A stretch of 64,000 nt of DNA from Bombiscardovia coagulans (lineage in GTDB: Bacteria; Actinomycetota; Actinomycetes; Actinomycetales; Bifidobacteriaceae): assembly GCF_002259585.1 (NCBI RefSeq), contig NZ_MWWS01000007.1, forward strand, positions 1 through 64,000. The letters run 5' to 3'. Shown here one piece after another: positions 1 through 64,000 of the stretch (within the stretch, counting starts at the first letter, position 1; every line of letters begins with the position of its first letter). Below the pieces are notes generated by a model. It was not told the origin of the DNA. It did no database searches and worked only from the letters and a program-made list of their open reading frames with translations. Made by a program: the position numbers and the translations under genes.

Positions 1-139
1 GGGGGGTTAATTTGTCAGTAGCAGACACACCAGTACCAGCCTGACCAGCAACCATAACCGGCGCTACAAGCCCACCCAACACACACAGTGACACCACACC
101 AACCAACAACCGCTTACCCACAACACGCAATTTCGGCAC
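1..139 (-). CDS. Secreted or surface protein, 5' end only (runs off left edge)
   Basis: An uninterrupted minus-strand reading frame runs from GTG at 139 to the window edge. The visible peptide begins MPKLRVVGKRLLVGVV, continues with a hydrophobic stretch (SLCVLGGLVAPVMV) and then AGQAGTGVSATDKLTP. This is a typical signal peptide: a Lys/Arg-rich n-region, a hydrophobic core and a likely cleavage site near VAGQA. The same frame is also open upstream to GTG at 148 and ATG at 217; 139 is preferred because the basic residues follow it directly and a weak GGGGTGA lies about 5 bases upstream. The frame enters a run of at least six C residues (plus-strand G at 1-6) cut by the edge. Function cannot be told from about 46 residues; a cell-wall-anchored or secreted protein is the inference. 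Confidence 0.6.
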   Translation of the reverse strand, partial: MPKLRVVGKRLLVGVVSLCVLGGLVAPVMVAGQAGTGVSATDKLTP

Positions 140-348
140 GAGAATCACCCCAACAAAAAACAGTAAACTCCCCCACGAGAAAAAAGAACAACACACGCCA
201 CTCCCCAAAGCCAGCATGCTCACCAAACCAGAATACCCAAACCACACACAAGAACACAAAAACACAACCAACATGAACGTAATTTAACAAAACCACACAC
301 AAACACACATATTTATCAAGATTCTTCGATTACATGCAATAACACAAA
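140..348 (-). other. Strongly GT-rich (minus strand) leader region
   Basis: The plus strand here is almost entirely A and C, with repeated ACACAC and AACCAAC-like runs; the minus strand is therefore GT-rich. It lies upstream of the secreted-protein fragment and downstream of the rplI terminator. No convincing ribosome binding site or second gene is seen. It may be a long untranslated leader or promoter region. Confidence 0.5.
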
Positions 349-387
349 AAGTCCCTGCACACCTCCGAACAGGAGGGGCAGGGACTT
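348..387 (-). terminator. Rho-independent terminator of the rpsF-ssb-rpsR-rplI operon
   Basis: An inverted repeat pairs AAAGTCCCTGC with GCAGGGACTTT, with an internal CCTCC/GGAGG that can extend the stem. On the minus strand the stem is followed by a T-rich tail (TTTTTGTG). It lies about 50 bases beyond the rplI stop codon. Confidence 0.85.
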
Positions 388-436
388 TACGAGTCAAACT
401 TGGTCGTTACTTAACCAGTAACCACCAACAGCCGAA

Positions 437-889
437 TCACTTCTCGGCTGTCACCTTAACGGTGAAGGATGCAGAAATCTCAGGGTGGAGAGCCACCGTT
501 GCTGGGAACTCACCAGTTGTCTTGATGGGCTCAACTGAGATAGCGCGTGGCTCCACAGCTGCTTGAGAAGCGAGGGCCTGAGCAATTGCTTCAACAGAAA
601 TAGAACCAAACAGCTTACCGGATTCGGAGACCTTAGCCTTAAGCTCTACAACGGTCCCCTCGATGGCGTTCTTTGCTGCGACAGCATCCTCGCGGGTAGC
701 CATCTGGCGGGCACGGCGGGCACGGCGCATTGCTTCAATCTGTGCAGCAGCACCCTTAGTCCACTTAAAAGCTAAGCCCTTAGGAATCAGGAAGTTGCGT
801 GCATAACCAGGGCGAACTTCAACAACATCACCAGAATGACCCAAGTCACCTACGGTTGCAGTCAGAATTACTTTACTTGACTTTGCCAT
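437..889 (-). CDS. rplI: 50S ribosomal protein L9
   Basis: Protein of 150 residues, normal for bacterial L9. The N-terminal domain is recognisable: [17 protein letters not shown], then [19 protein letters not shown], which carries the rRNA-binding glycine/lysine motif. A charged connecting helix (about residues 45-85) leads to the C-terminal domain. L9 binds 23S rRNA at the base of the L1 stalk. It is the last gene of the rpsF-ssb-rpsR-rplI operon, 11 bases after rpsR, and is followed by a strong terminator. The start is supported by GAGAGA just upstream. Confidence 0.97.
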
Positions 890-900
890 TGTCTCTCTCC

Positions 901-1149
901 TCAGCGACCGGTGGTCTGGTAGGGCAGGAGGGCCATCTCACGGGCATTCTTAATTGCCTTAGAGATCTCTCGCTGCTGCTGAACAGTGACACCAGTGATC
1001 CGACGGGAACGAATCTTACCGCGGTCAGAGATGAACTTACGCAGCAAAGCCACGTCCTTGTAGTCAATCTCGTGAACCTTTGCCACACTCAGTGGGTTCG
1101 GCTTCTTCTTAATCGGCTTGACCGGCGCCTGCGGCCTTTTTCGTGACAT
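901..1149 (-). CDS. rpsR: 30S ribosomal protein S18
   Basis: Protein of 82 residues with the S18 core: [37 protein letters not shown], then [21 protein letters not shown]18 sits on the platform of the small subunit next to S6. No CXXC zinc-binding pair is seen near the N-terminus, so this is a non-zinc form. AAGGAG stands upstream of the ATG. It lies between ssb (53 bases) and rplI (11 bases) in the usual operon. Confidence 0.97.
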
Positions 1150-1202
1150 TTGTACTCCTTAAAAATAATGCTCAATATTGGGTCAATGTACAGCTAGGCT
1201 AG

Positions 1203-1811
1203 CTAGAACTCAGGCTCATCTCCCGAACCGCCGAAATCATCGGAGGAACCGAATGAGCTGAACGAATTACCAGAATTGCTTGGTGTTGACCAAGGATCCT
1301 GGGCAGGGGCCTGCTGAGCGGGAGCCTGACCAGCTGGGGCCGAAGCGCCACCCTGGTAACCACCCTGATAGCCGCCTGCCTGCTGAGCGCCAGCGAATCC
1401 GCCACGTCCTCCACCGTTGCCAGCAGCGCCCGAACCTGGAGTTCGAGTAACCTGGGCGGTGTTGCGCGACAGAGCGGGACCAATCTCATCCACACGCATC
1501 TCCATGACTGTGCGGTTGTTGCCCTCACGGTCCTGGTAAGAGCGCTGAACGAGACGTCCTTGCGCGATAACTCTCATGCCTTTTGCCAAGCTGGCTTGTA
1601 CATTGGATGCCATTGGAGCATAGGTAGAATCCCAAGCAGAGCACCGTATGAAGAGAGCATCGCCGTCTTCCCACTGCCCTGAATTGCGGTTGAACTGCCT
1701 CGGGGTGGAAGCAATCGTGAAGTCAGCTACAGTACCACCGTTACCGGTTGTACGTACTTCAGGATCTGCGGTGAGGTTACCCACCATGGTGATGTATGTA
1801 TCCCCTGCCAT
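1203..1811 (-). CDS. ssb: Single-stranded DNA-binding protein
   Basis: Protein of 202 residues. The N-terminal OB fold (about residues 1-115) starts [22 protein letters not shown] and contains the strand [17 protein letters not shown] Gly/Ala/Gln-rich flexible linker follows. The C-terminus is acidic ([12 protein letters not shown]), the partner-interaction tail, ending EPEF rather than the classic IPF. It protects single-stranded DNA in replication and repair. Position between rpsF and rpsR is the conserved arrangement. Confidence 0.96.
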
Positions 1812-1866
1812 ATTCGTGCCTTCCTTAGCAATAGCCGCTAGAATTACCTAGCTCCGTACAAAGAAC

Positions 1867-2163
1867 TTACTTGCTGTCCTTGCGAAGAATCTTAGTGCGA
1901 ATAACTGATTCGCTGAGGTTCATCACGCGGTCTAGCTCGTCAGACACACTGGGCTCGCAGCTGTAGTTAATAACTGCATAGTTGCCCTCAGTGTTATCTT
2001 CGATTTCGTAAGCGAGCTTACGACGGCCCCAGTAATCAGTCTTATCGATAGTGCCACCAGCTTTTGTGACAATCTCTAAGAACTGCTCAGAGAGTTTCTT
2101 CAGGGCGCGTTCGTCAAGAGACGGATCAGCGATGAACATCATTTCATACTTGTGTTGAGACAT
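1867..2163 (-). CDS. rpsF: 30S ribosomal protein S6
   Basis: Protein of 98 residues from ATG at 2163: MSQHKYEMMFIADPSLDE, with the S6 motif DYWGRRKLAYEIEDNTEGNYAVINY. The frame is open 28 codons further upstream, but AAAGGAGGTGGGTG lies directly before this ATG and S6 homologues begin here. S6 pairs with S18 on the small-subunit platform. It is the first gene of the operon; the divergent glycosyltransferase begins about 250 bases away. Confidence 0.96.
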   Translation of the reverse strand: MSQHKYEMMFIADPSLDERALKKLSEQFLEIVTKAGGTIDKTDYWGRRKLAYEIEDNTEGNYAVINYSCEPSVSDELDRVMNLSESVIRTKILRKDSK

Positions 2164-2403
2164 CACCCACCTCCTTTGGACATATCGGTCGCGGACTTTC
2201 CACGACAGGAGGGTGTAAACACATTGCCAATCAAAACAGCAGCACACAGGGTACCTGATGATAGGCAGTGTGTTTCAGTTTACACCTTCTATCAGACTTT
2301 GTTTGAGTTCCATCGCACGAGGACTACAGCATTTTTAGCGCTGTCACTGCTTCACATGTACCAATCCAACCCGATCACAACAAGCAGCTTTCCACCAATT
2401 CGA

Positions 2404-2409
2404 TACACT
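2404..2409 (+). promoter_or_regulatory. Candidate -10 element of a leaderless transcript
   Basis: TACACT lies 7 bases before the ATG at 2417, and no Shine-Dalgarno sequence is present. That spacing would put the first transcribed base at or next to the start codon. No good -35 element is visible. Confidence 0.45.
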
Positions 2410-2416
2410 GGTGATT

Positions 2417-3448
2417 ATGAGTACTACCAGCGACCCCTTGGTCTCCATTATCGTTCCCGTTTACAATGCTGAACGATATCTAGATCACTGCTTGCATTCA
2501 ATCCAAGAACAGACCTATCGTCAGCTGCAAGTCATCCTTATCGATGATGGCTCAACCGACAAATCTGCCGACATCTGCCGTGGATATGTGCGGGCTGACA
2601 GCCGCTTTACTCTTATACAACAAGATAACGGTGGCATAGGCAAGGCACAAAACCGTGGTTTAGATGCTGCACGAGGAGCATACATTGCCTTTGTTGATAA
2701 CGATGACATCCTCGATATACGCAACATCGAACTACTACTTGAAGCCATACTCAAAACAGATGCAGATATGAGTAAGGCCCGCTGGCAGCAGTTCGGCCCA
2801 TCTCAGTTGCATGACATCGTGCGTTTAAGTAGTACTGGAACTCATAATCCACAAACAGTAACTGTGTTCCAGAACCCCCTGCAGGCTTATCAAAATATTT
2901 TCTGTAAGAGTCTACGCTTGCTCGGTAGTCACTTGGGACGACAAACTGAAGCACAGTATTTCAATGAAGCTAACTGGTGTCGCTTGTACCGGGCGCAACT
3001 GTGGGAGGGTGTGCGCTTTCCTGAAGGGGCCTACGCTCAAGATGTAATGGTTGCTGGACAACTCTACCAGCGCATGACCAGGGTTGCAGATATCGATCTG
3101 CCCTTGTATTTTTGGCTCCAAACACCCAGCTCAGTCACACATACCAAGCGGGATCCTAGCTTCTTCCACGACAATATTGCTGCCGGAATGTTGAACTTCC
3201 AGCTCGCTCTTGATGCTGGCGTACGTCCTGCCCGCTCCTGCTACACCATGCTTGAAGGCCTACACTCCATGAAAGCAGCAGTGCAGGAATCTAGCAACGA
3301 AATTGACCTTTACCAACAAGACAAGGCAGGGGTACAGCGCCTGCTACGTAAGCTACCAGCTCACCAACTCGTAGCCTGTCTATGCTTATCTGGTTTGCGA
3401 TATGGCGAAAAACTCGTGTACGACGCCCGAATCAAAAACATGACATAG
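2417..3448 (+). CDS. Family 2 glycosyltransferase (GT-A fold)
   Basis: Protein of 343 residues. The N-terminus is a textbook GT2 nucleotide-sugar domain: VSIIVPVYNAERYLDHCLHSI, then VILIDDGSTDKSADICRGY, and the DXD-type metal site FVDNDD near residue 95. The C-terminal part (residues about 120-340) is less conserved and has no membrane segment. It likely transfers one sugar to a growing surface polysaccharide on the cytoplasmic side. ATG at 2417 is chosen over GTG at 2411 because of the TACACT element; neither has a clear ribosome binding site. It converges on the large glycosyltransferase through a shared terminator. The sugar and acceptor cannot be deduced. Confidence 0.85.
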   Translation: MSTTSDPLVSIIVPVYNAERYLDHCLHSIQEQTYRQLQVILIDDGSTDKSADICRGYVRADSRFTLIQQDNGGIGKAQNRGLDAARGAYIAFVDNDDILDIRNIELLLEAILKTDADMSKARWQQFGPSQLHDIVRLSSTGTHNPQTVTVFQNPLQAYQNIFCKSLRLLGSHLGRQTEAQYFNEANWCRLYRAQLWEGVRFPEGAYAQDVMVAGQLYQRMTRVADIDLPLYFWLQTPSSVTHTKRDPSFFHDNIAAGMLNFQLALDAGVRPARSCYTMLEGLHSMKAAVQESSNEIDLYQQDKAGVQRLLRKLPAHQLVACLCLSGLRYGEKLVYDARIKNMT

Positions 3449-3450
3449 AT

Positions 3451-3486
3451 AAGCGGTGGCTGGTATGTGAGCCAGCCACCGCTTTC
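3451..3486. terminator. Bidirectional terminator between convergent glycosyltransferase genes
   Basis: A near-perfect stem pairs AAGCGGTGGCTGG (3451-3463) with CCAGCCACCGCTT (3472-3484) around an 8-base loop. The plus-strand tail is TCTTTC. It sits in the 40 bases between two stop codons of opposite strands. Confidence 0.85.
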
Positions 3487-3488
3487 TT

Positions 3489-6400
3489 TCAGACCTCGCG
3501 AACCCAGAAGTTCCCTGACGTACGAGACAGATTGGGATTGTAGTAAGGGTCGTTGTCAATAATTGCCTGATAGCGAGCAGCAAACGTGGCCGATTCTTCC
3601 TCTAAACGGGCCTTTTTCTCGGCATCTTTCACGTCATACCCCCGGGTGAGGGACTCATAGTGATAGAGCTCAACCTCATGGGCCCACACATTATCGCGAC
3701 CCAACTGGTCGTGAACTCTGATGCACAAATCGACATCGTTATAAGCCACAGCCAAATCCTCGTCAAATCCACCCACGGCCTTGAAGTCGTCCGCCTTAAT
3801 CATGCAGCAAGCAGCCGTGACCGCATAATAATTAACGTTTTCCACTAGGCGCCCGAAGTAACCAAGATGAGTACGGGGACAACCTGCCTCGATATGTCCA
3901 GCGACACCGCCGAGTCCCAAAACAATTCCCGCATGCTGGATAGTTTCAATGGGATAGTAGAGCTTAGCTCCAACTAGGCCTACACGCTCCAGCTGAGCAA
4001 ATGAGACCATTCGAGTCATCCAGTGAGGGCTGATGACCTGGGTGTCATCGTTGAGGAAGAGCAGATACTTACCTTTTGCTTTGGACGCAGCGATATTGTT
4101 GATTCGTGGATAGTTGAAGGGAATGTCAATCTCTTCAACACGGAACCTATCCCCCATCTGCTCCTGGTACCGCTGATAGAGATCTCGCATGGCTGGGTGG
4201 GTCGATCCGTTATCTGCAATAATGACTTCATAGTTACTGTAAGTCGTCTTTGCGAGGATGGAATCCATGCAGCGCTCGATATTATCGTAACCATCCTTGG
4301 TGGGGATAATCACTGAGACTAAGTCTTCCTGAGCCACCGGGTAATGGACATTGTAAATACCACTAGGGCCAGCACTCACCACTTCAGCACCTGTTTGCCG
4401 ACGTTCCATGGCTGATTGCAGAGCACGTAAACCAGCATCAGAAGCGTAGTCCTTGGCACCACTACCCGAAGCTGTAGAAGATGCTAACGTTCGCCAGTGA
4501 TAGAGGACCTTAGCAATGTGTTGGATGCGCTCTGCACTGGTATGCTCCACAAAGCGCAGAACCATATCGTAGTCCTGGGAACCTTCATATCCGGCCCGGA
4601 ATCCACCTATCTCGTCGACTATCGACTTACGGTAAACACCTAAGTGGCTGATGTAGTTAGTGGAAAGAAGAAGGTCTGGCGCATAGTCCGGCTTGAAATG
4701 AGGGTCAGAACGGTTACCCTGCTCATCTTCCTTATCTTCGTCAGAGTAAATCAAATCCGTCTGTGGGCATTCGTTGAGCCTCTTCACGACCTCGAAGAGA
4801 GCCTGGGGGGCAAGCTCATCATCATTATCCAGCAAAGCTATAAACTCACCACTAGCAATCTCAAGAGCTGAGTTAGTCGCACGAGAAATGTGACCGTTTT
4901 CCTTGCGGATAACTACCTTGATACGGCTATCTTCCTGGGCATACCGTTCCAGAAGAGGTTGAACTCGAGGGTCTGTTGAGCAGTCGTCAGCCAAGCACAG
5001 CTCCCAGTGGGGATAGAACTGCTGACGGACCGAGCTGACACAGCGGTCAAGCCACTGTGGGTCCACATTGTAGACGGGGACCAGCACAGAAATCACCGGC
5101 TTTTGCTGGAAGTGTTCTATCTGCGAGCGCACCTGGTTCAAATCATACCGCTCAGTACGTTCGATGAGTTTACGGTATGCCTCTCGCTGCTTACGAGGCG
5201 CAAGATACCTGTCACTCAACTGATGGGCCAGACGACGCGGATGGCGCAGGAGGGTTACTTTTTTCATCATCGCAGTAGTACGGGCGAGTGCAGCTGAAGC
5301 AGGCAGGGGCAGCGGTTCAGTTACCTGACCTGATTCTGAACTGAACACTAAGGATGGGTGGTCAGCACGCACGGTTTGATAGGCTCCGGGCTCTACACTG
5401 ATTCTGATCTCGAATCCCACTTCTGCATCGGGCTGGGTATGGAAGGTCATATTAACATCGGGCCGCAGCAGACGACGCATTTCTTTAACCTGAATGCTAC
5501 TACTAGCCTTCAATGAAACATCTGCTGCTTGAGCTCTGTGCTGGTCAACAGCCCAACCCTTAACAAGAATATGGCAACCATCTCGGGAAACACTTACTTC
5601 GTCAATTGAGCCGCTCACCCGCTCATTCTGCCGTTCATCTAAGGGGAAATAGGCAGTAGCAAACGGATCAGTCATCGTGGCATGGGAACCTAGATATGCT
5701 TGAAGAGCTTCTGAGGGTATTGTCAGGGCCTGCCTGCCTTCCCTCACGAAACTGCTGTAGGGTTGCCACAGGGTTGAAAGATTGCACTGCTGCCTAGCTC
5801 GTACGCAGAGGTCTATACCTTTCAAACCAGCTGCAAGATTGGCATTAAAACCGTGTAATGACGTAAATGCTTGGCGGGTAATAAGCATACAGTCTTCGGT
5901 GACCGCGAACATATCGTGGGGCAAAATATCTCGGAAGTAGTAACCAATACCTTGGTCCCACTGTCCACGCATCTCGAACGGCTGTCCTGAACGCATAGCT
6001 CGCAAGGTCACGCCTGCATTATCCACCCGCTGATTGCGATCGAAGATTTTACCGCCGACGATTCCAACACCACTGGGATGGGAATAGTTCACCATCTGTT
6101 CCAGCCACTGGGCACTTTCAGGTTTCAGTCCGTTTACGAAGACCAGTACATCTTCTTGTCTTTCCAGAGCAAGGGCATTGACGTCTTCACTCTGGCAGCG
6201 CACGAATGCAACATTGGAATACTGGGTATGCTGGCGCAAGTACTGGAAGAGTTCATCACTGTAACCTGTAGCGAGCACAGCTACACTGGGCTGCTTGAAC
6301 TTGTAGTCTATTTTGTACGTTCCCAGGTTTTCCATCATGCTGACAGTGCCCTGCATATCCCGGCGCTCTAGCGCTGCCTCAACAGCCTTCTGCCCAGCTT

Positions 6401-7583
6401 CGTATGCGTACATCTTGCTGGTAGGATCACCTGCTACAGAGCTCGCCAACGTGCGCCAATGGTAGAGCATTTTTGCAATATGATGCACCTGCTGGGCTTG
6501 CTCAGTGGCACGTAACACGAAGTCGTAGTCTTGGCTGCCATCATAATCGCTGCTCAGACCACCAACCTGATCCAACAACTGCTTCGAAACAACAACAAAG
6601 TGCGTAATGTAGTTGTGACTTAACAGCAGGTTAGGAGAAAAACCAGGCTTGAAGAAGGGTTCGAAGCGGACCCCCTCCTCAGTCATCTTGTCTTCATCAG
6701 AGTAAAGAAAATCTCTATTGGGATCTTCGTTGATGGCTTTGACCATTTCGAAGAGAGCATTGGGAGCAAGCTCATCATCGTTATCCATGAACCCAACATA
6801 CTCACCAGAAGCTAAGGCTATGGCTGAATTCGTTGCCTCCGCAATACCACCGTTGCTAGAACGCTCTACAACCTTAATACGGCTATCACTGAGCGCTAGT
6901 TCTTGCAGGAGCGGGCGCACGTGTTCCGCTGGCGAGCAGTCATCTGCCAGGCAGAGCTCCCAGCGCGAATACCACTGATTCTGTACTGATGCTACGCACT
7001 TACGCAACCATTGTTCGTCGACGTTGTACACCGGGACTACAATGGAAACCAGTGGATGGAGCTTATAATCCGCTATCTGCTCCTCAGCCTGAGACTGAGT
7101 CATATTCTCATGCTGATCAATCCAACGCTCGTAGAACTCCTGATGGTTGCTCACGTTACGGTGAACTGCGGTCAGGAGGGCACGAAAACCAGACGGCGTC
7201 CAAGCATGAGAAAGATAACTGACAGCAGTTCGTGTTTTGCTTTTTATCTTGTCGGTTTGTATTTGCCGTTCAATCTTGTCTGCATCAAGAACAAGCAGCT
7301 TATCTTCCCCATTGAGGGTAACCTTTACCTTGGCAACCTTCTTTCCTTGGGGAAAAGCCACACTAAAACCAGGACGAACACCGTCTTTCAGCTCATACAT
7401 GCTACTAATTTCGGGGCGGGGATGGCGGCTCACTTCGCACTGTTCATCAGTGGGAGTCATATCCAGGCCTAAGTGGCGCAACTTGTCCACAGCCCAACCA
7501 GTAACGCAGATTTGATGACTCTGGGAATCCTTACGCACCGTGTCAATTTCAATTTGATAGTTCATCGAATTGTGTAACAGCAT
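3489..7583 (-). CDS. Giant glycosyltransferase with four GT2-like domains in two tandem modules
   Basis: Protein of 1364 residues from ATG at 7583, preceded by AAAGGTAGG; an upstream in-frame start at 7631 lies inside the previous gene. The architecture is an internal duplication. Each half has a beta-rich GWAVD domain (residues about 10-115 and 660-760), a GT2 domain with VPVYNVD, LCLADDCS and DNDDELAP (about 178-410 and 830-1070), and a second GT2-like domain (about 430-630 and 1080-1330). The last domain keeps IIPTKDGYDNIERCM, IIADNGST and FLNDDT. The equivalent domain in the first half has VFVNGL where LNDDT should be, so it is probably inactive. Cytoplasmic; likely builds the backbone or repeat unit of a rhamnose-containing polysaccharide. 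Confidence 0.88.
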   Translation of the reverse strand: MLLHNSMNYQIEIDTVRKDSQSHQICVTGWAVDKLRHLGLDMTPTDEQCEVSRHPRPEISSMYELKDGVRPGFSVAFPQGKKVAKVKVTLNGEDKLLVLDADKIERQIQTDKIKSKTRTAVSYLSHAWTPSGFRALLTAVHRNVSNHQEFYERWIDQHENMTQSQAEEQIADYKLHPLVSIVVPVYNVDEQWLRKCVASVQNQWYSRWELCLADDCSPAEHVRPLLQELALSDSRIKVVERSSNGGIAEATNSAIALASGEYVGFMDNDDELAPNALFEMVKAINEDPNRDFLYSDEDKMTEEGVRFEPFFKPGFSPNLLLSHNYITHFVVVSKQLLDQVGGLSSDYDGSQDYDFVLRATEQAQQVHHIAKMLYHWRTLASSVAGDPTSKMYAYEAGQKAVEAALERRDMQGTVSMMENLGTYKIDYKFKQPSVAVLATGYSDELFQYLRQHTQYSNVAFVRCQSEDVNALALERQEDVLVFVNGLKPESAQWLEQMVNYSHPSGVGIVGGKIFDRNQRVDNAGVTLRAMRSGQPFEMRGQWDQGIGYYFRDILPHDMFAVTEDCMLITRQAFTSLHGFNANLAAGLKGIDLCVRARQQCNLSTLWQPYSSFVREGRQALTIPSEALQAYLGSHATMTDPFATAYFPLDERQNERVSGSIDEVSVSRDGCHILVKGWAVDQHRAQAADVSLKASSSIQVKEMRRLLRPDVNMTFHTQPDAEVGFEIRISVEPGAYQTVRADHPSLVFSSESGQVTEPLPLPASAALARTTAMMKKVTLLRHPRRLAHQLSDRYLAPRKQREAYRKLIERTERYDLNQVRSQIEHFQQKPVISVLVPVYNVDPQWLDRCVSSVRQQFYPHWELCLADDCSTDPRVQPLLERYAQEDSRIKVVIRKENGHISRATNSALEIASGEFIALLDNDDELAPQALFEVVKRLNECPQTDLIYSDEDKEDEQGNRSDPHFKPDYAPDLLLSTNYISHLGVYRKSIVDEIGGFRAGYEGSQDYDMVLRFVEHTSAERIQHIAKVLYHWRTLASSTASGSGAKDYASDAGLRALQSAMERRQTGAEVVSAGPSGIYNVHYPVAQEDLVSVIIPTKDGYDNIERCMDSILAKTTYSNYEVIIADNGSTHPAMRDLYQRYQEQMGDRFRVEEIDIPFNYPRINNIAASKAKGKYLLFLNDDTQVISPHWMTRMVSFAQLERVGLVGAKLYYPIETIQHAGIVLGLGGVAGHIEAGCPRTHLGYFGRLVENVNYYAVTAACCMIKADDFKAVGGFDEDLAVAYNDVDLCIRVHDQLGRDNVWAHEVELYHYESLTRGYDVKDAEKKARLEEESATFAARYQAIIDNDPYYNPNLSRTSGNFWVREV

Positions 7584-7590
7584 TAACTGC

Positions 7591-9243
7591 CTACCTTTTG
7601 GGGATAACATGCTGGAGCATCTTGCGCACACGCAAGATGCAACGAACGAATGGATTATTCATAAGGCAATGCCATCTGTCTAGCTGTCGAGCTTGGACGA
7701 TCTGGCGATGTCGAATTTCTTGAGCAAGCTTGCTAGCAACTGCTGGTGGAATGTGAGAGAGAGGGAAGACTTGAGCTCGTACCGACATCTGCCCGACTCC
7801 TACTGGAGAAGTAATATACACTTGAGGGTCCATCTGCAAGAAGAAGTAGACACCCTCATAGTCGACATCTGCATTGGTACTTATCTCTAGACGCCCTGCT
7901 CCCTGGTGTTTGACTTCCAATCCAGCTATGAGACAGGGCTGTTCACCAAAGTCAACACGCGTAACCTTCTGCCCTTCACACTGGAAAGACAGATGAGTTT
8001 CTGCGCCTAGAGGATATGCGTGTGGGGTGAGATTAACAGCCGTCATCTGCTGAGAGTTCCCTAGGAAAACGCGTACCGCCTGCTGGTAAAAGCAAAGAAT
8101 AGGGTCTGCCGCAAACTGGGTTGACTGGTTATAGTCAGCCACCATCTGAGTATGTCTCAAAAGATACGAGTGGTAGGTATCACTCATAGCAAAAGCTTCT
8201 GGACGGTGCTTCTTCAGCTCCTGCATGAGCTGCTTCCAGACCGTGTCTATGTCATATTCTGCGATAAACCGCTCACGGTGCTGGCTCTGGAAAGCACAAG
8301 CAGCCTGATACCCTTCAACGATTTGCTGGGCAAGCACCGATGGCTCAACCTCAGTAGCTGCATGCTCTTGCATGACTTCGACCAGGGAAGGGGCCTGGCC
8401 CTTGGATCGGCCTGAGAAGTTGAAATAAGCGGTTCGCTCAAAGTTGTCTTCGTTGAGATAGCCCGGTCCACCAAAACGATCGTAGAGGAAGACTGGCACT
8501 CCTTGCACAAGGCAGTACTGAACAGTCTTGCCAATCGACACCACACAGTCATACTTATCTAGCAATTCTGGGGACGTTGGCTGCGACTGTTGACCTACTA
8601 CATCCTTGAGGACATCAACCCTCAGTCCTTGTCCACGTAACAGCTCTGCTGCCTGCAATAGTTCCTCAGGAGCATGGTTAGAGACAATAAGCACCGCTTC
8701 CAGCTTGTCCCGCATCCGATGAGGGGTAGTACTGTACGCCGTCGGAGCTGGGTTAGGGTATAGGGCAAGCTTATCTCGCCTCTCGAAAAATGCTTGCTGG
8801 GCATCGAGAGTGCCTTGCGCATTGAACACTATCATGTCCGCCAACCCGTCCTCAAGGCCATACATGTAGGGCTGCTCAAGGTGGACTTCCCGATAGGGTG
8901 ACATATGTGAAAAAATGAAGTGAGGCCGCTCAACTGGCCCTTGTGCCAGCTCATCAATCAGCACACGAGGTAGTACCTCATGCTGAACCCAGACTAAGTC
9001 AAAATCTGTTAGGTGTAACTCGTTACAGGAGGCACTGGCGCTAGTAAGAACCTGAATACCAGCATCTTCAACAATCTTGAGCATGGGGTCAGCAGCTACC
9101 CAAGCATAAATGACTACTTGGTACCCTTGAGACTGCAAGTACTGCGCTAGCTCGAAGGCCTGAACTTCGCTGCCGCCTATATGTACTAGGGTGCTCTGAG
9201 TAATCAGAACCCTCTGCTTCCCACCTTGTGCAGCTGAGCTCAT
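7591..9243 (-). CDS. GT-B fold glycosyltransferase (GT4-like)
   Basis: Protein of 550 residues. The N-terminus has a Rossmann-type GT4 start, RVLITQSTLVHIGGSEVQAFELAQYLQSQGYQV. Centrally, CVVSIGKTVQYCLVQGVPVFLYDRFGGPGYL resembles the nucleotide-sugar site of GT-B enzymes. The last 150 residues are predicted beta-rich with a basic C-terminus and no clear membrane helix. The ATG overlaps the stop of the ABC ATPase gene in a TAATG, and its own stop lies 7 bases before the giant glycosyltransferase, so the three are translationally coupled. It probably acts in the same polysaccharide pathway. The exact family is uncertain. Confidence 0.7.
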   Translation of the reverse strand: MSSAAQGGKQRVLITQSTLVHIGGSEVQAFELAQYLQSQGYQVVIYAWVAADPMLKIVEDAGIQVLTSASASCNELHLTDFDLVWVQHEVLPRVLIDELAQGPVERPHFIFSHMSPYREVHLEQPYMYGLEDGLADMIVFNAQGTLDAQQAFFERRDKLALYPNPAPTAYSTTPHRMRDKLEAVLIVSNHAPEELLQAAELLRGQGLRVDVLKDVVGQQSQPTSPELLDKYDCVVSIGKTVQYCLVQGVPVFLYDRFGGPGYLNEDNFERTAYFNFSGRSKGQAPSLVEVMQEHAATEVEPSVLAQQIVEGYQAACAFQSQHRERFIAEYDIDTVWKQLMQELKKHRPEAFAMSDTYHSYLLRHTQMVADYNQSTQFAADPILCFYQQAVRVFLGNSQQMTAVNLTPHAYPLGAETHLSFQCEGQKVTRVDFGEQPCLIAGLEVKHQGAGRLEISTNADVDYEGVYFFLQMDPQVYITSPVGVGQMSVRAQVFPLSHIPPAVASKLAQEIRHRQIVQARQLDRWHCLMNNPFVRCILRVRKMLQHVIPKR

Positions 9244-10469
9244 TACGAAAGCCTAACTTTGACCTTTGGGTGCGTCATACTTTGGTCGTACAGTTTGGCC
9301 TTCCTTATCTGGAACTGGTACACCGAAGACTGCTTCAGTAGGAGATCATCTCCGCTGGCAGCTGCAATATTAACGTGATAGTCACCCGAAGCTAGCACGT
9401 TCTCAATACTAAAGAGCATCCGGTGCTTACCCTTGGTGAACGTCTCCTGGTCACCATTAATTTTGTTTGACGTAGCTAAGGCAACCCTACCCTGCTGGTC
9501 GATCAAATTAATAGCGAAGATACCCCTCTTGATATCTCTGGAACAGTCAAAGGTGATATCCAAGTCGAAATCTTCGTTAATGTTGAGCAGCTGGGTTTCT
9601 TCCTTGCCCACCATAGCTTTGACATCAACAAGTTTAATGCCGTTACCTTGCTCTAGACGAACTGCTTCGTTATCCTTTTGCACCACCTTTTGCTGTTGCT
9701 CAAGGAAGTATTCGGAATAAGCATTGGCCACGTCGTCAGGCAAGCCGTACTTGGCGATAACACCATCTTGAATAAGCATGGCTTTGTTGCAGAACTTGCG
9801 AACATCGCCCATAGAGTGAGTGACCAGAATAATGGTCTTTTTCTTCCTCTTAGCTTCGAAGAAATAATCTTGGCACTTCTTTTGGAAGGCCTCATCACCG
9901 ACAGCCAGAACCTCATCCAAAACGAGAATGTCGCCTTGGGACTTAATCGCTACAGAGAAGGCAAGACGGACCTGCATGCCAGAGGAATAGTTTTTGAGCT
10001 TTTGCTCCATGAAGTCACCAAGCTCAGCGAAATCGACGATATCATCATACATGCCGTCAATCTCATCCTTGGTGAATCCGAGCATAGCGCCGTTCAAATA
10101 GACGTTTTCACGCCCAGTTAATTCTGGATTAAAGCCAACACCTAACTCGATGAAAGGCACCAGCTTACCGTTTACCTGTACTGAGCCAGAGTTAGGAGTG
10201 TAGATCTGGGAGATGATTTTGAGCAAGGTGGACTTGCCAGAACCGTTCTTGCCAACGATTCCGAAAAAGTCACCTTTTTTGATTTCAAAAGAGACATCCT
10301 TCAAAACATGCTGGAGGGTATAGCCTGTATTACCGCGCACCATGTTAAAGAGGGCACCTTTAAGACTGTTGGTCTTCTCGTGCGGAAGCTTAAAGTCTTT
10401 CGACACATGCGATACCCGTAATGCCACATCTTCAGGTAACTCTTTGCTTGTTCTCTTGACCAAACTCAT
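9243..10469 (-). CDS. Polysaccharide ABC exporter, ATP-binding protein (Wzt/TagH-like)
   Basis: Protein of 408 residues. Walker A is GKNGSGKS (residues 73-80), the signature YSSGMQ begins at 161, and Walker B ILVLDE is at 181-186, followed by VLAVGDEAF, typical of polysaccharide and teichoic-acid exporters. Residues about 270-400 form an extra C-terminal beta domain like the Wzt substrate-recognition domain, which in characterised systems reads a modification at the non-reducing end of the chain. It powers export with the permease encoded immediately upstream (stop TAA abuts this ATG). The extra domain suggests the exported glycan carries a specific terminal cap. Confidence 0.9.
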   Translation of the reverse strand: MSLVKRTSKELPEDVALRVSHVSKDFKLPHEKTNSLKGALFNMVRGNTGYTLQHVLKDVSFEIKKGDFFGIVGKNGSGKSTLLKIISQIYTPNSGSVQVNGKLVPFIELGVGFNPELTGRENVYLNGAMLGFTKDEIDGMYDDIVDFAELGDFMEQKLKNYSSGMQVRLAFSVAIKSQGDILVLDEVLAVGDEAFQKKCQDYFFEAKRKKKTIILVTHSMGDVRKFCNKAMLIQDGVIAKYGLPDDVANAYSEYFLEQQQKVVQKDNEAVRLEQGNGIKLVDVKAMVGKEETQLLNINEDFDLDITFDCSRDIKRGIFAINLIDQQGRVALATSNKINGDQETFTKGKHRMLFSIENVLASGDYHVNIAAASGDDLLLKQSSVYQFQIRKAKLYDQSMTHPKVKVRLS

Positions 10470-11297
10470 TTATACCAACTCCGCAAAGAACTTAGACTTG
10501 GCGGTAAAGAATTTAAGGCCGCCAATGAAAATCAGGAGGGTGAAAACAACCGGCCAGCAGGCAATAAAGAAATTGCTCTCCCACTGCCACAAGGTAGGAT
10601 TGGCAGGAGAAATTAACACATGTCGTGCGTCCTGCACAATTTGAGCCACAGGGTTGAGGAGGAGGTCTAGCTTGGCGTAGACCGGCCCCATGGCACCAGC
10701 TTTAGAAGAAATCATGCTAATCGGGTAAATGATCGGGGTTGCATAAAAGCCAGCCTGCGTTACCACTTCCCAAATTGGGTTCAAATCGCGCAGGTTTACG
10801 TAGAGCGCAGACAGGAAGAAGGCAATGCCTAGAGCCAGCAGGTATAGTTCGAAAACTATAGGAATGATTAACAAATTCGACCATGAGGGACGAACACCAT
10901 TCACCAAGGCAAAAATGATGACCACAATAAAATTGAACCCGAAGTTAATCAGGGCACTCATTGATGAGGCCACAACAATCACATACTTAGAGAAATGAAT
11001 TTTGCGGAGAAGATCACCATGCCCCACGATGGAAAGCATGCCTCCAGTGGTTGTCTCGTTAAAGAAGTTCCACAAGATGATGCCCAGCAACAAAGCCACA
11101 GTAAAGTGAGGGACGTCAGCACCAAAGCGCATAAAACGAACGAAAACCACATACATGATGGCAAAGAGCATGAGCGGCTTCAAAACTGACCAGAGGTAGC
11201 CCAAAATTGACTGCTGATAACGAAGTTTGAAGTCTGTAGAAACCATGGCCTTCAGCAGCAGCCGGTTCTTCTTAGTGAAAATCTCAGTGATTTTCAA
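10470..11297 (-). CDS. Polysaccharide ABC exporter, permease (ABC-2 type, Wzm/TagG-like)
   Basis: ABC-2 family permease of about 275 residues with six predicted membrane segments. The N-terminus reads KITEIFTKKNRLLLKAMVSTDFKLRYQQSILGYLWSVLKPLMLFAIMY, the diagnostic start of Wzm/TagG permeases. I place the start at TTG 11297, because GAGGAGAA lies 5 bases before it and family members start here; ATG at 11324 (284 residues) is in frame but lacks a ribosome binding site. It forms the channel with the downstream ATPase and exports the lipid-linked polysaccharide. First gene of a five-cistron run ending at 3489. Confidence 0.88.
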   Translation of the reverse strand: MKITEIFTKKNRLLLKAMVSTDFKLRYQQSILGYLWSVLKPLMLFAIMYVVFVRFMRFGADVPHFTVALLLGIILWNFFNETTTGGMLSIVGHGDLLRKIHFSKYVIVVASSMSALINFGFNFIVVIIFALVNGVRPSWSNLLIIPIVFELYLLALGIAFFLSALYVNLRDLNPIWEVVTQAGFYATPIIYPISMISSKAGAMGPVYAKLDLLLNPVAQIVQDARHVLISPANPTLWQWESNFFIACWPVVFTLLIFIGGLKFFTAKSKFFAELV

Positions 11298-11398
11298 TAG
11301 ATTCTCCTCGATTGATGGATACATCTGTCAGCGGCGACACTTGTGTGCTCGTTACAATACCAACCGCTGAGCGTAATACTTCCGTAGGACTTGCAAGC

Positions 11399-12289
11399 TC
11401 AGACGAGCTTTTTGACCATAATCTTGTTATTGGCTACATCCAATAAGTGCTGCCCGTATGGTGATTTGCCATACTTACGAGCAGACTCAACTAACTGTTC
11501 ACGGGCAATCCAACCGTTTTCATAAGCGATCTCCTCCACCACTGCTATCGGTAGCCCTTGAGCGCGTTGCACCGTACGGACAAATTCACTTGCCTGATAG
11601 AGCGAGTCCATTGTACCCGTATCCAACCACGCATAGCCACGACCCAAGGTTTGCACTGTCAAAGAATCATCCTCTAAGTACATCCGGTTGAGGTCAGTAA
11701 TTTCCAGCTCGCCACGGGCAGAAGGCTTAACCTGCTGAGCAAACTCACTTACTCGACTGTCATAGAAGTACAATCCAGTTACTGCATAATTGCTAGCCGG
11801 ATGCTCCGGCTTTTCGGTAATACTGATGACCTTATGTTCGTCATTAAACTCAACCACACCATAGCGTTCAGGATCGTCGACGTAATAACCGAAGACCGTA
11901 GCGCCCTGAGCAGCTGAAGCAGCTGAACGCAAGACACGTCCAAGACCGTTGCCGTAGAAGATGTTGTCTCCCAATACTAGAGCGCAAGGCTCACCGGCAA
12001 TAAACTCTTCGCCCAAGATGAACGCTTGAGCTAAACCGTCTGGGCTAGGCTGGACCTTGTAGGAGAACTTGACACCATACTGTTCTCCACTACCAAGCAG
12101 CCTCTGGAAGTTAGGAAGATCAGTCGGAGTCGAGATGATCAAAATATCACGAATACCGGCCATCATAAGCACGCTCAAGGGATAGTAAATCATCGGCTTG
12201 TCGTACACCGGCAGCAACTGCTTAGAAGTTACTGTCGTCAGCGGATAGAGGCGGGTGCCTGAACCACCCGCCAGAATAATGCCTTTCAT
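11399..12289 (-). CDS. rmlA: Glucose-1-phosphate thymidylyltransferase
   Basis: Protein of 296 residues, the normal RmlA length. The start [18 protein letters not shown] is the nucleotidyltransferase signature, followed by [17 protein letters not shown] and [11 protein letters not shown]. It makes dTDP-glucose from glucose-1-phosphate and dTTP, the first step of dTDP-L-rhamnose synthesis. ATG at 12289 is preferred over the upstream frame extension because AAAGGTATTAGG precedes it and homologues begin here. It lies downstream of rmlCD on the same strand. Confidence 0.96.
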
Positions 12290-12421
12290 AGGCCTAATAC
12301 CTTTCTTGCTGTTCACATGCCCACACATGCAGCCACAATTAGCAACAGCATACTGTACACCACAAGCAAGTTACGTGCCTACTGCCGGTATCTGTGCTGT
12401 TTTTGCGCAATAAGCTGTCAG

Positions 12422-13876
12422 CTAAGCCTGCTGCTGGGAACGAATGTAGTCCGCCATGGATTGTTCCCAATCAGCCGGATGGAATCCGGTTTCCTCTATT
12501 TTACGCAAGGCTAAGGCCGAATGGACTGGACGAGGTGAGACTGGATCGGTAGCCTGAGCATAATAGTCGGCGGTAGAAACTGGTCGAACCTTATCACCAT
12601 TGCCATTCGTCTGCTCAAAGACGGCACTCGCTATTTCAGCCCAGGAGTGAATAGAGCCAGAGCCAGTGAGATTGTATGTGCCATAGGGTGCGCCCGTATC
12701 CAGCAGATGGAAGATTGCTTTGGCCATGTCAGTCGTAAAGGTCAAACGCCCATACTGGTCGTCAACTACAGTAATTTCGTTCAGGGGCTGCTCTGGATCA
12801 GCTACCCTGTCAGACAGGCTCATCATGGTCTTCACGAAGTTATGCCCTTGGCCGATCACCCAACTTGAGCGCAGAATGTAGTGTCGAGGTGCACCCTCAG
12901 CTGCTATGTCACCGGCGGCCTTGCTTTGCCCATAGACACCGAGAGGAGCAAAATCCTCTTCTTCAGTGTGTTCTTCGGTTTGTCCGTCAAACACATAATC
13001 GCTGGAAACATGAACAAGGGTAATGTGGTGCTCCCTAGCCACCTGAGCCAAGAGCGCCGGACCTTGTGCATTAGCTTTCCAAGCCACAGGCCTGCCTTCT
13101 TGTGTTTCAGCCTTATCTACTGCTGTGAAGGCACCGGCATTGATAATGGTGCCATACAATGACCAGTCGAAGCGCGCATAAGCAGCTGGGTCAGAAAAAT
13201 CAAAACTATCGATATCAGTAAATTCAAATCCCTGCAAGTGGTGCTCTTCCACATACTGCTGAATAGCCTGCCCGAGCTGACCGCGAGAACCGGTCACCAG
13301 AGTGCGCAGCGGAGCCATGGGCTGTACGTCCTTAAGCATGGGATGCTGCAAGTCAGCAGCAGAGCGCTCGCTAGACTCCAGAGGGATAGGCCAATCGATG
13401 TGGAGATCCGGATCAGCCAAATTAACAAACGTGTAAGTTTTCTTTTGCTCTAACGACCAGTGGGCGTTGACGAGATATGTGTAAACAGTGCCATCATGCA
13501 AGGCTTGGAAGCTGTTACCAACACCTCTGGGAACAAAAATAGCCTTAGACGGATCAAGCCTAGTGGTGTACACCTGTCCGAAACTCTCTCCTGGGCGCAA
13601 ATCAACCCAAGCGCCGAAAATTTCTCCAGCGGCGATAGAAATATACTTGTCCCAAGGTTCAGCATGGATACCACGGGTAACGCCCTTGCTTGCATTGAAG
13701 CTGATGTTGTTCTGCACAGGACCGAAATCTGGAAGACCCAAGGCTGTCATCTTGGCACGCTGCCAGTTTTCTTTAAACCACCCTCTATTGTCGCCATGCA
13801 CCGGCAAATCAAACACCAGCAGGCCGGGAATATTAGTCTCTTCGACCTGTAGTTCTCGTTCAAACTCTAAAGGCAT
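12422..13876 (-). CDS. rmlCD: RmlC-RmlD fusion: dTDP-4-dehydrorhamnose 3,5-epimerase / reductase
   Basis: Protein of 484 residues joining two pathway enzymes. Residues about 1-190 are the RmlC cupin: IPGLLVFDLPVHGDNRGWFKENW, TRGIHAEPWDKYI and AWVDLRPGESFG. Residues about 195-484 are the RmlD short-chain dehydrogenase: LVTGSRGQLGQAIQ, VSSDYVFDGQ and the YGQSK Tyr/Lys pair. Together they turn dTDP-4-keto-6-deoxyglucose into dTDP-L-rhamnose. The usual GFAHGF region of RmlC reads GVGNSF here, so a His is replaced by Asn. ATG at 13876 follows GGGAGAGG; an ATG at 13903 is also in frame. This fusion is, from general knowledge, characteristic of bifidobacteria. Confidence 0.93.
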   Translation of the reverse strand: MPLEFERELQVEETNIPGLLVFDLPVHGDNRGWFKENWQRAKMTALGLPDFGPVQNNISFNASKGVTRGIHAEPWDKYISIAAGEIFGAWVDLRPGESFGQVYTTRLDPSKAIFVPRGVGNSFQALHDGTVYTYLVNAHWSLEQKKTYTFVNLADPDLHIDWPIPLESSERSAADLQHPMLKDVQPMAPLRTLVTGSRGQLGQAIQQYVEEHHLQGFEFTDIDSFDFSDPAAYARFDWSLYGTIINAGAFTAVDKAETQEGRPVAWKANAQGPALLAQVAREHHITLVHVSSDYVFDGQTEEHTEEEDFAPLGVYGQSKAAGDIAAEGAPRHYILRSSWVIGQGHNFVKTMMSLSDRVADPEQPLNEITVVDDQYGRLTFTTDMAKAIFHLLDTGAPYGTYNLTGSGSIHSWAEIASAVFEQTNGNGDKVRPVSTADYYAQATDPVSPRPVHSALALRKIEETGFHPADWEQSMADYIRSQQQA

Positions 13877-13900
13877 CCTGTATACAGCCTCTCCCGCCGG

Positions 13901-14022
13901 CATCCGGCGTACTCCGCTACTCGTGATAGCGTCGATTCAATCTTCTTACAGCAGACTTTCACCGCCGTGTCATAGTTAAGCAGTATCCGGCGTCAAACAC
14001 AAAAGCCGTGTCAACGCCGGAT
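13901..14022. repeat. Three copies of ATCCGGCGT around rmlB/rmlCD, two forming a hairpin
   Basis: ATCCGGCGT occurs at 13902-13910 and 13985-13993, and its reverse complement at 14014-14022. The last two can fold into a 9-base-pair stem with a 20-base loop just after the rmlB stop. There is no T tail, so it is more likely an attenuator, an mRNA-stability element or a protein site than a terminator. Confidence 0.55.
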
Positions 14023-14026
14023 GTAG

Positions 14027-15061
<1,035 letters not shown>

Positions 15062-15123
15062 TCATTGCAGAAATTCATGACAACTTCGGGGCAGTCCTCT
15101 ACCATCACCACAAGGACTAACTC

Positions 15124-16614
15124 ATGAGTTACAGAGGAGAGCTAGTGAGAATACATCTACGCCGCTCGATAGCTGACAGTCGCCTTGCTCTGTCTCTTTT
15201 TTTCGTTCTAGCCATACTCCAAGGTTCCTACTTCATCAGCGCTATCGGACCCCTCACCATGCCTGATACGGACATGAATGCTAATACGCCCTATGCCATT
15301 GCAACAGGTCAGATTTTCAACTTGCCTCACGTAGAGACTGACAAGTTCGGTAACCACACGAAGGTCCAATACATCTCTGGTGACGCCCGCCTACTCAAAC
15401 GCACAGGCCGTATCAATACGCTCGTCGATACCGTCGTCAGCAGCCCCCTGTCTCCAAGTAGTAAACAGGAAAAACAGCGAGTGATTGACCACGAGCCACA
15501 GTCAACCATTACCGTACCAACATCACATATTGCAAACCGTTCCAACCAGTACTTCCCGCTGGTGTATCTGCCTCAAGCAGCAGGCATTCGCATCGCCCTC
15601 TGGCTTAATAGTTCACCTTACCAAGTCTGGCAGGCAGGGCGCATAACTAATTTCATCGTTTTCCTAACACTGATGGGCCTTGCTATTGTGATCATCCCTA
15701 GGGCCAAAACTATGGTTGCTTGTATCGCCGTATTTCCAATGACCGTATTTATAGGGTCAAGCCTCATGGCTGATGCTTTCTTCATCAGTATCAGCGCATG
15801 CTTTCTAGCGTTGTTCTTCCGGGTCAGCATCCGAACTACCCCTGCCACGACCCTGCAAGTAGTGTGCCTGGGCATCTTGTCAATATTGTTGTTCTATTCA
15901 AAACTGGTCTATGTGGCCCTTGCCATACTGCTACTGGCTCTGCCGCATCATGTGCTCAGCCGTAAACGCAAGGTGATCACTATAGGGACTTGCGCAGTAG
16001 TTGCTCTACTTTCATACGGTTTATGGAGCTCAAAGTATGCCGGAATGCTAGCAATAACTAATATTGAAAATAACGTTCACTGGATGCGTCACAACCCCTT
16101 CACGCTCGTAAAGACAATAACGTGGAACATCATCTTCTTACCTACAAAAGTTTCCAGTGACCAGCTTTTAACAATGCAGGCAACCATCATCTTAGGCCTA
16201 GCCTGGCTCTACCTATTACAGACACTGCCCAAACATCAAGCACCAGCACACGAACAGCTATCGAGCTGGGTAAGCAGAAACCGCTACATCATACTGTCCG
16301 TTGTGGTATTTCTCATATGCCTGTATCTCACATTTACAGCGCTGTGCCTTACCTGGAATGCTATGCCTACATTTGACAGCACTACAGAAATACAAGGATT
16401 TCAGGGACGCTACATTCTACCTCTTTTGCCGCTTTTAGTGTGTGTAGCTTTCCATCCAAAAAGGCCATCCCTACGGAGCGCAGGCGCTCCATCTTCTCCG
16501 GACACTGAAACCCAGGAAACCGATAGGAGATCAGAACCGGCTCACAGCCACAAGTATGCCCGTAAGCAAAAATCAGGCACCTTCCAATTTCTCCACCGCA
16601 AATCCCGCAAGTAG
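15124..16614 (+). CDS. Polytopic membrane protein, DUF2142-like
   Basis: Protein of 496 residues with a first membrane helix near residues 20-42, a long extracellular loop (about 45-150) and some eight to ten later helices. The loop ends in NQYFPLVYLPQAAGIRIA, which resembles the Y-P-P-L-Y-Y-l-P pattern of DUF2142 proteins, a family often found in polysaccharide clusters and thought to contain GT-C-like enzymes. AAGGA lies 8 bases before the ATG. The last 60 residues are hydrophilic and basic. It is divergent from rmlB and overlaps the next gene. A role in modifying or assembling the surface glycan is inferred from location and topology. Confidence 0.65.
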   Translation: MSYRGELVRIHLRRSIADSRLALSLFFVLAILQGSYFISAIGPLTMPDTDMNANTPYAIATGQIFNLPHVETDKFGNHTKVQYISGDARLLKRTGRINTLVDTVVSSPLSPSSKQEKQRVIDHEPQSTITVPTSHIANRSNQYFPLVYLPQAAGIRIALWLNSSPYQVWQAGRITNFIVFLTLMGLAIVIIPRAKTMVACIAVFPMTVFIGSSLMADAFFISISACFLALFFRVSIRTTPATTLQVVCLGILSILLFYSKLVYVALAILLLALPHHVLSRKRKVITIGTCAVVALLSYGLWSSKYAGMLAITNIENNVHWMRHNPFTLVKTITWNIIFLPTKVSSDQLLTMQATIILGLAWLYLLQTLPKHQAPAHEQLSSWVSRNRYIILSVVVFLICLYLTFTALCLTWNAMPTFDSTTEIQGFQGRYILPLLPLLVCVAFHPKRPSLRSAGAPSSPDTETQETDRRSEPAHSHKYARKQKSGTFQFLHRKSRK

Positions 16615-18475
16615 TGCGACAACGGTACAGACAAGCTACCATAGGAACATGCAGACCGCTCGGCAACTCCATAAAGCACAAGATGGTCGACCATATCATG
16701 CAATTGCTGGATGTCTGGTCATCCTTACCCTTATCATCCTTACCCTGGGAAGACTAGCGATGTCTGTCACCCTGCACATGTGGTTTGCTGCAAATCAACG
16801 GGCAGACGATGGGCTGCTCATGAGTTATTCAATGTCGGATTATCCGTCAACCCATGACCCTTACAAGCTAGCAAAAAACCAAGGATATGGCTTCTTTTTA
16901 CGTGTAGTTTCCTGGAGCAAGGTCAACATCGACATAGTGTATTTTGGTGTTTGGCTCTTAGCTGCTGTCTTGACTGCTTGCGCATTGTATTCGTTTTTCC
17001 ATATTCTTTGGCTTTCACTCATCAGTTACTGCTACGTGCTCTGGAACCCGCTAGCATTCGAAAATTGGCTAGGAACGAGACTGTATCGCAATTCCCTCAT
17101 ACCGCCCTCTCTCTTCATCCTCATCGCCTTACTCATGCTGTACCTAACTTCTGGTCAGCATCCCAGAGTAAAAAGAAAATCACGAACAAGTCAGCTACCT
17201 TGGAAATCTACTACCGCTACTGTCATACAGGTGTCCGGGAGAGTCATTTTTTACCTGCTTCTTGGTCTAGTTTTCGCGTTCGTTTACGACTTAAAAGAAG
17301 ATTCAGCATGGCTCATACCCATGTTTCTCTTTGTCGTTGGCATCAAACTTGTTCAAGTCATTCAACAAACGAGGGTACAGGTTTGGAAAAAGTGCCTAAC
17401 CCTGCTCCTAACCCTACTGCCACTAGTAAGTGCCGCCGGATGCCTACAAGCTGTCAGACTCTACAATGACCATAACTTTGGTGTTGCCTTACTCAATACC
17501 CGAACTCAAGGGGCAATGGCAGGATTCACTTCCCGGGTTTACCAGGTAGCTAGCCCACATCAATCACCGCGTATCTGGGCTACGGCTGATGCCCTCGATG
17601 CAGTAGAACGAGTCTCTCCCACCTTGCGTTCCCAACCAGCCATTATGGATTACATCAGGCATCGTGACTTCGCAGCGCCTTCCATTTACACACACCCTAT
17701 AGAAGGTGACTTCTTGACCTGGCAATTGATAGGTGCCACAGACAGCAGTTTGGGAATGGATGATGAAGGCCGGGTACAAAGTTTTTATCAAAAGGTCAAC
17801 AAAGAAATTGATACCGCCTTCGAGAAGGGTGACCTGATACGCAGCAGGAAAATCCGACTGTCTTCTTCCCTGCCAGGACGAACACCCCAGCAAATTACGA
17901 GCTTAATCGGCCCCTCAGCAGATATGCTCGCTGACACCATAACTCTTGGAAGGTATTATGAACACTCCAAGGGAAAGAATGTATTTGAGAACAGTAAGAA
18001 ACCAATTCCCAATAAGAAGGATCTCCAGCAACTCAATATTGACGTTCACGACCCAAATCCACAAGTGCTGCCTTGGTTCACCAGCCAGCAGGCAAAAACA
18101 GTGGCTCAGGTTGATGTAGTCCTCTATAGGATTATTAACATCTGCCTATGTTTAGTTTTCCTGTACAACGTTTTTTGGGCTGTGAAACGACTAGTACATC
18201 GTCAATGGCGAGATACATTAGCCGTTGGCCTCAGCCTTGCACTCATAGCGTACGCGTTTATCTATGCCTTCGCAGTCTCCTGGTTCATCGAATACACCGC
18301 GAACTTGTACTTCCAGTTCTTCTTTACTGTTGGCTCAATTACACCATTGGTAATAGTAGCTCTCTTACTTGCTGCTGGAAGTCTGGCACGAAAGCAAGAG
18401 ATAGAGTCAAGTAAGCAATGCAAACACGCTCAAACGCTTTCGCAACCTAAGCACAAGCGACAAGCTGGCTTTTAA
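16556..18475 (+). CDS. Large polytopic membrane protein of the polysaccharide locus
   Basis: Protein of up to 639 residues with roughly ten membrane helices. After the first helix it has an external segment FAANQRADDGLLMSY; an acidic pair in the first external loop is typical of GT-C glycosyltransferases that use lipid-linked sugar donors. A soluble external domain (about residues 300-520) follows the middle helices, and two or three helices close the protein. ATG at 16556 overlaps the previous gene by 59 bases and has no ribosome binding site; ATG at 16649, preceded by AGGAAC, is a good alternative. Its stop overlaps that of the convergent lysozyme gene. I do not recognise a named family. 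Confidence 0.6.
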   Translation: MPVSKNQAPSNFSTANPASSATTVQTSYHRNMQTARQLHKAQDGRPYHAIAGCLVILTLIILTLGRLAMSVTLHMWFAANQRADDGLLMSYSMSDYPSTHDPYKLAKNQGYGFFLRVVSWSKVNIDIVYFGVWLLAAVLTACALYSFFHILWLSLISYCYVLWNPLAFENWLGTRLYRNSLIPPSLFILIALLMLYLTSGQHPRVKRKSRTSQLPWKSTTATVIQVSGRVIFYLLLGLVFAFVYDLKEDSAWLIPMFLFVVGIKLVQVIQQTRVQVWKKCLTLLLTLLPLVSAAGCLQAVRLYNDHNFGVALLNTRTQGAMAGFTSRVYQVASPHQSPRIWATADALDAVERVSPTLRSQPAIMDYIRHRDFAAPSIYTHPIEGDFLTWQLIGATDSSLGMDDEGRVQSFYQKVNKEIDTAFEKGDLIRSRKIRLSSSLPGRTPQQITSLIGPSADMLADTITLGRYYEHSKGKNVFENSKKPIPNKKDLQQLNIDVHDPNPQVLPWFTSQQAKTVAQVDVVLYRIINICLCLVFLYNVFWAVKRLVHRQWRDTLAVGLSLALIAYAFIYAFAVSWFIEYTANLYFQFFFTVGSITPLVIVALLLAAGSLARKQEIESSKQCKHAQTLSQPKHKRQAGF

Positions 18476-20055
18476 TAACGAACCCCATACCAAGCAGTAC
18501 CCTCATTGCACCAACCGAGAGAAACGAGGTGGTTGCGCTCGTTGGCATTTACTGTAAAGAGGTGCTGCCCAGAATTTGGATTGTATACACGATACACTGG
18601 CACTGCTCCGCCAGACCGCCAATTGAGACCTTCCTGCCTCCAACGATACTGTGTCAGCATGTTGTACTCATTACCGTTCATAGTGTATAAGTGTCGTCCC
18701 TGGTTCAACGAGTATAAGCGGTATACTGGCGCTCCGTCTGCAGGGGCAACCCATGCCACACCCTCAGCATTCCAACCTTTCCCAGACAGCTGACGATACT
18801 CAACTGGATTGGAAGTCAGGAAGTGCTCGCCTGAGTTTGGGTTGTACACGCGATAGATGGGCATTTCATTTGTGGCAGCAACCGTTGCTACACCGCAAGC
18901 ATTCAAATCAACGTGACCATTAATGCCTGCAACGAGTCCAGTACTGCTGTACTGCCAGCAACGCTCATTCCTAGGAAAGTTAAACAAGGGAGTGGGACCA
19001 TAAGAGGCTACCCAATCGGTTTTAGCATGAATACTGGGAGCATTGAGAGCAGTATTGAGATAGTACGGGTATGAATATACCGACAAGTTATTGTAGCCGG
19101 CAGCTCGCAAGCGTCCATACCAAGCATTCACTATACTGTCGTACACTGCTGGGTTGGTTGGATGGGAATGACCCGTCCAAGCCCACGGTTCCAAATCATA
19201 GTAGACCGGATAGCTTAAATTACTGGGACTAACGCCCGCCCTACGGAGAAGGTCAACTAGACTATCACCTTCCATAGCAGCAGTAGCCGCGTCATAAGAG
19301 TATGAGTATAGGTAAATTCCGAAAGGAATACCGAGCCGCTTGCACTCGTTGATGTTACGCAAAGCTTGAGTATCGAAACCGTTGCCCCACCCGTAGCCGA
19401 TGCGAATAATGGCACCTTCGACTCCGGAAGCTTTGGCTACCTCCCAGTTAATTGTTTTTTGCCACTGCGAAACATCAACAACTGCGTGAGCTTGTTGCAC
19501 AAAGAGCTGTCCATTGGACTGGAAGAAAGCCTGGCTTCCGTTGTGCCGGCCCCAGTGTGCTCCGTACTCATTGTTGGGAAGACCAGCAGTGTACGTATAC
19601 GGACGATTTGAAAGTTGCAAGGAGGCGGGACGAACACTGGGCTGACTTGTGTGTTGAGTACTGTCGACCTGGCGCTCGACTTCGTCAATTGGTAACGGTT
19701 CAAATGACTCTCCGTGAGTCTTAGCCAATGGGTCGGCTGGCTTTGCAGCTGTTCCCACGATCGCAGGATCAGTGATGAGCGCGCCCGTCTCCACATCTTT
19801 TATCTGACCAGATGATTCTACTGCGAGTTGAGGAGACACTAGAACAGCTTCAGAGGATACCTGAGGAGAAACTGACTGAGGTAGTTGCTCAGCCTGAGCC
19901 TTGTGATCGACACTTTGATCAGCCACACTGAGAACTGTGTTTGCTTCAGCAAAGGATGGATGTGACTTGTTACTTACCGTGAGTGAAGTCGCCATAGGCA
20001 TGGCAGCTAAACCAGCCGAAGCAAGCAAAGCGCAAACTTTACTGAATAAAATCAT
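18472..20055 (-). CDS. Secreted GH25 lysozyme with C-terminal DUF5648-type repeats
   Basis: Protein of 527 residues. A signal peptide covers about residues 1-27 and a low-complexity linker runs to about 150. The GH25 domain (about 190-395) has the family aspartate in AVVDVSQWQ (D194), the region GAIIRIGYGWG and the catalytic PVYYDLEPW (D287, E289). The last 130 residues hold three repeats of the type VYRVYNPNSGEHFLTSNPVEYRQLSGKGW, matching DUF5648, often found on secreted wall hydrolases. It would cleave the MurNAc-GlcNAc backbone of peptidoglycan. Its stop codon overlaps the convergent membrane-protein gene by a few bases. GGGGGAT precedes the ATG. Confidence 0.9.
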   Translation of the reverse strand: MILFSKVCALLASAGLAAMPMATSLTVSNKSHPSFAEANTVLSVADQSVDHKAQAEQLPQSVSPQVSSEAVLVSPQLAVESSGQIKDVETGALITDPAIVGTAAKPADPLAKTHGESFEPLPIDEVERQVDSTQHTSQPSVRPASLQLSNRPYTYTAGLPNNEYGAHWGRHNGSQAFFQSNGQLFVQQAHAVVDVSQWQKTINWEVAKASGVEGAIIRIGYGWGNGFDTQALRNINECKRLGIPFGIYLYSYSYDAATAAMEGDSLVDLLRRAGVSPSNLSYPVYYDLEPWAWTGHSHPTNPAVYDSIVNAWYGRLRAAGYNNLSVYSYPYYLNTALNAPSIHAKTDWVASYGPTPLFNFPRNERCWQYSSTGLVAGINGHVDLNACGVATVAATNEMPIYRVYNPNSGEHFLTSNPVEYRQLSGKGWNAEGVAWVAPADGAPVYRLYSLNQGRHLYTMNGNEYNMLTQYRWRQEGLNWRSGGAVPVYRVYNPNSGQHLFTVNANERNHLVSLGWCNEGTAWYGVRY

Positions 20056-20188
20056 CGATCCCCCATATACCTGTATGCGTTATAAGTACGTGCAAGCATT
20101 CGTTTTACAAATCACAGGTTAATGGAAATAGATGGTTGATGGTTCTGGAACACTAAGGCACTACAGGACTTTCATAAATACCCTGACA

Positions 20189-22042
20189 TTACTGCTGTTT
20201 ATGACAATCAAATCGCAAAAGCTGCCATTGCTGTCCACTAGGTGCTTCATAAGCAAAGGAATCAACTGGAATTAATGTTCCAGAACGAATATAGCTGTCA
20301 ATAAGCTCTTGCGAGTGGAAGGGATCATACTGGGCCTTATAGGTGAACAACTGCAAGCTGGGCGCTTGGGGTCCCATAGCCAAAAAGTATTTCGGCCCTT
20401 GCGCAATGGAACTTCCCTGCTTGCTCGTGTAGCTGGGATTCACTGGACACACTGTTTGCAAAACCTGATCCCGGTTCCCAGAGTTGAAGGCGGCCTCTAC
20501 TTGCCCAAACACTTTGCCATTTTTTGTATCCATAGGATTGTATACCGGGTATAGCATGTTCATCCCGTAGAGCGCCATCCCATACATTGAGCCATTCATG
20601 GGGTCAGAAATGACAACTGAGTCTGGTTCCACCTGTTCATATACAGCTTGTAAGACCCGTAACTTGCCAGGGGTTAGCTGTTCTGTGGGATTCTCACTAT
20701 CTGGGGCAGTAGATGTTTCCACCTGCTGCCTGAGCTCATCCCTTGTGGGGTTGGCTAAGTTAGCAGTTATAACCGCTACCAACAGGACGCACAACCAAGC
20801 CAGCGCCAACCCTTTGCGCCTGGTCTTACTAGCTAACCATTGCAGTTTCTTCCCAGCTGTATCGGATTCTATGTACGCTATACATCTGGACGTGCCAAAT
20901 GTTACCAGCGGCAAGACAGCCAGAGGAATCATAGACAAAGGCCGGGTCTCCACTCGATACCAAGCAGCTGTCAAGATATTTGCTACCGGCCCTGTCAAAG
21001 AAGCACTGCTGAGGTAGATAGCTCCAGTCAATAAATATGACGAAATAAGAGCAACCCCATCTTTACGCCGCCCAGCACTCAGCGTCAAGGAAGACCATAC
21101 TGAGAACATTACCAGCACAAACATCAGTAATCCGGCAACACCTGGAAGAAAGTTGGTAGCGAAAATCGTTAAGGACTCAGACAAGGGCCGTGTTGGAGTA
21201 TACGTATGGAACCACGTTGCTGGATTGAAATAATTCTTCCCATGGTCTCGATGCATCACATACCAGGTAAAGAGACCGGCAGCAAGGCCTAAGAAAGCAA
21301 ACACCGATGCTATCAGCTTCCAAGAGAACTTCAAAAGAATAAAGAAGATGATAAACACGAGGTAAGTAAAAGCAACACGGGGATGCGCTAGCAATACCAG
21401 CACACCCAAAACAATAGAAATCGTTAGCCATTGAAACACCGACTGTCGCGAGCGCACTGCACTGTCAGTCAGCACATCAATAAGTCGCAAACTGGCATAG
21501 AGCAAGAATGGCAGTATGCAAGTAGCAAAACCATATGCCAATATGGGGCCCGCCGATAGGTACCAGTATGGATGCGCCACAGACGATACAGATACAACAG
21601 GAATGAGAACGCACAGCACAGCACGGTATGGCAAGCGAATATTGTGGAAAAAGTAGGAGCACCACAACAGCATGCCGGCGGGGAACAGTATTCCAGACGC
21701 CAGCAGCCAGATGATATTCACTCCAGCAAAGATACTCAGCTGCAAGCCGCACAGTTGCGATAGTTTTAGGAGCGCCCAAACACACACATGAAAAAGCGGC
21801 GGGTAAAAAGCATCATTAGGATAGAGCTCAAACGTTGCGGACAATCCATTACGCAGCAGCTTGCGGATGGAATAGTAGTGGGAAGGCGCATCCAGCTGGT
21901 GGATAGGGAGGGTCCACATGTTACTACTCTTTGGCAGCCACATCAGAACCACTGCAAAGGCTATCGACACTCCCAGCAATGAGCAGATGCCAACCACATA
22001 TCGGGGGTGCCGACGAAGTCGCTCTATAATCCCAGCGTTCAA
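20189..22042 (-). CDS. Polytopic membrane protein, DUF6541-like
   Basis: Protein of 617 residues starting with TTG at 22042; AAGGAG lies 7-8 bases upstream, inside the last codons of the regulator gene, so translation is coupled. About twelve membrane helices are followed by an extracellular domain (about residues 430-617). The first external loop has QLDAPSHYYSIRKLLRNG and YPNDAFYPPLFH, the D...H and YPP.FH pattern seen in actinobacterial DUF6541 proteins, with GT-C-like topology. It probably acts on the surface glycan or another lipid-linked sugar, but shares a transcript with a metal regulator, which is odd. Assignment rests on motif recall, not on a search. Confidence 0.62.
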   Translation of the reverse strand: MNAGIIERLRRHPRYVVGICSLLGVSIAFAVVLMWLPKSSNMWTLPIHQLDAPSHYYSIRKLLRNGLSATFELYPNDAFYPPLFHVCVWALLKLSQLCGLQLSIFAGVNIIWLLASGILFPAGMLLWCSYFFHNIRLPYRAVLCVLIPVVSVSSVAHPYWYLSAGPILAYGFATCILPFLLYASLRLIDVLTDSAVRSRQSVFQWLTISIVLGVLVLLAHPRVAFTYLVFIIFFILLKFSWKLIASVFAFLGLAAGLFTWYVMHRDHGKNYFNPATWFHTYTPTRPLSESLTIFATNFLPGVAGLLMFVLVMFSVWSSLTLSAGRRKDGVALISSYLLTGAIYLSSASLTGPVANILTAAWYRVETRPLSMIPLAVLPLVTFGTSRCIAYIESDTAGKKLQWLASKTRRKGLALAWLCVLLVAVITANLANPTRDELRQQVETSTAPDSENPTEQLTPGKLRVLQAVYEQVEPDSVVISDPMNGSMYGMALYGMNMLYPVYNPMDTKNGKVFGQVEAAFNSGNRDQVLQTVCPVNPSYTSKQGSSIAQGPKYFLAMGPQAPSLQLFTYKAQYDPFHSQELIDSYIRSGTLIPVDSFAYEAPSGQQWQLLRFDCHKQQ

Positions 22043-22046
22043 GCCC

Positions 22047-22769
22047 TTACTCCTTGGTTAGTGGTTGACGATCAGATATCTCACACACCCGGATCCGGTC
22101 CGCCACCTGAGACCCGAAGACCAGTGACGGTTTACCCACTTCCTTATAATCCTGATCCAGGGGAATTACAGTTATTGCATCAGAATACGGTGCCTGGGAA
22201 CCGACCCTCAGCAGGGAACCAACGTTGACCTGCTGGCTCTGCAAATACCGCAGCATCTCAGAATCTTCATCACTAACCCTATCCACTCTCACGATTGCAT
22301 GCTCTGGGACAGCAGACAGTGGTACTGAATTGGTGCGGTCAGGCAAAATACCCTCAGAAGAAGGAATAGGATCGCCATGTGGATCCCTATCTGGGTGCCC
22401 CAAAAGTGCATCTACACGCTCAATCATCCTATCCGACACCGCATGCTCTAAGCTTTCCGCTTCTTCATGCACTTCATCCCAGCTATATCCTAGTTTCTGG
22501 ACTAGGAAGGTTTCAATGAGACGATGACGGCGCACCATTTTGATGGCATATTTACGACCTTTATCTGTTAATGTGACGCCACCATAAGGCTGATGTTCCA
22601 CTAAGCCAGCAGTAGTTAAACGAGCCATGGCTCCAGATACAGTCGACAGTTTAACTCCAACTCTGTTTGCTAAAGCTGAAGGTTGGATAGGGCGAGAATC
22701 CCATTCCTGCAAGTCCCAAATTATCTTCAAGTAATCTTGTGAATTTGCCGATAATTCCTCCAAAGTCAT
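22047..22769 (-). CDS. mntR: DtxR/MntR-family metal-dependent regulator, likely Mn-sensing
   Basis: Protein of 240 residues: winged helix (about 5-65), dimerisation and metal-binding domain (about 66-140) and a C-terminal SH3-like domain (about 165-235). Compared with DtxR, the ancillary ligands are present as H82, E86 and H101. The primary site has E105 where DtxR has Cys102, followed by E108 and H109, and D12 replaces Met10. Asp and Glu at these places are the MntR-type, manganese-selective pattern. It is divergent from mntH, its likely target, across 209 bases with inverted repeats. No ribosome binding site; TAAACT lies 6 bases before the ATG, suggesting a leaderless message. Confidence 0.88.
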   Translation of the reverse strand: MTLEELSANSQDYLKIIWDLQEWDSRPIQPSALANRVGVKLSTVSGAMARLTTAGLVEHQPYGGVTLTDKGRKYAIKMVRRHRLIETFLVQKLGYSWDEVHEEAESLEHAVSDRMIERVDALLGHPDRDPHGDPIPSSEGILPDRTNSVPLSAVPEHAIVRVDRVSDEDSEMLRYLQSQQVNVGSLLRVGSQAPYSDAITVIPLDQDYKEVGKPSLVFGSQVADRIRVCEISDRQPLTKE

Positions 22770-22816
22770 AGGGCAAGTTTAGCAAGAAGCCTACTTCACT
22801 ATGCTAAGCAAGAACA

Positions 22817-22842
22817 GAACTTCAACCTCACACAAGAAGTTT
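22817..22842. promoter_or_regulatory. Inverted AACTTC/GAAGTT pair between mntR and mntH (site 1)
   Basis: AACTTC at 22818-22823 faces GAAGTT at 22836-22841 across 12 bases. The same half-sites recur at 22881-22909. It lies between the divergent regulator and transporter genes and is a candidate operator. Confidence 0.4.
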
Positions 22843-22880
22843 CCACATGCCGAGACTAGCGGTAATATTAAAAAGCAACT

Positions 22881-22909
22881 AAACTTCGATGTATCGAAGA
22901 TAGAAGTTT
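22881..22909. promoter_or_regulatory. Candidate MntR operator upstream of mntH (site 2)
   Basis: AAACTTC (22881-22887) faces GAAGTTT (22903-22909). Nested within it is a palindrome CTTCGATGTATCGAAG (22884-22899) with 7-base arms. The right half-site overlaps the proposed -35 box of mntH, so a bound repressor would block transcription. Confidence 0.5.
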
Positions 22910-22935
22910 GATAGTCAATATCTCATTTCTATAAG
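22908..22935 (+). promoter_or_regulatory. Candidate mntH promoter
   Basis: TTGATA (22908-22913) and TATAAG (22930-22935) are 16 bases apart, 44 bases before the mntH ATG. Confidence 0.5.
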
Positions 22936-22978
22936 CATTATCATTGAGAAGCCGACAGTCACAGAGCCGAGGGATAGC

Positions 22979-24430
22979 ATGTCAAGCACACCACCACCAT
23001 CTGGCGAAGGTAAAACTACCGTACCTTTAGGCAATAGCCGGCCTGCAAGTTCAGGCAACGCTCACGATTTACAACAAAAGTCTTCCCTCATCCAAACTGC
23101 CAATGGACGTTCTCTCGAAGAAGTCAACTCCACAATCCCAGTTCCCCGGGGTCAAGCAAATTTTTGGAAAAATCTAGCAGCCTTCTCAGGGCCAGGAGCC
23201 CTTGTGGCCGTTGGATATATGGATCCTGGAAACTGGATTACATCAATTTCAGGAGGAGCTCAGTATGGCTATCTCCTCATGTCTGTGATCCTTATTTCTA
23301 GCCTTATCGCCATGATGCTCCAATACATGTCAGCAAAACTCGGCATTGTAACCGGAATGGATTTAGCCCAGGCAACTCGCTTGCACACGGGACCAAAGCT
23401 TGGGTTTATCTTGTGGATTTGCACAGAGCTGGCAGTTATGGCTACTGACATTGCAGAAGTAATCGGAGGAGCCATTGCCCTTAAACTCCTCTTCGGAATA
23501 CCTCTCATCGTTGGCGTTGCCTTAACTATTTTCGATGTACTCCTTCTCCTTCTCCTCACCCACCTGGGCTTTCGACGGATTGAAGCCATCGTATCAGGGC
23601 TCATTCTTGTTATTATGCTGGTGTTCGTCTATGAAGTAGTGCTAGCTCAACCCAATATTCCTTCTATTCTTGAAGGTTTCATTCCCAATAAGCAGATTCT
23701 CGGTAATGGACAACTTACTATGGCATTAGGCATTGTTGGCGCTACAGTTATGCCCCACAACCTTTATTTGCATTCATCAATCGTCCAAACCCGTGACATC
23801 GACCGATCCGATGACGAACAGGTATCGAATGCCGTTCGTTTTGCCACTTGGGATTCGAATATCCAGCTATCTGCTGCATTTATTGTGAACTGCCTCCTCT
23901 TGATTTTAGGAGCAGCCATGTTTTTCGGTCACGGTGAAGGACTGGACACCTTTACCGCCCTGTATAACGCCCTAGGAGATCAAAAGATAGCAGGACCCGT
24001 AGCATCTGGATTATTGAGCACCCTTTTTGCAGTGGCCTTGCTTGCATCCGGGCAAAACTCAACCATTACAGGCACCCTTACCGGTCAAATTGTCATGGAA
24101 GGTTTCATCCGAATGCGGATACCCCTATGGATGCGCCGGATAGTTACTCGTCTTATCTCAATTATTCCTGTACTTATCTGCACATTACTCTTTGGCGGCA
24201 AAGAATCAGCTTTAGATAATCTCTTGGTCTACTCTCAAGTTTTCTTGTGCGTCGCCCTCCCCATATCAATGGTCCCCTTGGTTTGGTTCACCTCATCCAC
24301 AAAAATCATGGGAAAGTATGCTAACTCACGCTTGCTAACCACTCTTGCTTGGGCCGTCGTAATAGTCCTGACTATACTCAACATGCAATTACTCATTCAA
24401 GATATTGGCGAAATCATCAGTCTTATATAA
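22979..24430 (+). CDS. mntH: Nramp family divalent metal transporter (manganese uptake)
   Basis: Protein of 483 residues with eleven predicted helices after a hydrophilic N-terminal tail of about 65 residues. The metal-binding motif DPGN is present in [12 protein letters not shown], and the second motif is [12 protein letters not shown]. These are the unwound helix 1 and helix 6 sites of Nramp proteins, which import Mn2+ or Fe2+ with protons. GAGGGA lies 6 bases before the ATG. Divergent from the MntR-like gene and followed, after 327 bases, by catalase, so manganese supply and peroxide defence are neighbours. Confidence 0.95.
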
Positions 24431-24757
24431 AGACGTTTTATTGGAAAGCAGGTATCAACAACGCTTCATGTGCTAGCACATAGGCGCATGATTCCATGGA
24501 ACCTCATTGTGAATAGCTTTTGCCAATTACTTATATGACTGACTGAATTGACTCTGTGTGCAGGATCACTATTTATACTTGCAGTCGTTATCAATAAAGC
24601 TCAAAAAAGAGTAGACTTGTACAGTGAAAGCACACAGCGTTGTGAAGGAGATCATACTCACCGCTGTTCACTGGGTATGACTGAGTTTGATCCAACTGCC
24701 GATAACAACTGTTCAAGTTAGCACAGGCAGCGCAAGATTAGGAAATGAAGGTATGTA
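24431..24757. other. Intergenic region between mntH and katA
   Basis: No gene is seen in these 327 bases. The region contains a perfect 14-base palindrome at 24468-24481. No clear terminator for mntH and no strong -35/-10 pair for katA could be picked out. Confidence 0.5.
24468..24481. promoter_or_regulatory. Perfect palindrome ATGTGCTAGCACAT upstream of katA
   Basis: A 14-base perfect dyad, long enough to be unlikely by chance at this exact place, in the region that should control katA. It could be an operator; the cognate regulator is unknown. It does not resemble a PerR or Fur box. Confidence 0.4.
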
Positions 24758-26203
24758 ATGAATACAAAACTCACTACCAATGAGGGCCAACCTTGGGCTG
24801 ACAACAACCACTCACAGACGGCAGGCAAGCGCGGACCAGTCCTCATGCAGGATTACCAGCTCCTAGAAAAACTAGCCCATTTCAACCGAGAACGCATTCC
24901 AGAGAGAGTAGTCCATGCCAAGGGAGCGGGTGCTAAGGGTACATTCACTCTCTCCAAAGACATGAGCCAGTACACCAAAGCTGACGTGTTCAATGGCAGC
25001 GGCAAGCAGACTCCAGTACTTATTCGCTTCTCTCAAGTTGCTGGTGAGTTAGGCTATCCTGATACCCTACGCGACGTCAGAGGTTATGCCCTACGTTTCT
25101 ACACAAACGAAGGCAATTATGACATTGTAGGCAACAACACGCCTGTTTTCTTTGTCAATGACCCCCTCAAGTTCCCTGATTTTATCCATTCTCAGAAGCG
25201 TGACCCAGCAACTCACTTGCGCACCCAAGAAATGCAGTGGGACTTCTGGTCTCATTCACCTGAGTCCCTCCACCAGGTAACCTATCTGATGGGCGACCGT
25301 GGAAATCCAGCCTCCTACCGGACAATGAACGGATACGGTTCACATACCTTTAAGTGGGTTAATGCTCAAGGCGAACAATTCTGGGTCAAGTACCACTTTG
25401 TCAGTGCTCAAGGCGTCAAAAACATGACTAACGAACAGGCAGCAAAAACAGCCAGCGAGGACACTGACTACCTACTACACGATCTTTACGATGCTATCGA
25501 ACGCAAGGATTATCCATCATGGAAAGTGTGCGTACAAATTCTGCCTTACGAAGAGGGGCTCAACTACAAGTACGATATCTTCGACGTCACCAAGACCGTC
25601 TCCAAGAAGGACTACCCGCGCATTGAAATTGGCGAGTTCACTCTTAACGAAAACCCGGTCAACTACTTCGACGAAGTAGAAGAAGCAGCTTTCTCTCCAG
25701 CCAACTTCGTACCAGGTATTGAGCCTTCTCCAGACAAGCTTCTACAGGGTCGACTCTTTGGCTATAAGGATGCAGAGCGCTATCGCTTGGGGGCAAATTA
25801 TGAACAGTTGCCTATCAACCGGCCAGTGAATGAAGTGCATAACTATGAGCGAGACGGCTTTATGTCACAGGGGCAAGATGGATCGGTAAATTATGAGCCC
25901 AATTCACACGATGGACCAGTCGAAGATCATGATGCTCGCATGCACCCTGATGCAGTAGAAGGTGTCACCGAGTATTCACAACCATACGAAGTAGACCACT
26001 ACTCTCAGGCCGGTGACCTTTACCGATTGATGTCTGCCGATGAAAAGGATCGCCTCATCCAAACCATCACCGATACTCTTGGCACAGTAGAAAACCAAGA
26101 CATTAAAATATTACAAACCCGGCAATTCTACCGGGCGGACCACGACTACGGAGAACGCGTAGCTCAGGCCTTAAACCTGCCGTTAGCATCCATCCAAGAG
26201 TAG
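24758..26203 (+). CDS. katA: Haem catalase, small-subunit (clade 3) type
   Basis: Protein of 481 residues, the size of small-subunit monofunctional catalases. Active-site elements are all present: the distal His in PERVVHAKGAGAKGTF, the haem-pocket stretch RFSQVAGELGYPDTLRDVRGYALRFYTNEGNYDIVGNNTPVFFVND with the distal Asn, and the proximal Tyr in GRLFGYKDAERYRLG. It breaks H2O2 into water and oxygen and needs haem, for which no biosynthetic gene is in the window. GAAGG lies 6 bases before the ATG. Most bifidobacteria lack catalase, so the gene may be horizontally acquired or kept only in oxygen-tolerant lineages; a tRNA-Ser gene lies 130 bases downstream. Confidence 0.96.
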   Translation: MNTKLTTNEGQPWADNNHSQTAGKRGPVLMQDYQLLEKLAHFNRERIPERVVHAKGAGAKGTFTLSKDMSQYTKADVFNGSGKQTPVLIRFSQVAGELGYPDTLRDVRGYALRFYTNEGNYDIVGNNTPVFFVNDPLKFPDFIHSQKRDPATHLRTQEMQWDFWSHSPESLHQVTYLMGDRGNPASYRTMNGYGSHTFKWVNAQGEQFWVKYHFVSAQGVKNMTNEQAAKTASEDTDYLLHDLYDAIERKDYPSWKVCVQILPYEEGLNYKYDIFDVTKTVSKKDYPRIEIGEFTLNENPVNYFDEVEEAAFSPANFVPGIEPSPDKLLQGRLFGYKDAERYRLGANYEQLPINRPVNEVHNYERDGFMSQGQDGSVNYEPNSHDGPVEDHDARMHPDAVEGVTEYSQPYEVDHYSQAGDLYRLMSADEKDRLIQTITDTLGTVENQDIKILQTRQFYRADHDYGERVAQALNLPLASIQE

Positions 26204-26256
26204 GGTCCAGCCCAATCAAGAATATACACGCCTACACGCGCGCCTATAGATAGAAT

Positions 26257-26284
26257 CAGCATCTTGTGTTACTATAAGATGCTG
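26257..26284. repeat. 9-bp perfect inverted repeat between katA and tRNA-Ser
   Basis: CAGCATCTT (26257-26265) and AAGATGCTG (26276-26284) flank 10 bases. There is no T tail. It may be a weak katA terminator or an operator near the tRNA promoter. Confidence 0.4.
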
Positions 26285-26331
26285 TGGCTGAGTAGGCCAG
26301 CTAGCTCGGGCTAGTGGTCCACTCCCATCTC

Positions 26332-26419
26332 GGAGAATTCGCCTAGTGGTCTATGGCGCACGCTTGGAAAGCGTGTTGGGTTTACGCCCTCACGAGTTCG
26401 AATCTCGTATTCTCCGCCA
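26332..26419 (+). tRNA. tRNA-Ser (anticodon GGA)
   Basis: An 88-base cloverleaf with a long variable arm, as in class II tRNAs. Acceptor GGAGAAT pairs with ATTCTCC; the anticodon loop is CTTGGAAAG with GGA; the T arm contains GTTCGAATC; and CCA is encoded at 26417-26419. Confidence 0.96.
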
Positions 26420-26422
26420 CAG

Positions 26423-26461
26423 AAACCCCCTAGGGCTATATAACCCGCCCTAGGGGGTTTA
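26423..26461 (+). terminator. Terminator of tRNA-Ser
   Basis: AACCCCCTAGGG pairs with CCCTAGGGGGTT around a 12-base loop, followed by a short T run, directly after the tRNA. Confidence 0.85.
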
Positions 26462-26595
26462 CTAGTATTCCAGCAACACTGCACTCACCTATCTCCTGTG
26501 GTTCTTAGTTCTAGCTCGAGAACAAATAACAACACAGACACATAGAGGTTGCTCATGGGGACTCAACTAAGGTAAACTGGTATCAAGGAGGCTCT

Positions 26596-27213
26596 ATGAT
26601 GAGCAATACAACAAAAACCAATCATAGGAATTCTCAGGTTACTCAAGATTCTGCAGCATCTGAAGAACCCGTAGAGCAACAGAACGAGCACACTAGCGAA
26701 AACCCGAAAACTGCCAGCTCTCAAGAAACCGTCAGCAACACACCAGCTGATGATCAATCACAAGCTGGGTCCATGCTGGAGGCTGCAGGTAGTATAACTA
26801 ATTCAGCCGTGCAAATTGTGGAGAATAATGGGCACCATAATCCTCTCTACTTAGGTCTGGCAATCGCTTTTGCCGTTGCCTCACTGGGGGTTGCTTTTTC
26901 AACTTTCCCTGTTTTTCTCTCCATACCCCTAGCCGGCGTTCTTTTAGGAATCAGTGTCTGGCTCCTGTGCCATGTGGGTGTCATTCACCTAACAACATCA
27001 GACAGTGCTGATCAACAGCAACTAGTAAGCACATCTACAATAGGTGTACTTATTGCGGCACAGATTGCTATCACAGATGTTTTCCTGTTCACCCGTTTAG
27101 GGTCAGTAGGCAGTAAACAAAGCGGGATGGTTATTGCTTGGATCTTGGCAACAGCTATTGAGGCTGCCGCTGCTGCCGCTGTTATCGTTGCTAGTTTACG
27201 ACGTAAGCCCTAA
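26596..27213 (+). CDS. Membrane protein of unknown function, acidic N-terminus
   Basis: Protein of 205 residues. The first 90 residues are hydrophilic and rich in Ser, Thr, Gln and Glu, so probably disordered. Four hydrophobic helices follow (about 92-112, 115-135, 152-172 and 182-200), ending in RRKP. AAGGAGG lies 5 bases before the ATG, a strong ribosome binding site, which makes this a real gene. I do not recognise the family. It stands alone between tRNA-Ser and another orphan gene. Confidence 0.7.
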   Translation: MMSNTTKTNHRNSQVTQDSAASEEPVEQQNEHTSENPKTASSQETVSNTPADDQSQAGSMLEAAGSITNSAVQIVENNGHHNPLYLGLAIAFAVASLGVAFSTFPVFLSIPLAGVLLGISVWLLCHVGVIHLTTSDSADQQQLVSTSTIGVLIAAQIAITDVFLFTRLGSVGSKQSGMVIAWILATAIEAAAAAAVIVASLRRKP

Positions 27214-27571
27214 ACCATACACATTATCAAGTCGATACACACGACAACTTATGCAGGTCCATAAACGAATCAGTTCTCTTTACTGTGAGCAAAATTACCA
27301 TCAGCAAATGTGAGCTTTTTGATGCAGATCTGACATCCGATACCCTATACAGAAAGCTGTTTCCTCTTCTCGGTAGTACTCAGAGCAATACATATTCGAA
27401 GACGATTGAGGTAACAATGACCAGTATTTTTTGATACATTTAACAGTGCGGATGCAGTGCAGTATACGCGGTTTATCCACACTGTTCAGTAGCAGTTATG
27501 GCCTGAGCTTTGGGTGTTCAGGTCCCCCACATTGATACATAGACAGCGAGGATCTCAAGGAAGGACTGTAT
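27214..27571. other. Intergenic region with one consensus DnaA box
   Basis: These 358 bases hold no convincing gene. A perfect TTATCCACA lies at 27473-27481. No cluster of such boxes, AT-rich unwinding region or dnaA/dnaN gene is near, so it is not an origin on this evidence. Confidence 0.5.
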
Positions 27572-27997
27572 ATGGCAGACCAAAACGACAGCACCACAAT
27601 TGTTGTAGATGGCAAACTCTTCAGCGTTGATGACGCCACTAAGACGCGCGAAGCGAATAAAGTCGCAAAACGCTTCGGCATCAGCGATGAGGCTTTACAA
27701 GGCGTCGAAGATTTTAAAGACCAGTTAACATCACACAAGGCCTGGGATTTACCCTTCATGGGTTATGTTAATGAAGATGGTTATGGGTACGCATACGTAC
27801 CAGATCAGGCTGTAGCTCCCGGCGGTTGGGATGCGCATAAAGCCTTTACTGAGCTCCCTCCAGACGTGCAAACAGCCTTTGCTATTCGTATGCTCTTTAC
27901 CCATCGAGACGTAGACCGTTATGGAGCAAACATGTTCCTTCACTACGATCGCGGTTTAAATATTCGTTTCGACATACCGGTCTCACAGAGTTACTAA
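27572..27997 (+). CDS. Hypothetical cytoplasmic protein
   Basis: Protein of 141 residues with no signal peptide or membrane helix. AAGGAAGGA stands 7 bases before the ATG, and a strong terminator follows, so it is a monocistronic expressed gene. The sequence (for example VDGKLFSVDDATKTREANKVAKRFGISDEALQGVEDF, then YGYAYVPDQAVAPGGWDAH and FTHRDVDRYGANMFLHYDRGLNIRFDIP) has a mixed alpha/beta look and many Asp and Tyr. I do not recognise a family and propose no function. Confidence 0.65.
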   Translation: MADQNDSTTIVVDGKLFSVDDATKTREANKVAKRFGISDEALQGVEDFKDQLTSHKAWDLPFMGYVNEDGYGYAYVPDQAVAPGGWDAHKAFTELPPDVQTAFAIRMLFTHRDVDRYGANMFLHYDRGLNIRFDIPVSQSY

Positions 27998-28039
27998 AGG
28001 TTACCAAACCTCCCCGTTTTGATAGGGGAACTGCAATAA

Positions 28040-28082
28040 GGCCTAGGTGCAGCTAATCATGAGGGCTGCACCTAGGTCGTTT
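28040..28082 (+). terminator. Terminator after the hypothetical gene
   Basis: CCTAGGTGCAGC (28042-28053) pairs perfectly with GCTGCACCTAGG (28065-28076); TCGTTTT follows. Confidence 0.85.
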
Positions 28083-28151
28083 TACGTACGACCCTAATGC
28101 TCCCAATGACCAAAAGACGGTGTGTATCCTACGCTTGCAAGAACGCTAGGC

Positions 28152-28772
28152 TTAATGAATAAGCCCTCCGAACATTACAATAACAATTGCCGCAAGCTCA
28201 ATCACAAAAAACATGGACAACGCGGACCATGAGTGGGTCAGAATATTCCAAGGGGAATCTTTTTTGACTCCTACAAGAATAGCCACAAACACTAGTGCAA
28301 AAACAGCCACTCCCATGCCGGCAGCTAGAATCCCCAAATTGGCAGCATTTGCAAGGACTGCTGACTTCTGGTACACCACATAAGTGCTGTACCAGAAGTT
28401 CACTTTGAGTAAGCATAGGCCTGCGATAAACTGTTCGGCAGCCAAACCTATGGTAAAGACCACCCGCCAGAACCAGCTAGAAGACTCAATGATTGACAAC
28501 CCAATGCCTACAAAAGCCACCAAAGTAACAGTCCAAGCGATGAGCGCTATACCACGCGGATCGAGTGAAGACACCATACGCATCACTTGCACAGTGTGAT
28601 GCATCGCCAGAGCTCGTCCCCACCAGTAAGGAACGATGATCGCTATCAAAACCGCTCCAATGAATACCATCCAGCGTATAGGCTGAGACTGCCTACGCTG
28701 TATATCTGCCAGTGAATATTGAGAGTCAGATATTGTGGCTTCTGGGTGTGATGAAACCTCCGGAGACTTCAC
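28152..28772 (-). CDS. Membrane protein of unknown function
   Basis: Protein of 206 residues from GTG at 28772, chosen because GAGGGAGAA lies just upstream; the frame is open to a TTG at 28832 without a ribosome binding site. After a hydrophilic N-terminal tail of 30 residues there are five hydrophobic segments. The last two include LANAANLGILAAGMGVAVFALVFVAILVGV and FFVIELAAIVIVMFGGLI. No family is recognised. Divergent from the DUF6020-like gene, so the two may be co-regulated. Confidence 0.62.
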   Translation of the reverse strand: MKSPEVSSHPEATISDSQYSLADIQRRQSQPIRWMVFIGAVLIAIIVPYWWGRALAMHHTVQVMRMVSSLDPRGIALIAWTVTLVAFVGIGLSIIESSSWFWRVVFTIGLAAEQFIAGLCLLKVNFWYSTYVVYQKSAVLANAANLGILAAGMGVAVFALVFVAILVGVKKDSPWNILTHSWSALSMFFVIELAAIVIVMFGGLIH

Positions 28773-28924
28773 GCGTTCTCCCTCTCTCTCACTCTGCTGG
28801 ACTTGATAGCTAGTGTATTCACAACTCCACAAGCCCTACCTGCACTAATACTACCAAGTTATCCTATTAGCTAAGCTGGTCAAAGTTATCATTCCTCTCA
28901 GCACACATGAGCGCATAAAGTGGG

Positions 28925-30805
28925 ATGTGCAAGCTAGAATCAATAGCGATGGAATACCAACAAGACAGCAAGCTCACCAGCAGGTCACACGTTACAATGA
29001 ACGATAGTTCTCACCGTCATTCCTGGACTCATATCTTAGCCTGGATTTTAGCAACCCTCGCTTGCTCCTGGATTGCCTTTTGCACGGCAATCGGACCTAT
29101 TTACCGCAACAATGCAACGATTACAAACTTCAGTATTAGCAATCTGTTGCTCTTTCTTGCAACTTTGGGGATGAGTCTTGGTTTGGTCTATGCCATCAGC
29201 CTTCGCCGCTCTCAAGGAGGTAATCCTGCGTCTACCAAGACTTGGGGCAAGTTAGGGAACTGGCTTATCCGTCATACAGCTCAGTGGTGGCAAATAATGC
29301 TTTTTGTGTTAGTAGGTTGGCTGTGGGCCTGGGTCACCCTTGTAGCTTGCTATGGAGCGGACCTCCTTTCCCAGGATCGAGAAGTATCATCTTGGCTGGC
29401 GACCATGCATGGTGCTCATCTGCCTTACCTACAAGGCTTTACCATCATGGATGTCTATCCAACAGCCCATTACTTGTGGCCGGCACAAGCTACATACTTA
29501 ACCGATCAGCACAATATTTTCCTTACAATCCTGTACGGAGGCGGGATGGCTCTCTCCCGTAAGCTGACAGGTGTTCCTGACTTAGGTATTGCCATATTGT
29601 CTGGCCTCCAACTCATTTTTGCAGCATACTGTTGCGGTGTGACTGCCAACCGTTTCTTTCAACCAGCTAGTACTTTCCACATCACATCTCCTAAAGGCCA
29701 TACATCCATGGCAGAAGCTGGTCCCCTAGCCCGTTTCTGCACTCTAGCCTTTTTCCTGCTCTGCCCGCTTGTAATCGTGAGCACCATCAGCCTGACCAAA
29801 TCTCCCTTATTTGCTTGGGCATTCTTATGGTGGATAGGGGTGGGTTATGAGATTTACCTCAGCAGAATAAACGGCAGAAAACTGCCAGTAAAAACATTAT
29901 GGGCCTTAGTTTTTTCCAGTAGCATCATGCTCATATCAGCAAAATATGCCCTCTACCTACTGGTACTCCAATTAGTTCTAGCCCTTATTACTGACCGCAA
30001 GCATTGGGCCACATACCTCGTTTGTCTCGGTATACCTGTGATAGTTTTCCAGTGTTGTCTTGGTCTATTATTTGCTTCTGGTGCAGTCATCAAAGGCGAT
30101 CCTATCGAAGCAAGAGGTATCCAACTGCAACAAATCTCTCGCGTAGCTCAAAGAAACCCTTCGGGGATTCCTAACCAAGCACGACAAGATCTTGAGCCTA
30201 TCATGGACTTGCATGCAGCCGGTAGAGCGTACTTCCCCAATGATGCAGACAAGGTCAAGTCGTCTGGTGGAGAAGGAAAGACGGTTGTTTACCGCTGGAA
30301 AACAGTTACAGCAAACGATATGAAGCAATTGAACCGAGCCTGGCTGCAGATCGGTCAGCAGAATCCTGCCATATATATGGATGCCTTCTTAGCTGAAAGT
30401 TATGGCTACTTTGACTTAGGCGACACTGCCTACGTGCCCATGTCTTACTATGTCAACAATGGGTATGTACAACAAGATTCAGCCTGGATTAGTCACTGGT
30501 GCCATAACTGGAGAGATTTTGTAGCCGGTTTTGCAAGCAGTTGGAGTGAGATTCCGGTCATAGGTTGGTTCGCCCGGGGTAACTTCTGGGTCATTGCTAC
30601 CCTCATACTGATTGCCTGCGAACTAGTGCGTGGTCGCTGGAAGGATTTGTATTACCAACTTCCGCTGCTTGTCCTTATGGGCGTTATGATTACCTCGCCA
30701 GCTAACAACTTTGAGCGGCACATGCTCCCCTTAGTATTTGCCTTCCCCTTCTTACTGATAGCATTTCACCGTTGCAGCCTTGCAGACGAGCAAACAGGAG
30801 CATGA
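28925..30805 (+). CDS. Polytopic membrane protein, DUF6020-like
   Basis: Protein of up to 626 residues with about twelve membrane helices. The first large external loop carries FTIMDVYPTAHYLWPAQATYLTDQHNIFLTILYGG, resembling the D-x-x-x-T-x-H region and DQHNPF-like motif of DUF6020 proteins, again a GT-C-like layout. A second external domain lies about residues 385-520. Start is uncertain: ATGs at 28949 and 28997 are also in frame and none has a clear ribosome binding site. It is a fourth large membrane protein of this general type in the window, outside the main polysaccharide block. Family name is recalled from motif, not searched. Confidence 0.6.
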   Translation: MCKLESIAMEYQQDSKLTSRSHVTMNDSSHRHSWTHILAWILATLACSWIAFCTAIGPIYRNNATITNFSISNLLLFLATLGMSLGLVYAISLRRSQGGNPASTKTWGKLGNWLIRHTAQWWQIMLFVLVGWLWAWVTLVACYGADLLSQDREVSSWLATMHGAHLPYLQGFTIMDVYPTAHYLWPAQATYLTDQHNIFLTILYGGGMALSRKLTGVPDLGIAILSGLQLIFAAYCCGVTANRFFQPASTFHITSPKGHTSMAEAGPLARFCTLAFFLLCPLVIVSTISLTKSPLFAWAFLWWIGVGYEIYLSRINGRKLPVKTLWALVFSSSIMLISAKYALYLLVLQLVLALITDRKHWATYLVCLGIPVIVFQCCLGLLFASGAVIKGDPIEARGIQLQQISRVAQRNPSGIPNQARQDLEPIMDLHAAGRAYFPNDADKVKSSGGEGKTVVYRWKTVTANDMKQLNRAWLQIGQQNPAIYMDAFLAESYGYFDLGDTAYVPMSYYVNNGYVQQDSAWISHWCHNWRDFVAGFASSWSEIPVIGWFARGNFWVIATLILIACELVRGRWKDLYYQLPLLVLMGVMITSPANNFERHMLPLVFAFPFLLIAFHRCSLADEQTGA

Positions 30806-30866
30806 AGCAGGCTACATACCGAAGATCAGAAGCTACCGATTCTGAGCAATAATTATCTTAATAATC

Positions 30867-30912
30867 AATAAGAGCCTGCTGTAACCTTGTCGGTTACCAG
30901 CAGGCTCTTATT
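30867..30912. terminator. Strong bidirectional terminator between the DUF6020-like gene and rplA
   Basis: AATAAGAGCCTGCTG (30867-30881) pairs with CAGCAGGCTCTTATT (30898-30912); the inner GTAACC and GGTTAC extend the stem with one bulge. Both flanks are A/T-rich. Confidence 0.9.
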
Positions 30913-30928
30913 ACAATACGCTCTACAG

Positions 30929-31618
30929 TTAGATTGTTGCTAGGTCTAGAGGAACACCTGGGCTCATAGTAGATGCCAATGTTGCCTTTGTGACATAGCG
31001 ACCCTTTACCGTGGTCGGCTTGAGACGCTTAATTTCCTCGCTAACAGCGTGGAAGTTCTCAGCCAAGGCCTTTTCATCAAATGATGACTTACCAATTAAG
31101 AAGGATAAGTTTCCATTCTTATCGACACGGAATTCGATTCTGCCGCCCTTGATCTCCTTGACAGCCTTAGCCACATCCATGGTCACGGTACCTGTCTTGG
31201 GGTTAGGCATTAAACCACGAGGGCCGAGAACGCGACCCAAACGACCGACCTTGCCCATCATGTCTGGTGTGGCAACTACAGCATCGAAGTCCAGATAACC
31301 GCCGGCTACCTTAGTAACGAGCTCATCATCACCGACTTCATCGGCCCCGGCTTCAGCAGCTGCTGTAGCCTGAGGTCCACGAGCGAACACCAAGACCTTA
31401 ACAGTCTTACCGGTGCCATTGGGAAGGTTGACAGTACCACGAATGAGCTGGTCAGCCTTGCGAGGATCTACACTCAAACGGTACACAGCCTCAATGCTCT
31501 CGTCGAAACCATACTTTGGCATGGTCTTCAAGAGGGCTAATGCCTCTTCGGGTGTGTACAGGTTGGAGCGGTCAATCTTCTCCAGCGCTTGACGATATTT
31601 TTTAGAACGCTTTGTCAT
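30929..31618 (-). CDS. rplA: 50S ribosomal protein L1
   Basis: Protein of 229 residues, normal for L1. It has the RNA-binding features [32 protein letters not shown] and the conserved [23 protein letters not shown]1 forms the mobile stalk near the E site and represses its own operon by binding the mRNA in many bacteria. Last gene of the rplK-rplA pair, 56 bases after rplK, followed by a strong terminator. Confidence 0.98.
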
Positions 31619-31674
31619 CTGCTTCTCCTATCAGCAGTCGCGGTGCAGGCTAGCGTCGCCCTACCGCAGAACTT

Positions 31675-32109
31675 TCAGTCGGTGACGGTAATGCCCATGG
31701 AACGGGCGGTGCCTTCGACAATCTTCATGCCAGCTTCGATATCACGTGCTGACAGGTCAGCCATCTTGGTCTCAGCGATCTCGCGAACCTGAGCCTTGGT
31801 GACGGAGCCAACCTTGGTGGTTAGTGGGTTGCCAGCACCCTTCTTCACACCGGCTGCCTTGCGGAGCAAGTCCGCAGCAGGAGGAGTCTTGGTGATAAAG
31901 GTGAAGGAACGATCTTCAAAGACAGTAATTTCGACAGGTATAACATTTCCCATCTTGTCTTTGGTGGCGTCGTTATAAGCCTTGCAGAAGTCCATGATGT
32001 TAACACCGTGAGAACCCAGTGCGGGACCCAGCGGTGGTGCAGGATTAGCCTTACCGGCCTCGATCTGCAGCTTGATAAGCGCTGATACTTTCTTCTTCTT
32101 TTGAGCCAT
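31675..32109 (-). CDS. rplK: 50S ribosomal protein L11
   Basis: Protein of 144 residues. The N-terminal domain has [35 protein letters not shown], the thiostrepton-region proline motif, and the C-terminal domain [36 protein letters not shown] binds 23S rRNA. It forms the GTPase-associated stalk base. AAGAAAGAAGAA precedes the ATG. Lies between nusG and rplA, the standard order. Confidence 0.98.
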
Positions 32110-32256
32110 TGCTGGTTCTTCTTTCTACGAAGCGGTTACACGGCAGATTCTCAAATCCACCTCCCGCAACTATTACTTTCCAACACCGATGATCGTACGA
32201 TCTGTCGATGCAAGCTTTCTTATTATGCCATTGTAACTCGACGAGTTAAGCTACGA

Positions 32257-33084
32257 TCATACGATCTTTTCGACCTGATCAAAGCCCAGCTCAACAGGAG
32301 TATCGCGTCCGAAGATGGAAACCAGAACAGTAAGCTTCTGAGTAGTCGGCTCCACTTCAGACACCGCCGCAGCCATAGTAGCGAATGGCCCTTCAGTGAC
32401 AGTAACTTGGTCACCAACTTTGAAGGAGACTTCAACTGAACGCCTCTTGGCAGCTGCCGGTTTATCTCCGGCTGCTTTCAAAGCTTCAGAAGCAATCATA
32501 GGCGCCATCATCTTCACGACCTCTTTGCGAGAAAGAGGCGTGGGCTCTTTGGTTGGTCCAACGAAGCCAGTAACTCCCTCGGTTTCCCTGACAACACGAC
32601 GAGCATTTTCCTCTGGCCACATACGAATCAATACATATCCGGGAACCCGAACCCGACTAATGACTTTTTTACCTTTGTCGGTATGCTTTTCTACCTCTTC
32701 CATCGGTACTTCTACCTGGAAGACCTGATCCTCGAGACCAAAGGAGTTAACACGGGACTCGATATTTGTTTTTACACGCTTCTCATAACCAGAGTATGTG
32801 TGTAGCACATACCAATTTCCCTCAAGCGTGCGTAGTTGCTGGGAAAACTCATCAACTGCCTGCTGACCAGGATCGTCCGAAGCTAGCTGAGAAGAGCTGC
32901 TGTCAAGACCCTTGGTCTCTTCAGTACTGTCAACAGTTCCTGTAGCTTCTTGTTCAGATGGTACCTGACCTTCTGCTTCAGGAGGAGCAACCTGCTCGTC
33001 AGCAGCTACAGGCGTCGTTGTGTCGGTAGAGACCTCCATGCTCTCTTCCTCATTCATCGCATCCGCCTTCCGATCATCACTCAT
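32257..33084 (-). CDS. nusG: Transcription termination/antitermination factor NusG
   Basis: Protein of 275 residues. A long acidic N-terminal extension (about residues 1-88), typical of actinobacterial NusG, precedes the NGN domain [21 protein letters not shown] and the KOW motif [22 protein letters not shown]. It binds RNA polymerase, affects pausing and couples to ribosomes and Rho. ATG at 33084 is preferred; the GGTGG upstream gives a usable ribosome binding site, while the in-frame GTG at 33096 is part of that site. It follows secE by about 40 bases. Confidence 0.96.
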
Positions 33085-33125
33085 GAAATGAGCCACCTTA
33101 TCAAGAATGTAAGTGTTACTAGATA

Positions 33126-33353
33126 TCAGCCAAAGATCAGCATGACCAGTTTACCAAGCCCAAAGTCAAGGGTTGTTACAAATATCATCAAGAAGAGTAC
33201 GAAAACAAATACGGACACGGACCAGCCAAGCAATTCTTTGCCGGTCGGAGCCACTACCTTACGAATTTCGTCAAATACCTGCTTAATGAACATGCCGATG
33301 CGCTGGAAGATATTTGGCCTCTTGCTGTTGCCGGCCTGTTCCTTCTTAGCCAT
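33126..33353 (-). CDS. secE: Preprotein translocase subunit SecE
   Basis: Protein of 75 residues from ATG at 33353, preceded by GAAGGA. It shows the SecE pattern: basic N-terminus, [54 protein letters not shown] with the conserved amphipathic helix and a single membrane helix. It clamps SecY in the export channel. The frame extends upstream into the tRNA-Trp gene, so the longer start is rejected. Followed by nusG. Confidence 0.96.
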
Positions 33354-33389
33354 ACTCGTCCTTCGTTCGTTCCTAGGTCCAACCATGAG

Positions 33390-33462
33390 CAGGGAAGGCG
33401 GGACTCGAACCCACAACCTACGGTTTTGGAGACCGTTGCGCTACCAATTGCGCCACTTCCCT
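33390..33462 (-). tRNA. tRNA-Trp (anticodon CCA)
   Basis: A 73-base cloverleaf: acceptor AGGGAAG with CTTCCCT, discriminator G, D arm GCGCAATTGGTAGCGC, anticodon loop CTCCAAA and T arm GGGTTCGAGTCCC. CCA is not encoded. Placing tRNA-Trp before secE-nusG is common in actinobacteria. Confidence 0.96.
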
Positions 33463-33638
33463 AGGGGTACTGACCCATGTTACTCAAACCGGTGGATACC
33501 GCTATGAGCTACGCGGTGGCAGACCGCCAATCTTCTACTGTAGCCTAATACCCCGATTCCGTCTACCCGACCTAGTCGGCTGTGTCGAATTCGATATTGA
33601 CTCGTTGAACGATCGTGGCGGATTGCCCCCCTGCGCTC

Positions 33639-35309
33639 TCAGCTTTGGTCGGCTTCAGGGTGAAGAGCTTTGCCGATTAAACCCTGCGCATCTTGCGGAT
33701 CATCATTAACTGTAGGATCAGACCAGTGATTTGCCTTGCGTTCTGCTTCCATGGCTTCACGAACAGCTTGTTTAGCATCCATCATCTGGTGATACTGTGC
33801 ACGCCGTTCACTATTCGTACGCCTGTGGGAACGAGTTTCTAACTGCTCTAGACGCAAATCCTTGCCTCGGGAAATCATAGGGGCCCCGTCCAGCATTTCG
33901 GCACCTGCCGCCACAGTCGGATCCCAATCGAAGGCAACTTCATCCCTTCCTCGACCGATACGCACTTCATCGCCTGCGTGAGCTCCAGCCTTGCGCAAGG
34001 CATCCTCCACACCCAGCTTGGCGAGTCGGTCAGCCAAGTAGCCTACTGCCTCTTCATTATCAAAGTTGGTCTGCTTAACCCAACGCTCAGGTTTTGTACC
34101 TGTTACGACAAACCAGTATTCACCCAATTTATTGTGTTTACGCTCCACCTTGAAGGAGCCTACGAAATCATCACGGCGACGCCTGCGATCTTCAAGAGGA
34201 CGGATAACTACACGCTCGTTGTCACCCTCAGCTTGTGCAACGGCTATCTTTGCTCGCATCTTGTTCACTAGATCAGCGAGATAATAACCTAACTCTCGCA
34301 GACCTTCATGGGTTGCCGTCGAAATAATAAAGACCTTATGACCCAGCTGTTCAAACTCTGGTTTCACGAATTCCGCCAGTTCCTTGGCTTCGGGAATATC
34401 AGCCTTGTTCAAAACAATTACTCGCGGACGTTCAGCTAAGGCAATAGCACCTAAGGGCAGTTCTAGTTGGTCAGCATAGAGGGCGAGTTCCTGCTCAATC
34501 GCCTGGTAATCTGCTACAGGATCCCTGTCTGTTTCCATGCTGGCACAATCAATAACGTGGGCTACTACTTCGGTTCGTTCAATATGCCGCAAAAACTCCA
34601 GCCCTAGTCCCTTCCCTTGGGAAGCCCCCGGAATAAGTCCCGGAACATCAGCCATGGTGAAGCGGTAGTCTCCCGCCTGTACCACTCCCAAGTTAGGAAC
34701 CAGCGTCGTGAAGGGATAGTCTGCAATCTTAGGTTTTGCAGAACTCATGGCAGCAATCAAACTGGATTTACCAGCAGACGGAAAACCTACCAACGCAACA
34801 TCTGCAATTGATTTAAGCTCCAGCATAATCTCGAGCTCTTGTCCAGGTTCACCTAACAGAGCAAAGCCAGGAGCCCTACGAGTTTTGTTAGAAAGAGAAC
34901 GATTACCAAGTCCACCTGAACCACCTTTGGCCACCACGTAACGGTCACCAGCATGGTTGAGGTCAGCCAATCGCTCACCCCGACGCTTACTCTCTCCCTC
35001 ATTGCCAATAGCGGTAAAGACCACCGTCCCAACAGGAACAGGCAATATCAAGTCAGCGCCCTTACTACCGTCCTTGTCGCCTCCCAAACCCATAGTTCCC
35101 GAATCCGCAGAACGGTGAGGCATGAAGCGGTAATCAAGGAGACTGGTTGCATTAGGATCAGCCACTAGCACTACAGAGCCACCGTCACCGCCGTCACCGC
35201 CATCCGGACCAGCAAGCGGCTTATACTTCTCCCTGCGAATGGACGAGGCGCCGTTGCCGCCATCACCACCCTTAACATGGACAGTAACGCGATCAACAAA
35301 TGCACTCAT
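33639..35309 (-). CDS. obgE: Obg family GTPase
   Basis: Protein of 556 residues. The N-terminal glycine-rich Obg fold (about 1-160) reads [38 protein letters not shown]. The G domain follows with the P loop [10 protein letters not shown], the DXXG motif DVPG, and NKAD. A C-terminal OCT domain (about 355-440) is present, plus a charged tail of some 100 residues. It is an essential ribosome-assembly GTPase. It lies directly after rplU-rpmA, the widely conserved order. Confidence 0.97.
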
Positions 35310-35361
35310 AATTGCTACTTTCTACCATGACCGTTTACCTACGGCTCAGCAAATATACAAC

Positions 35362-35392
35362 AATAGCCGCGTCCATAAAGGGCGCGGCTATT
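35362..35392 (-). terminator. Terminator after rpmA
   Basis: AATAGCCGCG (35362-35371) pairs with CGCGGCTATT (35383-35392) around 11 bases, followed on the minus strand by TTGTTGTATATTT. It separates rplU-rpmA from obgE. Confidence 0.75.
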
Positions 35393-35419
35393 AAAATATT
35401 ACTTCGACTGGAAGAAACG

Positions 35420-35671
35420 TCAGTCTGATACGACGTCTACAACCTTGCGGTCACGACGCACACCGAACTGGACGTTACCATCTGCCAGAGCATACAAGGT
35501 AAAGTCCTTGCCCAAACCGACATTCTTGCCGGGATGGAACTTGGTGCCGCGCTGGCGAACCAAGATATTGCCTGCAACTACAGACTCTCCACCGAACTTC
35601 TTAACACCGAGGTATTGCGCGTTAGAATCGCGACCGTTGCGCGAGCTTGACGCGCCCTTCTTGTGTGCCAT
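35420..35671 (-). CDS. rpmA: 50S ribosomal protein L27
   Basis: Protein of 83 residues starting [29 protein letters not shown], the L27 signature, with [18 protein letters not shown]. The N-terminus reaches the peptidyl-transferase centre. GGAAAGGACA precedes the ATG. Second gene of the rplU-rpmA pair, 38 bases after rplU. Confidence 0.98.
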
Positions 35672-35709
35672 GTCTTGTCCTTTCCCGACTGAAAGCTATA
35701 AACCAACGC

Positions 35710-36018
35710 TTAGGCGATGGATGTAATCTTAACTGCACTCAGCTGCTGACGATGTCCTTTTCTACGGGCAACACCGGTCTTATTCTTGAACTTCTGAATG
35801 CTGATCTTAGGTCCTTTGAGTTCGTCGTCAACGACCTCACCCTTAACTGAGATCTTCGCCAGATCCTTAGCTGCCAGAGTCACCTTAGCGCCATCAACAA
35901 CGAGCGCGACCGGGAACTCGACCGACTCACCCTTCTTGGCCGCCAGACGGTTCACCTTAATGACGTCACCGACCTCGACCTTTTCTTGATGGCCACCGGC
36001 CTTCACAATCGCGTACAT
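35710..36018 (-). CDS. rplU: 50S ribosomal protein L21
   Basis: Protein of 102 residues: [25 protein letters not shown] and, near the C-terminus, [26 protein letters not shown], the conserved L21 ending. It binds 23S rRNA near L20. GGTAGGG precedes the ATG. It opens the rplU-rpmA unit downstream of the RNase E/G gene. Confidence 0.98.
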
Positions 36019-36114
36019 AGCCCTACCTTGCCTGTTTTCAAAGCTGCAACTTGTCTTACTTCATCCTGCCACTACATAGCGGACAGAAGTAGACACCAGC
36101 TATTCAGTATATAA

Positions 36115-36155
36115 GTAAGCGCGCCCACTCGTCAAATGGCAGCGCGCCGACGAAA
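36115..36155 (-). terminator. Possible terminator after the RNase E/G gene
   Basis: GCGCGC at both ends with inner CCA/TGG gives an imperfect stem just after the stop codon on the minus strand. The tail (TTACTTATATA) is only partly T-rich. Confidence 0.4.
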
Positions 36156-36166
36156 CACGCTATAGC

Positions 36167-38923
36167 TTATGCCTCCTCTACGACATCTTCTTGTTGATCG
36201 CTGTCATCGAAACTTTCATACGAATCAAAACCTGTAGTATTACTGCTCTCAAGTTCGTCCTGAGAGTAGTCATCGTCATTCTGAACACCCTCATCGCCAG
36301 TATCTGCAGCCTTTTCAGCAGCAGCGGCAATCTGTGCAAGCTTTGCCTTTACGTCAGGAGAAGAAGCTTGCGGTGGTTGAGACTCCTTCGCAGGTTTGCT
36401 GATGTGCGATCGCTTATTCGTTTTCACAAAAGGATCGCCACCCTTAACAGCATACGGATCGTCAAATTTATTAGATATCGTAGGCTCATCGTGAAGGATA
36501 AACCCACGACCACGACAGGTAGGACACTCTTCTGAGAAGGCCTCAACAAGACCTTGACCTACCCTTTTACGGGTCATCTGCACTAACCCTAGCGATGTAA
36601 CTTCCGCCACCTGATGCTTTGTTCGATCTCGAGCTAAGCATTCAACCAATCGACGTAACACCAAGTCGCGGTTAGAAGGCATGACCATATCAACAAAATC
36701 GATCATCACCATACCGCCAATGTCCCTCAAGCGCAGCTGGCGAGCAATTTCCTCAGCTGCCTCTAGGTTACAGCGGGTTACTGTCTCCTCCAGAGACTTA
36801 CCTTTACCGATGTACCGCCCTGTATTTACATCAATGGTAGTCATTGCCTCTGTGCGGTCAATGACCAGAGAACCACCAGACGGCAGGTAGACCTGACGCT
36901 CCATTCCCTTACGCAACTGACTATCAATCTGCCACTTGTCAAAAACGTCTTTGCCCTCATGCTCGCTAGGGTCCCACTTGACAAGTTTGTCTTTCAAATC
37001 AGGAGCCATAGTCTCTAAGTAGTTTTCAATATGCTCGTACACTCGGTCACCCTGCACCATGAGCTTGTTGAAATCATCGTTAAAGATATCTCTAACTACA
37101 CGAATGGCTACGTCAGGTTCTCCCTGCAACAGCTTGGAACGTTTGCCGTGCCAGAATTCTTCCCGCTTGTCTTCGATAGCTTTCCACTGCCGTTCGAGAC
37201 TCTCTAAGTCCTTTTGAATGGCCTCTTCACTGGCTCCATCCGCAGCCGTGCGGATAATGACGCCCATATCTTTAGGCGCAATCTTAGCAACAATTGACTT
37301 AAGTCTAGAACGTTCATGGTCTGACAGTTTTCGAGATACACCCGTCATACCGCCAGACGGAACTAGGACCAGGAAGCGTCCCGCTAAAGTCACTTGGGAA
37401 GTCAGACGAGCACCCTTATGCCCGATAGGATCCTTAGTCACCTGAACCAGAACCGGATCACCTGACTTGAAAGCTAGCTCAATACGGCGAGGTTGCCCCT
37501 CTAGTCGAGTAGTATCCCAGTTTACTTCACCAGCATAGAGCACACCATTTCTTGCCTGACCGATATCAACGAATGCAGCTTCCATGCTGGGGAGCACATT
37601 TTGAATGCGCCCCAGATAAATGTTGCCAAGAGAAGATGCCTCGTCAATGTCTGAGACATAATGTTCAACCAAAACGCCATCTTCTATAACAGAGATCTGG
37701 GTATGCTGCTCTTTTTCACGCACCACCATCATCCGGTCTACATTCTCACGCCGGGCTAAGAAATCCTGTTCAACCAGCTGAGTCTGTTTACTGCGCTCAC
37801 GGCGGTTATCACGCCTACGCTGCTTCTTTGCTTCCAGTCGTGTAGAACCTTCAATACCGGTAATCTCATCCACATACTGTTGACGGCGGGAGCGACGAAC
37901 CGGTTCTTCTTCACTCTCTTTAGTACCGCGACGACGACGGCGACGACGGGTGAGACCAGAGTCTTCCTCGTCTTCCTCACTCTTATGTCTACGTCTGGTA
38001 ACAGGTTTGACCTCTTCATCGTCGCCACTAGCATCAGTGGAAGATTCGGATTCTTCATCAATGAAGACAATACCGTCAGTCTGGAGGTCTTCTTCAATCT
38101 GACCAACCTCATCAGCTGCCTGCCGTTCTTCCGCATTGAGCCTGCGGGAACGACGGCGACGGGGCTCTTCTACTTGAGCAATCTCAGTTTGATCTGCTTC
38201 CTGCTCTGTAGACACAAGAGCTGTCTTAGCTGCCTTACGGGTACGACCCTTACGGCTGCCTGTTCGACGACTTCTTGTAGGCTCTTCAGTGTCTTGGCTG
38301 TCAGCAACTGTATCTACTTCGTTATCTTCCAGCGTACTTTCTTTGCGAACAGGAATAACAGGCTCTTGGAAGAGCAAAGACGTCATGGGCTTCGCTGGTG
38401 TTTTATTTACCGCAGCTTGTGCAGACCGCGATTTCAAACGACCACTTTGCTCATTAGTCTCGTTATTGTTGGTCCCGTCATTCTTGTTCTCGCTAGTTTT
38501 CCGTATACGACTACGGGTTGAATGAGATCGAGAACCAGTAACTATCTCTGCACCTGTAGCCTGCTCATTTTCAGAGGCATTCGAGTGCCTCTTCCGAGAC
38601 TTGGGCTGTTCCATTTGCTCAACTTGGATCTGAGCTTCTTCAACATCTGTCACACGCTTTCGACTTCTGCCACGGCTGCTAGAACTTTGACTGCGCTGAG
38701 AAGACGATGTACGTCTTCCTCGCTTAGGCTGAGCACTCACTGGTTCTTGTTGCTCAGACTCGACCTGAACCGGAACATCTGCACCAGCAGCTCCAGCGCC
38801 CCGCACTACCCTACGGCCACCTCGCCTGCGAGTAGGCTTTACCTTGTTGTCTTGCTGACTGACTTCATTCTTGTATTGTGAGGACTTACTTTCTACGGCA
38901 TCCTCAAGTGTTTTATTCGACAC
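36167..38923 (-). CDS. rne: Ribonuclease E/G
   Basis: Protein of 918 residues from GTG at 38923, preceded by AAGGAG; the frame is open to ATG 38980 without a ribosome binding site. The first 400 residues are extremely rich in Arg, Lys, Glu and Ser, probably disordered and RNA- or protein-binding. The catalytic core follows: S1 domain (ASSLGNIYLGRIQNVLPSMEAAFVDIG), 5' sensor, and DNase I-like site with TTIDVNTGRYIGKG and MIDFVDM carrying the catalytic aspartates. The Zn-link CPTCRGRG and a short acidic tail end the protein. Placing the scaffold at the N-terminus is typical of actinobacteria. It processes rRNA and starts mRNA decay. Confidence 0.95.
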   Translation of the reverse strand: MSNKTLEDAVESKSSQYKNEVSQQDNKVKPTRRRGGRRVVRGAGAAGADVPVQVESEQQEPVSAQPKRGRRTSSSQRSQSSSSRGRSRKRVTDVEEAQIQVEQMEQPKSRKRHSNASENEQATGAEIVTGSRSHSTRSRIRKTSENKNDGTNNNETNEQSGRLKSRSAQAAVNKTPAKPMTSLLFQEPVIPVRKESTLEDNEVDTVADSQDTEEPTRSRRTGSRKGRTRKAAKTALVSTEQEADQTEIAQVEEPRRRRSRRLNAEERQAADEVGQIEEDLQTDGIVFIDEESESSTDASGDDEEVKPVTRRRHKSEEDEEDSGLTRRRRRRRGTKESEEEPVRRSRRQQYVDEITGIEGSTRLEAKKQRRRDNRRERSKQTQLVEQDFLARRENVDRMMVVREKEQHTQISVIEDGVLVEHYVSDIDEASSLGNIYLGRIQNVLPSMEAAFVDIGQARNGVLYAGEVNWDTTRLEGQPRRIELAFKSGDPVLVQVTKDPIGHKGARLTSQVTLAGRFLVLVPSGGMTGVSRKLSDHERSRLKSIVAKIAPKDMGVIIRTAADGASEEAIQKDLESLERQWKAIEDKREEFWHGKRSKLLQGEPDVAIRVVRDIFNDDFNKLMVQGDRVYEHIENYLETMAPDLKDKLVKWDPSEHEGKDVFDKWQIDSQLRKGMERQVYLPSGGSLVIDRTEAMTTIDVNTGRYIGKGKSLEETVTRCNLEAAEEIARQLRLRDIGGMVMIDFVDMVMPSNRDLVLRRLVECLARDRTKHQVAEVTSLGLVQMTRKRVGQGLVEAFSEECPTCRGRGFILHDEPTISNKFDDPYAVKGGDPFVKTNKRSHISKPAKESQPPQASSPDVKAKLAQIAAAAEKAADTGDEGVQNDDDYSQDELESSNTTGFDSYESFDDSDQQEDVVEEA

Positions 38924-39338
38924 AATGCTCCTTGCGACCCGCTGCACCGAATCGCTATCATAGTACAGACCTGCTCTCACACTACGCTCTCACCGTAGCC
39001 GTGCTTTACACACATAGTCCAAACCTTCAAAAGTCTTCCGAGGCGGACACCGTCGCTTACATCTGCAAAAGCAAGCATGTAAGAGGATCAACGCCTACGC
39101 TATACAGGCAGCCATACAGAGCCACCACTTACATAAGTATCTCACAACTTCTTCTTACAAGCTAATTCTTCAGCAGAACACACAATGAGCCGTCGGTAAA
39201 CTGTGGCTTCTGCGCCCTGTGATTGTGCTATTTTGACTACACTCTCAAGCAACCAAGCAAATACAACTTCTTACTGTGCAACGAACATTGAATACATAGG
39301 CACCGTTGACTTCGAGCATGCAAGATACAAGACTTCAA
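38924..39338. other. Long intergenic region upstream of RNase E/G
   Basis: No gene with coding character was found in these 415 bases. On the minus strand TACTAT at 38960-38965 could be the -10 box of the RNase E/G gene, giving a leader of about 30 bases. No terminator is evident for the Maf-Nudix gene that ends at 39339. Confidence 0.45.
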
Positions 39339-40673
39339 TCAGCTTTGGGTTGGTGCCTGAGCCGGAAACGCTCGTAGGCGACTATAAAATGCTGGCCAAT
39401 CTCTTCCGAAAGCACCTAACAAGCGCTTATTTGCTACTTCATCCAAAGGCACCCAGGCTAATTCAATACTCTCATCATCGTTCATTCTTGGATGAACTGA
39501 ACGACCAGATTTTTCACGAGCAAAGACTGTGGTATATGCCCAAGGTCCATGATCCTCCACATATGTGCCTACCACGTCTATGTCTTGGGGTCTAATATTG
39601 GCTTCCTCATAGGATTCACGCAGGGCACCTTCAATAGGATTTTCACCATCAGCTATGGCGCCTCCAGGAACTCCCCATGTGCCACCTTCTGCTGACCACT
39701 CAGCCCGATGCTGTAGCAGCACTTCGCTAATACAACCTGTTGACTCATCAGAACGAGCTAATAAGACACCAGCTGCACCGTTGAGTCCCCAATGCTGGTG
39801 CCCGCAAGCGCAATTGACCCAACCATCTCCAGGCTGGTGAACATTTTCTTCAGGAGCCTGTGCTGAACCTGCGGCAAGTTCATGTAGCTGTTCATGTTCT
39901 TCGTTCACATTCCACAAATCAGCCCACCTTATACCTAATTGGCTCACCAGCTTTCTCAGTAACGGTAAGCTCAAACCCATAACCGCACTAGGCGACCCGC
40001 TTATACCTTCAATAAAGGCAGCCCCCATACCTTCTATGGTAAAAGAGCCAGCTACTTCCAGGGGCTCGCCTGTACTCACATAGGCAGCTATATCTTCAGC
40101 TGTATATGCCCCAAACGACACTTGAGCATGACTCACCGCTTCTACCTGCCGCCCTGAAGCTAGGTCGATCACACAGTGTCCTGTCCACAACGTACCGGAC
40201 TTACCACTAACAGCCATCAAGCGTTCCTGGGCTACCTCAGGATCGTGCGGCTTACCTTGAGCTTGACCATCGAACTCAAACAAAGAGTCACAACCTATGA
40301 GCACTGGTCCGTGGCTAACTGTCTCCATGCCAGCACTCGTACTGATGACAGTTTTCAGATCTTCCTGTCTACGAACACTCCCATAACCATCCTCAAGCGG
40401 ACGTGAGAGATATTGTTGACCGCTGGCTTCCTCCTCAGCCCTGCCCACAGCTTTATACACCTGCCTTACCGCAGCAGCCTTGGCTCGAGCTAAAATTGCC
40501 ACTTGCTCTTTGACCGGTAAAGCATCTGCACGCACCCCAACTTGGCGTGCGGCCTCAGACAACACTTGTGGCTCATCGACACCAGATGTTCGGACAGTAG
40601 GCCGGATGCCAGCCCGAACCAGCAAGCGCCGGCGGGAAGGTGATTGCGAAGCAAGAATTACTGGGATAGTCAT
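39339..40673 (-). CDS. Maf nucleotide pyrophosphatase fused to a Nudix hydrolase
   Basis: Protein of 444 residues from ATG at 40673. Residues about 1-260 are Maf-like: IPVILASQSPSRRRLLVRAGI is the diagnostic start, and VAGSFTIEGMGAAFIEGISGSPSAVMGLSLPLL the diagnostic end; the Maf core carries a 30-residue insert near VGRAEEEASGQQYL. After a linker, residues about 290-430 form a Nudix domain with box GGAIADGENPIEGALRESYEEAN, matching GX5EX7REUXEE. CACGHQHWG before it may bind zinc. Maf proteins cleave non-canonical nucleoside triphosphates; Nudix enzymes hydrolyse related diphosphates, so a joint nucleotide-pool cleaning role is inferred. Confidence 0.92.
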   Translation of the reverse strand: MTIPVILASQSPSRRRLLVRAGIRPTVRTSGVDEPQVLSEAARQVGVRADALPVKEQVAILARAKAAAVRQVYKAVGRAEEEASGQQYLSRPLEDGYGSVRRQEDLKTVISTSAGMETVSHGPVLIGCDSLFEFDGQAQGKPHDPEVAQERLMAVSGKSGTLWTGHCVIDLASGRQVEAVSHAQVSFGAYTAEDIAAYVSTGEPLEVAGSFTIEGMGAAFIEGISGSPSAVMGLSLPLLRKLVSQLGIRWADLWNVNEEHEQLHELAAGSAQAPEENVHQPGDGWVNCACGHQHWGLNGAAGVLLARSDESTGCISEVLLQHRAEWSAEGGTWGVPGGAIADGENPIEGALRESYEEANIRPQDIDVVGTYVEDHGPWAYTTVFAREKSGRSVHPRMNDDESIELAWVPLDEVANKRLLGAFGRDWPAFYSRLRAFPAQAPTQS

Positions 40674-40797
40674 ATTGCCATATTTCCTTCCGCTAGCGAC
40701 TTGAGCTATCTTCTGCATACCAACATACAGGTGGATTGTTCTCAGTACCTATAGATAGCTAGTACCAATAGACTTAGAAGACTGATGAGGACACAGC

Positions 40798-42594
40798 TCA
40801 CATATGATCCGGTGCGGTCACAGCCAGGATACTAAGACCATTTTCAATAACTTGCTGTACCGCATCATTGAGTTTTAACCGAGCAGCAGCACGTGCGGGC
40901 TCAGGATTTTTAGCCTGATGAGCCATTTCAAGCTCATTCTCAGCCTCACGACTCTCGAGATCAGTTAAGGGCATAGGCACCACTCGTTCTCGGTTGTACC
41001 AGCGATGGTAGGTACCCGCTAAATCTTCTAAGTAATGCGCCAGACGGTGAGGGGCTCGCTGGTCAGCAGCCAACTGTAGAGCAGATGGGTACAACGCAAG
41101 CTGAGCCAAGACCTCCCCGTCGGCTTCAGTATCCAACATGTTCAAATCTGCCTGAGATATGTCGATACCGGCAGCCGCAGCATTACGATCTACATTCTTT
41201 GAGCGCGCGTACGCGTACTGTACATAATAGACCGGATTCTCATTGGTATGGGAAGCAAGCAAATTCAAGTCAATATCTACAGACTGGTTGTAGTCGGTGC
41301 GAGCCAGAGAGTAGCGGGCAGCATCCACTCCCACGGCTTCCACCAAGTCGTCAATCGTGACGACGTTGCCTGCACGCTTAGACATACGAACAGCTTTGCC
41401 GTCCTTAACTACGTTGACCATCTGCCCAATTAAAATTTGCATATTGACCTCGGGCTGGTCTCCAAACGCTGCACACATGGCCATCATACGGCCAATATAG
41501 CCATGATGATCAGCGCCAAGCATGTAAATAGCCACATCTGCTGGGTCAACTGGACGGTGACGCTTGTTGTAGTAGTATGCAATATCAGCAGCAAAATATG
41601 CGTAGCTGCCATCAGACTTGATGATAACCCGGTCCTTATCGTCCCCGTGCTTGGTGGAAGCAAACCAAGTGGCACCATCTTTTTCGTAGAGGTCACCCTG
41701 CTCACGCAGAACCTCTAAAGCTCTCTGGACTTCACCATCCTCGTACAGGCTATTCTCATGGAACCAGACGTCGAAGTTCACACGGAAGTCCTTCATAGAC
41801 TGCTGAATCTCAGCAAACATCATGGGCACAGCACGCTTGCGGAACTCTTCACGCTGGGGCGAATCTCCCTCTCCCAACGGTTCACCGTCATGATCCTGCC
41901 CACCGTCAACGCGGGGCAGAGCGAGAATATCGACTCCATCGGCTTGCGCCTGCTCAATGACCCTTTGAGCAATCTCATCGATATATGCACCCTTGTAACC
42001 ATCTATAGGAGTCGTCTCACCATGGGCAGCAGCTACAAGAGACTTTGCAAAACGATTTATTTGTTCACCATGATCATTGAAATAATATTCACTGACTACT
42101 GTTGCTCCATTTGCTGCGAGAACACGCGCCAGAGAGTCGCCCACCGCAGCCCACCGTGTGCCACCGATGTGAATAGGACCAGTAGGATTAGCGGACACAA
42201 ACTCCAAGTTAAGTGTCTTACCTGCTAAATGTGTATTAGAACCATAGGCCTGGCCTTGCGTGAGTATAGTATCCACTACTGCTGCGGAAGCTGCTGCATT
42301 GAGTGTGATATTGATGAAGCCTGGTCCCGCTATCTCAACCGAAGCTATGCCTTGGTTGTGCTCTAGTTCATTTGCAATAGCTTGTGCCAGATCAGTGGGC
42401 TTACTACCAGCTTTCCTTGCTAACTGCATGGCAATATTCGTGGACCAGTCACCGTGGGCACGATCTTTGGGACGCATGACAGCAAGCTTGTCAGGAGAGG
42501 GAATATCACCGGCAACTAAACCACCAAGAGCAGTCTGGTCTGCTAAGTTTTGACAAACGGAACAAATTTCTTGTGCAAGTGCTTCAGGACTCAT
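40798..42594 (-). CDS. argS: Arginyl-tRNA synthetase
   Basis: Protein of 598 residues, class I. The HIGH-type motif is FVSANPTGPIHIGGTRWAAVGDSL; the second signature is VRMSKRAGNVVTIDDL, a rare ArgRS with an MSK-containing motif. The N-terminal Add1 domain and the C-terminal DALR anticodon-binding domain (about 460-598) are recognisable. It charges tRNA-Arg in the cytoplasm. No ribosome binding site; TAGACT lies 6 bases before the ATG, so a leaderless message is likely. A tRNA-Arg gene stands 200 bases upstream on the same strand. Confidence 0.97.
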   Translation of the reverse strand: MSPEALAQEICSVCQNLADQTALGGLVAGDIPSPDKLAVMRPKDRAHGDWSTNIAMQLARKAGSKPTDLAQAIANELEHNQGIASVEIAGPGFINITLNAAASAAVVDTILTQGQAYGSNTHLAGKTLNLEFVSANPTGPIHIGGTRWAAVGDSLARVLAANGATVVSEYYFNDHGEQINRFAKSLVAAAHGETTPIDGYKGAYIDEIAQRVIEQAQADGVDILALPRVDGGQDHDGEPLGEGDSPQREEFRKRAVPMMFAEIQQSMKDFRVNFDVWFHENSLYEDGEVQRALEVLREQGDLYEKDGATWFASTKHGDDKDRVIIKSDGSYAYFAADIAYYYNKRHRPVDPADVAIYMLGADHHGYIGRMMAMCAAFGDQPEVNMQILIGQMVNVVKDGKAVRMSKRAGNVVTIDDLVEAVGVDAARYSLARTDYNQSVDIDLNLLASHTNENPVYYVQYAYARSKNVDRNAAAAGIDISQADLNMLDTEADGEVLAQLALYPSALQLAADQRAPHRLAHYLEDLAGTYHRWYNRERVVPMPLTDLESREAENELEMAHQAKNPEPARAAARLKLNDAVQQVIENGLSILAVTAPDHM

Positions 42595-42600
42595 ATCTTC

Positions 42601-42606
42601 AGTCTA
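42601..42606 (-). promoter_or_regulatory. Candidate -10 element for argS (leaderless)
   Basis: TAGACT on the minus strand is followed by six bases (GAAGAT) and then the argS ATG, with no Shine-Dalgarno sequence. Confidence 0.5.
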
Positions 42607-42793
42607 CCGAAGGTACTGAACTCATGGAACTCCATTAGTGACGCGCCAGCTCATCTGGATGCAGGGATCCGTACAGCAATAAGCGTGTATGAGAATCACC
42701 AGAGACGCTTGCGTAGCTCTTGATCATGTAACTATGCGACTACCTTGTAGATATTTAAGACCATTGCGAAGGCAGCAGAAGAAAATTGCAAGC

Positions 42794-42869
42794 TGGTGGG
42801 CTCGAAGGGATTCGAACCCTCGACCTTCTGTTCCGGAGACAGACGCTCTATCCACTGAGCTACGAGCCC
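42794..42869 (-). tRNA. tRNA-Arg (anticodon CCG)
   Basis: A 76-base cloverleaf: acceptor GGGCTCG with CGAGCCC, discriminator A and encoded CCA. D arm GCTCAGTGGATAGAGC, anticodon loop CTCCGGA, T arm GAGGGTTCGAATCCCTT. Confidence 0.96.
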
Positions 42870-42995
42870 ATATTAACTGCCGAAGCTTAACGCCTCACAG
42901 GCACAAGACAGTATTCTAGTCCATCCGAAGAACAAGCGGGTAACTGTCTTCGGGCTGCCGGCGCGTCACCTACACTTCCACAGACTGTGTATAGG

Positions 42996-43001
42996 TAGAA
43001 T
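42996..43001 (+). promoter_or_regulatory. Candidate -10 element for the CYTH gene (leaderless)
   Basis: TAGAAT is followed by six bases and the ATG at 43008; no Shine-Dalgarno sequence is present. Confidence 0.5.
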
Positions 43002-43007
43002 GGCCTC

Positions 43008-43637
43008 ATGGATGAAGATAAAGACGACTTCGAGTTCGAACGCAGGTTCTTTTGCCAGACACAACCCGAAGAGGTCAATAGTGCCGACATGTCAACCCTT
43101 ATTGTTCAGGGCTACTTTGTACATGAAGATAACTATGCCCTTCGCATTCGTCTACAGGCAGAAGGTGTCAACAGGACTATGAACGCTCACACTGATGCGC
43201 TCGATGTATTACTGAAAGAACGTGACCAATACACAGCTGCTTCGATGACTGCCAAGGGCCCAGTCGTTGGTGGCACGAGGTATGAGGCCGAACGAGCTCT
43301 TGATCCTGGCATCGCTGCAGAATTAGTCGTGCGAGGAAGTTCTCTCATTGTTAAAAATCGGTATGGGATCTGGCTGGGTGAAGACTGGTGGAATATCGAC
43401 GTTTTCGGAGGATCGAACGCCCCCCTCGTTGTCGCTGAAGTGGAACGGTCTGGTCCAGTAACTGATCTTGTCATTCCAGCTTTTTGCACGACCGAAATCA
43501 CTGACGACCCTCGTTTTTCTAACGACGGCCTAGCTCAGAGCCCATACTCCACTTGGTCAGATAGCTTTGAACAAGAACTGGCAAGCAAAGGAACCCGTTT
43601 CTTAAAAGGATTCGGCAGCAATCGCAGTTTAGACTAG
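43008..43637 (+). CDS. CYTH-domain protein (triphosphate tunnel family)
   Basis: Protein of 209 residues. FEFERRFFCQTQ is a variant of the family's N-terminal ExExK signature, with R in place of K. Later elements match the tunnel-lining charges: YALRIRLQAEG, TAKGP, RYEAERAL, VKNRYGIW, WNIDVF and LVVAEVER. Family members bind and hydrolyse triphosphates (inorganic triphosphate, thiamine triphosphate) or form adenylate cyclases; the substrate cannot be told here. It converges on the thioredoxin-fold gene. Confidence 0.8.
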   Translation: MDEDKDDFEFERRFFCQTQPEEVNSADMSTLIVQGYFVHEDNYALRIRLQAEGVNRTMNAHTDALDVLLKERDQYTAASMTAKGPVVGGTRYEAERALDPGIAAELVVRGSSLIVKNRYGIWLGEDWWNIDVFGGSNAPLVVAEVERSGPVTDLVIPAFCTTEITDDPRFSNDGLAQSPYSTWSDSFEQELASKGTRFLKGFGSNRSLD

Positions 43638-43660
43638 GGACAATTGAGTTTGTCTCTCGT

Positions 43661-44623
43661 CTAATACATAACTGTCGCTAAACGCCGACGTGCTCTAGCT
43701 AAGCGGGGATCTGAAGGGTCTACCATGGCAAAATATTCTAGCAGGCGACTGTGCGCGTCAGCCATTTGATCCTTATGTGCAGCTATACAATCAATGAGAC
43801 GAGAGAATGCATCATCAACCTTGCCGCCGATCATATCAACATCTGCTGCCGCGAGCTGAGCTTGTAGGTTGTCTGGCTGATCAGCTGCTTCCTGCCTAAT
43901 GACGCGGACATCTGCATGGGCTGAACGCGCCATCAGCAAGGCCTTAGCATGTTCTCGGACCGCAAACTCGTCGTGAGGGTCTTTCTCCATGAGCGCAGCG
44001 TAGGCTTGTGCAGCACCAGCGTAATCTCCATCCTGGGCCAACAGCTGAGCTTGTTGATGTTCTGGAGATACTTCAGCTGCACTAGTTTGTCGAGCTTGCT
44101 CTTGCGTACCTGATTCATTGGATTCTTGGAAGGGAGCAGAACCTGTAATCCCTTGCTGTTGAGCCAACTGGATAATCTGAGGAATGAGCTGTTCCACAAT
44201 CTGTTGCAACTCATCGGCTGAAGGTAGTCCTTCCAAAATAGGCATGGGACGACCCGCGATGAGTGCATACAGAGCAGGAGCACCCTGAGCTTGTAAAGCC
44301 TGGGCAATTTGAGGATTAGTTGCAATGTCTACGCGCGACAGCTGCAATTTGCCGTCCTGAGCATTGACAGCGTCAGCCAGAGCCTGCGCAAGGGGGAAGA
44401 GCCTGTCATCAGTTGGTGTCCACAGCATGAGCAGGATAGGGAAAGTGGCAGATGTTTGCACCATAGCAGGGAATGAAGCCTCAGTGGTATCAATTACATA
44501 GCCGCCAGCAAGTGGAGCCCCTCCTGCCTGTCCAGGCTGAGCCTCTACCTTGTGCTTGAGCGATTCCAAATCTACAGCACCTGCCATTGAAAAGTTTGCA
44601 CGAGGCTGAGCTTGCTGTGCCAT
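43661..44623 (-). CDS. Thioredoxin-fold / TPR protein, CnoX (YbbN)-like
   Basis: Protein of 320 residues. Residues about 40-155 form a thioredoxin fold (FPAMVQTSATFPILLMLWTPTDDRLFPLAQAL, then LSRVDIATNPQIAQALQAQGAPALYALIAGRPM), but the CXXC is replaced by TPTD, so no disulfide exchange is possible. Residues about 195-320 are helical TPR-like repeats (AQLLAQDGDYAGAAQAYAALMEKDPHDEFAVREHAKALL). This is the CnoX/YbbN layout: proteins that hold unfolded substrates and pass them to chaperones. GGGAG with GGTGGT precedes the ATG. It follows a lipoprotein/membrane-protein pair, separated by an imperfect terminator. Confidence 0.85.
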   Translation of the reverse strand: MAQQAQPRANFSMAGAVDLESLKHKVEAQPGQAGGAPLAGGYVIDTTEASFPAMVQTSATFPILLMLWTPTDDRLFPLAQALADAVNAQDGKLQLSRVDIATNPQIAQALQAQGAPALYALIAGRPMPILEGLPSADELQQIVEQLIPQIIQLAQQQGITGSAPFQESNESGTQEQARQTSAAEVSPEHQQAQLLAQDGDYAGAAQAYAALMEKDPHDEFAVREHAKALLMARSAHADVRVIRQEAADQPDNLQAQLAAADVDMIGGKVDDAFSRLIDCIAAHKDQMADAHSRLLEYFAMVDPSDPRLARARRRLATVMY

Positions 44624-44677
44624 ACCACCATCTCCCTATTCTATTTCAACTGTCTCATACCAAGACATATACATATT

Positions 44678-44716
44678 AAACCTAGCTCACCTGGAGGCAG
44701 CAGGCGAGCCAGGTTT
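44678..44716 (-). terminator. Imperfect terminator after the lipoprotein gene
   Basis: AAACCTAGCTCACCTG pairs with CAGGCGAGCCAGGTTT with three mismatches; on the minus strand TTTAATATG follows. Confidence 0.5.
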
Positions 44717-44732
44717 CCCAGCAGCTGAGCCT

Positions 44733-45764
44733 TTATACTGCTTCAACTTTCACAGGCTGTCGTTCAGCTCCCACTGCGGTAATAGGCTGAGAAGAGGCAG
44801 CAGGCGGAACATAGAGGGCAATGACATTAACATACGTTACCTTCATAGTGCTGGTTGGCTTACCACCAGCAAACAGTGCTTTTTCTGCGTCCGAGGCAGG
44901 CAAAGACTCACGCCCCTCCCCTGCCTTACGGGTCCATACTGAATTAATCTGTGCCACAACCAAGTCGCCACCCTCAGAGGAACGCATAACCTTGATCTGC
45001 CCTGCCTCTGGAACAAAAGTCTGATGCTGCTCACCCTTGTTCGCATCTATACCTTGCTGAACGGTCTCTGTGAGCTTGTCGATAGAGTCCCGCAAGTAGT
45101 CTGCACTAAAATCCTTAGCAAATTTGCTGTTCTTGCCGTACTGAAGGAGGTCAGCATAACGCTCTGTAGCTTGCACAGGAGTCGCTTTGAGCCCTTTGTC
45201 GTCCGTCTGCCCCATCTGAGCACCAATTGTTGGAACTGGGAATTTGGGAAGTTGGGCCCCCTGGAAGAGGCGGGCAACACCCCAAAGCTTATAATTTTCA
45301 TGAGCTGAAGCCTGGTTCATAACCAGTAAACGCTTGGACTGCTGATCCTCAGTTGTAGTAGTAATAGCAAAGACCGATCTCGGCCATCCACTATCGCCAG
45401 GAATAACTGTTTGAGCAATATCTTTAGGTATTGCTGTTTTAGGATCTAATTTGCCAGTAGATTTAGCAATTGACAATTCACTGGAACGAATGGTTAACTG
45501 TGGACCTGTCACACGTTGATCTAGCCCAGTAGCGTCCTTTGCTGAATTAGCTTTTTCGAGTACCTCGACAATGTCCTCCCGAATCTTCTTTTCCTGCTCG
45601 GTCGTTAAATCAGGCGTTGGAGCAGCCGAAGATGAAGATGAGCTAGTCCGCGTGCTGGGCTGAGGAACCTGCCCCTCACACGCACCTAAGCTCAATACAG
45701 TGGTAATACTGATTACCAGCATAAGTGTATTCTTTGCCAGCTTGTAATGACGGCCTTGAATCAT
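44733..45764 (-). CDS. Lipoprotein of unknown function
   Basis: Protein of 343 residues. The N-terminus is a lipoprotein signal: basic MIQGRHYKLAKN, a hydrophobic core, and the lipobox LGAC with Cys near residue 29, followed by a Ser/Thr-rich stretch. The mature part is soluble alpha/beta and outside the membrane; it ends VGAERQPVKVEAV. I do not recognise the family. Its ATG overlaps the stop of the upstream membrane-protein gene (TAATG), so the two are coupled and probably work together at the cell surface. Confidence 0.75.
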   Translation of the reverse strand: MIQGRHYKLAKNTLMLVISITTVLSLGACEGQVPQPSTRTSSSSSSAAPTPDLTTEQEKKIREDIVEVLEKANSAKDATGLDQRVTGPQLTIRSSELSIAKSTGKLDPKTAIPKDIAQTVIPGDSGWPRSVFAITTTTEDQQSKRLLVMNQASAHENYKLWGVARLFQGAQLPKFPVPTIGAQMGQTDDKGLKATPVQATERYADLLQYGKNSKFAKDFSADYLRDSIDKLTETVQQGIDANKGEQHQTFVPEAGQIKVMRSSEGGDLVVAQINSVWTRKAGEGRESLPASDAEKALFAGGKPTSTMKVTYVNVIALYVPPAASSQPITAVGAERQPVKVEAV

Positions 45765-47110
45765 TACTCTACTCCATCCTGACCTTGCGTCTGCGGTATA
45801 TACTGGTGCCTACCTGTACGTTCGCGAGCCTTGAATACTTCTGTGGTTTCATCGCTGATACCTTCATTCGAAGCGAAGTACGTTCGATCGTCTATACTTC
45901 CATCATCATCCTCGTAATGCTGGGGAATAGCACCAACCGTGCTGTCATCAATATCCGGCTGATTAGTGTCGTCAGGAATACTTGCGTTTGAAGTATCATC
46001 ATTCACATCGTCTACGGATTTCTTCCGCTTGCGCTTAGCTGTGCGCGAGCTTCCCCCTATTTCACTGGCAAATCGTTGCAAGTAATCTTGCAGGGAACCT
46101 GAATTAGCACCGGTAGGATCATCAGAACCGACCTGCTCAGATGACTGCGATTGCGGTGGTTGCTGGTCCTCAAGCATGTTTTTCGCGCTAATGTCAACCA
46201 CTTTGGGCTGGCTCTCTTCAGCTACAGCAGTCTGCGTGCCATGACGACGATGACCGTCTGTTTGAGACTTAGAGCGACTAAGAACAGAAGCGAAAGTACG
46301 ACCGAAAGCCTGAGCTACACTCAGTTGCTGCTGCTCTTCGAGTTTTTCAGTCTTTTTCTTACGTAACTTTGAAGGTTCCATGGCAAATACAGAAGCAGAA
46401 AGAACTGCTAATACTGCTAGTAATCCACCTGCAAAGTAGAGGGGCATCGCAAAGTTCGGTAGCTTATGACGCTGCCAGTGCATCTGCACTTTAACCTCAG
46501 GCTGGCTGCTGCTATTACTTGATTGCCGCTGGCTACTGTTCCTTTTCGACGGTTCGACGCTAATGATAGCAACCTGTCCTGCCTCATGAGAACCAGTATG
46601 CATCGATACAGTTTTAGAAGAGCACTTGACCTTTTGCCACATGTCTGACTGTCGAAAATCGACATGCTTGTTTGACTCTGCAGCTGGCTTGCCGGTTACT
46701 TGTTGGTTTTCAGTTTGAAGCTGGCTCCAGGTAGCTAAACCTTTAATACGCTGATATTGGTGGCCAGATATCCATCCAACTGCATCCTGAGAGCTACCTA
46801 TTGCTATGCATACTTCATTGTCGTGTTGTTTATCTGTTGAGTCCCCTAATAAGGAAGCTGTAACTGTTGCATCATCATCTACCAGCTCAAGTACTCCTGG
46901 ATCTGTCACAATATACCGAGAGTGCAAAGTAGTTTGAGCACTTACCTGAGGATTAGGTTTCCATACCGTGGCGTTTATAATACCAAAAACAATACAAGTT
47001 ACTGCCATCAGAGCAAAAATGGGTGCGACGATCCCGCGCATGATCTTAGCTCTGCGTGTAGGTCTACCTGTAGCCACGCTCTTTACGTTTTGATCTTCTT
47101 GTCTGCTCAT
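45764..47110 (-). CDS. Bitopic membrane protein of unknown function
   Basis: Protein of 448 residues from ATG at 47110, with GAGG 7 bases upstream; the frame runs further to 47143 without support. It has one membrane helix near residues 25-47, an external domain (about 50-225), a second helix (about 228-250) and a long, charged, probably disordered cytoplasmic tail of 200 residues rich in Ser, Lys, Asp and Glu. No known family is recognised. Coupled to the lipoprotein gene downstream and divergent from the FKBP lipoprotein; a role in envelope function is inferred. Confidence 0.7.
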   Translation of the reverse strand: MSRQEDQNVKSVATGRPTRRAKIMRGIVAPIFALMAVTCIVFGIINATVWKPNPQVSAQTTLHSRYIVTDPGVLELVDDDATVTASLLGDSTDKQHDNEVCIAIGSSQDAVGWISGHQYQRIKGLATWSQLQTENQQVTGKPAAESNKHVDFRQSDMWQKVKCSSKTVSMHTGSHEAGQVAIISVEPSKRNSSQRQSSNSSSQPEVKVQMHWQRHKLPNFAMPLYFAGGLLAVLAVLSASVFAMEPSKLRKKKTEKLEEQQQLSVAQAFGRTFASVLSRSKSQTDGHRRHGTQTAVAEESQPKVVDISAKNMLEDQQPPQSQSSEQVGSDDPTGANSGSLQDYLQRFASEIGGSSRTAKRKRKKSVDDVNDDTSNASIPDDTNQPDIDDSTVGAIPQHYEDDDGSIDDRTYFASNEGISDETTEVFKARERTGRHQYIPQTQGQDGVE

Positions 47111-47176
47111 AACATGCCTCATTCTACAGGCCACTGTTGGCAAGTCGCTGCGAGAAGGAAAATCGGCCTCGAACGA

Positions 47177-47182
47177 TAGTGT
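47177..47182 (+). promoter_or_regulatory. Candidate -10 element for the FKBP lipoprotein (leaderless)
   Basis: TAGTGT lies 8 bases before ATG 47191, and no Shine-Dalgarno sequence precedes the start. Confidence 0.35.
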
Positions 47183-47190
47183 ATGTACTT

Positions 47191-48153
47191 ATGAATTCAC
47201 ATATACTTCGAACACTAAGCAAAAGTATTACTTTGCTGAGCACTCTGGCTTTAGGCGTAAGCCTGACAGCCTGCGGCTCACCTACCAACCCTACACCGAG
47301 TGAAAAACAAACGGACACTAGTGAATCCTCCAATAAAGGAGCTGCACTTGTAGGCGTAACTGCCGAAGGCCAGCCAGGGCAAAAACCTACGATAACTTTC
47401 AAAACACCATTTAAGGTAACAGACAAGTCTTCCGTAGTTTTGCAAGAAGGAGATGGCGAAAACATCAAGGCCGGCGATCGCTTGTGCGTTCGAAGCATCG
47501 CTATCAGCGCAAAAGATGGCAAGGAACTGGACTCGACTTGGGAAAAAGGCGAACCTGACTGCCAAATCGTTGTAGACCGCAAGACCTATCCAGCTTTTTA
47601 CGATAAATTCTTGAAGATGAAAGTAAACGGCACTATTGGCATAGGCATTGACGACAATACTTCTGCCGATAAGAAATCAAACTCATATATCATGGCCCTC
47701 ACCGTCGTTTCTAAGTCTAAGGCACTAACTCGAGCCACTGGCAAACCGGTATCAGACATACCTGCTGATTTACCGAAAGTAACTCTCAATGAGCACGGTA
47801 AACCTAGCTTGCACTTAAATGGCTACCAGCCTTCTGGCAAGCTCGTTGCTCAACCGCTCATCAAGGGAAGTGGGCCTGCCGTCAAAGGAACCCAGTCCGT
47901 TTCCGTACAGTACACTGGATGGCTGGCTTCTAACGGCAAACAGTTCGACTCCTCTTGGGATAGGGGAGAACCTGCAGACTTCAGTCTCGATGGCGTCGTT
48001 AAAGGGTGGAAAGAAGGCCTGACTAACCAGACAGTCGGTTCACAGGTACTTATTGTAATACCACCAGAATTAGGATACGGGGCACAGCAGCAGAAAGAAA
48101 TTCCAGCAAATTCAACACTCATCTTCGTGGTTGACATTCTTTCAGCATACTAA
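47191..48153 (+). CDS. FKBP-type peptidyl-prolyl isomerase lipoprotein with a degenerate second FKBP domain
   Basis: Protein of 320 residues from ATG at 47191; the frame extends to 47137 but a lipoprotein signal (LRTLSKSITLLSTLALGVSLTAC) fits this start. Two FKBP-like halves follow. The C-terminal one (about 225-320) is canonical: VSVQYTGWLASNGKQFDSSWDRGEP, VVKGWKEGL, LIVIPPELGYG and LIFVVDILS. The first (about 65-190) shows a weak copy, with DGKELDSTWEKGEP and KVNGTIGIGI but without the active-site aromatic residues. It would help fold exported proteins outside the membrane. Followed by a strong terminator. Confidence 0.88.
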   Translation: MNSHILRTLSKSITLLSTLALGVSLTACGSPTNPTPSEKQTDTSESSNKGAALVGVTAEGQPGQKPTITFKTPFKVTDKSSVVLQEGDGENIKAGDRLCVRSIAISAKDGKELDSTWEKGEPDCQIVVDRKTYPAFYDKFLKMKVNGTIGIGIDDNTSADKKSNSYIMALTVVSKSKALTRATGKPVSDIPADLPKVTLNEHGKPSLHLNGYQPSGKLVAQPLIKGSGPAVKGTQSVSVQYTGWLASNGKQFDSSWDRGEPADFSLDGVVKGWKEGLTNQTVGSQVLIVIPPELGYGAQQQKEIPANSTLIFVVDILSAY

Positions 48154-48180
48154 ATTGAGCCTCTGAACATCACTTACGCA

Positions 48181-48222
48181 TACAGAAGGGCCCGCAAGCC
48201 AACACTTGCGGGCCCTTCTGTA
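48181..48222. terminator. Bidirectional terminator between the FKBP and nrdH genes
   Basis: TACAGAAGGGCCCGCAAG (48181-48198) pairs perfectly with its complement at 48205-48222 around a 6-base loop. It separates convergent genes. Confidence 0.93.
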
Positions 48223-48261
48223 TATACACGGTGCTCCCCTATCTAGGAGAGCTCTATGAAT

Positions 48262-48507
48262 TCACGCATGTACCGTAGCCATCTCACGAGCTAACTGCTT
48301 AATCATATCTGGACGATAACCACTCCAACTTACCTGCTCACTGACAACGATCGGAGTCTGTTTAAATCCCTGTGCAAGGAAGTCTTCAACTTGTTCAGGA
48401 TTAGCAGTCAGATCTACAACTTCAAAGTCAATACCTTGCTTAGCAAGCTGACGCTTCGTAGCATCGCACTGCGGGCAATGAGCTTTAGTATAAACCGTAA
48501 CTGACAT
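48262..48507 (-). CDS. nrdH: NrdH-type glutaredoxin-like redox protein
   Basis: Protein of 81 residues: MSVTVYTKAHCPQCDATKRQLAKQGIDFEVVDL, then TPIVVSEQVSWSGYRPDMIKQLA. The WSGYRPD segment is the NrdH signature, and this small protein passes electrons from thioredoxin reductase to class Ib ribonucleotide reductase. The redox motif is CPQC instead of the usual CVQC or CMQC of NrdH. AAGGAGAAGG precedes the ATG. No nrdI, nrdE or nrdF gene is adjacent, so it is a stand-alone copy. Confidence 0.92.
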   Translation of the reverse strand: MSVTVYTKAHCPQCDATKRQLAKQGIDFEVVDLTANPEQVEDFLAQGFKQTPIVVSEQVSWSGYRPDMIKQLAREMATVHA

Positions 48508-48784
48508 GAATCCTTCTCCTTATTACCGCGATGCTGTGAGCTTTAATACGACAGCTTTCAATCTCACTCTTGGTGACATCTTTCATGTACTTTACAGGAG
48601 AGGTCTGGAAAGGTAAACCACAACAGCTAGTGGCGTGTCTCAAGATAAACCCTATATTTAGTAGATTCCAGCGCCTCGACAGTGACAAAATCCACACAAA
48701 TAAAAATAGCTATTACGTCACATTTTTCAGGCCCACTACACAGGAGACTCCTGCCCACCTCTTTGTGAACACGGGCAACGAGCA

Positions 48785-49528
48785 TTAGAAGAGAGTCATC
48801 TCTCCACTGTCCTCGCCCTTCATCTCCTCATAGTCCAAGATGAGGCACTCCAAGCCACGGTCCTCGGCCAGCACCCGGGCTTGTTGGGTGATTGTCTGTG
48901 CAGCAAAAATCCCTCTCACAGGGGCTATTAGAGGATCACGATTGAGTAATTTAAGGTATCTGGTTAGCTGCTCAACACCATCGATCCCACCATGACGTTT
49001 AATTTCTATGGCCACATGCTGACCATCTTTATCGACAGCCATGATATCAACAGGGCCAATTGCTGTAGGATATTCACGCCGCACAAGCTTGGCGCCCTTA
49101 CCTATACGTTCAATCTGCTGAGATAAATAGTGCTGAAGATGGTCTTCAACACCATCTTTAACTAGCCCTGGATCTTGACCCAGCTCGAACGCTTGATCAA
49201 GATAGATATGGTAGAGACTAACAGTAAGAACGTCACTCGATTTTGTGGCACTAACCTTGAATATTTTTTGGATTTGCGGAGCTTCTTCTGCTGTTACCGG
49301 TACTGCTTGTACAGGTACTGATTCCTGGCTGGTCTGTTCACTTTCTGGCTCCAACTCTTTGAGTGTGCATGGGGCACACATCCAGTTGAGCGGTTTATAG
49401 GATCCTATTTCTGAAAAAATGAGGCAAGACGAATCTGCCTTAATCAACAATACCCGCTTCGCTCGGGGCAAGCTCGCCTTGAGTCGCCCCGAGTACTCAG
49501 CAGAACAATCTGCTACAACTATGCGCAC
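48785..49528 (-). CDS. nucS: Mismatch-specific endonuclease NucS (EndoMS)
   Basis: Protein of 247 residues from GTG at 49528; GAGG lies 5 bases upstream. Starting upstream at 49582 would overlap atpC. The N-terminal DNA-binding domain begins RIVVADCSAEYSGRL, and the RecB-like nuclease core contains GPVDIMAVDKDGQHVAIEIKRHGGIDGVEQLTRYL, with the Asp, Glu and Lys catalytic residues. NucS handles mismatch repair in actinobacteria and archaea, most of which lack MutS/MutL. It lies 7 bases after atpC and is probably transcribed with the ATP synthase genes. Confidence 0.95.
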   Translation of the reverse strand: MRIVVADCSAEYSGRLKASLPRAKRVLLIKADSSCLIFSEIGSYKPLNWMCAPCTLKELEPESEQTSQESVPVQAVPVTAEEAPQIQKIFKVSATKSSDVLTVSLYHIYLDQAFELGQDPGLVKDGVEDHLQHYLSQQIERIGKGAKLVRREYPTAIGPVDIMAVDKDGQHVAIEIKRHGGIDGVEQLTRYLKLLNRDPLIAPVRGIFAAQTITQQARVLAEDRGLECLILDYEEMKGEDSGEMTLF

Positions 49529-49535
49529 AGAAACC

Positions 49536-49825
49536 TCACTGGCCGCTCGGATACTGACTCTTGGTACTGTGTTCAACAGCAACAGTCAGCTTATTGGAGT
49601 CAAATGATATAAAACCTTCATCAACATCGAAGCTCGTACTCGTTCCATCTGCTTCGATCACGGTGACGGTACCCTTCTTAATCAGACTCAAAATAGGTTC
49701 ATGATTAGGAAGAATACCCATGGCACCCTGCTGGGCTGGAATAGAAACGGAACGAGCCTGACCGGACCAGACGGGCCGGTCAGTTGCCACTATGTTGACT
49801 TGCATCGTATTGCTTGAGGCAGGCA

Positions 49826-49826
<1 letters not shown>
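49536..49826 (-). CDS. atpC: ATP synthase F1, epsilon subunit (short form)
   Basis: Protein of 96 residues. It contains the epsilon beta-sandwich (MQVNIVATDRPVWSGQARSVSIPAQQGAMGILPNHEPILSLIKKG), but ends at YPSGQ before the C-terminal helical hairpin that inhibits hydrolysis in longer forms (about 130-140 residues). It forms part of the rotor stalk. The ATG shares its first base with the atpD stop, so the two are coupled. Confidence 0.94.
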
Positions 49827-52266
<2,440 letters not shown>

Positions 52267-52269
52267 CGT

Positions 52270-53916
52270 TTACCGCTCCCCCACCTTTGAAGCCTGAGCT
52301 ACAAGCTTCTCCTGCTCAACAGGAACATCTTCTTGCTCATCAGCAGCATCTTGACCATTTAGCGTCTTACCATCATGGGTCACAAAAGTCTTTGCGAAAT
52401 CGTCTGTCGCTCGATCAAGCGCCTTTTCTGTGTCATCGGTAAAGTCACCAGTTTCACGGATAGTCTTAAGAATATCGGTGTTGTGATCTAGATAGTCCAG
52501 CAAACCATGTTCAAAAGGTAGAACGTCCTCAAGGTCTAACTCATCTAGCTTCCCATGAGTGCCAATCCATACAGACACCACCTGATTCTCCATTGGGTAA
52601 GGAGAAAATTGGGGCTGCTTCAGAAGCTCGGTGAGACGAGCTCCACGAGTGAGCTGAGCCTTGGAAGCCGCATCCAAGTCGGAAGCGAACATCGCAAAGG
52701 ATTGCAGGGAACGATACTGTGCCAGAGAAATCTTCAGTGTTCCAGAAACCTTTTTCAAGGCCTTCGTCTGGGCTGCTCCACCAACTCGGGAAACTGAAAT
52801 GCCCACATCCACAGCAGGACGCTGGTTGGCATTAAAGAGATCGGACTGCAAGAAAATCTGACCGTCAGTGATAGAGATTACGTTAGTCGGAATATAGGCC
52901 GAAACGTCATTAGCCTTAGTCTCGATAATTGGTAAACCAGTCATCGAACCACCGCCCAAATCATCTGAAACCCGGGCACAGCGTTCCAACAGCCGAGAGT
53001 GGAGGTAGAAGACATCGCCAGGATATGCCTCACGCCCCGGTGGACGGCGTAGCAACAAAGAAATCGAGCGATAAGCTTCTGCCTGCTTACTCAAGTCATC
53101 AAAGACAATAAGCACGTGCTTGCCGTTATACATCCAGTGCTGACCGATAGCAGAACCAGTGTATGGGGCTATGTATTTAAAACCTGCTGAATCAGACGCT
53201 GGAGAAGCCACAATGGTGGTGTACTCCATAGCTCCAGCCTCTTCCAGGGAGGAACGAACCGAAGCGATAGTAGAACCCTTTTGCCCGATAGCCACATAGA
53301 TGCAGCGCACTTGCTTTTTAGGGTCACCGGACTCCCAGTTTGCCTTCTGGTTGATGATGGTATCCAAAGCAATAGCAGTTTTGCCTGTTTGACGATCTCC
53401 AATAATCAGCTGGCGTTGCCCTCGACCGATTGGAGTCATGGCATCAATAGCCTTTAATCCAGTGGACATGGGCTCATCCACTGGGTGACGGTGCATCACA
53501 TCCGGGGCCTGAGCCTCGAGAATGCGTCGACCCTCAGTCTTGATCTCGCCGAGACCGTCAATAGGCTCACCCAAAGGGTTAACCGTACGACCTAGATAGC
53601 CATCCCCGACCGGCACTGATAGTACTTCACCAGTCCTGTGGACTTCCTGCCCTTCTTCAATTCCCTCGAAGTCGCCGAGAATTACCACGCCGATTTCGCG
53701 AGCGTCGAGGTTGAATGCCAAACCGAGCGTGCCATCTTCGAAGGTCAGCAACTCGTTAGCCATGCAACCAGGCAGTCCCTCTACATGCGCAATACCATCT
53801 CCAGCTGTGCGGACACGTCCAACTTCTTGCGTTGGCGAATCCGACGGCTGATATGACTCCACGAAATCGTCGAGAGCCTTGCGCACCGCGGCGGGATCAA
53901 TGGTCAATTCTGCCAT
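52270..53916 (-). CDS. atpA: ATP synthase F1, alpha subunit
   Basis: Protein of 548 residues. The nucleotide-binding loop is [13 protein letters not shown], with [12 protein letters not shown] and the signature region typical of non-catalytic alpha subunits. ATG at 53916 is used, with AAGGAG 5 bases before it; GTG at 53922 is part of that spacer. The last 40 residues are an extra hydrophilic tail. It follows atpH. Confidence 0.98.
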
Positions 53917-53968
53917 GATCACTCCTTATTGTTGTTCTTTTTCAAGTCTGTCTTACAATCTGGTTAAT

Positions 53969-54796
53969 TCAACTCGAAATAGCCATTTGTCGTTGTAACT
54001 GCTTGAGCTGTGTAAGGACCGTGTTGTCAGTTACCTGAGAACCATACTCCACTCGCATGCCACCAATGACTTCTGGATTGACTATAGCGTTTATATAAAT
54101 TGCTCGACCTAGTTTCTGAGAGTATACATCCACCAGCTTGGCCATCTGTTCATGCGTTAACGGTACAGCAGTGACTACTGTCACCATCGTTTCATTCATA
54201 TGAGCAGAAAAACGGTCTACCAACCAGTCGATGGTATGTAAAAAGCTACGGCCGCGTAAATCTCGGGTCGCTTGTTCCACTAATTGCATAGTCTCTTTGT
54301 GTAAGCCTTTACCAACCAAAAGCTCATCTAACAGATTCACTCTAGCTTGTGGTTTGCTGTACTCATCAGAGAGACGGAAAAGCACGATAGGATAATCAAC
54401 GAAAGCCGAGTGCACTTGTGTCAATTCATCGGCTACCTGATCAGTAATACCTAAAGCATCTGTGTAGTAGGCCATCGCATCAACAGCTAAATCTTCAACT
54501 GCATTTGCTATATGCTTGACCTTGCTCCAGTAGCGGGTCGACAGGTCCTTGACAATGCTAACCGTGAGATCTTGTGCACGCCCGGCTAGGAGCTCACTCA
54601 CTACACGTTCTTTGTCCGTGTCCGGTCGAGAGGGATCAGTCAGTGCCCTTTCCAACTGCGGATACTGATCAAGTAGCGTCACGAAGCTAAACAACTCTTG
54701 AGCTACGTCAATAGCCCCAGTACCTGCCTGCTGTAGAAGGGGAGCGAACGCTTGGCGAGCCCCCTTATCAGCGGCTAGTGATGCTTCTCCTCGCAT
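53969..54796 (-). CDS. atpH: ATP synthase F1, delta subunit
   Basis: Protein of 275 residues, longer than the 180 of many bacteria but normal for actinobacteria. The C-terminal half has RSFLHTIDWLVDRFSAHMNETMVTVVTAVPLTHEQMAKLVDVYSQKLGRAIYINAIVNPEVIGGMRVEYGSQVTD, the conserved delta ending. It links F1 to the peripheral stalk. GAGGAGGAGG precedes the ATG. Confidence 0.95.
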   Translation of the reverse strand: MRGEASLAADKGARQAFAPLLQQAGTGAIDVAQELFSFVTLLDQYPQLERALTDPSRPDTDKERVVSELLAGRAQDLTVSIVKDLSTRYWSKVKHIANAVEDLAVDAMAYYTDALGITDQVADELTQVHSAFVDYPIVLFRLSDEYSKPQARVNLLDELLVGKGLHKETMQLVEQATRDLRGRSFLHTIDWLVDRFSAHMNETMVTVVTAVPLTHEQMAKLVDVYSQKLGRAIYINAIVNPEVIGGMRVEYGSQVTDNTVLTQLKQLQRQMAISS

Positions 54797-54857
54797 AGTT
54801 CACCTCCTCCTCGCGTACCGTTTATCCTCAGCACATGCTGAGTAACTCTACCTGTTA

Positions 54858-55400
54858 TCATGCCTTCGGTTTACCTGCATCTTGCTGACCTGCGTCAGCG
54901 ATAATCGAGTCAATCATTGAAGCCTGCACGGAATCGTCCTTGAGCTGTGTGCCCAGGATCTTTCCAGCAAGAGCAGCTGCCAAGGTACCGACCTCGCTTT
55001 GGAGAGAGACGAGAGCTTGCTGCTGCTGAGACTCGATGGATCGTTGAGCATTGGCAGTAATTTGATCGGCCTCACTCTGTGCCCGTGTACGAGCATCTGC
55101 GACGATGTGCGAGGCTTCCGCCCTAGCATCATCGCGAATCTTCGATGCCTCAACCCTAGCTTGGTTGAGTTGATCCTCATAAGACTTCTTGGCTTGATTA
55201 GCTGCTTCCTGCGCCTTCTTTGCCTTTTCCATACCACCTTGAATCTTGGCAGCACGTTCATCGAAAATAGCTTGGAACTTGGGCATAAAGTACTTGCCGA
55301 AGAAGACCGCAAGAATGATGAGAATGACTAACGACCAAAAGATGTCATACGTCTTAGGGATAAAGAGGTCAATACCCCCATCTGCCGCTATAGACTCCAC
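54858..55400 (-). CDS. atpF: ATP synthase Fo, b subunit
   Basis: Protein of 180 residues: one membrane helix (about 12-35, YDIFWSLVILIILAVFFGKYFM), then a long, charged coiled coil (about 45-140) that forms the peripheral stalk. The PKFQAIFDERAAKIQGGMEKA stretch is typical. Between atpE and atpH as usual; GGAAAGGAGA precedes the ATG. Confidence 0.97.
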   Translation of the reverse strand: MESIAADGGIDLFIPKTYDIFWSLVILIILAVFFGKYFMPKFQAIFDERAAKIQGGMEKAKKAQEAANQAKKSYEDQLNQARVEASKIRDDARAEASHIVADARTRAQSEADQITANAQRSIESQQQQALVSLQSEVGTLAAALAGKILGTQLKDDSVQASMIDSIIADAGQQDAGKPKA

Positions 55401-55518
55401 CAGCGTCTCCTTTCCTTCAACCTACCTTGTACTTGGTATTTGTTTGCTAGGAATTGCACTTTGCATCTTTGCTCTGGACTGCTTTTGCAGAAGGATACAA
55501 ATTACAGTGAACCGCTCA

Positions 55519-55782
<264 letters not shown>

Positions 55783-55882
55783 TTATTGCGCGAAACCGAA
55801 TGCTGTCAGCCGCGATCTCGCAAGTCTATTTATCTCTTACCGCTCATGTACGCGAGTGCTACGAAGCGTGAGAACACTGTTA

Positions 55883-56671
55883 TCAGTCCTCCTCTGGGTA
55901 GCTCTGGTTAATGTACACAGTCGTTAAAACAGCAAAAATGTAGGCCTGCAAAGCCGCCACAAACATTTCGAATGCTGTCAGTGCAAAACCAAGACCAAAC
56001 CAGCCAATGCCGGCAATAGCTAGAAAGTGGTTGCTTGCCTCGATAATGTAGAACTGAGTGAATGCCAAACAGATAGCCACTAAGAGATGGCCTGCAATCA
56101 TGTTGGCGAAGAGTCGGATTGTAAGGGAAGCTGGTTTAATGATCAGCAATTCCAAGAGCTGGATCGGTGTCAGAATAATATAGAGAGGCCACGGTACGCC
56201 AGCTGGGAAGAGCTCCTGTTTTAAGTACTTCCACAATCCTTGCTCACGAATACCGGTTATCAGGTATTGGAAAAGCGTCCACAAAGCAAACACTAAAGGC
56301 ATTGTGATAGTGGCCGTTGCTGCGATATTCAAACCCGGTACGATACCGCATAGGTTGAAGACCATCACGGTTAGAAAGACAGTTGTAACCATGGGAACAT
56401 ATTGGCGGCCCCTCAGCTCACCCATGACTTCATAAACAACTGAGTCTCTCACAAAATCTAAAAGCCACTCAATAGCACCCTGCCAACGCGATGGTATGAG
56501 TTTAGCTCGAGCTGCCGTAATGCCCAGTACTAAAAGAATAACGACCATTGCAATGAAACGAACCAGAATAATACGGTTCATAGCAAATGGAGTCCCCTGG
56601 AAAAGGATCTCTGGAGGCATGAAGTCATCGATACCGGGCAATTCCGGTTGAGAAGCTGCAAGGGTTAGCAT
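55883..56671 (-). CDS. atpB: ATP synthase Fo, a subunit
   Basis: Protein of 262 residues from ATG at 56671, where GGGAG lies 4 bases upstream; an in-frame ATG at 56695 is possible. Five to six membrane helices; the essential stator Arg is in SLTIRLFANMIAGHLLVAI, and the last helix has AFEMFVAALQAYIFAVLTTVYI. It forms the proton half-channels next to the c ring. First gene of the atpBEFHAGDC operon. No atpI gene precedes it. Confidence 0.97.
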   Translation of the reverse strand: MLTLAASQPELPGIDDFMPPEILFQGTPFAMNRIILVRFIAMVVILLVLGITAARAKLIPSRWQGAIEWLLDFVRDSVVYEVMGELRGRQYVPMVTTVFLTVMVFNLCGIVPGLNIAATATITMPLVFALWTLFQYLITGIREQGLWKYLKQELFPAGVPWPLYIILTPIQLLELLIIKPASLTIRLFANMIAGHLLVAICLAFTQFYIIEASNHFLAIAGIGWFGLGFALTAFEMFVAALQAYIFAVLTTVYINQSYPEED

Positions 56672-56915
56672 GTCGCTCCCTACTCCTTGAAACATCTACC
56701 GCCTCCTGACAGTGGCACTTATGCTTACTGTAGCGCTAGTCGTCCCCATTCACCATTTACCACAGGAAACCAAACTACAGAGCTTGATTTCCTGGAGAGA
56801 TACATGTAAATGTTATCGACGTAACAAAATACTCCTTTTTCGGGCGTATGGTAAATTAACTCAATAAAAGTCTCTAATCAAGCCACATATACGGCGTTTC
56901 ACTCAAGGCATCAAT

Positions 56916-56943
56916 TTGACATTAGCTCCAATGCAAGTATAGT
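56916..56943 (+). promoter_or_regulatory. Promoter of tRNA-fMet
   Basis: TTGACA (56916-56921) and TATAGT (56938-56943) are 16 bases apart, about 25 bases before the tRNA. It is the best match to the housekeeping consensus in the window. Confidence 0.8.
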
Positions 56944-56968
56944 AGACAGAGCTGCTTGTAGCAGCCGT

Positions 56969-57045
56969 CGCGGGGTGGAGCAGCTCGGTAGCTCGCTGGG
57001 CTCATAACCCAGAGGTCTCAGGTTCAAATCCTGACCCCGCTACCA
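56969..57045 (+). tRNA. Initiator tRNA-fMet (anticodon CAT)
   Basis: A 77-base tRNA with encoded CCA. It has the initiator hallmarks: C1 cannot pair with T72 (CGCGGGG against CCCCGCT), and the anticodon stem carries three G-C pairs (CTGGG-CTCATAA-CCCAG). Confidence 0.97.
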
Positions 57046-57047
57046 AG

Positions 57048-57079
57048 AAGCCCGGAATCCTAGTGGTTCCGGGCTTTTA
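57048..57079 (+). terminator. Terminator of tRNA-fMet
   Basis: AAGCCCGGAA (57048-57057) pairs with TTCCGGGCTT (57067-57076), followed by T residues. Confidence 0.9.
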
Positions 57080-57208
57080 CTGTTTTTCTACTAGTTACAC
57101 CCCAGCTTTTGCACCTCAGTCACCACTGCATACAGAAGCTGACCTTCTCAAACTCATCTACAGCCCCTAGTGGAGACCTTTTAGGCAGTTACAGGCTTTG
57201 CTGCGCAT

Positions 57209-57460
57209 TCAATCCTGGGAGGACTCACTTGAGGCAGGGGTGTCAGTGGAAACGGTTTTCTCTGCTGCTCTATTGACCTTCCAGGCACAACAACCGCAGT
57301 ACATAGTAACCACACCCAGACATAATGAAAACACTATTGTCGACCAATGAAGGAGACTGCCATCCTTCGATGCTTCAACGAGGGATTGAACTAACCACAA
57401 GGCGCAAGCAAGGGCTGTTAACGCATACATTCTTGCTCGAGCTTTTCCCGTAATTTGCAT
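57209..57460 (-). CDS. Small membrane protein of unknown function
   Basis: Protein of 83 residues from ATG at 57460, with GGAG 7 bases upstream; the frame is open further but without support. Two hydrophobic segments are seen (MYALTALACALWLVQSLV and IVFSLCLGVVTMYCGCCAW), then a hydrophilic tail ending SSESSQD. The CGCCAWK stretch has three close cysteines. It follows the sugar permease gene by about 110 bases on the same strand and might belong to that transcript. No family recognised. Confidence 0.55.
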   Translation of the reverse strand: MQITGKARARMYALTALACALWLVQSLVEASKDGSLLHWSTIVFSLCLGVVTMYCGCCAWKVNRAAEKTVSTDTPASSESSQD

Positions 57461-57568
57461 GATGTTCTCCATTTCATAAAGCCTGCATATTCCAGCAATG
57501 GGTACGCCCCGAGTCCACCTGGAAACTTGGCCCCGGGGCAATGCACTAGCAGTGGTTCGATAGTGCTA

Positions 57569-58804
57569 CTACTTCTTGGTCCGCTTAGACATCACATCAA
57601 TAGCCACAGCCAACAGCAACACCAGACCCTTAATAGTCTTCACAATGGCTGTATCTACGCCCATAATGGACAGACCCTGGTTGATGACACCCATAACGAA
57701 TGCACCGACTACAGCACCAGGAATGGTTCCTATACCACCTGTAACAGCTGTTCCACCAATAAAGCAAGATGCTATAGCGTCCATTTCGAATTCCATACCA
57801 GCTTGCGCAGTTGCCGAAGCTAGGCGAGAAAGCATGCAGATAGCAGCCACAGCCGAGAGGAAGCCCATATGTACAAACAAGGTAAAATCAACTCGCTTGG
57901 CATTGATACCAGATAAGACTGCTGCCTTGCGATTACCACCCACCGCGTAAACATGACGACCGAAAACTGTTCTGGTCAGGATGAAGTTGTACACGAGTAC
58001 CAATACAGCAACAATAACCAGCATAATTGGGGTTCCGCCTTGGGTTTCATTGCCCGATGACGCAAGAAGGTAGGTAACGAAGGCAATCACCAGCGCAGCT
58101 ACCGCGATTTTACCAATCATGAGTCCCTGAGATTCTGGTACTAAACCAACGGCTAGGGTCTTACGACGCTTGGAAATCTGCGACCATGCATATGCGAGAA
58201 TGCACAGAAGGCCAAGCACAATGGTCAAGCCGTCGAAGGGACCCCACCAGCCAAGAATGTTAGGAAGGTAATCACGAGCAATTCCCCTGAACTGCAAGGA
58301 GGTAATAGGAACTGACTCACCAACAATTACGGTCGCAAGACCACGGAAGATGAGCATGCCTGCAAGAGTAGTAATGAAGCCTGGTATGCCGACAATTGCA
58401 ACCCAGAAGCCCTGCCAGACTCCAATAAGCAGACCAACAATCAAAGAAAGGAAGATGGCCACTACCCAATTAACACCCATATGCTCCATGAGGATGGCAC
58501 AGACACCGCCAATAAATGCAACCAAAGAGCCTACAGACAAATCAATATGGGTGGCAATAATAACCATCACCATACCAATAGCCAGAATAATCACATATGC
58601 ATTCTGCTGAATAAGCGAAACGAAGCTGTTCGGTTTTAGTAACACACCTTTCGTAAGTACTTCGAAGACGAGGACAATAACTACTAACGCACCAACGATG
58701 CCATACTGTCGAGCATTACTGGCTAGCGACGCCAGCATGCCTTCACCTGAACTGTTAGCATCTACCTGATTTGGGGTTTTCTTCTTTGCAACTGGCGAGT
58801 TCAT
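57569..58804 (-). CDS. mmsB: Monosaccharide ABC importer, permease
   Basis: Protein of 411 residues from ATG at 58804, overlapping the ATPase stop in ATGA. About ten to eleven membrane helices; the motif IATHIDLSVGSLVAFIGGVCAIL, the region PGFITTLAGMLIFRGLA, and AVGGNRKAAVLSGINAKRVDF near the C-terminus mark the ribose/xylose/galactose branch (GguB, XylH type). It forms the channel with the double ATPase encoded upstream and the lipoprotein binding protein. Confidence 0.93.
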   Translation of the reverse strand: MNSPVAKKKTPNQVDANSSGEGMLASLASNARQYGIVGALVVIVLVFEVLTKGVLLKPNSFVSLIQQNAYVIILAIGMVMVIIATHIDLSVGSLVAFIGGVCAILMEHMGVNWVVAIFLSLIVGLLIGVWQGFWVAIVGIPGFITTLAGMLIFRGLATVIVGESVPITSLQFRGIARDYLPNILGWWGPFDGLTIVLGLLCILAYAWSQISKRRKTLAVGLVPESQGLMIGKIAVAALVIAFVTYLLASSGNETQGGTPIMLVIVAVLVLVYNFILTRTVFGRHVYAVGGNRKAAVLSGINAKRVDFTLFVHMGFLSAVAAICMLSRLASATAQAGMEFEMDAIASCFIGGTAVTGGIGTIPGAVVGAFVMGVINQGLSIMGVDTAIVKTIKGLVLLLAVAIDVMSKRTKK

Positions 58805-60357
58805 CGCGTCGCCACTCCCTTCTTTTCTTGGGTCATGCCCTTCATAAGATATTCCTGTGAGAAATTCCGACGTTCCACATTGTCGGTAATTACGCCTTGA
58901 CTGACGGTGTAAATTCGATCGCATATGCCGATCAGTTCTGGAAGTTCAGAAGATATAACGATGACAGCCTTGCCTTCATCAACAAGTCGGTCAATAATTT
59001 CGTATATCTCATACTTTGCGCCCACATCTATACCTCGAGTAGGCTCATCCAGAATTAACACATCAGGGTCTGCAATAACCCACTTTGCTAAAACAACTTT
59101 TTGCTGATTACCACCAGAAAGCGTCGAAACTGGTACGTCAATATTGCTGCACTTGATCTTGAAATCCTTCCGGTACTCTTCGACTTCAGTGCGTTCAATA
59201 TTTCCATCCATCACCCCGTACCGACTCATTTTTTCTAATGATGCGAGGGCAGCATTCTCTCTGATATTTTGCAAAAGATTGAGGCCGTACACTTTGCGGT
59301 CCTCTGTAGCGTATGCTAGGCCTGCGTTAATGGCGGACTGCACGTTATGCAGCTCTACTTCTCGACCGTTTATTTCAAGGCTTCCACTAATGTGGCTACC
59401 ATAGGAACGCCCGAAAATACTCATTGCCATTTCGGTTCTGCCTGCACCCATTAAACCGGCGAGCCCTACGATTTCCCCGCGTCGCACGACCAAGTTTGCA
59501 TGGTCTACAACGACTCTGGATGTATCGAGAGGATGGTAAACAGTCCAGTCTTTTACACGGAAAACTTCTTCGCCAATATGCGGCTCATGCACCGGATACA
59601 GGTTTGTCAGCTCTCTACCGACCATCTTCTGGATGAGGACATCTTGGTCAAGGGGATGTTCGGAATCAATACGAATCGAACCCACTGTTGAACCGTCTCG
59701 GATTACAGTAATACCGTCTGCAACTTCTCCTACTTCACCCAACTTATGGGTAATGAGAATACTCGTAACACCTTGCTCGTCCCTCAGCTGACGAACTAGG
59801 TTGAGAAGGTGCTCGGAATCTTCATCGTTAAGAGCAGCAGTCGGTTCATCTAATATCAAGAGCCGAACATTCTTGGATAGAGCTTTGGCAATCTCCACCA
59901 GCTGTTGTTTGCCAACGCCAATATCCATGATTTTTGTATCTGGGTCTTCGTCGAGTCCAACTCGTTCCAGCAGTTGCATGGCCTTAGCTCTGGTAGCATT
60001 CCAATCAATAACTCCACCATTAGCTTGTTCATTACCCATAAAGATGTTTTCAGCAATTGACAAGAAAGGGCTCAACGCCAGTTCTTGGTGGATAATGACA
60101 ATACCGTCAGCTTCAGAATCGTTGATGGTGTGATACTGGCATTGCTTACCGTCAAATTCGATCTCACCACCATAAGAACCATATGGGTATACACCTGATA
60201 GCACGTTCATCAACGTTGACTTGCCAGCACCATTTTCACCACAAATGGCGTGAATTTCCCCCTTATGCACCTCCATAGTGACACCAGACAATGCTTTAAC
60301 CGCTCCAAAGCTCTTGGTGATGTTATTCATATGTAAGATGATGTCTTCTTGAGTCAC
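58801..60357 (-). CDS. mmsA: Monosaccharide ABC importer, ATP-binding protein with two ABC domains
   Basis: Protein of 518 residues with two nucleotide-binding domains. The first has Walker A GENGAGKST near residue 40 and LLILDEPTAALN; the second has LSGGNQQKVVLAKW and VLILDEPTRGIDVG, with a degenerate Walker A (AGLMGAGRTE), as usual for RbsA/XylG/GguA proteins. It powers sugar uptake. Order binding protein, ATPase, permease on one strand. Starts 70 bases after the binding-protein stop. Confidence 0.95.
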   Translation of the reverse strand: MTQEDIILHMNNITKSFGAVKALSGVTMEVHKGEIHAICGENGAGKSTLMNVLSGVYPYGSYGGEIEFDGKQCQYHTINDSEADGIVIIHQELALSPFLSIAENIFMGNEQANGGVIDWNATRAKAMQLLERVGLDEDPDTKIMDIGVGKQQLVEIAKALSKNVRLLILDEPTAALNDEDSEHLLNLVRQLRDEQGVTSILITHKLGEVGEVADGITVIRDGSTVGSIRIDSEHPLDQDVLIQKMVGRELTNLYPVHEPHIGEEVFRVKDWTVYHPLDTSRVVVDHANLVVRRGEIVGLAGLMGAGRTEMAMSIFGRSYGSHISGSLEINGREVELHNVQSAINAGLAYATEDRKVYGLNLLQNIRENAALASLEKMSRYGVMDGNIERTEVEEYRKDFKIKCSNIDVPVSTLSGGNQQKVVLAKWVIADPDVLILDEPTRGIDVGAKYEIYEIIDRLVDEGKAVIVISSELPELIGICDRIYTVSQGVITDNVERRNFSQEYLMKGMTQEKKGVATR

Positions 60358-60427
60358 AATTATTACCTCCTGTCCTCACCGGGAACTACCTGTACAGGTA
60401 GTTCCCGCTTGACAGACATATCTACGT

Positions 60428-61582
60428 TTACTTGGTCAACTGGTCGAATCGTTCCTGAGTAAGGTATTTTGCCTTAACGAGGTCAGCGAGATTCTTTTGG
60501 GTGATTCCCTGAGGTTCAAGAAGCTTGGAAGGTACGTCTACAGAATTGTTGTTGAACTTGCCATTAAGTCCAGATACGTTTTTACCTTGCGCTATTTCAA
60601 GAATCATGTCGTATACAGCGTCAGCCAGCTTGTTCACATCCTTGAAGACTGTCTCTCCCTGCAAGCCTTTTGAAATATTTGACACCGCAATTTCCATAGC
60701 ATCTTGTCCGGTGATTTTTGGCCAGTTATCTGAGTTCGGCCGCATATCTGGTCGCTTGGACTGTATTGCGTTAATAACTCCCTGAGAGATGCCGTCGTAA
60801 GGGCTGAGCACAGCATCCAACTTCTCGCCATGAGCGTAGGTTGAATCAAGGATAGACTCCATGTCTTTTTGCGCCTGTTCAGTTTTCCATGACTGTACTG
60901 ATATCTTCTGCCAATCAGCAACCTTAAAGTCCTTGCTTACACCACCACCATGCTGGGATGGGCTCACCAAGACACCAGATTGGAAGTATGGTTGCAGTAA
61001 CTCCCAAGCTCCTTTGAAGAAGAACTTGGCATTGTTGTCGTCCGGCGAACCAGAGAAAAGTTCGACGTTATAGGGACCTTTTGCGCCTGACTTTAGCCCA
61101 AGCTGATCGATCAGCCAGTTTGCTTCCAAAACTCCAGTCTGCTCCAGCTGGAACGTTGCATAATAGTCAACTGCTTTGGTGTTCATAATCAACCTGTCAT
61201 AGGCAATCACCTTAGCACCAGCGTCTTTGGCCTTTTCAACAGCAGGCCCCACTGCGGTTCCATCCTTGGAAGCTACAACAACGATTTTTGCTCCCTTGTT
61301 CACCATATTCTCAATATCAGCATTTTGCTGGGCCGGTTTGTCGTCAGCAAAAGAGAGCACAACCTTATACCCAGCTTTCTCTAGCTTAGCTTTCAGGTTG
61401 TTACCATCCTTATTCCAACGTTCTTCTGACTTCGTTGGCATAGAGATACCGATAGTTCCACCCTTTTCCATTGCTTCGGAACTACCTGTTCCCCTAGTTG
61501 AACGAGTGCCACCGCATGCACCCAGAGCAGCCAACATGGTGATGCCCAATGCTGCCGCCAGGACCCGCTTCACGGTTCTCAT
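60428..61582 (-). CDS. chvE: Monosaccharide ABC importer, substrate-binding lipoprotein (ChvE-like)
   Basis: Protein of 384 residues from ATG at 61582, with GAAGGAG upstream; the frame extends to 61678 without support. The lipobox is LGAC with Cys near residue 22. The mature protein is a type I periplasmic-binding fold: TIGISMPTKSEERWNKDGNNLKAKLEKAGY, VVVASKDGTAVGPAVEKAKDAGAKVIAYDRLI and ITGQDAME. Close in pattern to ChvE/XylF, which bind galactose, xylose, arabinose or glucose. The promoter region contains a palindrome that may be the ROK regulator's site. Confidence 0.93.
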   Translation of the reverse strand: MRTVKRVLAAALGITMLAALGACGGTRSTRGTGSSEAMEKGGTIGISMPTKSEERWNKDGNNLKAKLEKAGYKVVLSFADDKPAQQNADIENMVNKGAKIVVVASKDGTAVGPAVEKAKDAGAKVIAYDRLIMNTKAVDYYATFQLEQTGVLEANWLIDQLGLKSGAKGPYNVELFSGSPDDNNAKFFFKGAWELLQPYFQSGVLVSPSQHGGGVSKDFKVADWQKISVQSWKTEQAQKDMESILDSTYAHGEKLDAVLSPYDGISQGVINAIQSKRPDMRPNSDNWPKITGQDAMEIAVSNISKGLQGETVFKDVNKLADAVYDMILEIAQGKNVSGLNGKFNNNSVDVPSKLLEPQGITQKNLADLVKAKYLTQERFDQLTK

Positions 61583-61657
61583 AGAAACTCCTTCATCTTT
61601 GAAATCCTCTGGTGGGCAACCATGCCCACGAATCCTCATTCTTTGAGGTCTGGTAAT

Positions 61658-61686
61658 AGCATACAATATTGCGTTCAAGACTTCAA
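61658..61686 (-). promoter_or_regulatory. Candidate promoter of the sugar importer
   Basis: On the minus strand TTGAAG (61686-61681) and TATGCT (61663-61658) are 17 bases apart, about 75 bases before the binding-protein ATG. Confidence 0.5.
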
Positions 61687-61687
61687 C
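61673..61687. promoter_or_regulatory. Candidate ROK-regulator operator
   Basis: GTTCAAGACTTCAAC is a 15-base dyad with one mismatched pair. It overlaps the -35 box of the sugar-importer promoter and lies in the divergent region shared with the ROK gene. CAATATTG and ACAATATG flank it on either side. Confidence 0.45.
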
Positions 61688-61835
61688 ACAATATGTAAAA
61701 AATTACCACTATGAGTTTGAATAGTAAATTAAAACGAACGTGCAGGCCCTCTCCCATATGCATTGACAACGAGGAAGCAGTGCCCTCACGTCCATACATA
61801 TGCTCAATAAATGCACCACTTTCGTCACTCCCGAT

Positions 61836-61841
61836 TACACT
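61836..61841 (+). promoter_or_regulatory. Candidate -10 element for the ROK regulator (leaderless)
   Basis: TACACT lies 8 bases before ATG 61850; no Shine-Dalgarno sequence is present. The same hexamer stands before the glycosyltransferase start at 2417. Confidence 0.45.
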
Positions 61842-61849
61842 AGTACTTT

Positions 61850-63043
61850 ATGGCACATCGTTTGTTTGGATCCCAAACCTCTCTGCGCGAAGCAAATCGC
61901 GTCTTGTTGTTGGACACAATCAGACGATTTGGCGCCATGACGCAGATCGAACTAGCAGAAAATACAGGACTTTCAACTGCAACCGTTTCAAATCTCGTCC
62001 GCCAGATGAGCGATCAAGGTCTGCTGGAGACATCGGTAACGACCCACAATGGTCGAAGGGCAACGTTGGTTATGCTCACTAGGCAGAAAGGCATAGGAGC
62101 AGGTCTGTATATCGGCCGACGTGATATGAGACTTGAAATTATCGATTCCTCGCACACCATTTTGTCCGAGCACAATCTACCACTGCCCAACCATCACAAG
62201 CCAGACACCACCATAGAGCGAGCTGTAATCCTCATTGGAGAAACACTCACTTCCATTGGAGCGCGAGCAGATGAACTCGTTGGTTTAGATATAGCCCTGG
62301 GCGCTCCAGTGGATTGCAGGACACACCAGCTGGCCATTCCTGGCATTCTCAAAGGCTGGGATAACCAAGATGTTAAAGGAGCTTTTGCAGAAGCACTCAA
62401 TGTTCCAGTTAACGTCGACAATGATGCAAATTATGCTGCACTCGTGGAATTGCGATTAGGGGCAGCAACAGGTAAAAGACACTTTGTTTACGTTCAAGCC
62501 AATGACGGCGTTGGAGCTGGCATAGTAATGAATAGCGAAATCTGGAGAGGCACAACTGGCCTTGCAGGTGAAATCGGTCACGTGCAGGTAGACCCTCTCG
62601 GCGATATCTGCATTTGTGGAAACAGAGGCTGCCTCAATACAGTGGTGAACGAAAACAGACTTGTTTCACTTTTAAGTGTCACGCATGGAGCCATGAATAT
62701 GGAGAGCCTCGTGGGCAGCGTCAATAAGGGGGATCCTGGTTGCCGCCGTATCGTTGCTGATGCAGCTATCAGGATCGGCAACGTTGTTGCAGACTTATGC
62801 AACGCCGTAGATCCCCAAGTAGTCATTCTCGGTGGCATGCTCAGTGCCACTGGTTCAGTCTTCTTAGATCCCTTACAAGAAACACTACAACGAATGTTAT
62901 TCCCAGATGCCATGGTTCCTATGGAAGTTCTACCTGCACGCTATCCCATAACCGGATCAGCTCTCGGAGCAGCTATGATGGCAGTTGACAGGGTAAACGA
63001 ACACATAGCAGTGTCCACCAAGTCCACAGAGCAATCATCGTAA
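61850..63043 (+). CDS. ROK family transcriptional regulator (NagC/XylR type)
   Basis: Protein of 397 residues. A winged-helix domain covers about residues 10-75 (REANRVLLLDTIRRFGAMTQIELAENTGLSTATVSNLVRQM). The ROK sugar-kinase-like fold follows: NVPVNVDNDANYAALVELRLGAA and AGEIGHVQVDPLGDICICGNRGCLNTVV, with the zinc-binding CXCGXXGC motif intact. Such regulators sense a sugar or sugar phosphate and repress uptake genes. It lies divergent from one sugar importer and directly upstream of a second, so it probably controls one or both. Confidence 0.92.
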   Translation: MAHRLFGSQTSLREANRVLLLDTIRRFGAMTQIELAENTGLSTATVSNLVRQMSDQGLLETSVTTHNGRRATLVMLTRQKGIGAGLYIGRRDMRLEIIDSSHTILSEHNLPLPNHHKPDTTIERAVILIGETLTSIGARADELVGLDIALGAPVDCRTHQLAIPGILKGWDNQDVKGAFAEALNVPVNVDNDANYAALVELRLGAATGKRHFVYVQANDGVGAGIVMNSEIWRGTTGLAGEIGHVQVDPLGDICICGNRGCLNTVVNENRLVSLLSVTHGAMNMESLVGSVNKGDPGCRRIVADAAIRIGNVVADLCNAVDPQVVILGGMLSATGSVFLDPLQETLQRMLFPDAMVPMEVLPARYPITGSALGAAMMAVDRVNEHIAVSTKSTEQSS

Positions 63044-63057
63044 AGGAGGTGGTTGAG

Positions 63058-63915
63058 TTGCATGATGCCGCACCATTAATGGAGATGAGTGACATCTCGA
63101 TACAGTTTGGATTGGTACCAGCTCTTAAGCAAGTAAATCTATCTATAGGTAGGCACGAAGTTTTAGCCATCGTTGGCGACAATGGAGCTGGAAAGTCTAC
63201 TCTAGTTAAAATTATGTCAGGACTCATTCACCCTGCTTCTGGCACACTGTTTTGGAAGGGCAAAGAGGTCAGCATACCCACCATCCGAGCAGCAGCACAA
63301 CTTGGTATTGCTGCCGTCTTTCAAAGCCAAGACTTCTGCGATAATTTGGATGTTTCAGCCAACCTATTCTTAGGCAAAGAACTCACCAACAAGCATCTGC
63401 GGCGAAATGATGAAGCTATGCAGAAAAAAAGCAGGGAAATCCTTCACTCTCTTTCTGCCGCAATCCGGGTCGGACAACCTATGTCCTCTCTATCGCTAGG
63501 GCAAAAACAAACAGTTTCAATAGCCCGAACCTTATTAAATAACCCAGATTTAATTCTCTTGGACGAACCAACTTCATCATTATCAGTCATGCAAACAGCC
63601 GAAATACTGAGCTATATTAAGCGCATGAAGTCAGAAGGTCGCAGTGTAGTCATGATTTGCCATGATCTTCCTGATGTTTTCGCAGTTGCAGACCGTATAG
63701 CTGTCATGAGACAGGGACGGTTGGTGAGCGCCCTCAATACTGCTCACACCTCATACGAGACCATAATTGCCTTGTTATCTGGGATGGATCCCGGAGAAGT
63801 TATGAACGAACAAGAGCATCGTGATGCACTGACCAATATTACGGCTCGAACACAAGCTTTGAAAGGCACCCGCACTTTACCATTAAACGAACCAAGAGAA
63901 CAGGAATCGGTATGA
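63058..63915 (+). CDS. Sugar ABC importer, single-domain ATP-binding protein
   Basis: Protein of 285 residues from TTG at 63058: AAAGGAGG ends 8 bases upstream and overlaps the ROK stop, so translation is coupled; GTG at 63049 sits inside that site. One ABC domain is present: Walker A GDNGAGKST, VFQSQDFCDNLDVSANLFLG, signature LSLGQKQTVSIAR, and Walker B LILLDEPTSSLS. It resembles the N-terminal half of RbsA and the single-domain FrcA. It ends with a 50-residue hydrophilic tail. Its stop overlaps the next start in ATGA. Confidence 0.9.
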   Translation: MHDAAPLMEMSDISIQFGLVPALKQVNLSIGRHEVLAIVGDNGAGKSTLVKIMSGLIHPASGTLFWKGKEVSIPTIRAAAQLGIAAVFQSQDFCDNLDVSANLFLGKELTNKHLRRNDEAMQKKSREILHSLSAAIRVGQPMSSLSLGQKQTVSIARTLLNNPDLILLDEPTSSLSVMQTAEILSYIKRMKSEGRSVVMICHDLPDVFAVADRIAVMRQGRLVSALNTAHTSYETIIALLSGMDPGEVMNEQEHRDALTNITARTQALKGTRTLPLNEPREQESV

Positions 63916-64000
63916 CAACAATCGACTATGCCATTATTATCATTCCAGGCGCCATCACCTTGCTTGTCGGTTTCTTCCTAGGATTACTCCCCTTACAGAA
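63912..64000 (+). CDS. Membrane protein, 5' end only; probable sugar ABC permease
   Basis: The ATG overlaps the ATPase stop (ATGA). The visible 29 residues read MTTIDYAIIIIPGAITLLVG followed by FFLGLLPLQ, a first membrane helix. It runs off the right edge. A permease partner for the upstream ATPase is the natural inference from context. Confidence 0.6.
   Translation, partial: MTTIDYAIIIIPGAITLLVGFFLGLLPLQ

Follow-up and report, generated by a model that had tools for sequence, protein, structure and literature searches.

A giant glycosyltransferase of Bombiscardovia coagulans with four GT-type domains, probably a fusion of two genes that enterococci keep apart

The giant GT2 protein encoded in a 64,000-nucleotide stretch of Bombiscardovia coagulans DNA (the window) is, with fair probability, a single-chain fusion of the EpaN/EpaO kind that acts as a three-site rhamnose-polysaccharide polymerase, in which a fourth glycosyltransferase (GT) domain, b1, does not transfer sugar and from which the product is exported by Wzm/Wzt.

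Gene and domain architecture

The giant was encoded on the minus strand from 7583 to 3489 (1364 aa), in agreement with the extent given in the first-pass annotation; the plus strand across the same interval was broken by stops. Although the minus-strand frame was open from 7631, position 7583 was taken as the start, because the ATG there matched the start of a 75%-identical relative in genome G007, whose open frame begins MLLHNSMNY.

Each half consisted of a beta domain, a GT2 domain (a) and a GT2-like domain (b) (Table 1). As first described, order and motifs were common to both halves: in the numbering of P0001, GWAVD was found at residues 45 and 692, VPVYNVD at 199 and 851, and DNDDELAP at 283 and 935, with VFVNGL at 497 in the first half and FLNDDT at 1192 in the second. 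Pfam Glycos_transf_2 (PF00535) matched three stretches (a1, a2 and b2), not four, and motifs were intact in these three domains and missing from b1, consistent with the original count of three apparently active sites and one that is not. The motif residues of a1 were invariant (9/9). No methyltransferase domain was detected in the giant by Pfam.

Table 1. Features of the window at and upstream of the giant GT2 gene, with residue ranges in P0001 numbering.
Feature	Position	Strand	Basis or remark
Giant GT2 protein	3489..7583	-	1364 aa starting at ATG (P0001 residues 17-1380); range includes the stop
Beta domain 1 (26-115), GW ... R ... GF	7287..7556	-	Strands in model m15ec38cae2af
GT2 domain a1 (190-440), ADD/DNDD/QDYD intact	6312..7064	-	Pfam PF00535
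Pseudo-GT domain b1 (446-656)	5664..6296	-	b2 homologue without DNGS, metal Asp and second-motif Asp
VFVNGL, b1 equivalent of b2 DXD region FLNDDT	6126..6143	-	Alignment
LKGIDLC, b1 equivalent of b2 YNDVDLC, Gly replacing Asp 1299	5805..5825	-	Alignment
Beta domain 2 (673-765)	5337..5615	-	Structure model and beta-domain alignment
GT2 domain a2 (843-1090), motifs intact	4362..5105	-	Pfam, residue conservation, structural match
GT2 domain b2 (1100-1375), DNGS/NDD/ND.D intact	3507..4334	-	Pfam, residue conservation, structural match
Upstream GT4-like ORF, 550 aa	7591..9243	-	Pfam matches below cut-off
wzt-type ABC ATPase with Wzt_C domain	9243..10469	-	Pfam PF00005, PF14524
wzm-type ABC permease	10470..11324	-	Pfam PF01061
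rmlA-like nucleotidyltransferase	11399..12328	-	Pfam PF00483; name rmlA from context
rmlC-rmlD fusion, 493 aa	12422..13903	-	PF00908 at 22-192, PF04321 at 200-489
rmlB-like dehydratase	14027..15046	-	Pfam PF16363/PF01370; name rmlB from context

Structure models of the two halves (mean pLDDT 87.8 and 89.5) gave as best matches K4 chondroitin polymerase (KfoC, 2z86; Z 27.9 with a1) and Pasteurella heparosan synthase 2 (8vh7). Identity was 24-25% over one domain for 2z86 and 13-14% over both domains for 8vh7, a two-site enzyme whose match extended over the two GT domains in each half (Z 24.7 and 25.7; rmsd 22.8). Both enzymes use UDP-sugars and have two active sites; like the giant they carry tandem GT-A domains in one chain, but two such domains instead of four GT domains. 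In the beta domains, the G, W, R, G and F were invariant across 10 alignment rows. Pfam matches of the beta domains were inconsistent, with six families each hit by a single domain out of ten, and hhalign showed no relationship between the GW..D beta domain and the C-terminal domain of Wzt (probability 0.1%); the beta-domain fold was barely probed by the structural comparison, whose match lists for both halves were filled by GT domains.

Distribution, gene neighbourhood and known systems

Among 151 genomes of the family, the fused form was present in 16 carriers, as one chain in all but one, frameshifted copy. Two separate, adjacent genes encoded the halves in three records of Enterococcus and one Eubacteriaceae metagenome-assembled genome (MAG). 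Separate genes of this kind were present in 25 of the 395 Lactobacillales genomes searched, each beside a partner frame of 711-730 aa, and, within the MAG's class, in at least three of 391 genomes, each beside an intact unit, the matches read in that class being those with loci and ten fetched regions. The order of units, a feature derived in this analysis, was the same in the giant and in the split pairs, the first with a degenerate and the second with an intact b domain. A sample of 396 Actinomycetota genomes contained 42 with a match to the b1 profile at 1e-12, of which only the window's own was strong (4.5e-106); the next-best match (8.5e-35) fell, judged by score alone, where intact b domains score. 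A frame of 24,448 aa was recorded for genome G1118; since over a third of its locus L253 (1396 of 3813 bases) is N, masked stretches most likely account for this frame.

The GT4-like ORF, which ends 7 bases ahead of the giant's ATG, was present in three of eight Bifidobacterium loci (window included) and is not constant in related loci. In all eight, wzm-wzt was followed by the giant, either directly or with one gene between, and in seven, rml genes lay within the examined locus sequence. The parts of the rmlC-rmlD fusion matched separate stretches in loci L050, L054 and L055. This neighbourhood fits the polymerase function that the first-pass annotation had suggested.

Judged by gene order and published description, the counterpart of the Bacillota gene pair in the enterococcal EPA locus is epaN/epaO. 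In the literature, EF2181 (epaN) and EF2180 (epaO) come after the ABC genes EF2183/EF2182 (epaL/epaM) (PMC2766626), and both are proposed to be rhamnan-polymerising enzymes homologous to the C-terminal domain of WsaE (PMC7188991); EpaN is assigned to rhamnose elongation. The Enterococcus loci examined had the layout described for EpaN/EpaO: two adjacent WsaE-related GT2 genes immediately downstream of the genes for an ABC permease and its ATPase, in a cluster that also contains dTDP-rhamnose genes. In the giant, the two side-by-side beta-GT2-GT2 units downstream of wzm-wzt form one gene and, in contrast to the Enterococcus first gene, there is no N-terminal methyltransferase, a domain present in the first genes of L061, L053 and L050. 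With the query used, no such methyltransferase was found elsewhere in the window's genome, an empty result that is weak proof. In the MAG (L055), gene 1 also lacked this domain and a separate methyltransferase gene (749 aa) lay just before it, so that a methyltransferase on the first gene is not universal. WsaE of Geobacillus stearothermophilus is described as an alpha-1,3 and alpha-1,2 rhamnosyltransferase plus 2-O-methyltransferase (PMC2943079). By that description it resembles the giant in having two GT domains in a single chain and a gene located after wzm-wzt, but it is a single unit in which a methyltransferase accompanies two active GT domains, whereas the giant has two units with four GT-type domains, one of them a pseudo-domain.

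A polymerase of the same architecture could also make a polymer of other sugars, with the rml genes serving something else. Sequence does not reveal donor specificity, single GT2-GT2 units of like kind occur in many phyla, and no rml gene lay within the examined sequence of L048, L053 and L179. Of the four Bacillota loci with the gene pair, two showed none. The closeness of rml genes to the giant in Bifidobacterium and the published ties of EpaN and EF2181/EF2180 to rhamnose nevertheless make this alternative unlikely.

Loss of active-site motifs in domain b1

The census of b domains and the tree (see below) covered 17 fused proteins, excluding the B. indicum copy with the frameshift (L051/G022) and the redundant copies L052, L165 and L169; the half-2 set did not include the partners of G105 (408 aa frame) and G120, and 40 single-unit rows came from 35 loci chosen out of many more fetched. 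Profile comparison identified b1 as a homologue of intact b domains (hhalign, probability 99.8%, E 9.6e-30). The window's b1 alone matched no Pfam family at E 0.1, while PF00535 still matched six of the 20 sequences in the b1 alignment. A PDB sequence search with b1 returned two marginal matches (E 0.007 and 0.016). A plasmid search returned 43 records, all below 60% identity and one spanning 80% of the query; among the matches listed, most were annotated as glycosyltransferases.

An intact metal site in the first-half b domain was not found: the metal Asp of b2 (D1196) was missing from b1 in this protein and, together with the nucleotide motif and the second-motif Asp (D1299), from all 33 b1 rows, whereas 71 of 71 intact b domains had Asp in both columns. 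These losses were common to fused proteins and enterococcal first genes, and b1 had a dN/dS of 0.035-0.142 (nine of ten pairs, where computable), indicating that purifying selection acts on this domain. Its designation as decayed is thus misleading, and ongoing decay was not borne out; b1 lost most active-site residues long ago and has been kept by selection.

Loss of motifs is no proof of inactivity. Domain b1 has conserved residues of its own (of the 33 rows, 31 have Glu at 1273, 30 have Asn at 1233 and 32 have Asp at 1301), and its model had a GT-A-like core predicted with good confidence. Two of 14 further b1 rows (L195 and L201) carried Asp at the metal column and L193 carried one beside it, and 23 of the 33 rows retained an Asp two columns before it (1194), beside a gap; a weak metal site may therefore remain. 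Catalysis by a metal-independent or altered mechanism through the conserved residues (Glu of VTEDC, GYYFR, GxD) is still improbable, slightly more so than a polymer of other sugars: DNGS was absent from every one of the 33 rows and Asp 1299 from the 14 further rows as well, and in the model of this protein b1 has one helix-strand pair fewer than b2 in its nucleotide-binding part. No published description of an inactive GT domain in such proteins emerged from literature searches that reached few subscription journals.

Origin of the two halves

The two halves of the giant were 34% identical over 648 columns (E 1e-115), a specific similarity that far exceeds that of generic GT2 folds, and each had a counterpart in a separate, adjacent gene in Bacillota. 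In the tree, first-half a domains clustered with Bacillota gene 1 (a group of 33 rows; support 100/96), and forcing the 34 a domains of fused proteins into one clade cost 84.5 log-likelihood units (p-AU 0.00012). Because first halves group with Bacillota gene 1 and a clade of fused halves is rejected, these sequence comparisons indicate that the giant is a fusion of two old paralogous neighbour genes; the duplication that must have given rise to these paralogues came before the fusion. A recent tandem duplication within the gene, with one b copy now decaying, as originally proposed, would explain why the halves are alike, but it is contradicted by the tree and the AU test, would require gene conversion or model error to account for that tree, sits poorly with purifying selection on b1 and identical losses in both phyla, and is very improbable.

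Proposed role and implications

As a fusion of two neighbour genes of the EpaN/EpaO (WsaE-related) kind, the giant would act as a single-chain glycan polymerase that extends a lipid-linked, rhamnose-containing chain on the cytoplasmic side. The adjacent rml genes would supply dTDP-L-rhamnose as donor, the three GT2 sites (a1, a2 and b2) would form different linkages, and the finished chain would exit through Wzm/Wzt. Domain b1 would transfer no sugar and be an old pseudo-glycosyltransferase domain retained as a structural or acceptor-holding part. It is from the findings above that we infer rhamnose as the sugar, the division of labour among sites, and a scaffold or acceptor role without catalysis for b1.

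Every carrier examined combined b1 with an intact partner unit, either on the same polypeptide or encoded by the adjacent gene. Tentatively, the task of b1 in the rhamnose-polysaccharide polymerases of two phyla, enterococcal EPA-type loci included, might be to hold, measure or regulate the chain as it grows, as a dedicated pseudo-glycosyltransferase; this extension of the proposed role is possible but doubtful. If it is true, a well-studied cell-wall pathway would contain, in b1, a processivity or coordination module that has been overlooked. The conservation of this inactive-looking domain offers a specific hypothesis for chain holding and hand-over in multi-site polymerases.

Bifidobacterium is not among the rhamnan-bearing Gram-positive genera named in the available portion of a 2025 review (PMC12413058), and literature searches that reached few subscription journals found no description of a rhamnan of a carrier Bifidobacterium. 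The natural fusion argues for the adjacent enterococcal proteins acting as one complex, and the giant suggests that a subset of bifidobacteria carries a wall polysaccharide resembling EPA: some of these organisms fuse, probably for a rhamnose-type wall polysaccharide, two genes that enterococci keep apart.

Organization of the giant gene and its surroundings

The open reading frame of the giant GT2 protein comprised 1380 codons from position 7631 of the minus strand (P0001, whose residue numbering is used throughout). Its start is likely the ATG at 7583, located 7 bases past the end of the upstream gene, which corresponds to a protein of 1364 aa. The interval given in the first-pass annotation held, but the gene lies on the minus strand; the plus strand is broken by stops at these coordinates. 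The two halves of the protein shared 34% identity across 648 aligned columns (E = 1e-115) and, as had been proposed, the same domain order of a beta domain, a GT2 domain (a1 or a2) and a GT2-like domain (b1 or b2). All previously named motifs were found in P0001, in which Pfam marked only three GT2 stretches. In a nine-row alignment (A1), motifs ADD, DNDD, and QDYD of a1 and a2 were invariant, with DNDD identical at all positions, as were motifs DNGS, NDD, and ND.D of b2.

Upstream on the same strand, past a weakly GT4-like ORF, Pfam identified genes for a Wzt-type ATPase with a Wzt_C domain and a Wzm-type permease and, upstream of wzm, an rmlA-like and an rmlB-like gene with an rmlC-rmlD fusion between them (see table). 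The parts of this fusion matched separate stretches in loci L050, L054, and L055, making it a second fusion in the locus of the giant gene. A GH25 gene (EF2174) is also part of the clusters for the enterococcal wall polysaccharide (EPA) of E. faecalis described in PMC7188991. The GT4-like gene occurred in three of eight Bifidobacterium loci, including the window; in the other five, the giant gene starts fewer than 200 bases after wzt. The genome of the window comprises 1.74 Mb in 15 contigs.

Features of the window and of related loci
Feature	Sequence	Coordinates	Strand	Remarks
Giant GT2 gene	window	7583-3489	minus
GT4-like ORF (weak)	window	7591-9243	minus	550 aa; between wzt and giant gene; Pfam
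rmlC-rmlD fusion	window	12422-13903
DUF2142 gene, ORF without Pfam match (E 0.1), GH25 gene with DUF5648, DUF6541 gene	window	15124-22042		beyond rml genes; Pfam
GT4-like gene	L178	5602-7251
GT4-like gene	L048	8232-9848
Two overlapping frames of giant gene, B. indicum	L051	9977-11653; 11592-14090		559 and 833 codons
Methyltransferase-domain gene, Eubacteriaceae MAG	L055	7650-9899		749 aa; stand-alone, between wzt and first gene
Unit with altered DXD in b (MAG class)	L245	3519-5285		minus frame numbering
Unit with altered DXD in b (MAG class)	L249	2618-4477		minus frame numbering

Loss of active-site residues in domain b1

Profile comparison showed that b1 is homologous to intact b domains (probability 99.8%, E = 9.6e-30). 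All 71 intact b domains carried Asp at the metal-site column 1196 and at column 1299. Neither Asp occurred in any of 33 b1 rows, in which Gly was found in 26 and 31 rows, respectively, and the DNGS motif was likewise absent from all 33, in agreement with the first-pass annotation of an inactive-looking site in this domain. The roles of these columns in metal binding, nucleotide binding, and catalysis are presumed by analogy with other GT2 enzymes. Domain b1 showed conserved residues of its own, Glu 1273 (31/33) and Asn 1233 (30/33), and retained Asp 1301 in 32 of 33 rows. Column 1194 held Asp in 23 of the 33 b1 rows versus Asn in 71/71 intact domains, with an adjoining gap in 17 rows and an uncertain alignment at this position. 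Fourteen further b1 rows (12 Lactobacillales genomes, G971, and G791) all lacked DNGS and Asp 1299. Among further rows, Asp was present at column 1196 in L195 and L201 and at 1195 in L193; judging from these sequences, a metal site may remain in b1 of these three loci.

dN/dS ratios were 0.035-0.142 for b1, computable in nine of ten close pairs and rough in the four of nine with dS above 1, and 0-0.045 for a1, computable in eight pairs, indicating weaker constraint on b1 than on a1. In three comparable fused pairs, b1 was less constrained than a2 and b2 in two and more constrained in one.

Predicted structure

AlphaFold2 models were built for each half from the window sequence and related loci. 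The half-1 alignment excluded intact b sequences to let b1 be modelled on its own family. Mean pLDDT was 87.8 for half 1 and 89.5 for half 2. The predicted b1 showed a GT-A-like core, with pLDDT above 83 in most ten-residue blocks. In b2, a helix-strand pair separates the DNGS strand from the helix preceding the DXD strand; this pair was missing from the predicted b1. The a domains best matched K4 chondroitin polymerase (Z = 27.9 and 27.0). In each half, both domains were covered by heparosan synthase 2 (Z = 24.7 and 25.7), and the rmsd of 22.8 suggests a different placement of the domains. Matches to polypeptide GalNAc transferases were confined to the b2 part (Z up to 23.5), and none of the best 50 structural matches listed for half 1 started inside b1.

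Origin of the two halves

Tandem duplication within the gene, as originally proposed for the like halves, was contradicted by a maximum-likelihood tree of 104 a domains. All 33 first-unit a domains, derived from 17 fused proteins, 15 enterococcal genomes, and one Eubacteriaceae MAG, were located on one side of a single branch (support 100/96). When the 34 a domains of the fused proteins were constrained to a single group, the log-likelihood fell by 84.5, and this grouping was rejected (p-AU = 0.00012). Support was lower (94/88) for a group of the fused second halves, five single units, and most of the second genes of enterococci. Second units overall did not form one group, with the second gene of the MAG among Acetobacterium single units and L163 apart. 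Judged by this sequence phylogeny, the giant gene is a gene fusion and not a local duplication.

Distribution of fused and separate forms

The central part of the giant protein was matched at 1e-40 in ten of 27 genomes of the genus, and a full-length version was found in 16 of 151 sampled genomes of the family, one of which (G022) carried it in two frames through a frameshift. Carriers of the fused form included B. callitrichos, B. minimum, B. simiiventris, B. simiarum, and B. aquikefiri, with a frameshifted version in B. indicum. The latter frameshift lies inside b1 and may reflect sequencing error, decay, or secondary fission. Among 396 Actinomycetota genomes, a strong match to the b1 profile occurred only in the genome of the window itself, and no fused form was noticed among Bacillota frames of the Lactobacillales and MAG-class samples.

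In Enterococcus termitis, two more Enterococcus records, and the Eubacteriaceae MAG, the halves were encoded by two adjoining genes, the second of 711-730 aa. The first frame measured 1056-1088 aa in the three Enterococcus records, with an N-terminal methyltransferase domain, and 704 aa without this domain in the MAG, whose stand-alone methyltransferase-domain gene has its counterpart fused to the first gene in the Enterococcus loci read.

The b1 profile matched 45 of 395 Lactobacillales genomes at 1e-12. In 25 of these (best E ≤ 8.1e-66), frames of 1056-1097 aa were each flanked by a frame of 711-730 aa, and 13 enterococcal partner frames read whole were intact. The other 20 matches were weaker (best 7.0e-37), with intact b domains in the six read (G104, G108, G118, G119, G269, and G491). 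Of 22 genomes in the genus that contains Enterococcus sp. 5H, 14 had the long first gene, every one with an adjoining partner match (a 408 aa frame in G105); four (G104, G108, G118, and G119) carried other, intact units, and four showed no match at E = 1e-60. Four Enterococcus genomes (L174, L175, L176, and L177) combined an intact partner with a different, divergent, intact GT2-GT2 unit in frames of 813-826 aa; no methyltransferase-bearing first gene was matched in these four.

Of 391 genomes from the class of the MAG, 36 matched the b1 profile. Among frames read, those of at least three genomes (the MAG, G971, and G791) favoured b1 over the intact-b profile, each adjoining an intact unit. 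Units in L245, L249, and L239 had an altered DXD in b (MDANI, LDPNV, and LNGTV) and retained the second-motif Asp; by sequence, these are possible independent pseudo-domains.

Relation to known rhamnan systems

WsaE, whose gene follows wzm-wzt, is reported to be responsible for forming alpha-1,3 and alpha-1,2 rhamnosyl linkages and performing methyl capping (PMC2943079). According to PMC7188991, the repeating unit of EPA rhamnan is a hexasaccharide composed of 2- and 3-linked rhamnose; a contribution to polymerising the rhamnan has been proposed for EF2181/EF2180 (epaN/epaO), and its export for EF2182/EF2183 (epaM/epaL; gene names from PMC2766626). Disruption of epaB and epaN was reported to alter EPA immunoreactivity (PMC4931226). 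The pseudo-domain b1 was not mentioned in the portions consulted of the literature searched on the enterococcal pathway.

By analogy with the E. faecalis and Geobacillus systems as described, a1, a2, and b2 of the Bifidobacterium protein would each add rhamnose, in different linkages, onto a lipid-linked chain, b1 would keep the chain or complex together, and Wzm/Wzt would export the chain. Unlike the first gene of Enterococcus, the giant gene bears no methyltransferase, so that chain termination may differ. Its architecture is a variant of an already known kind; what is surprising is the natural fusion, together with an old and widely retained pseudo-domain.
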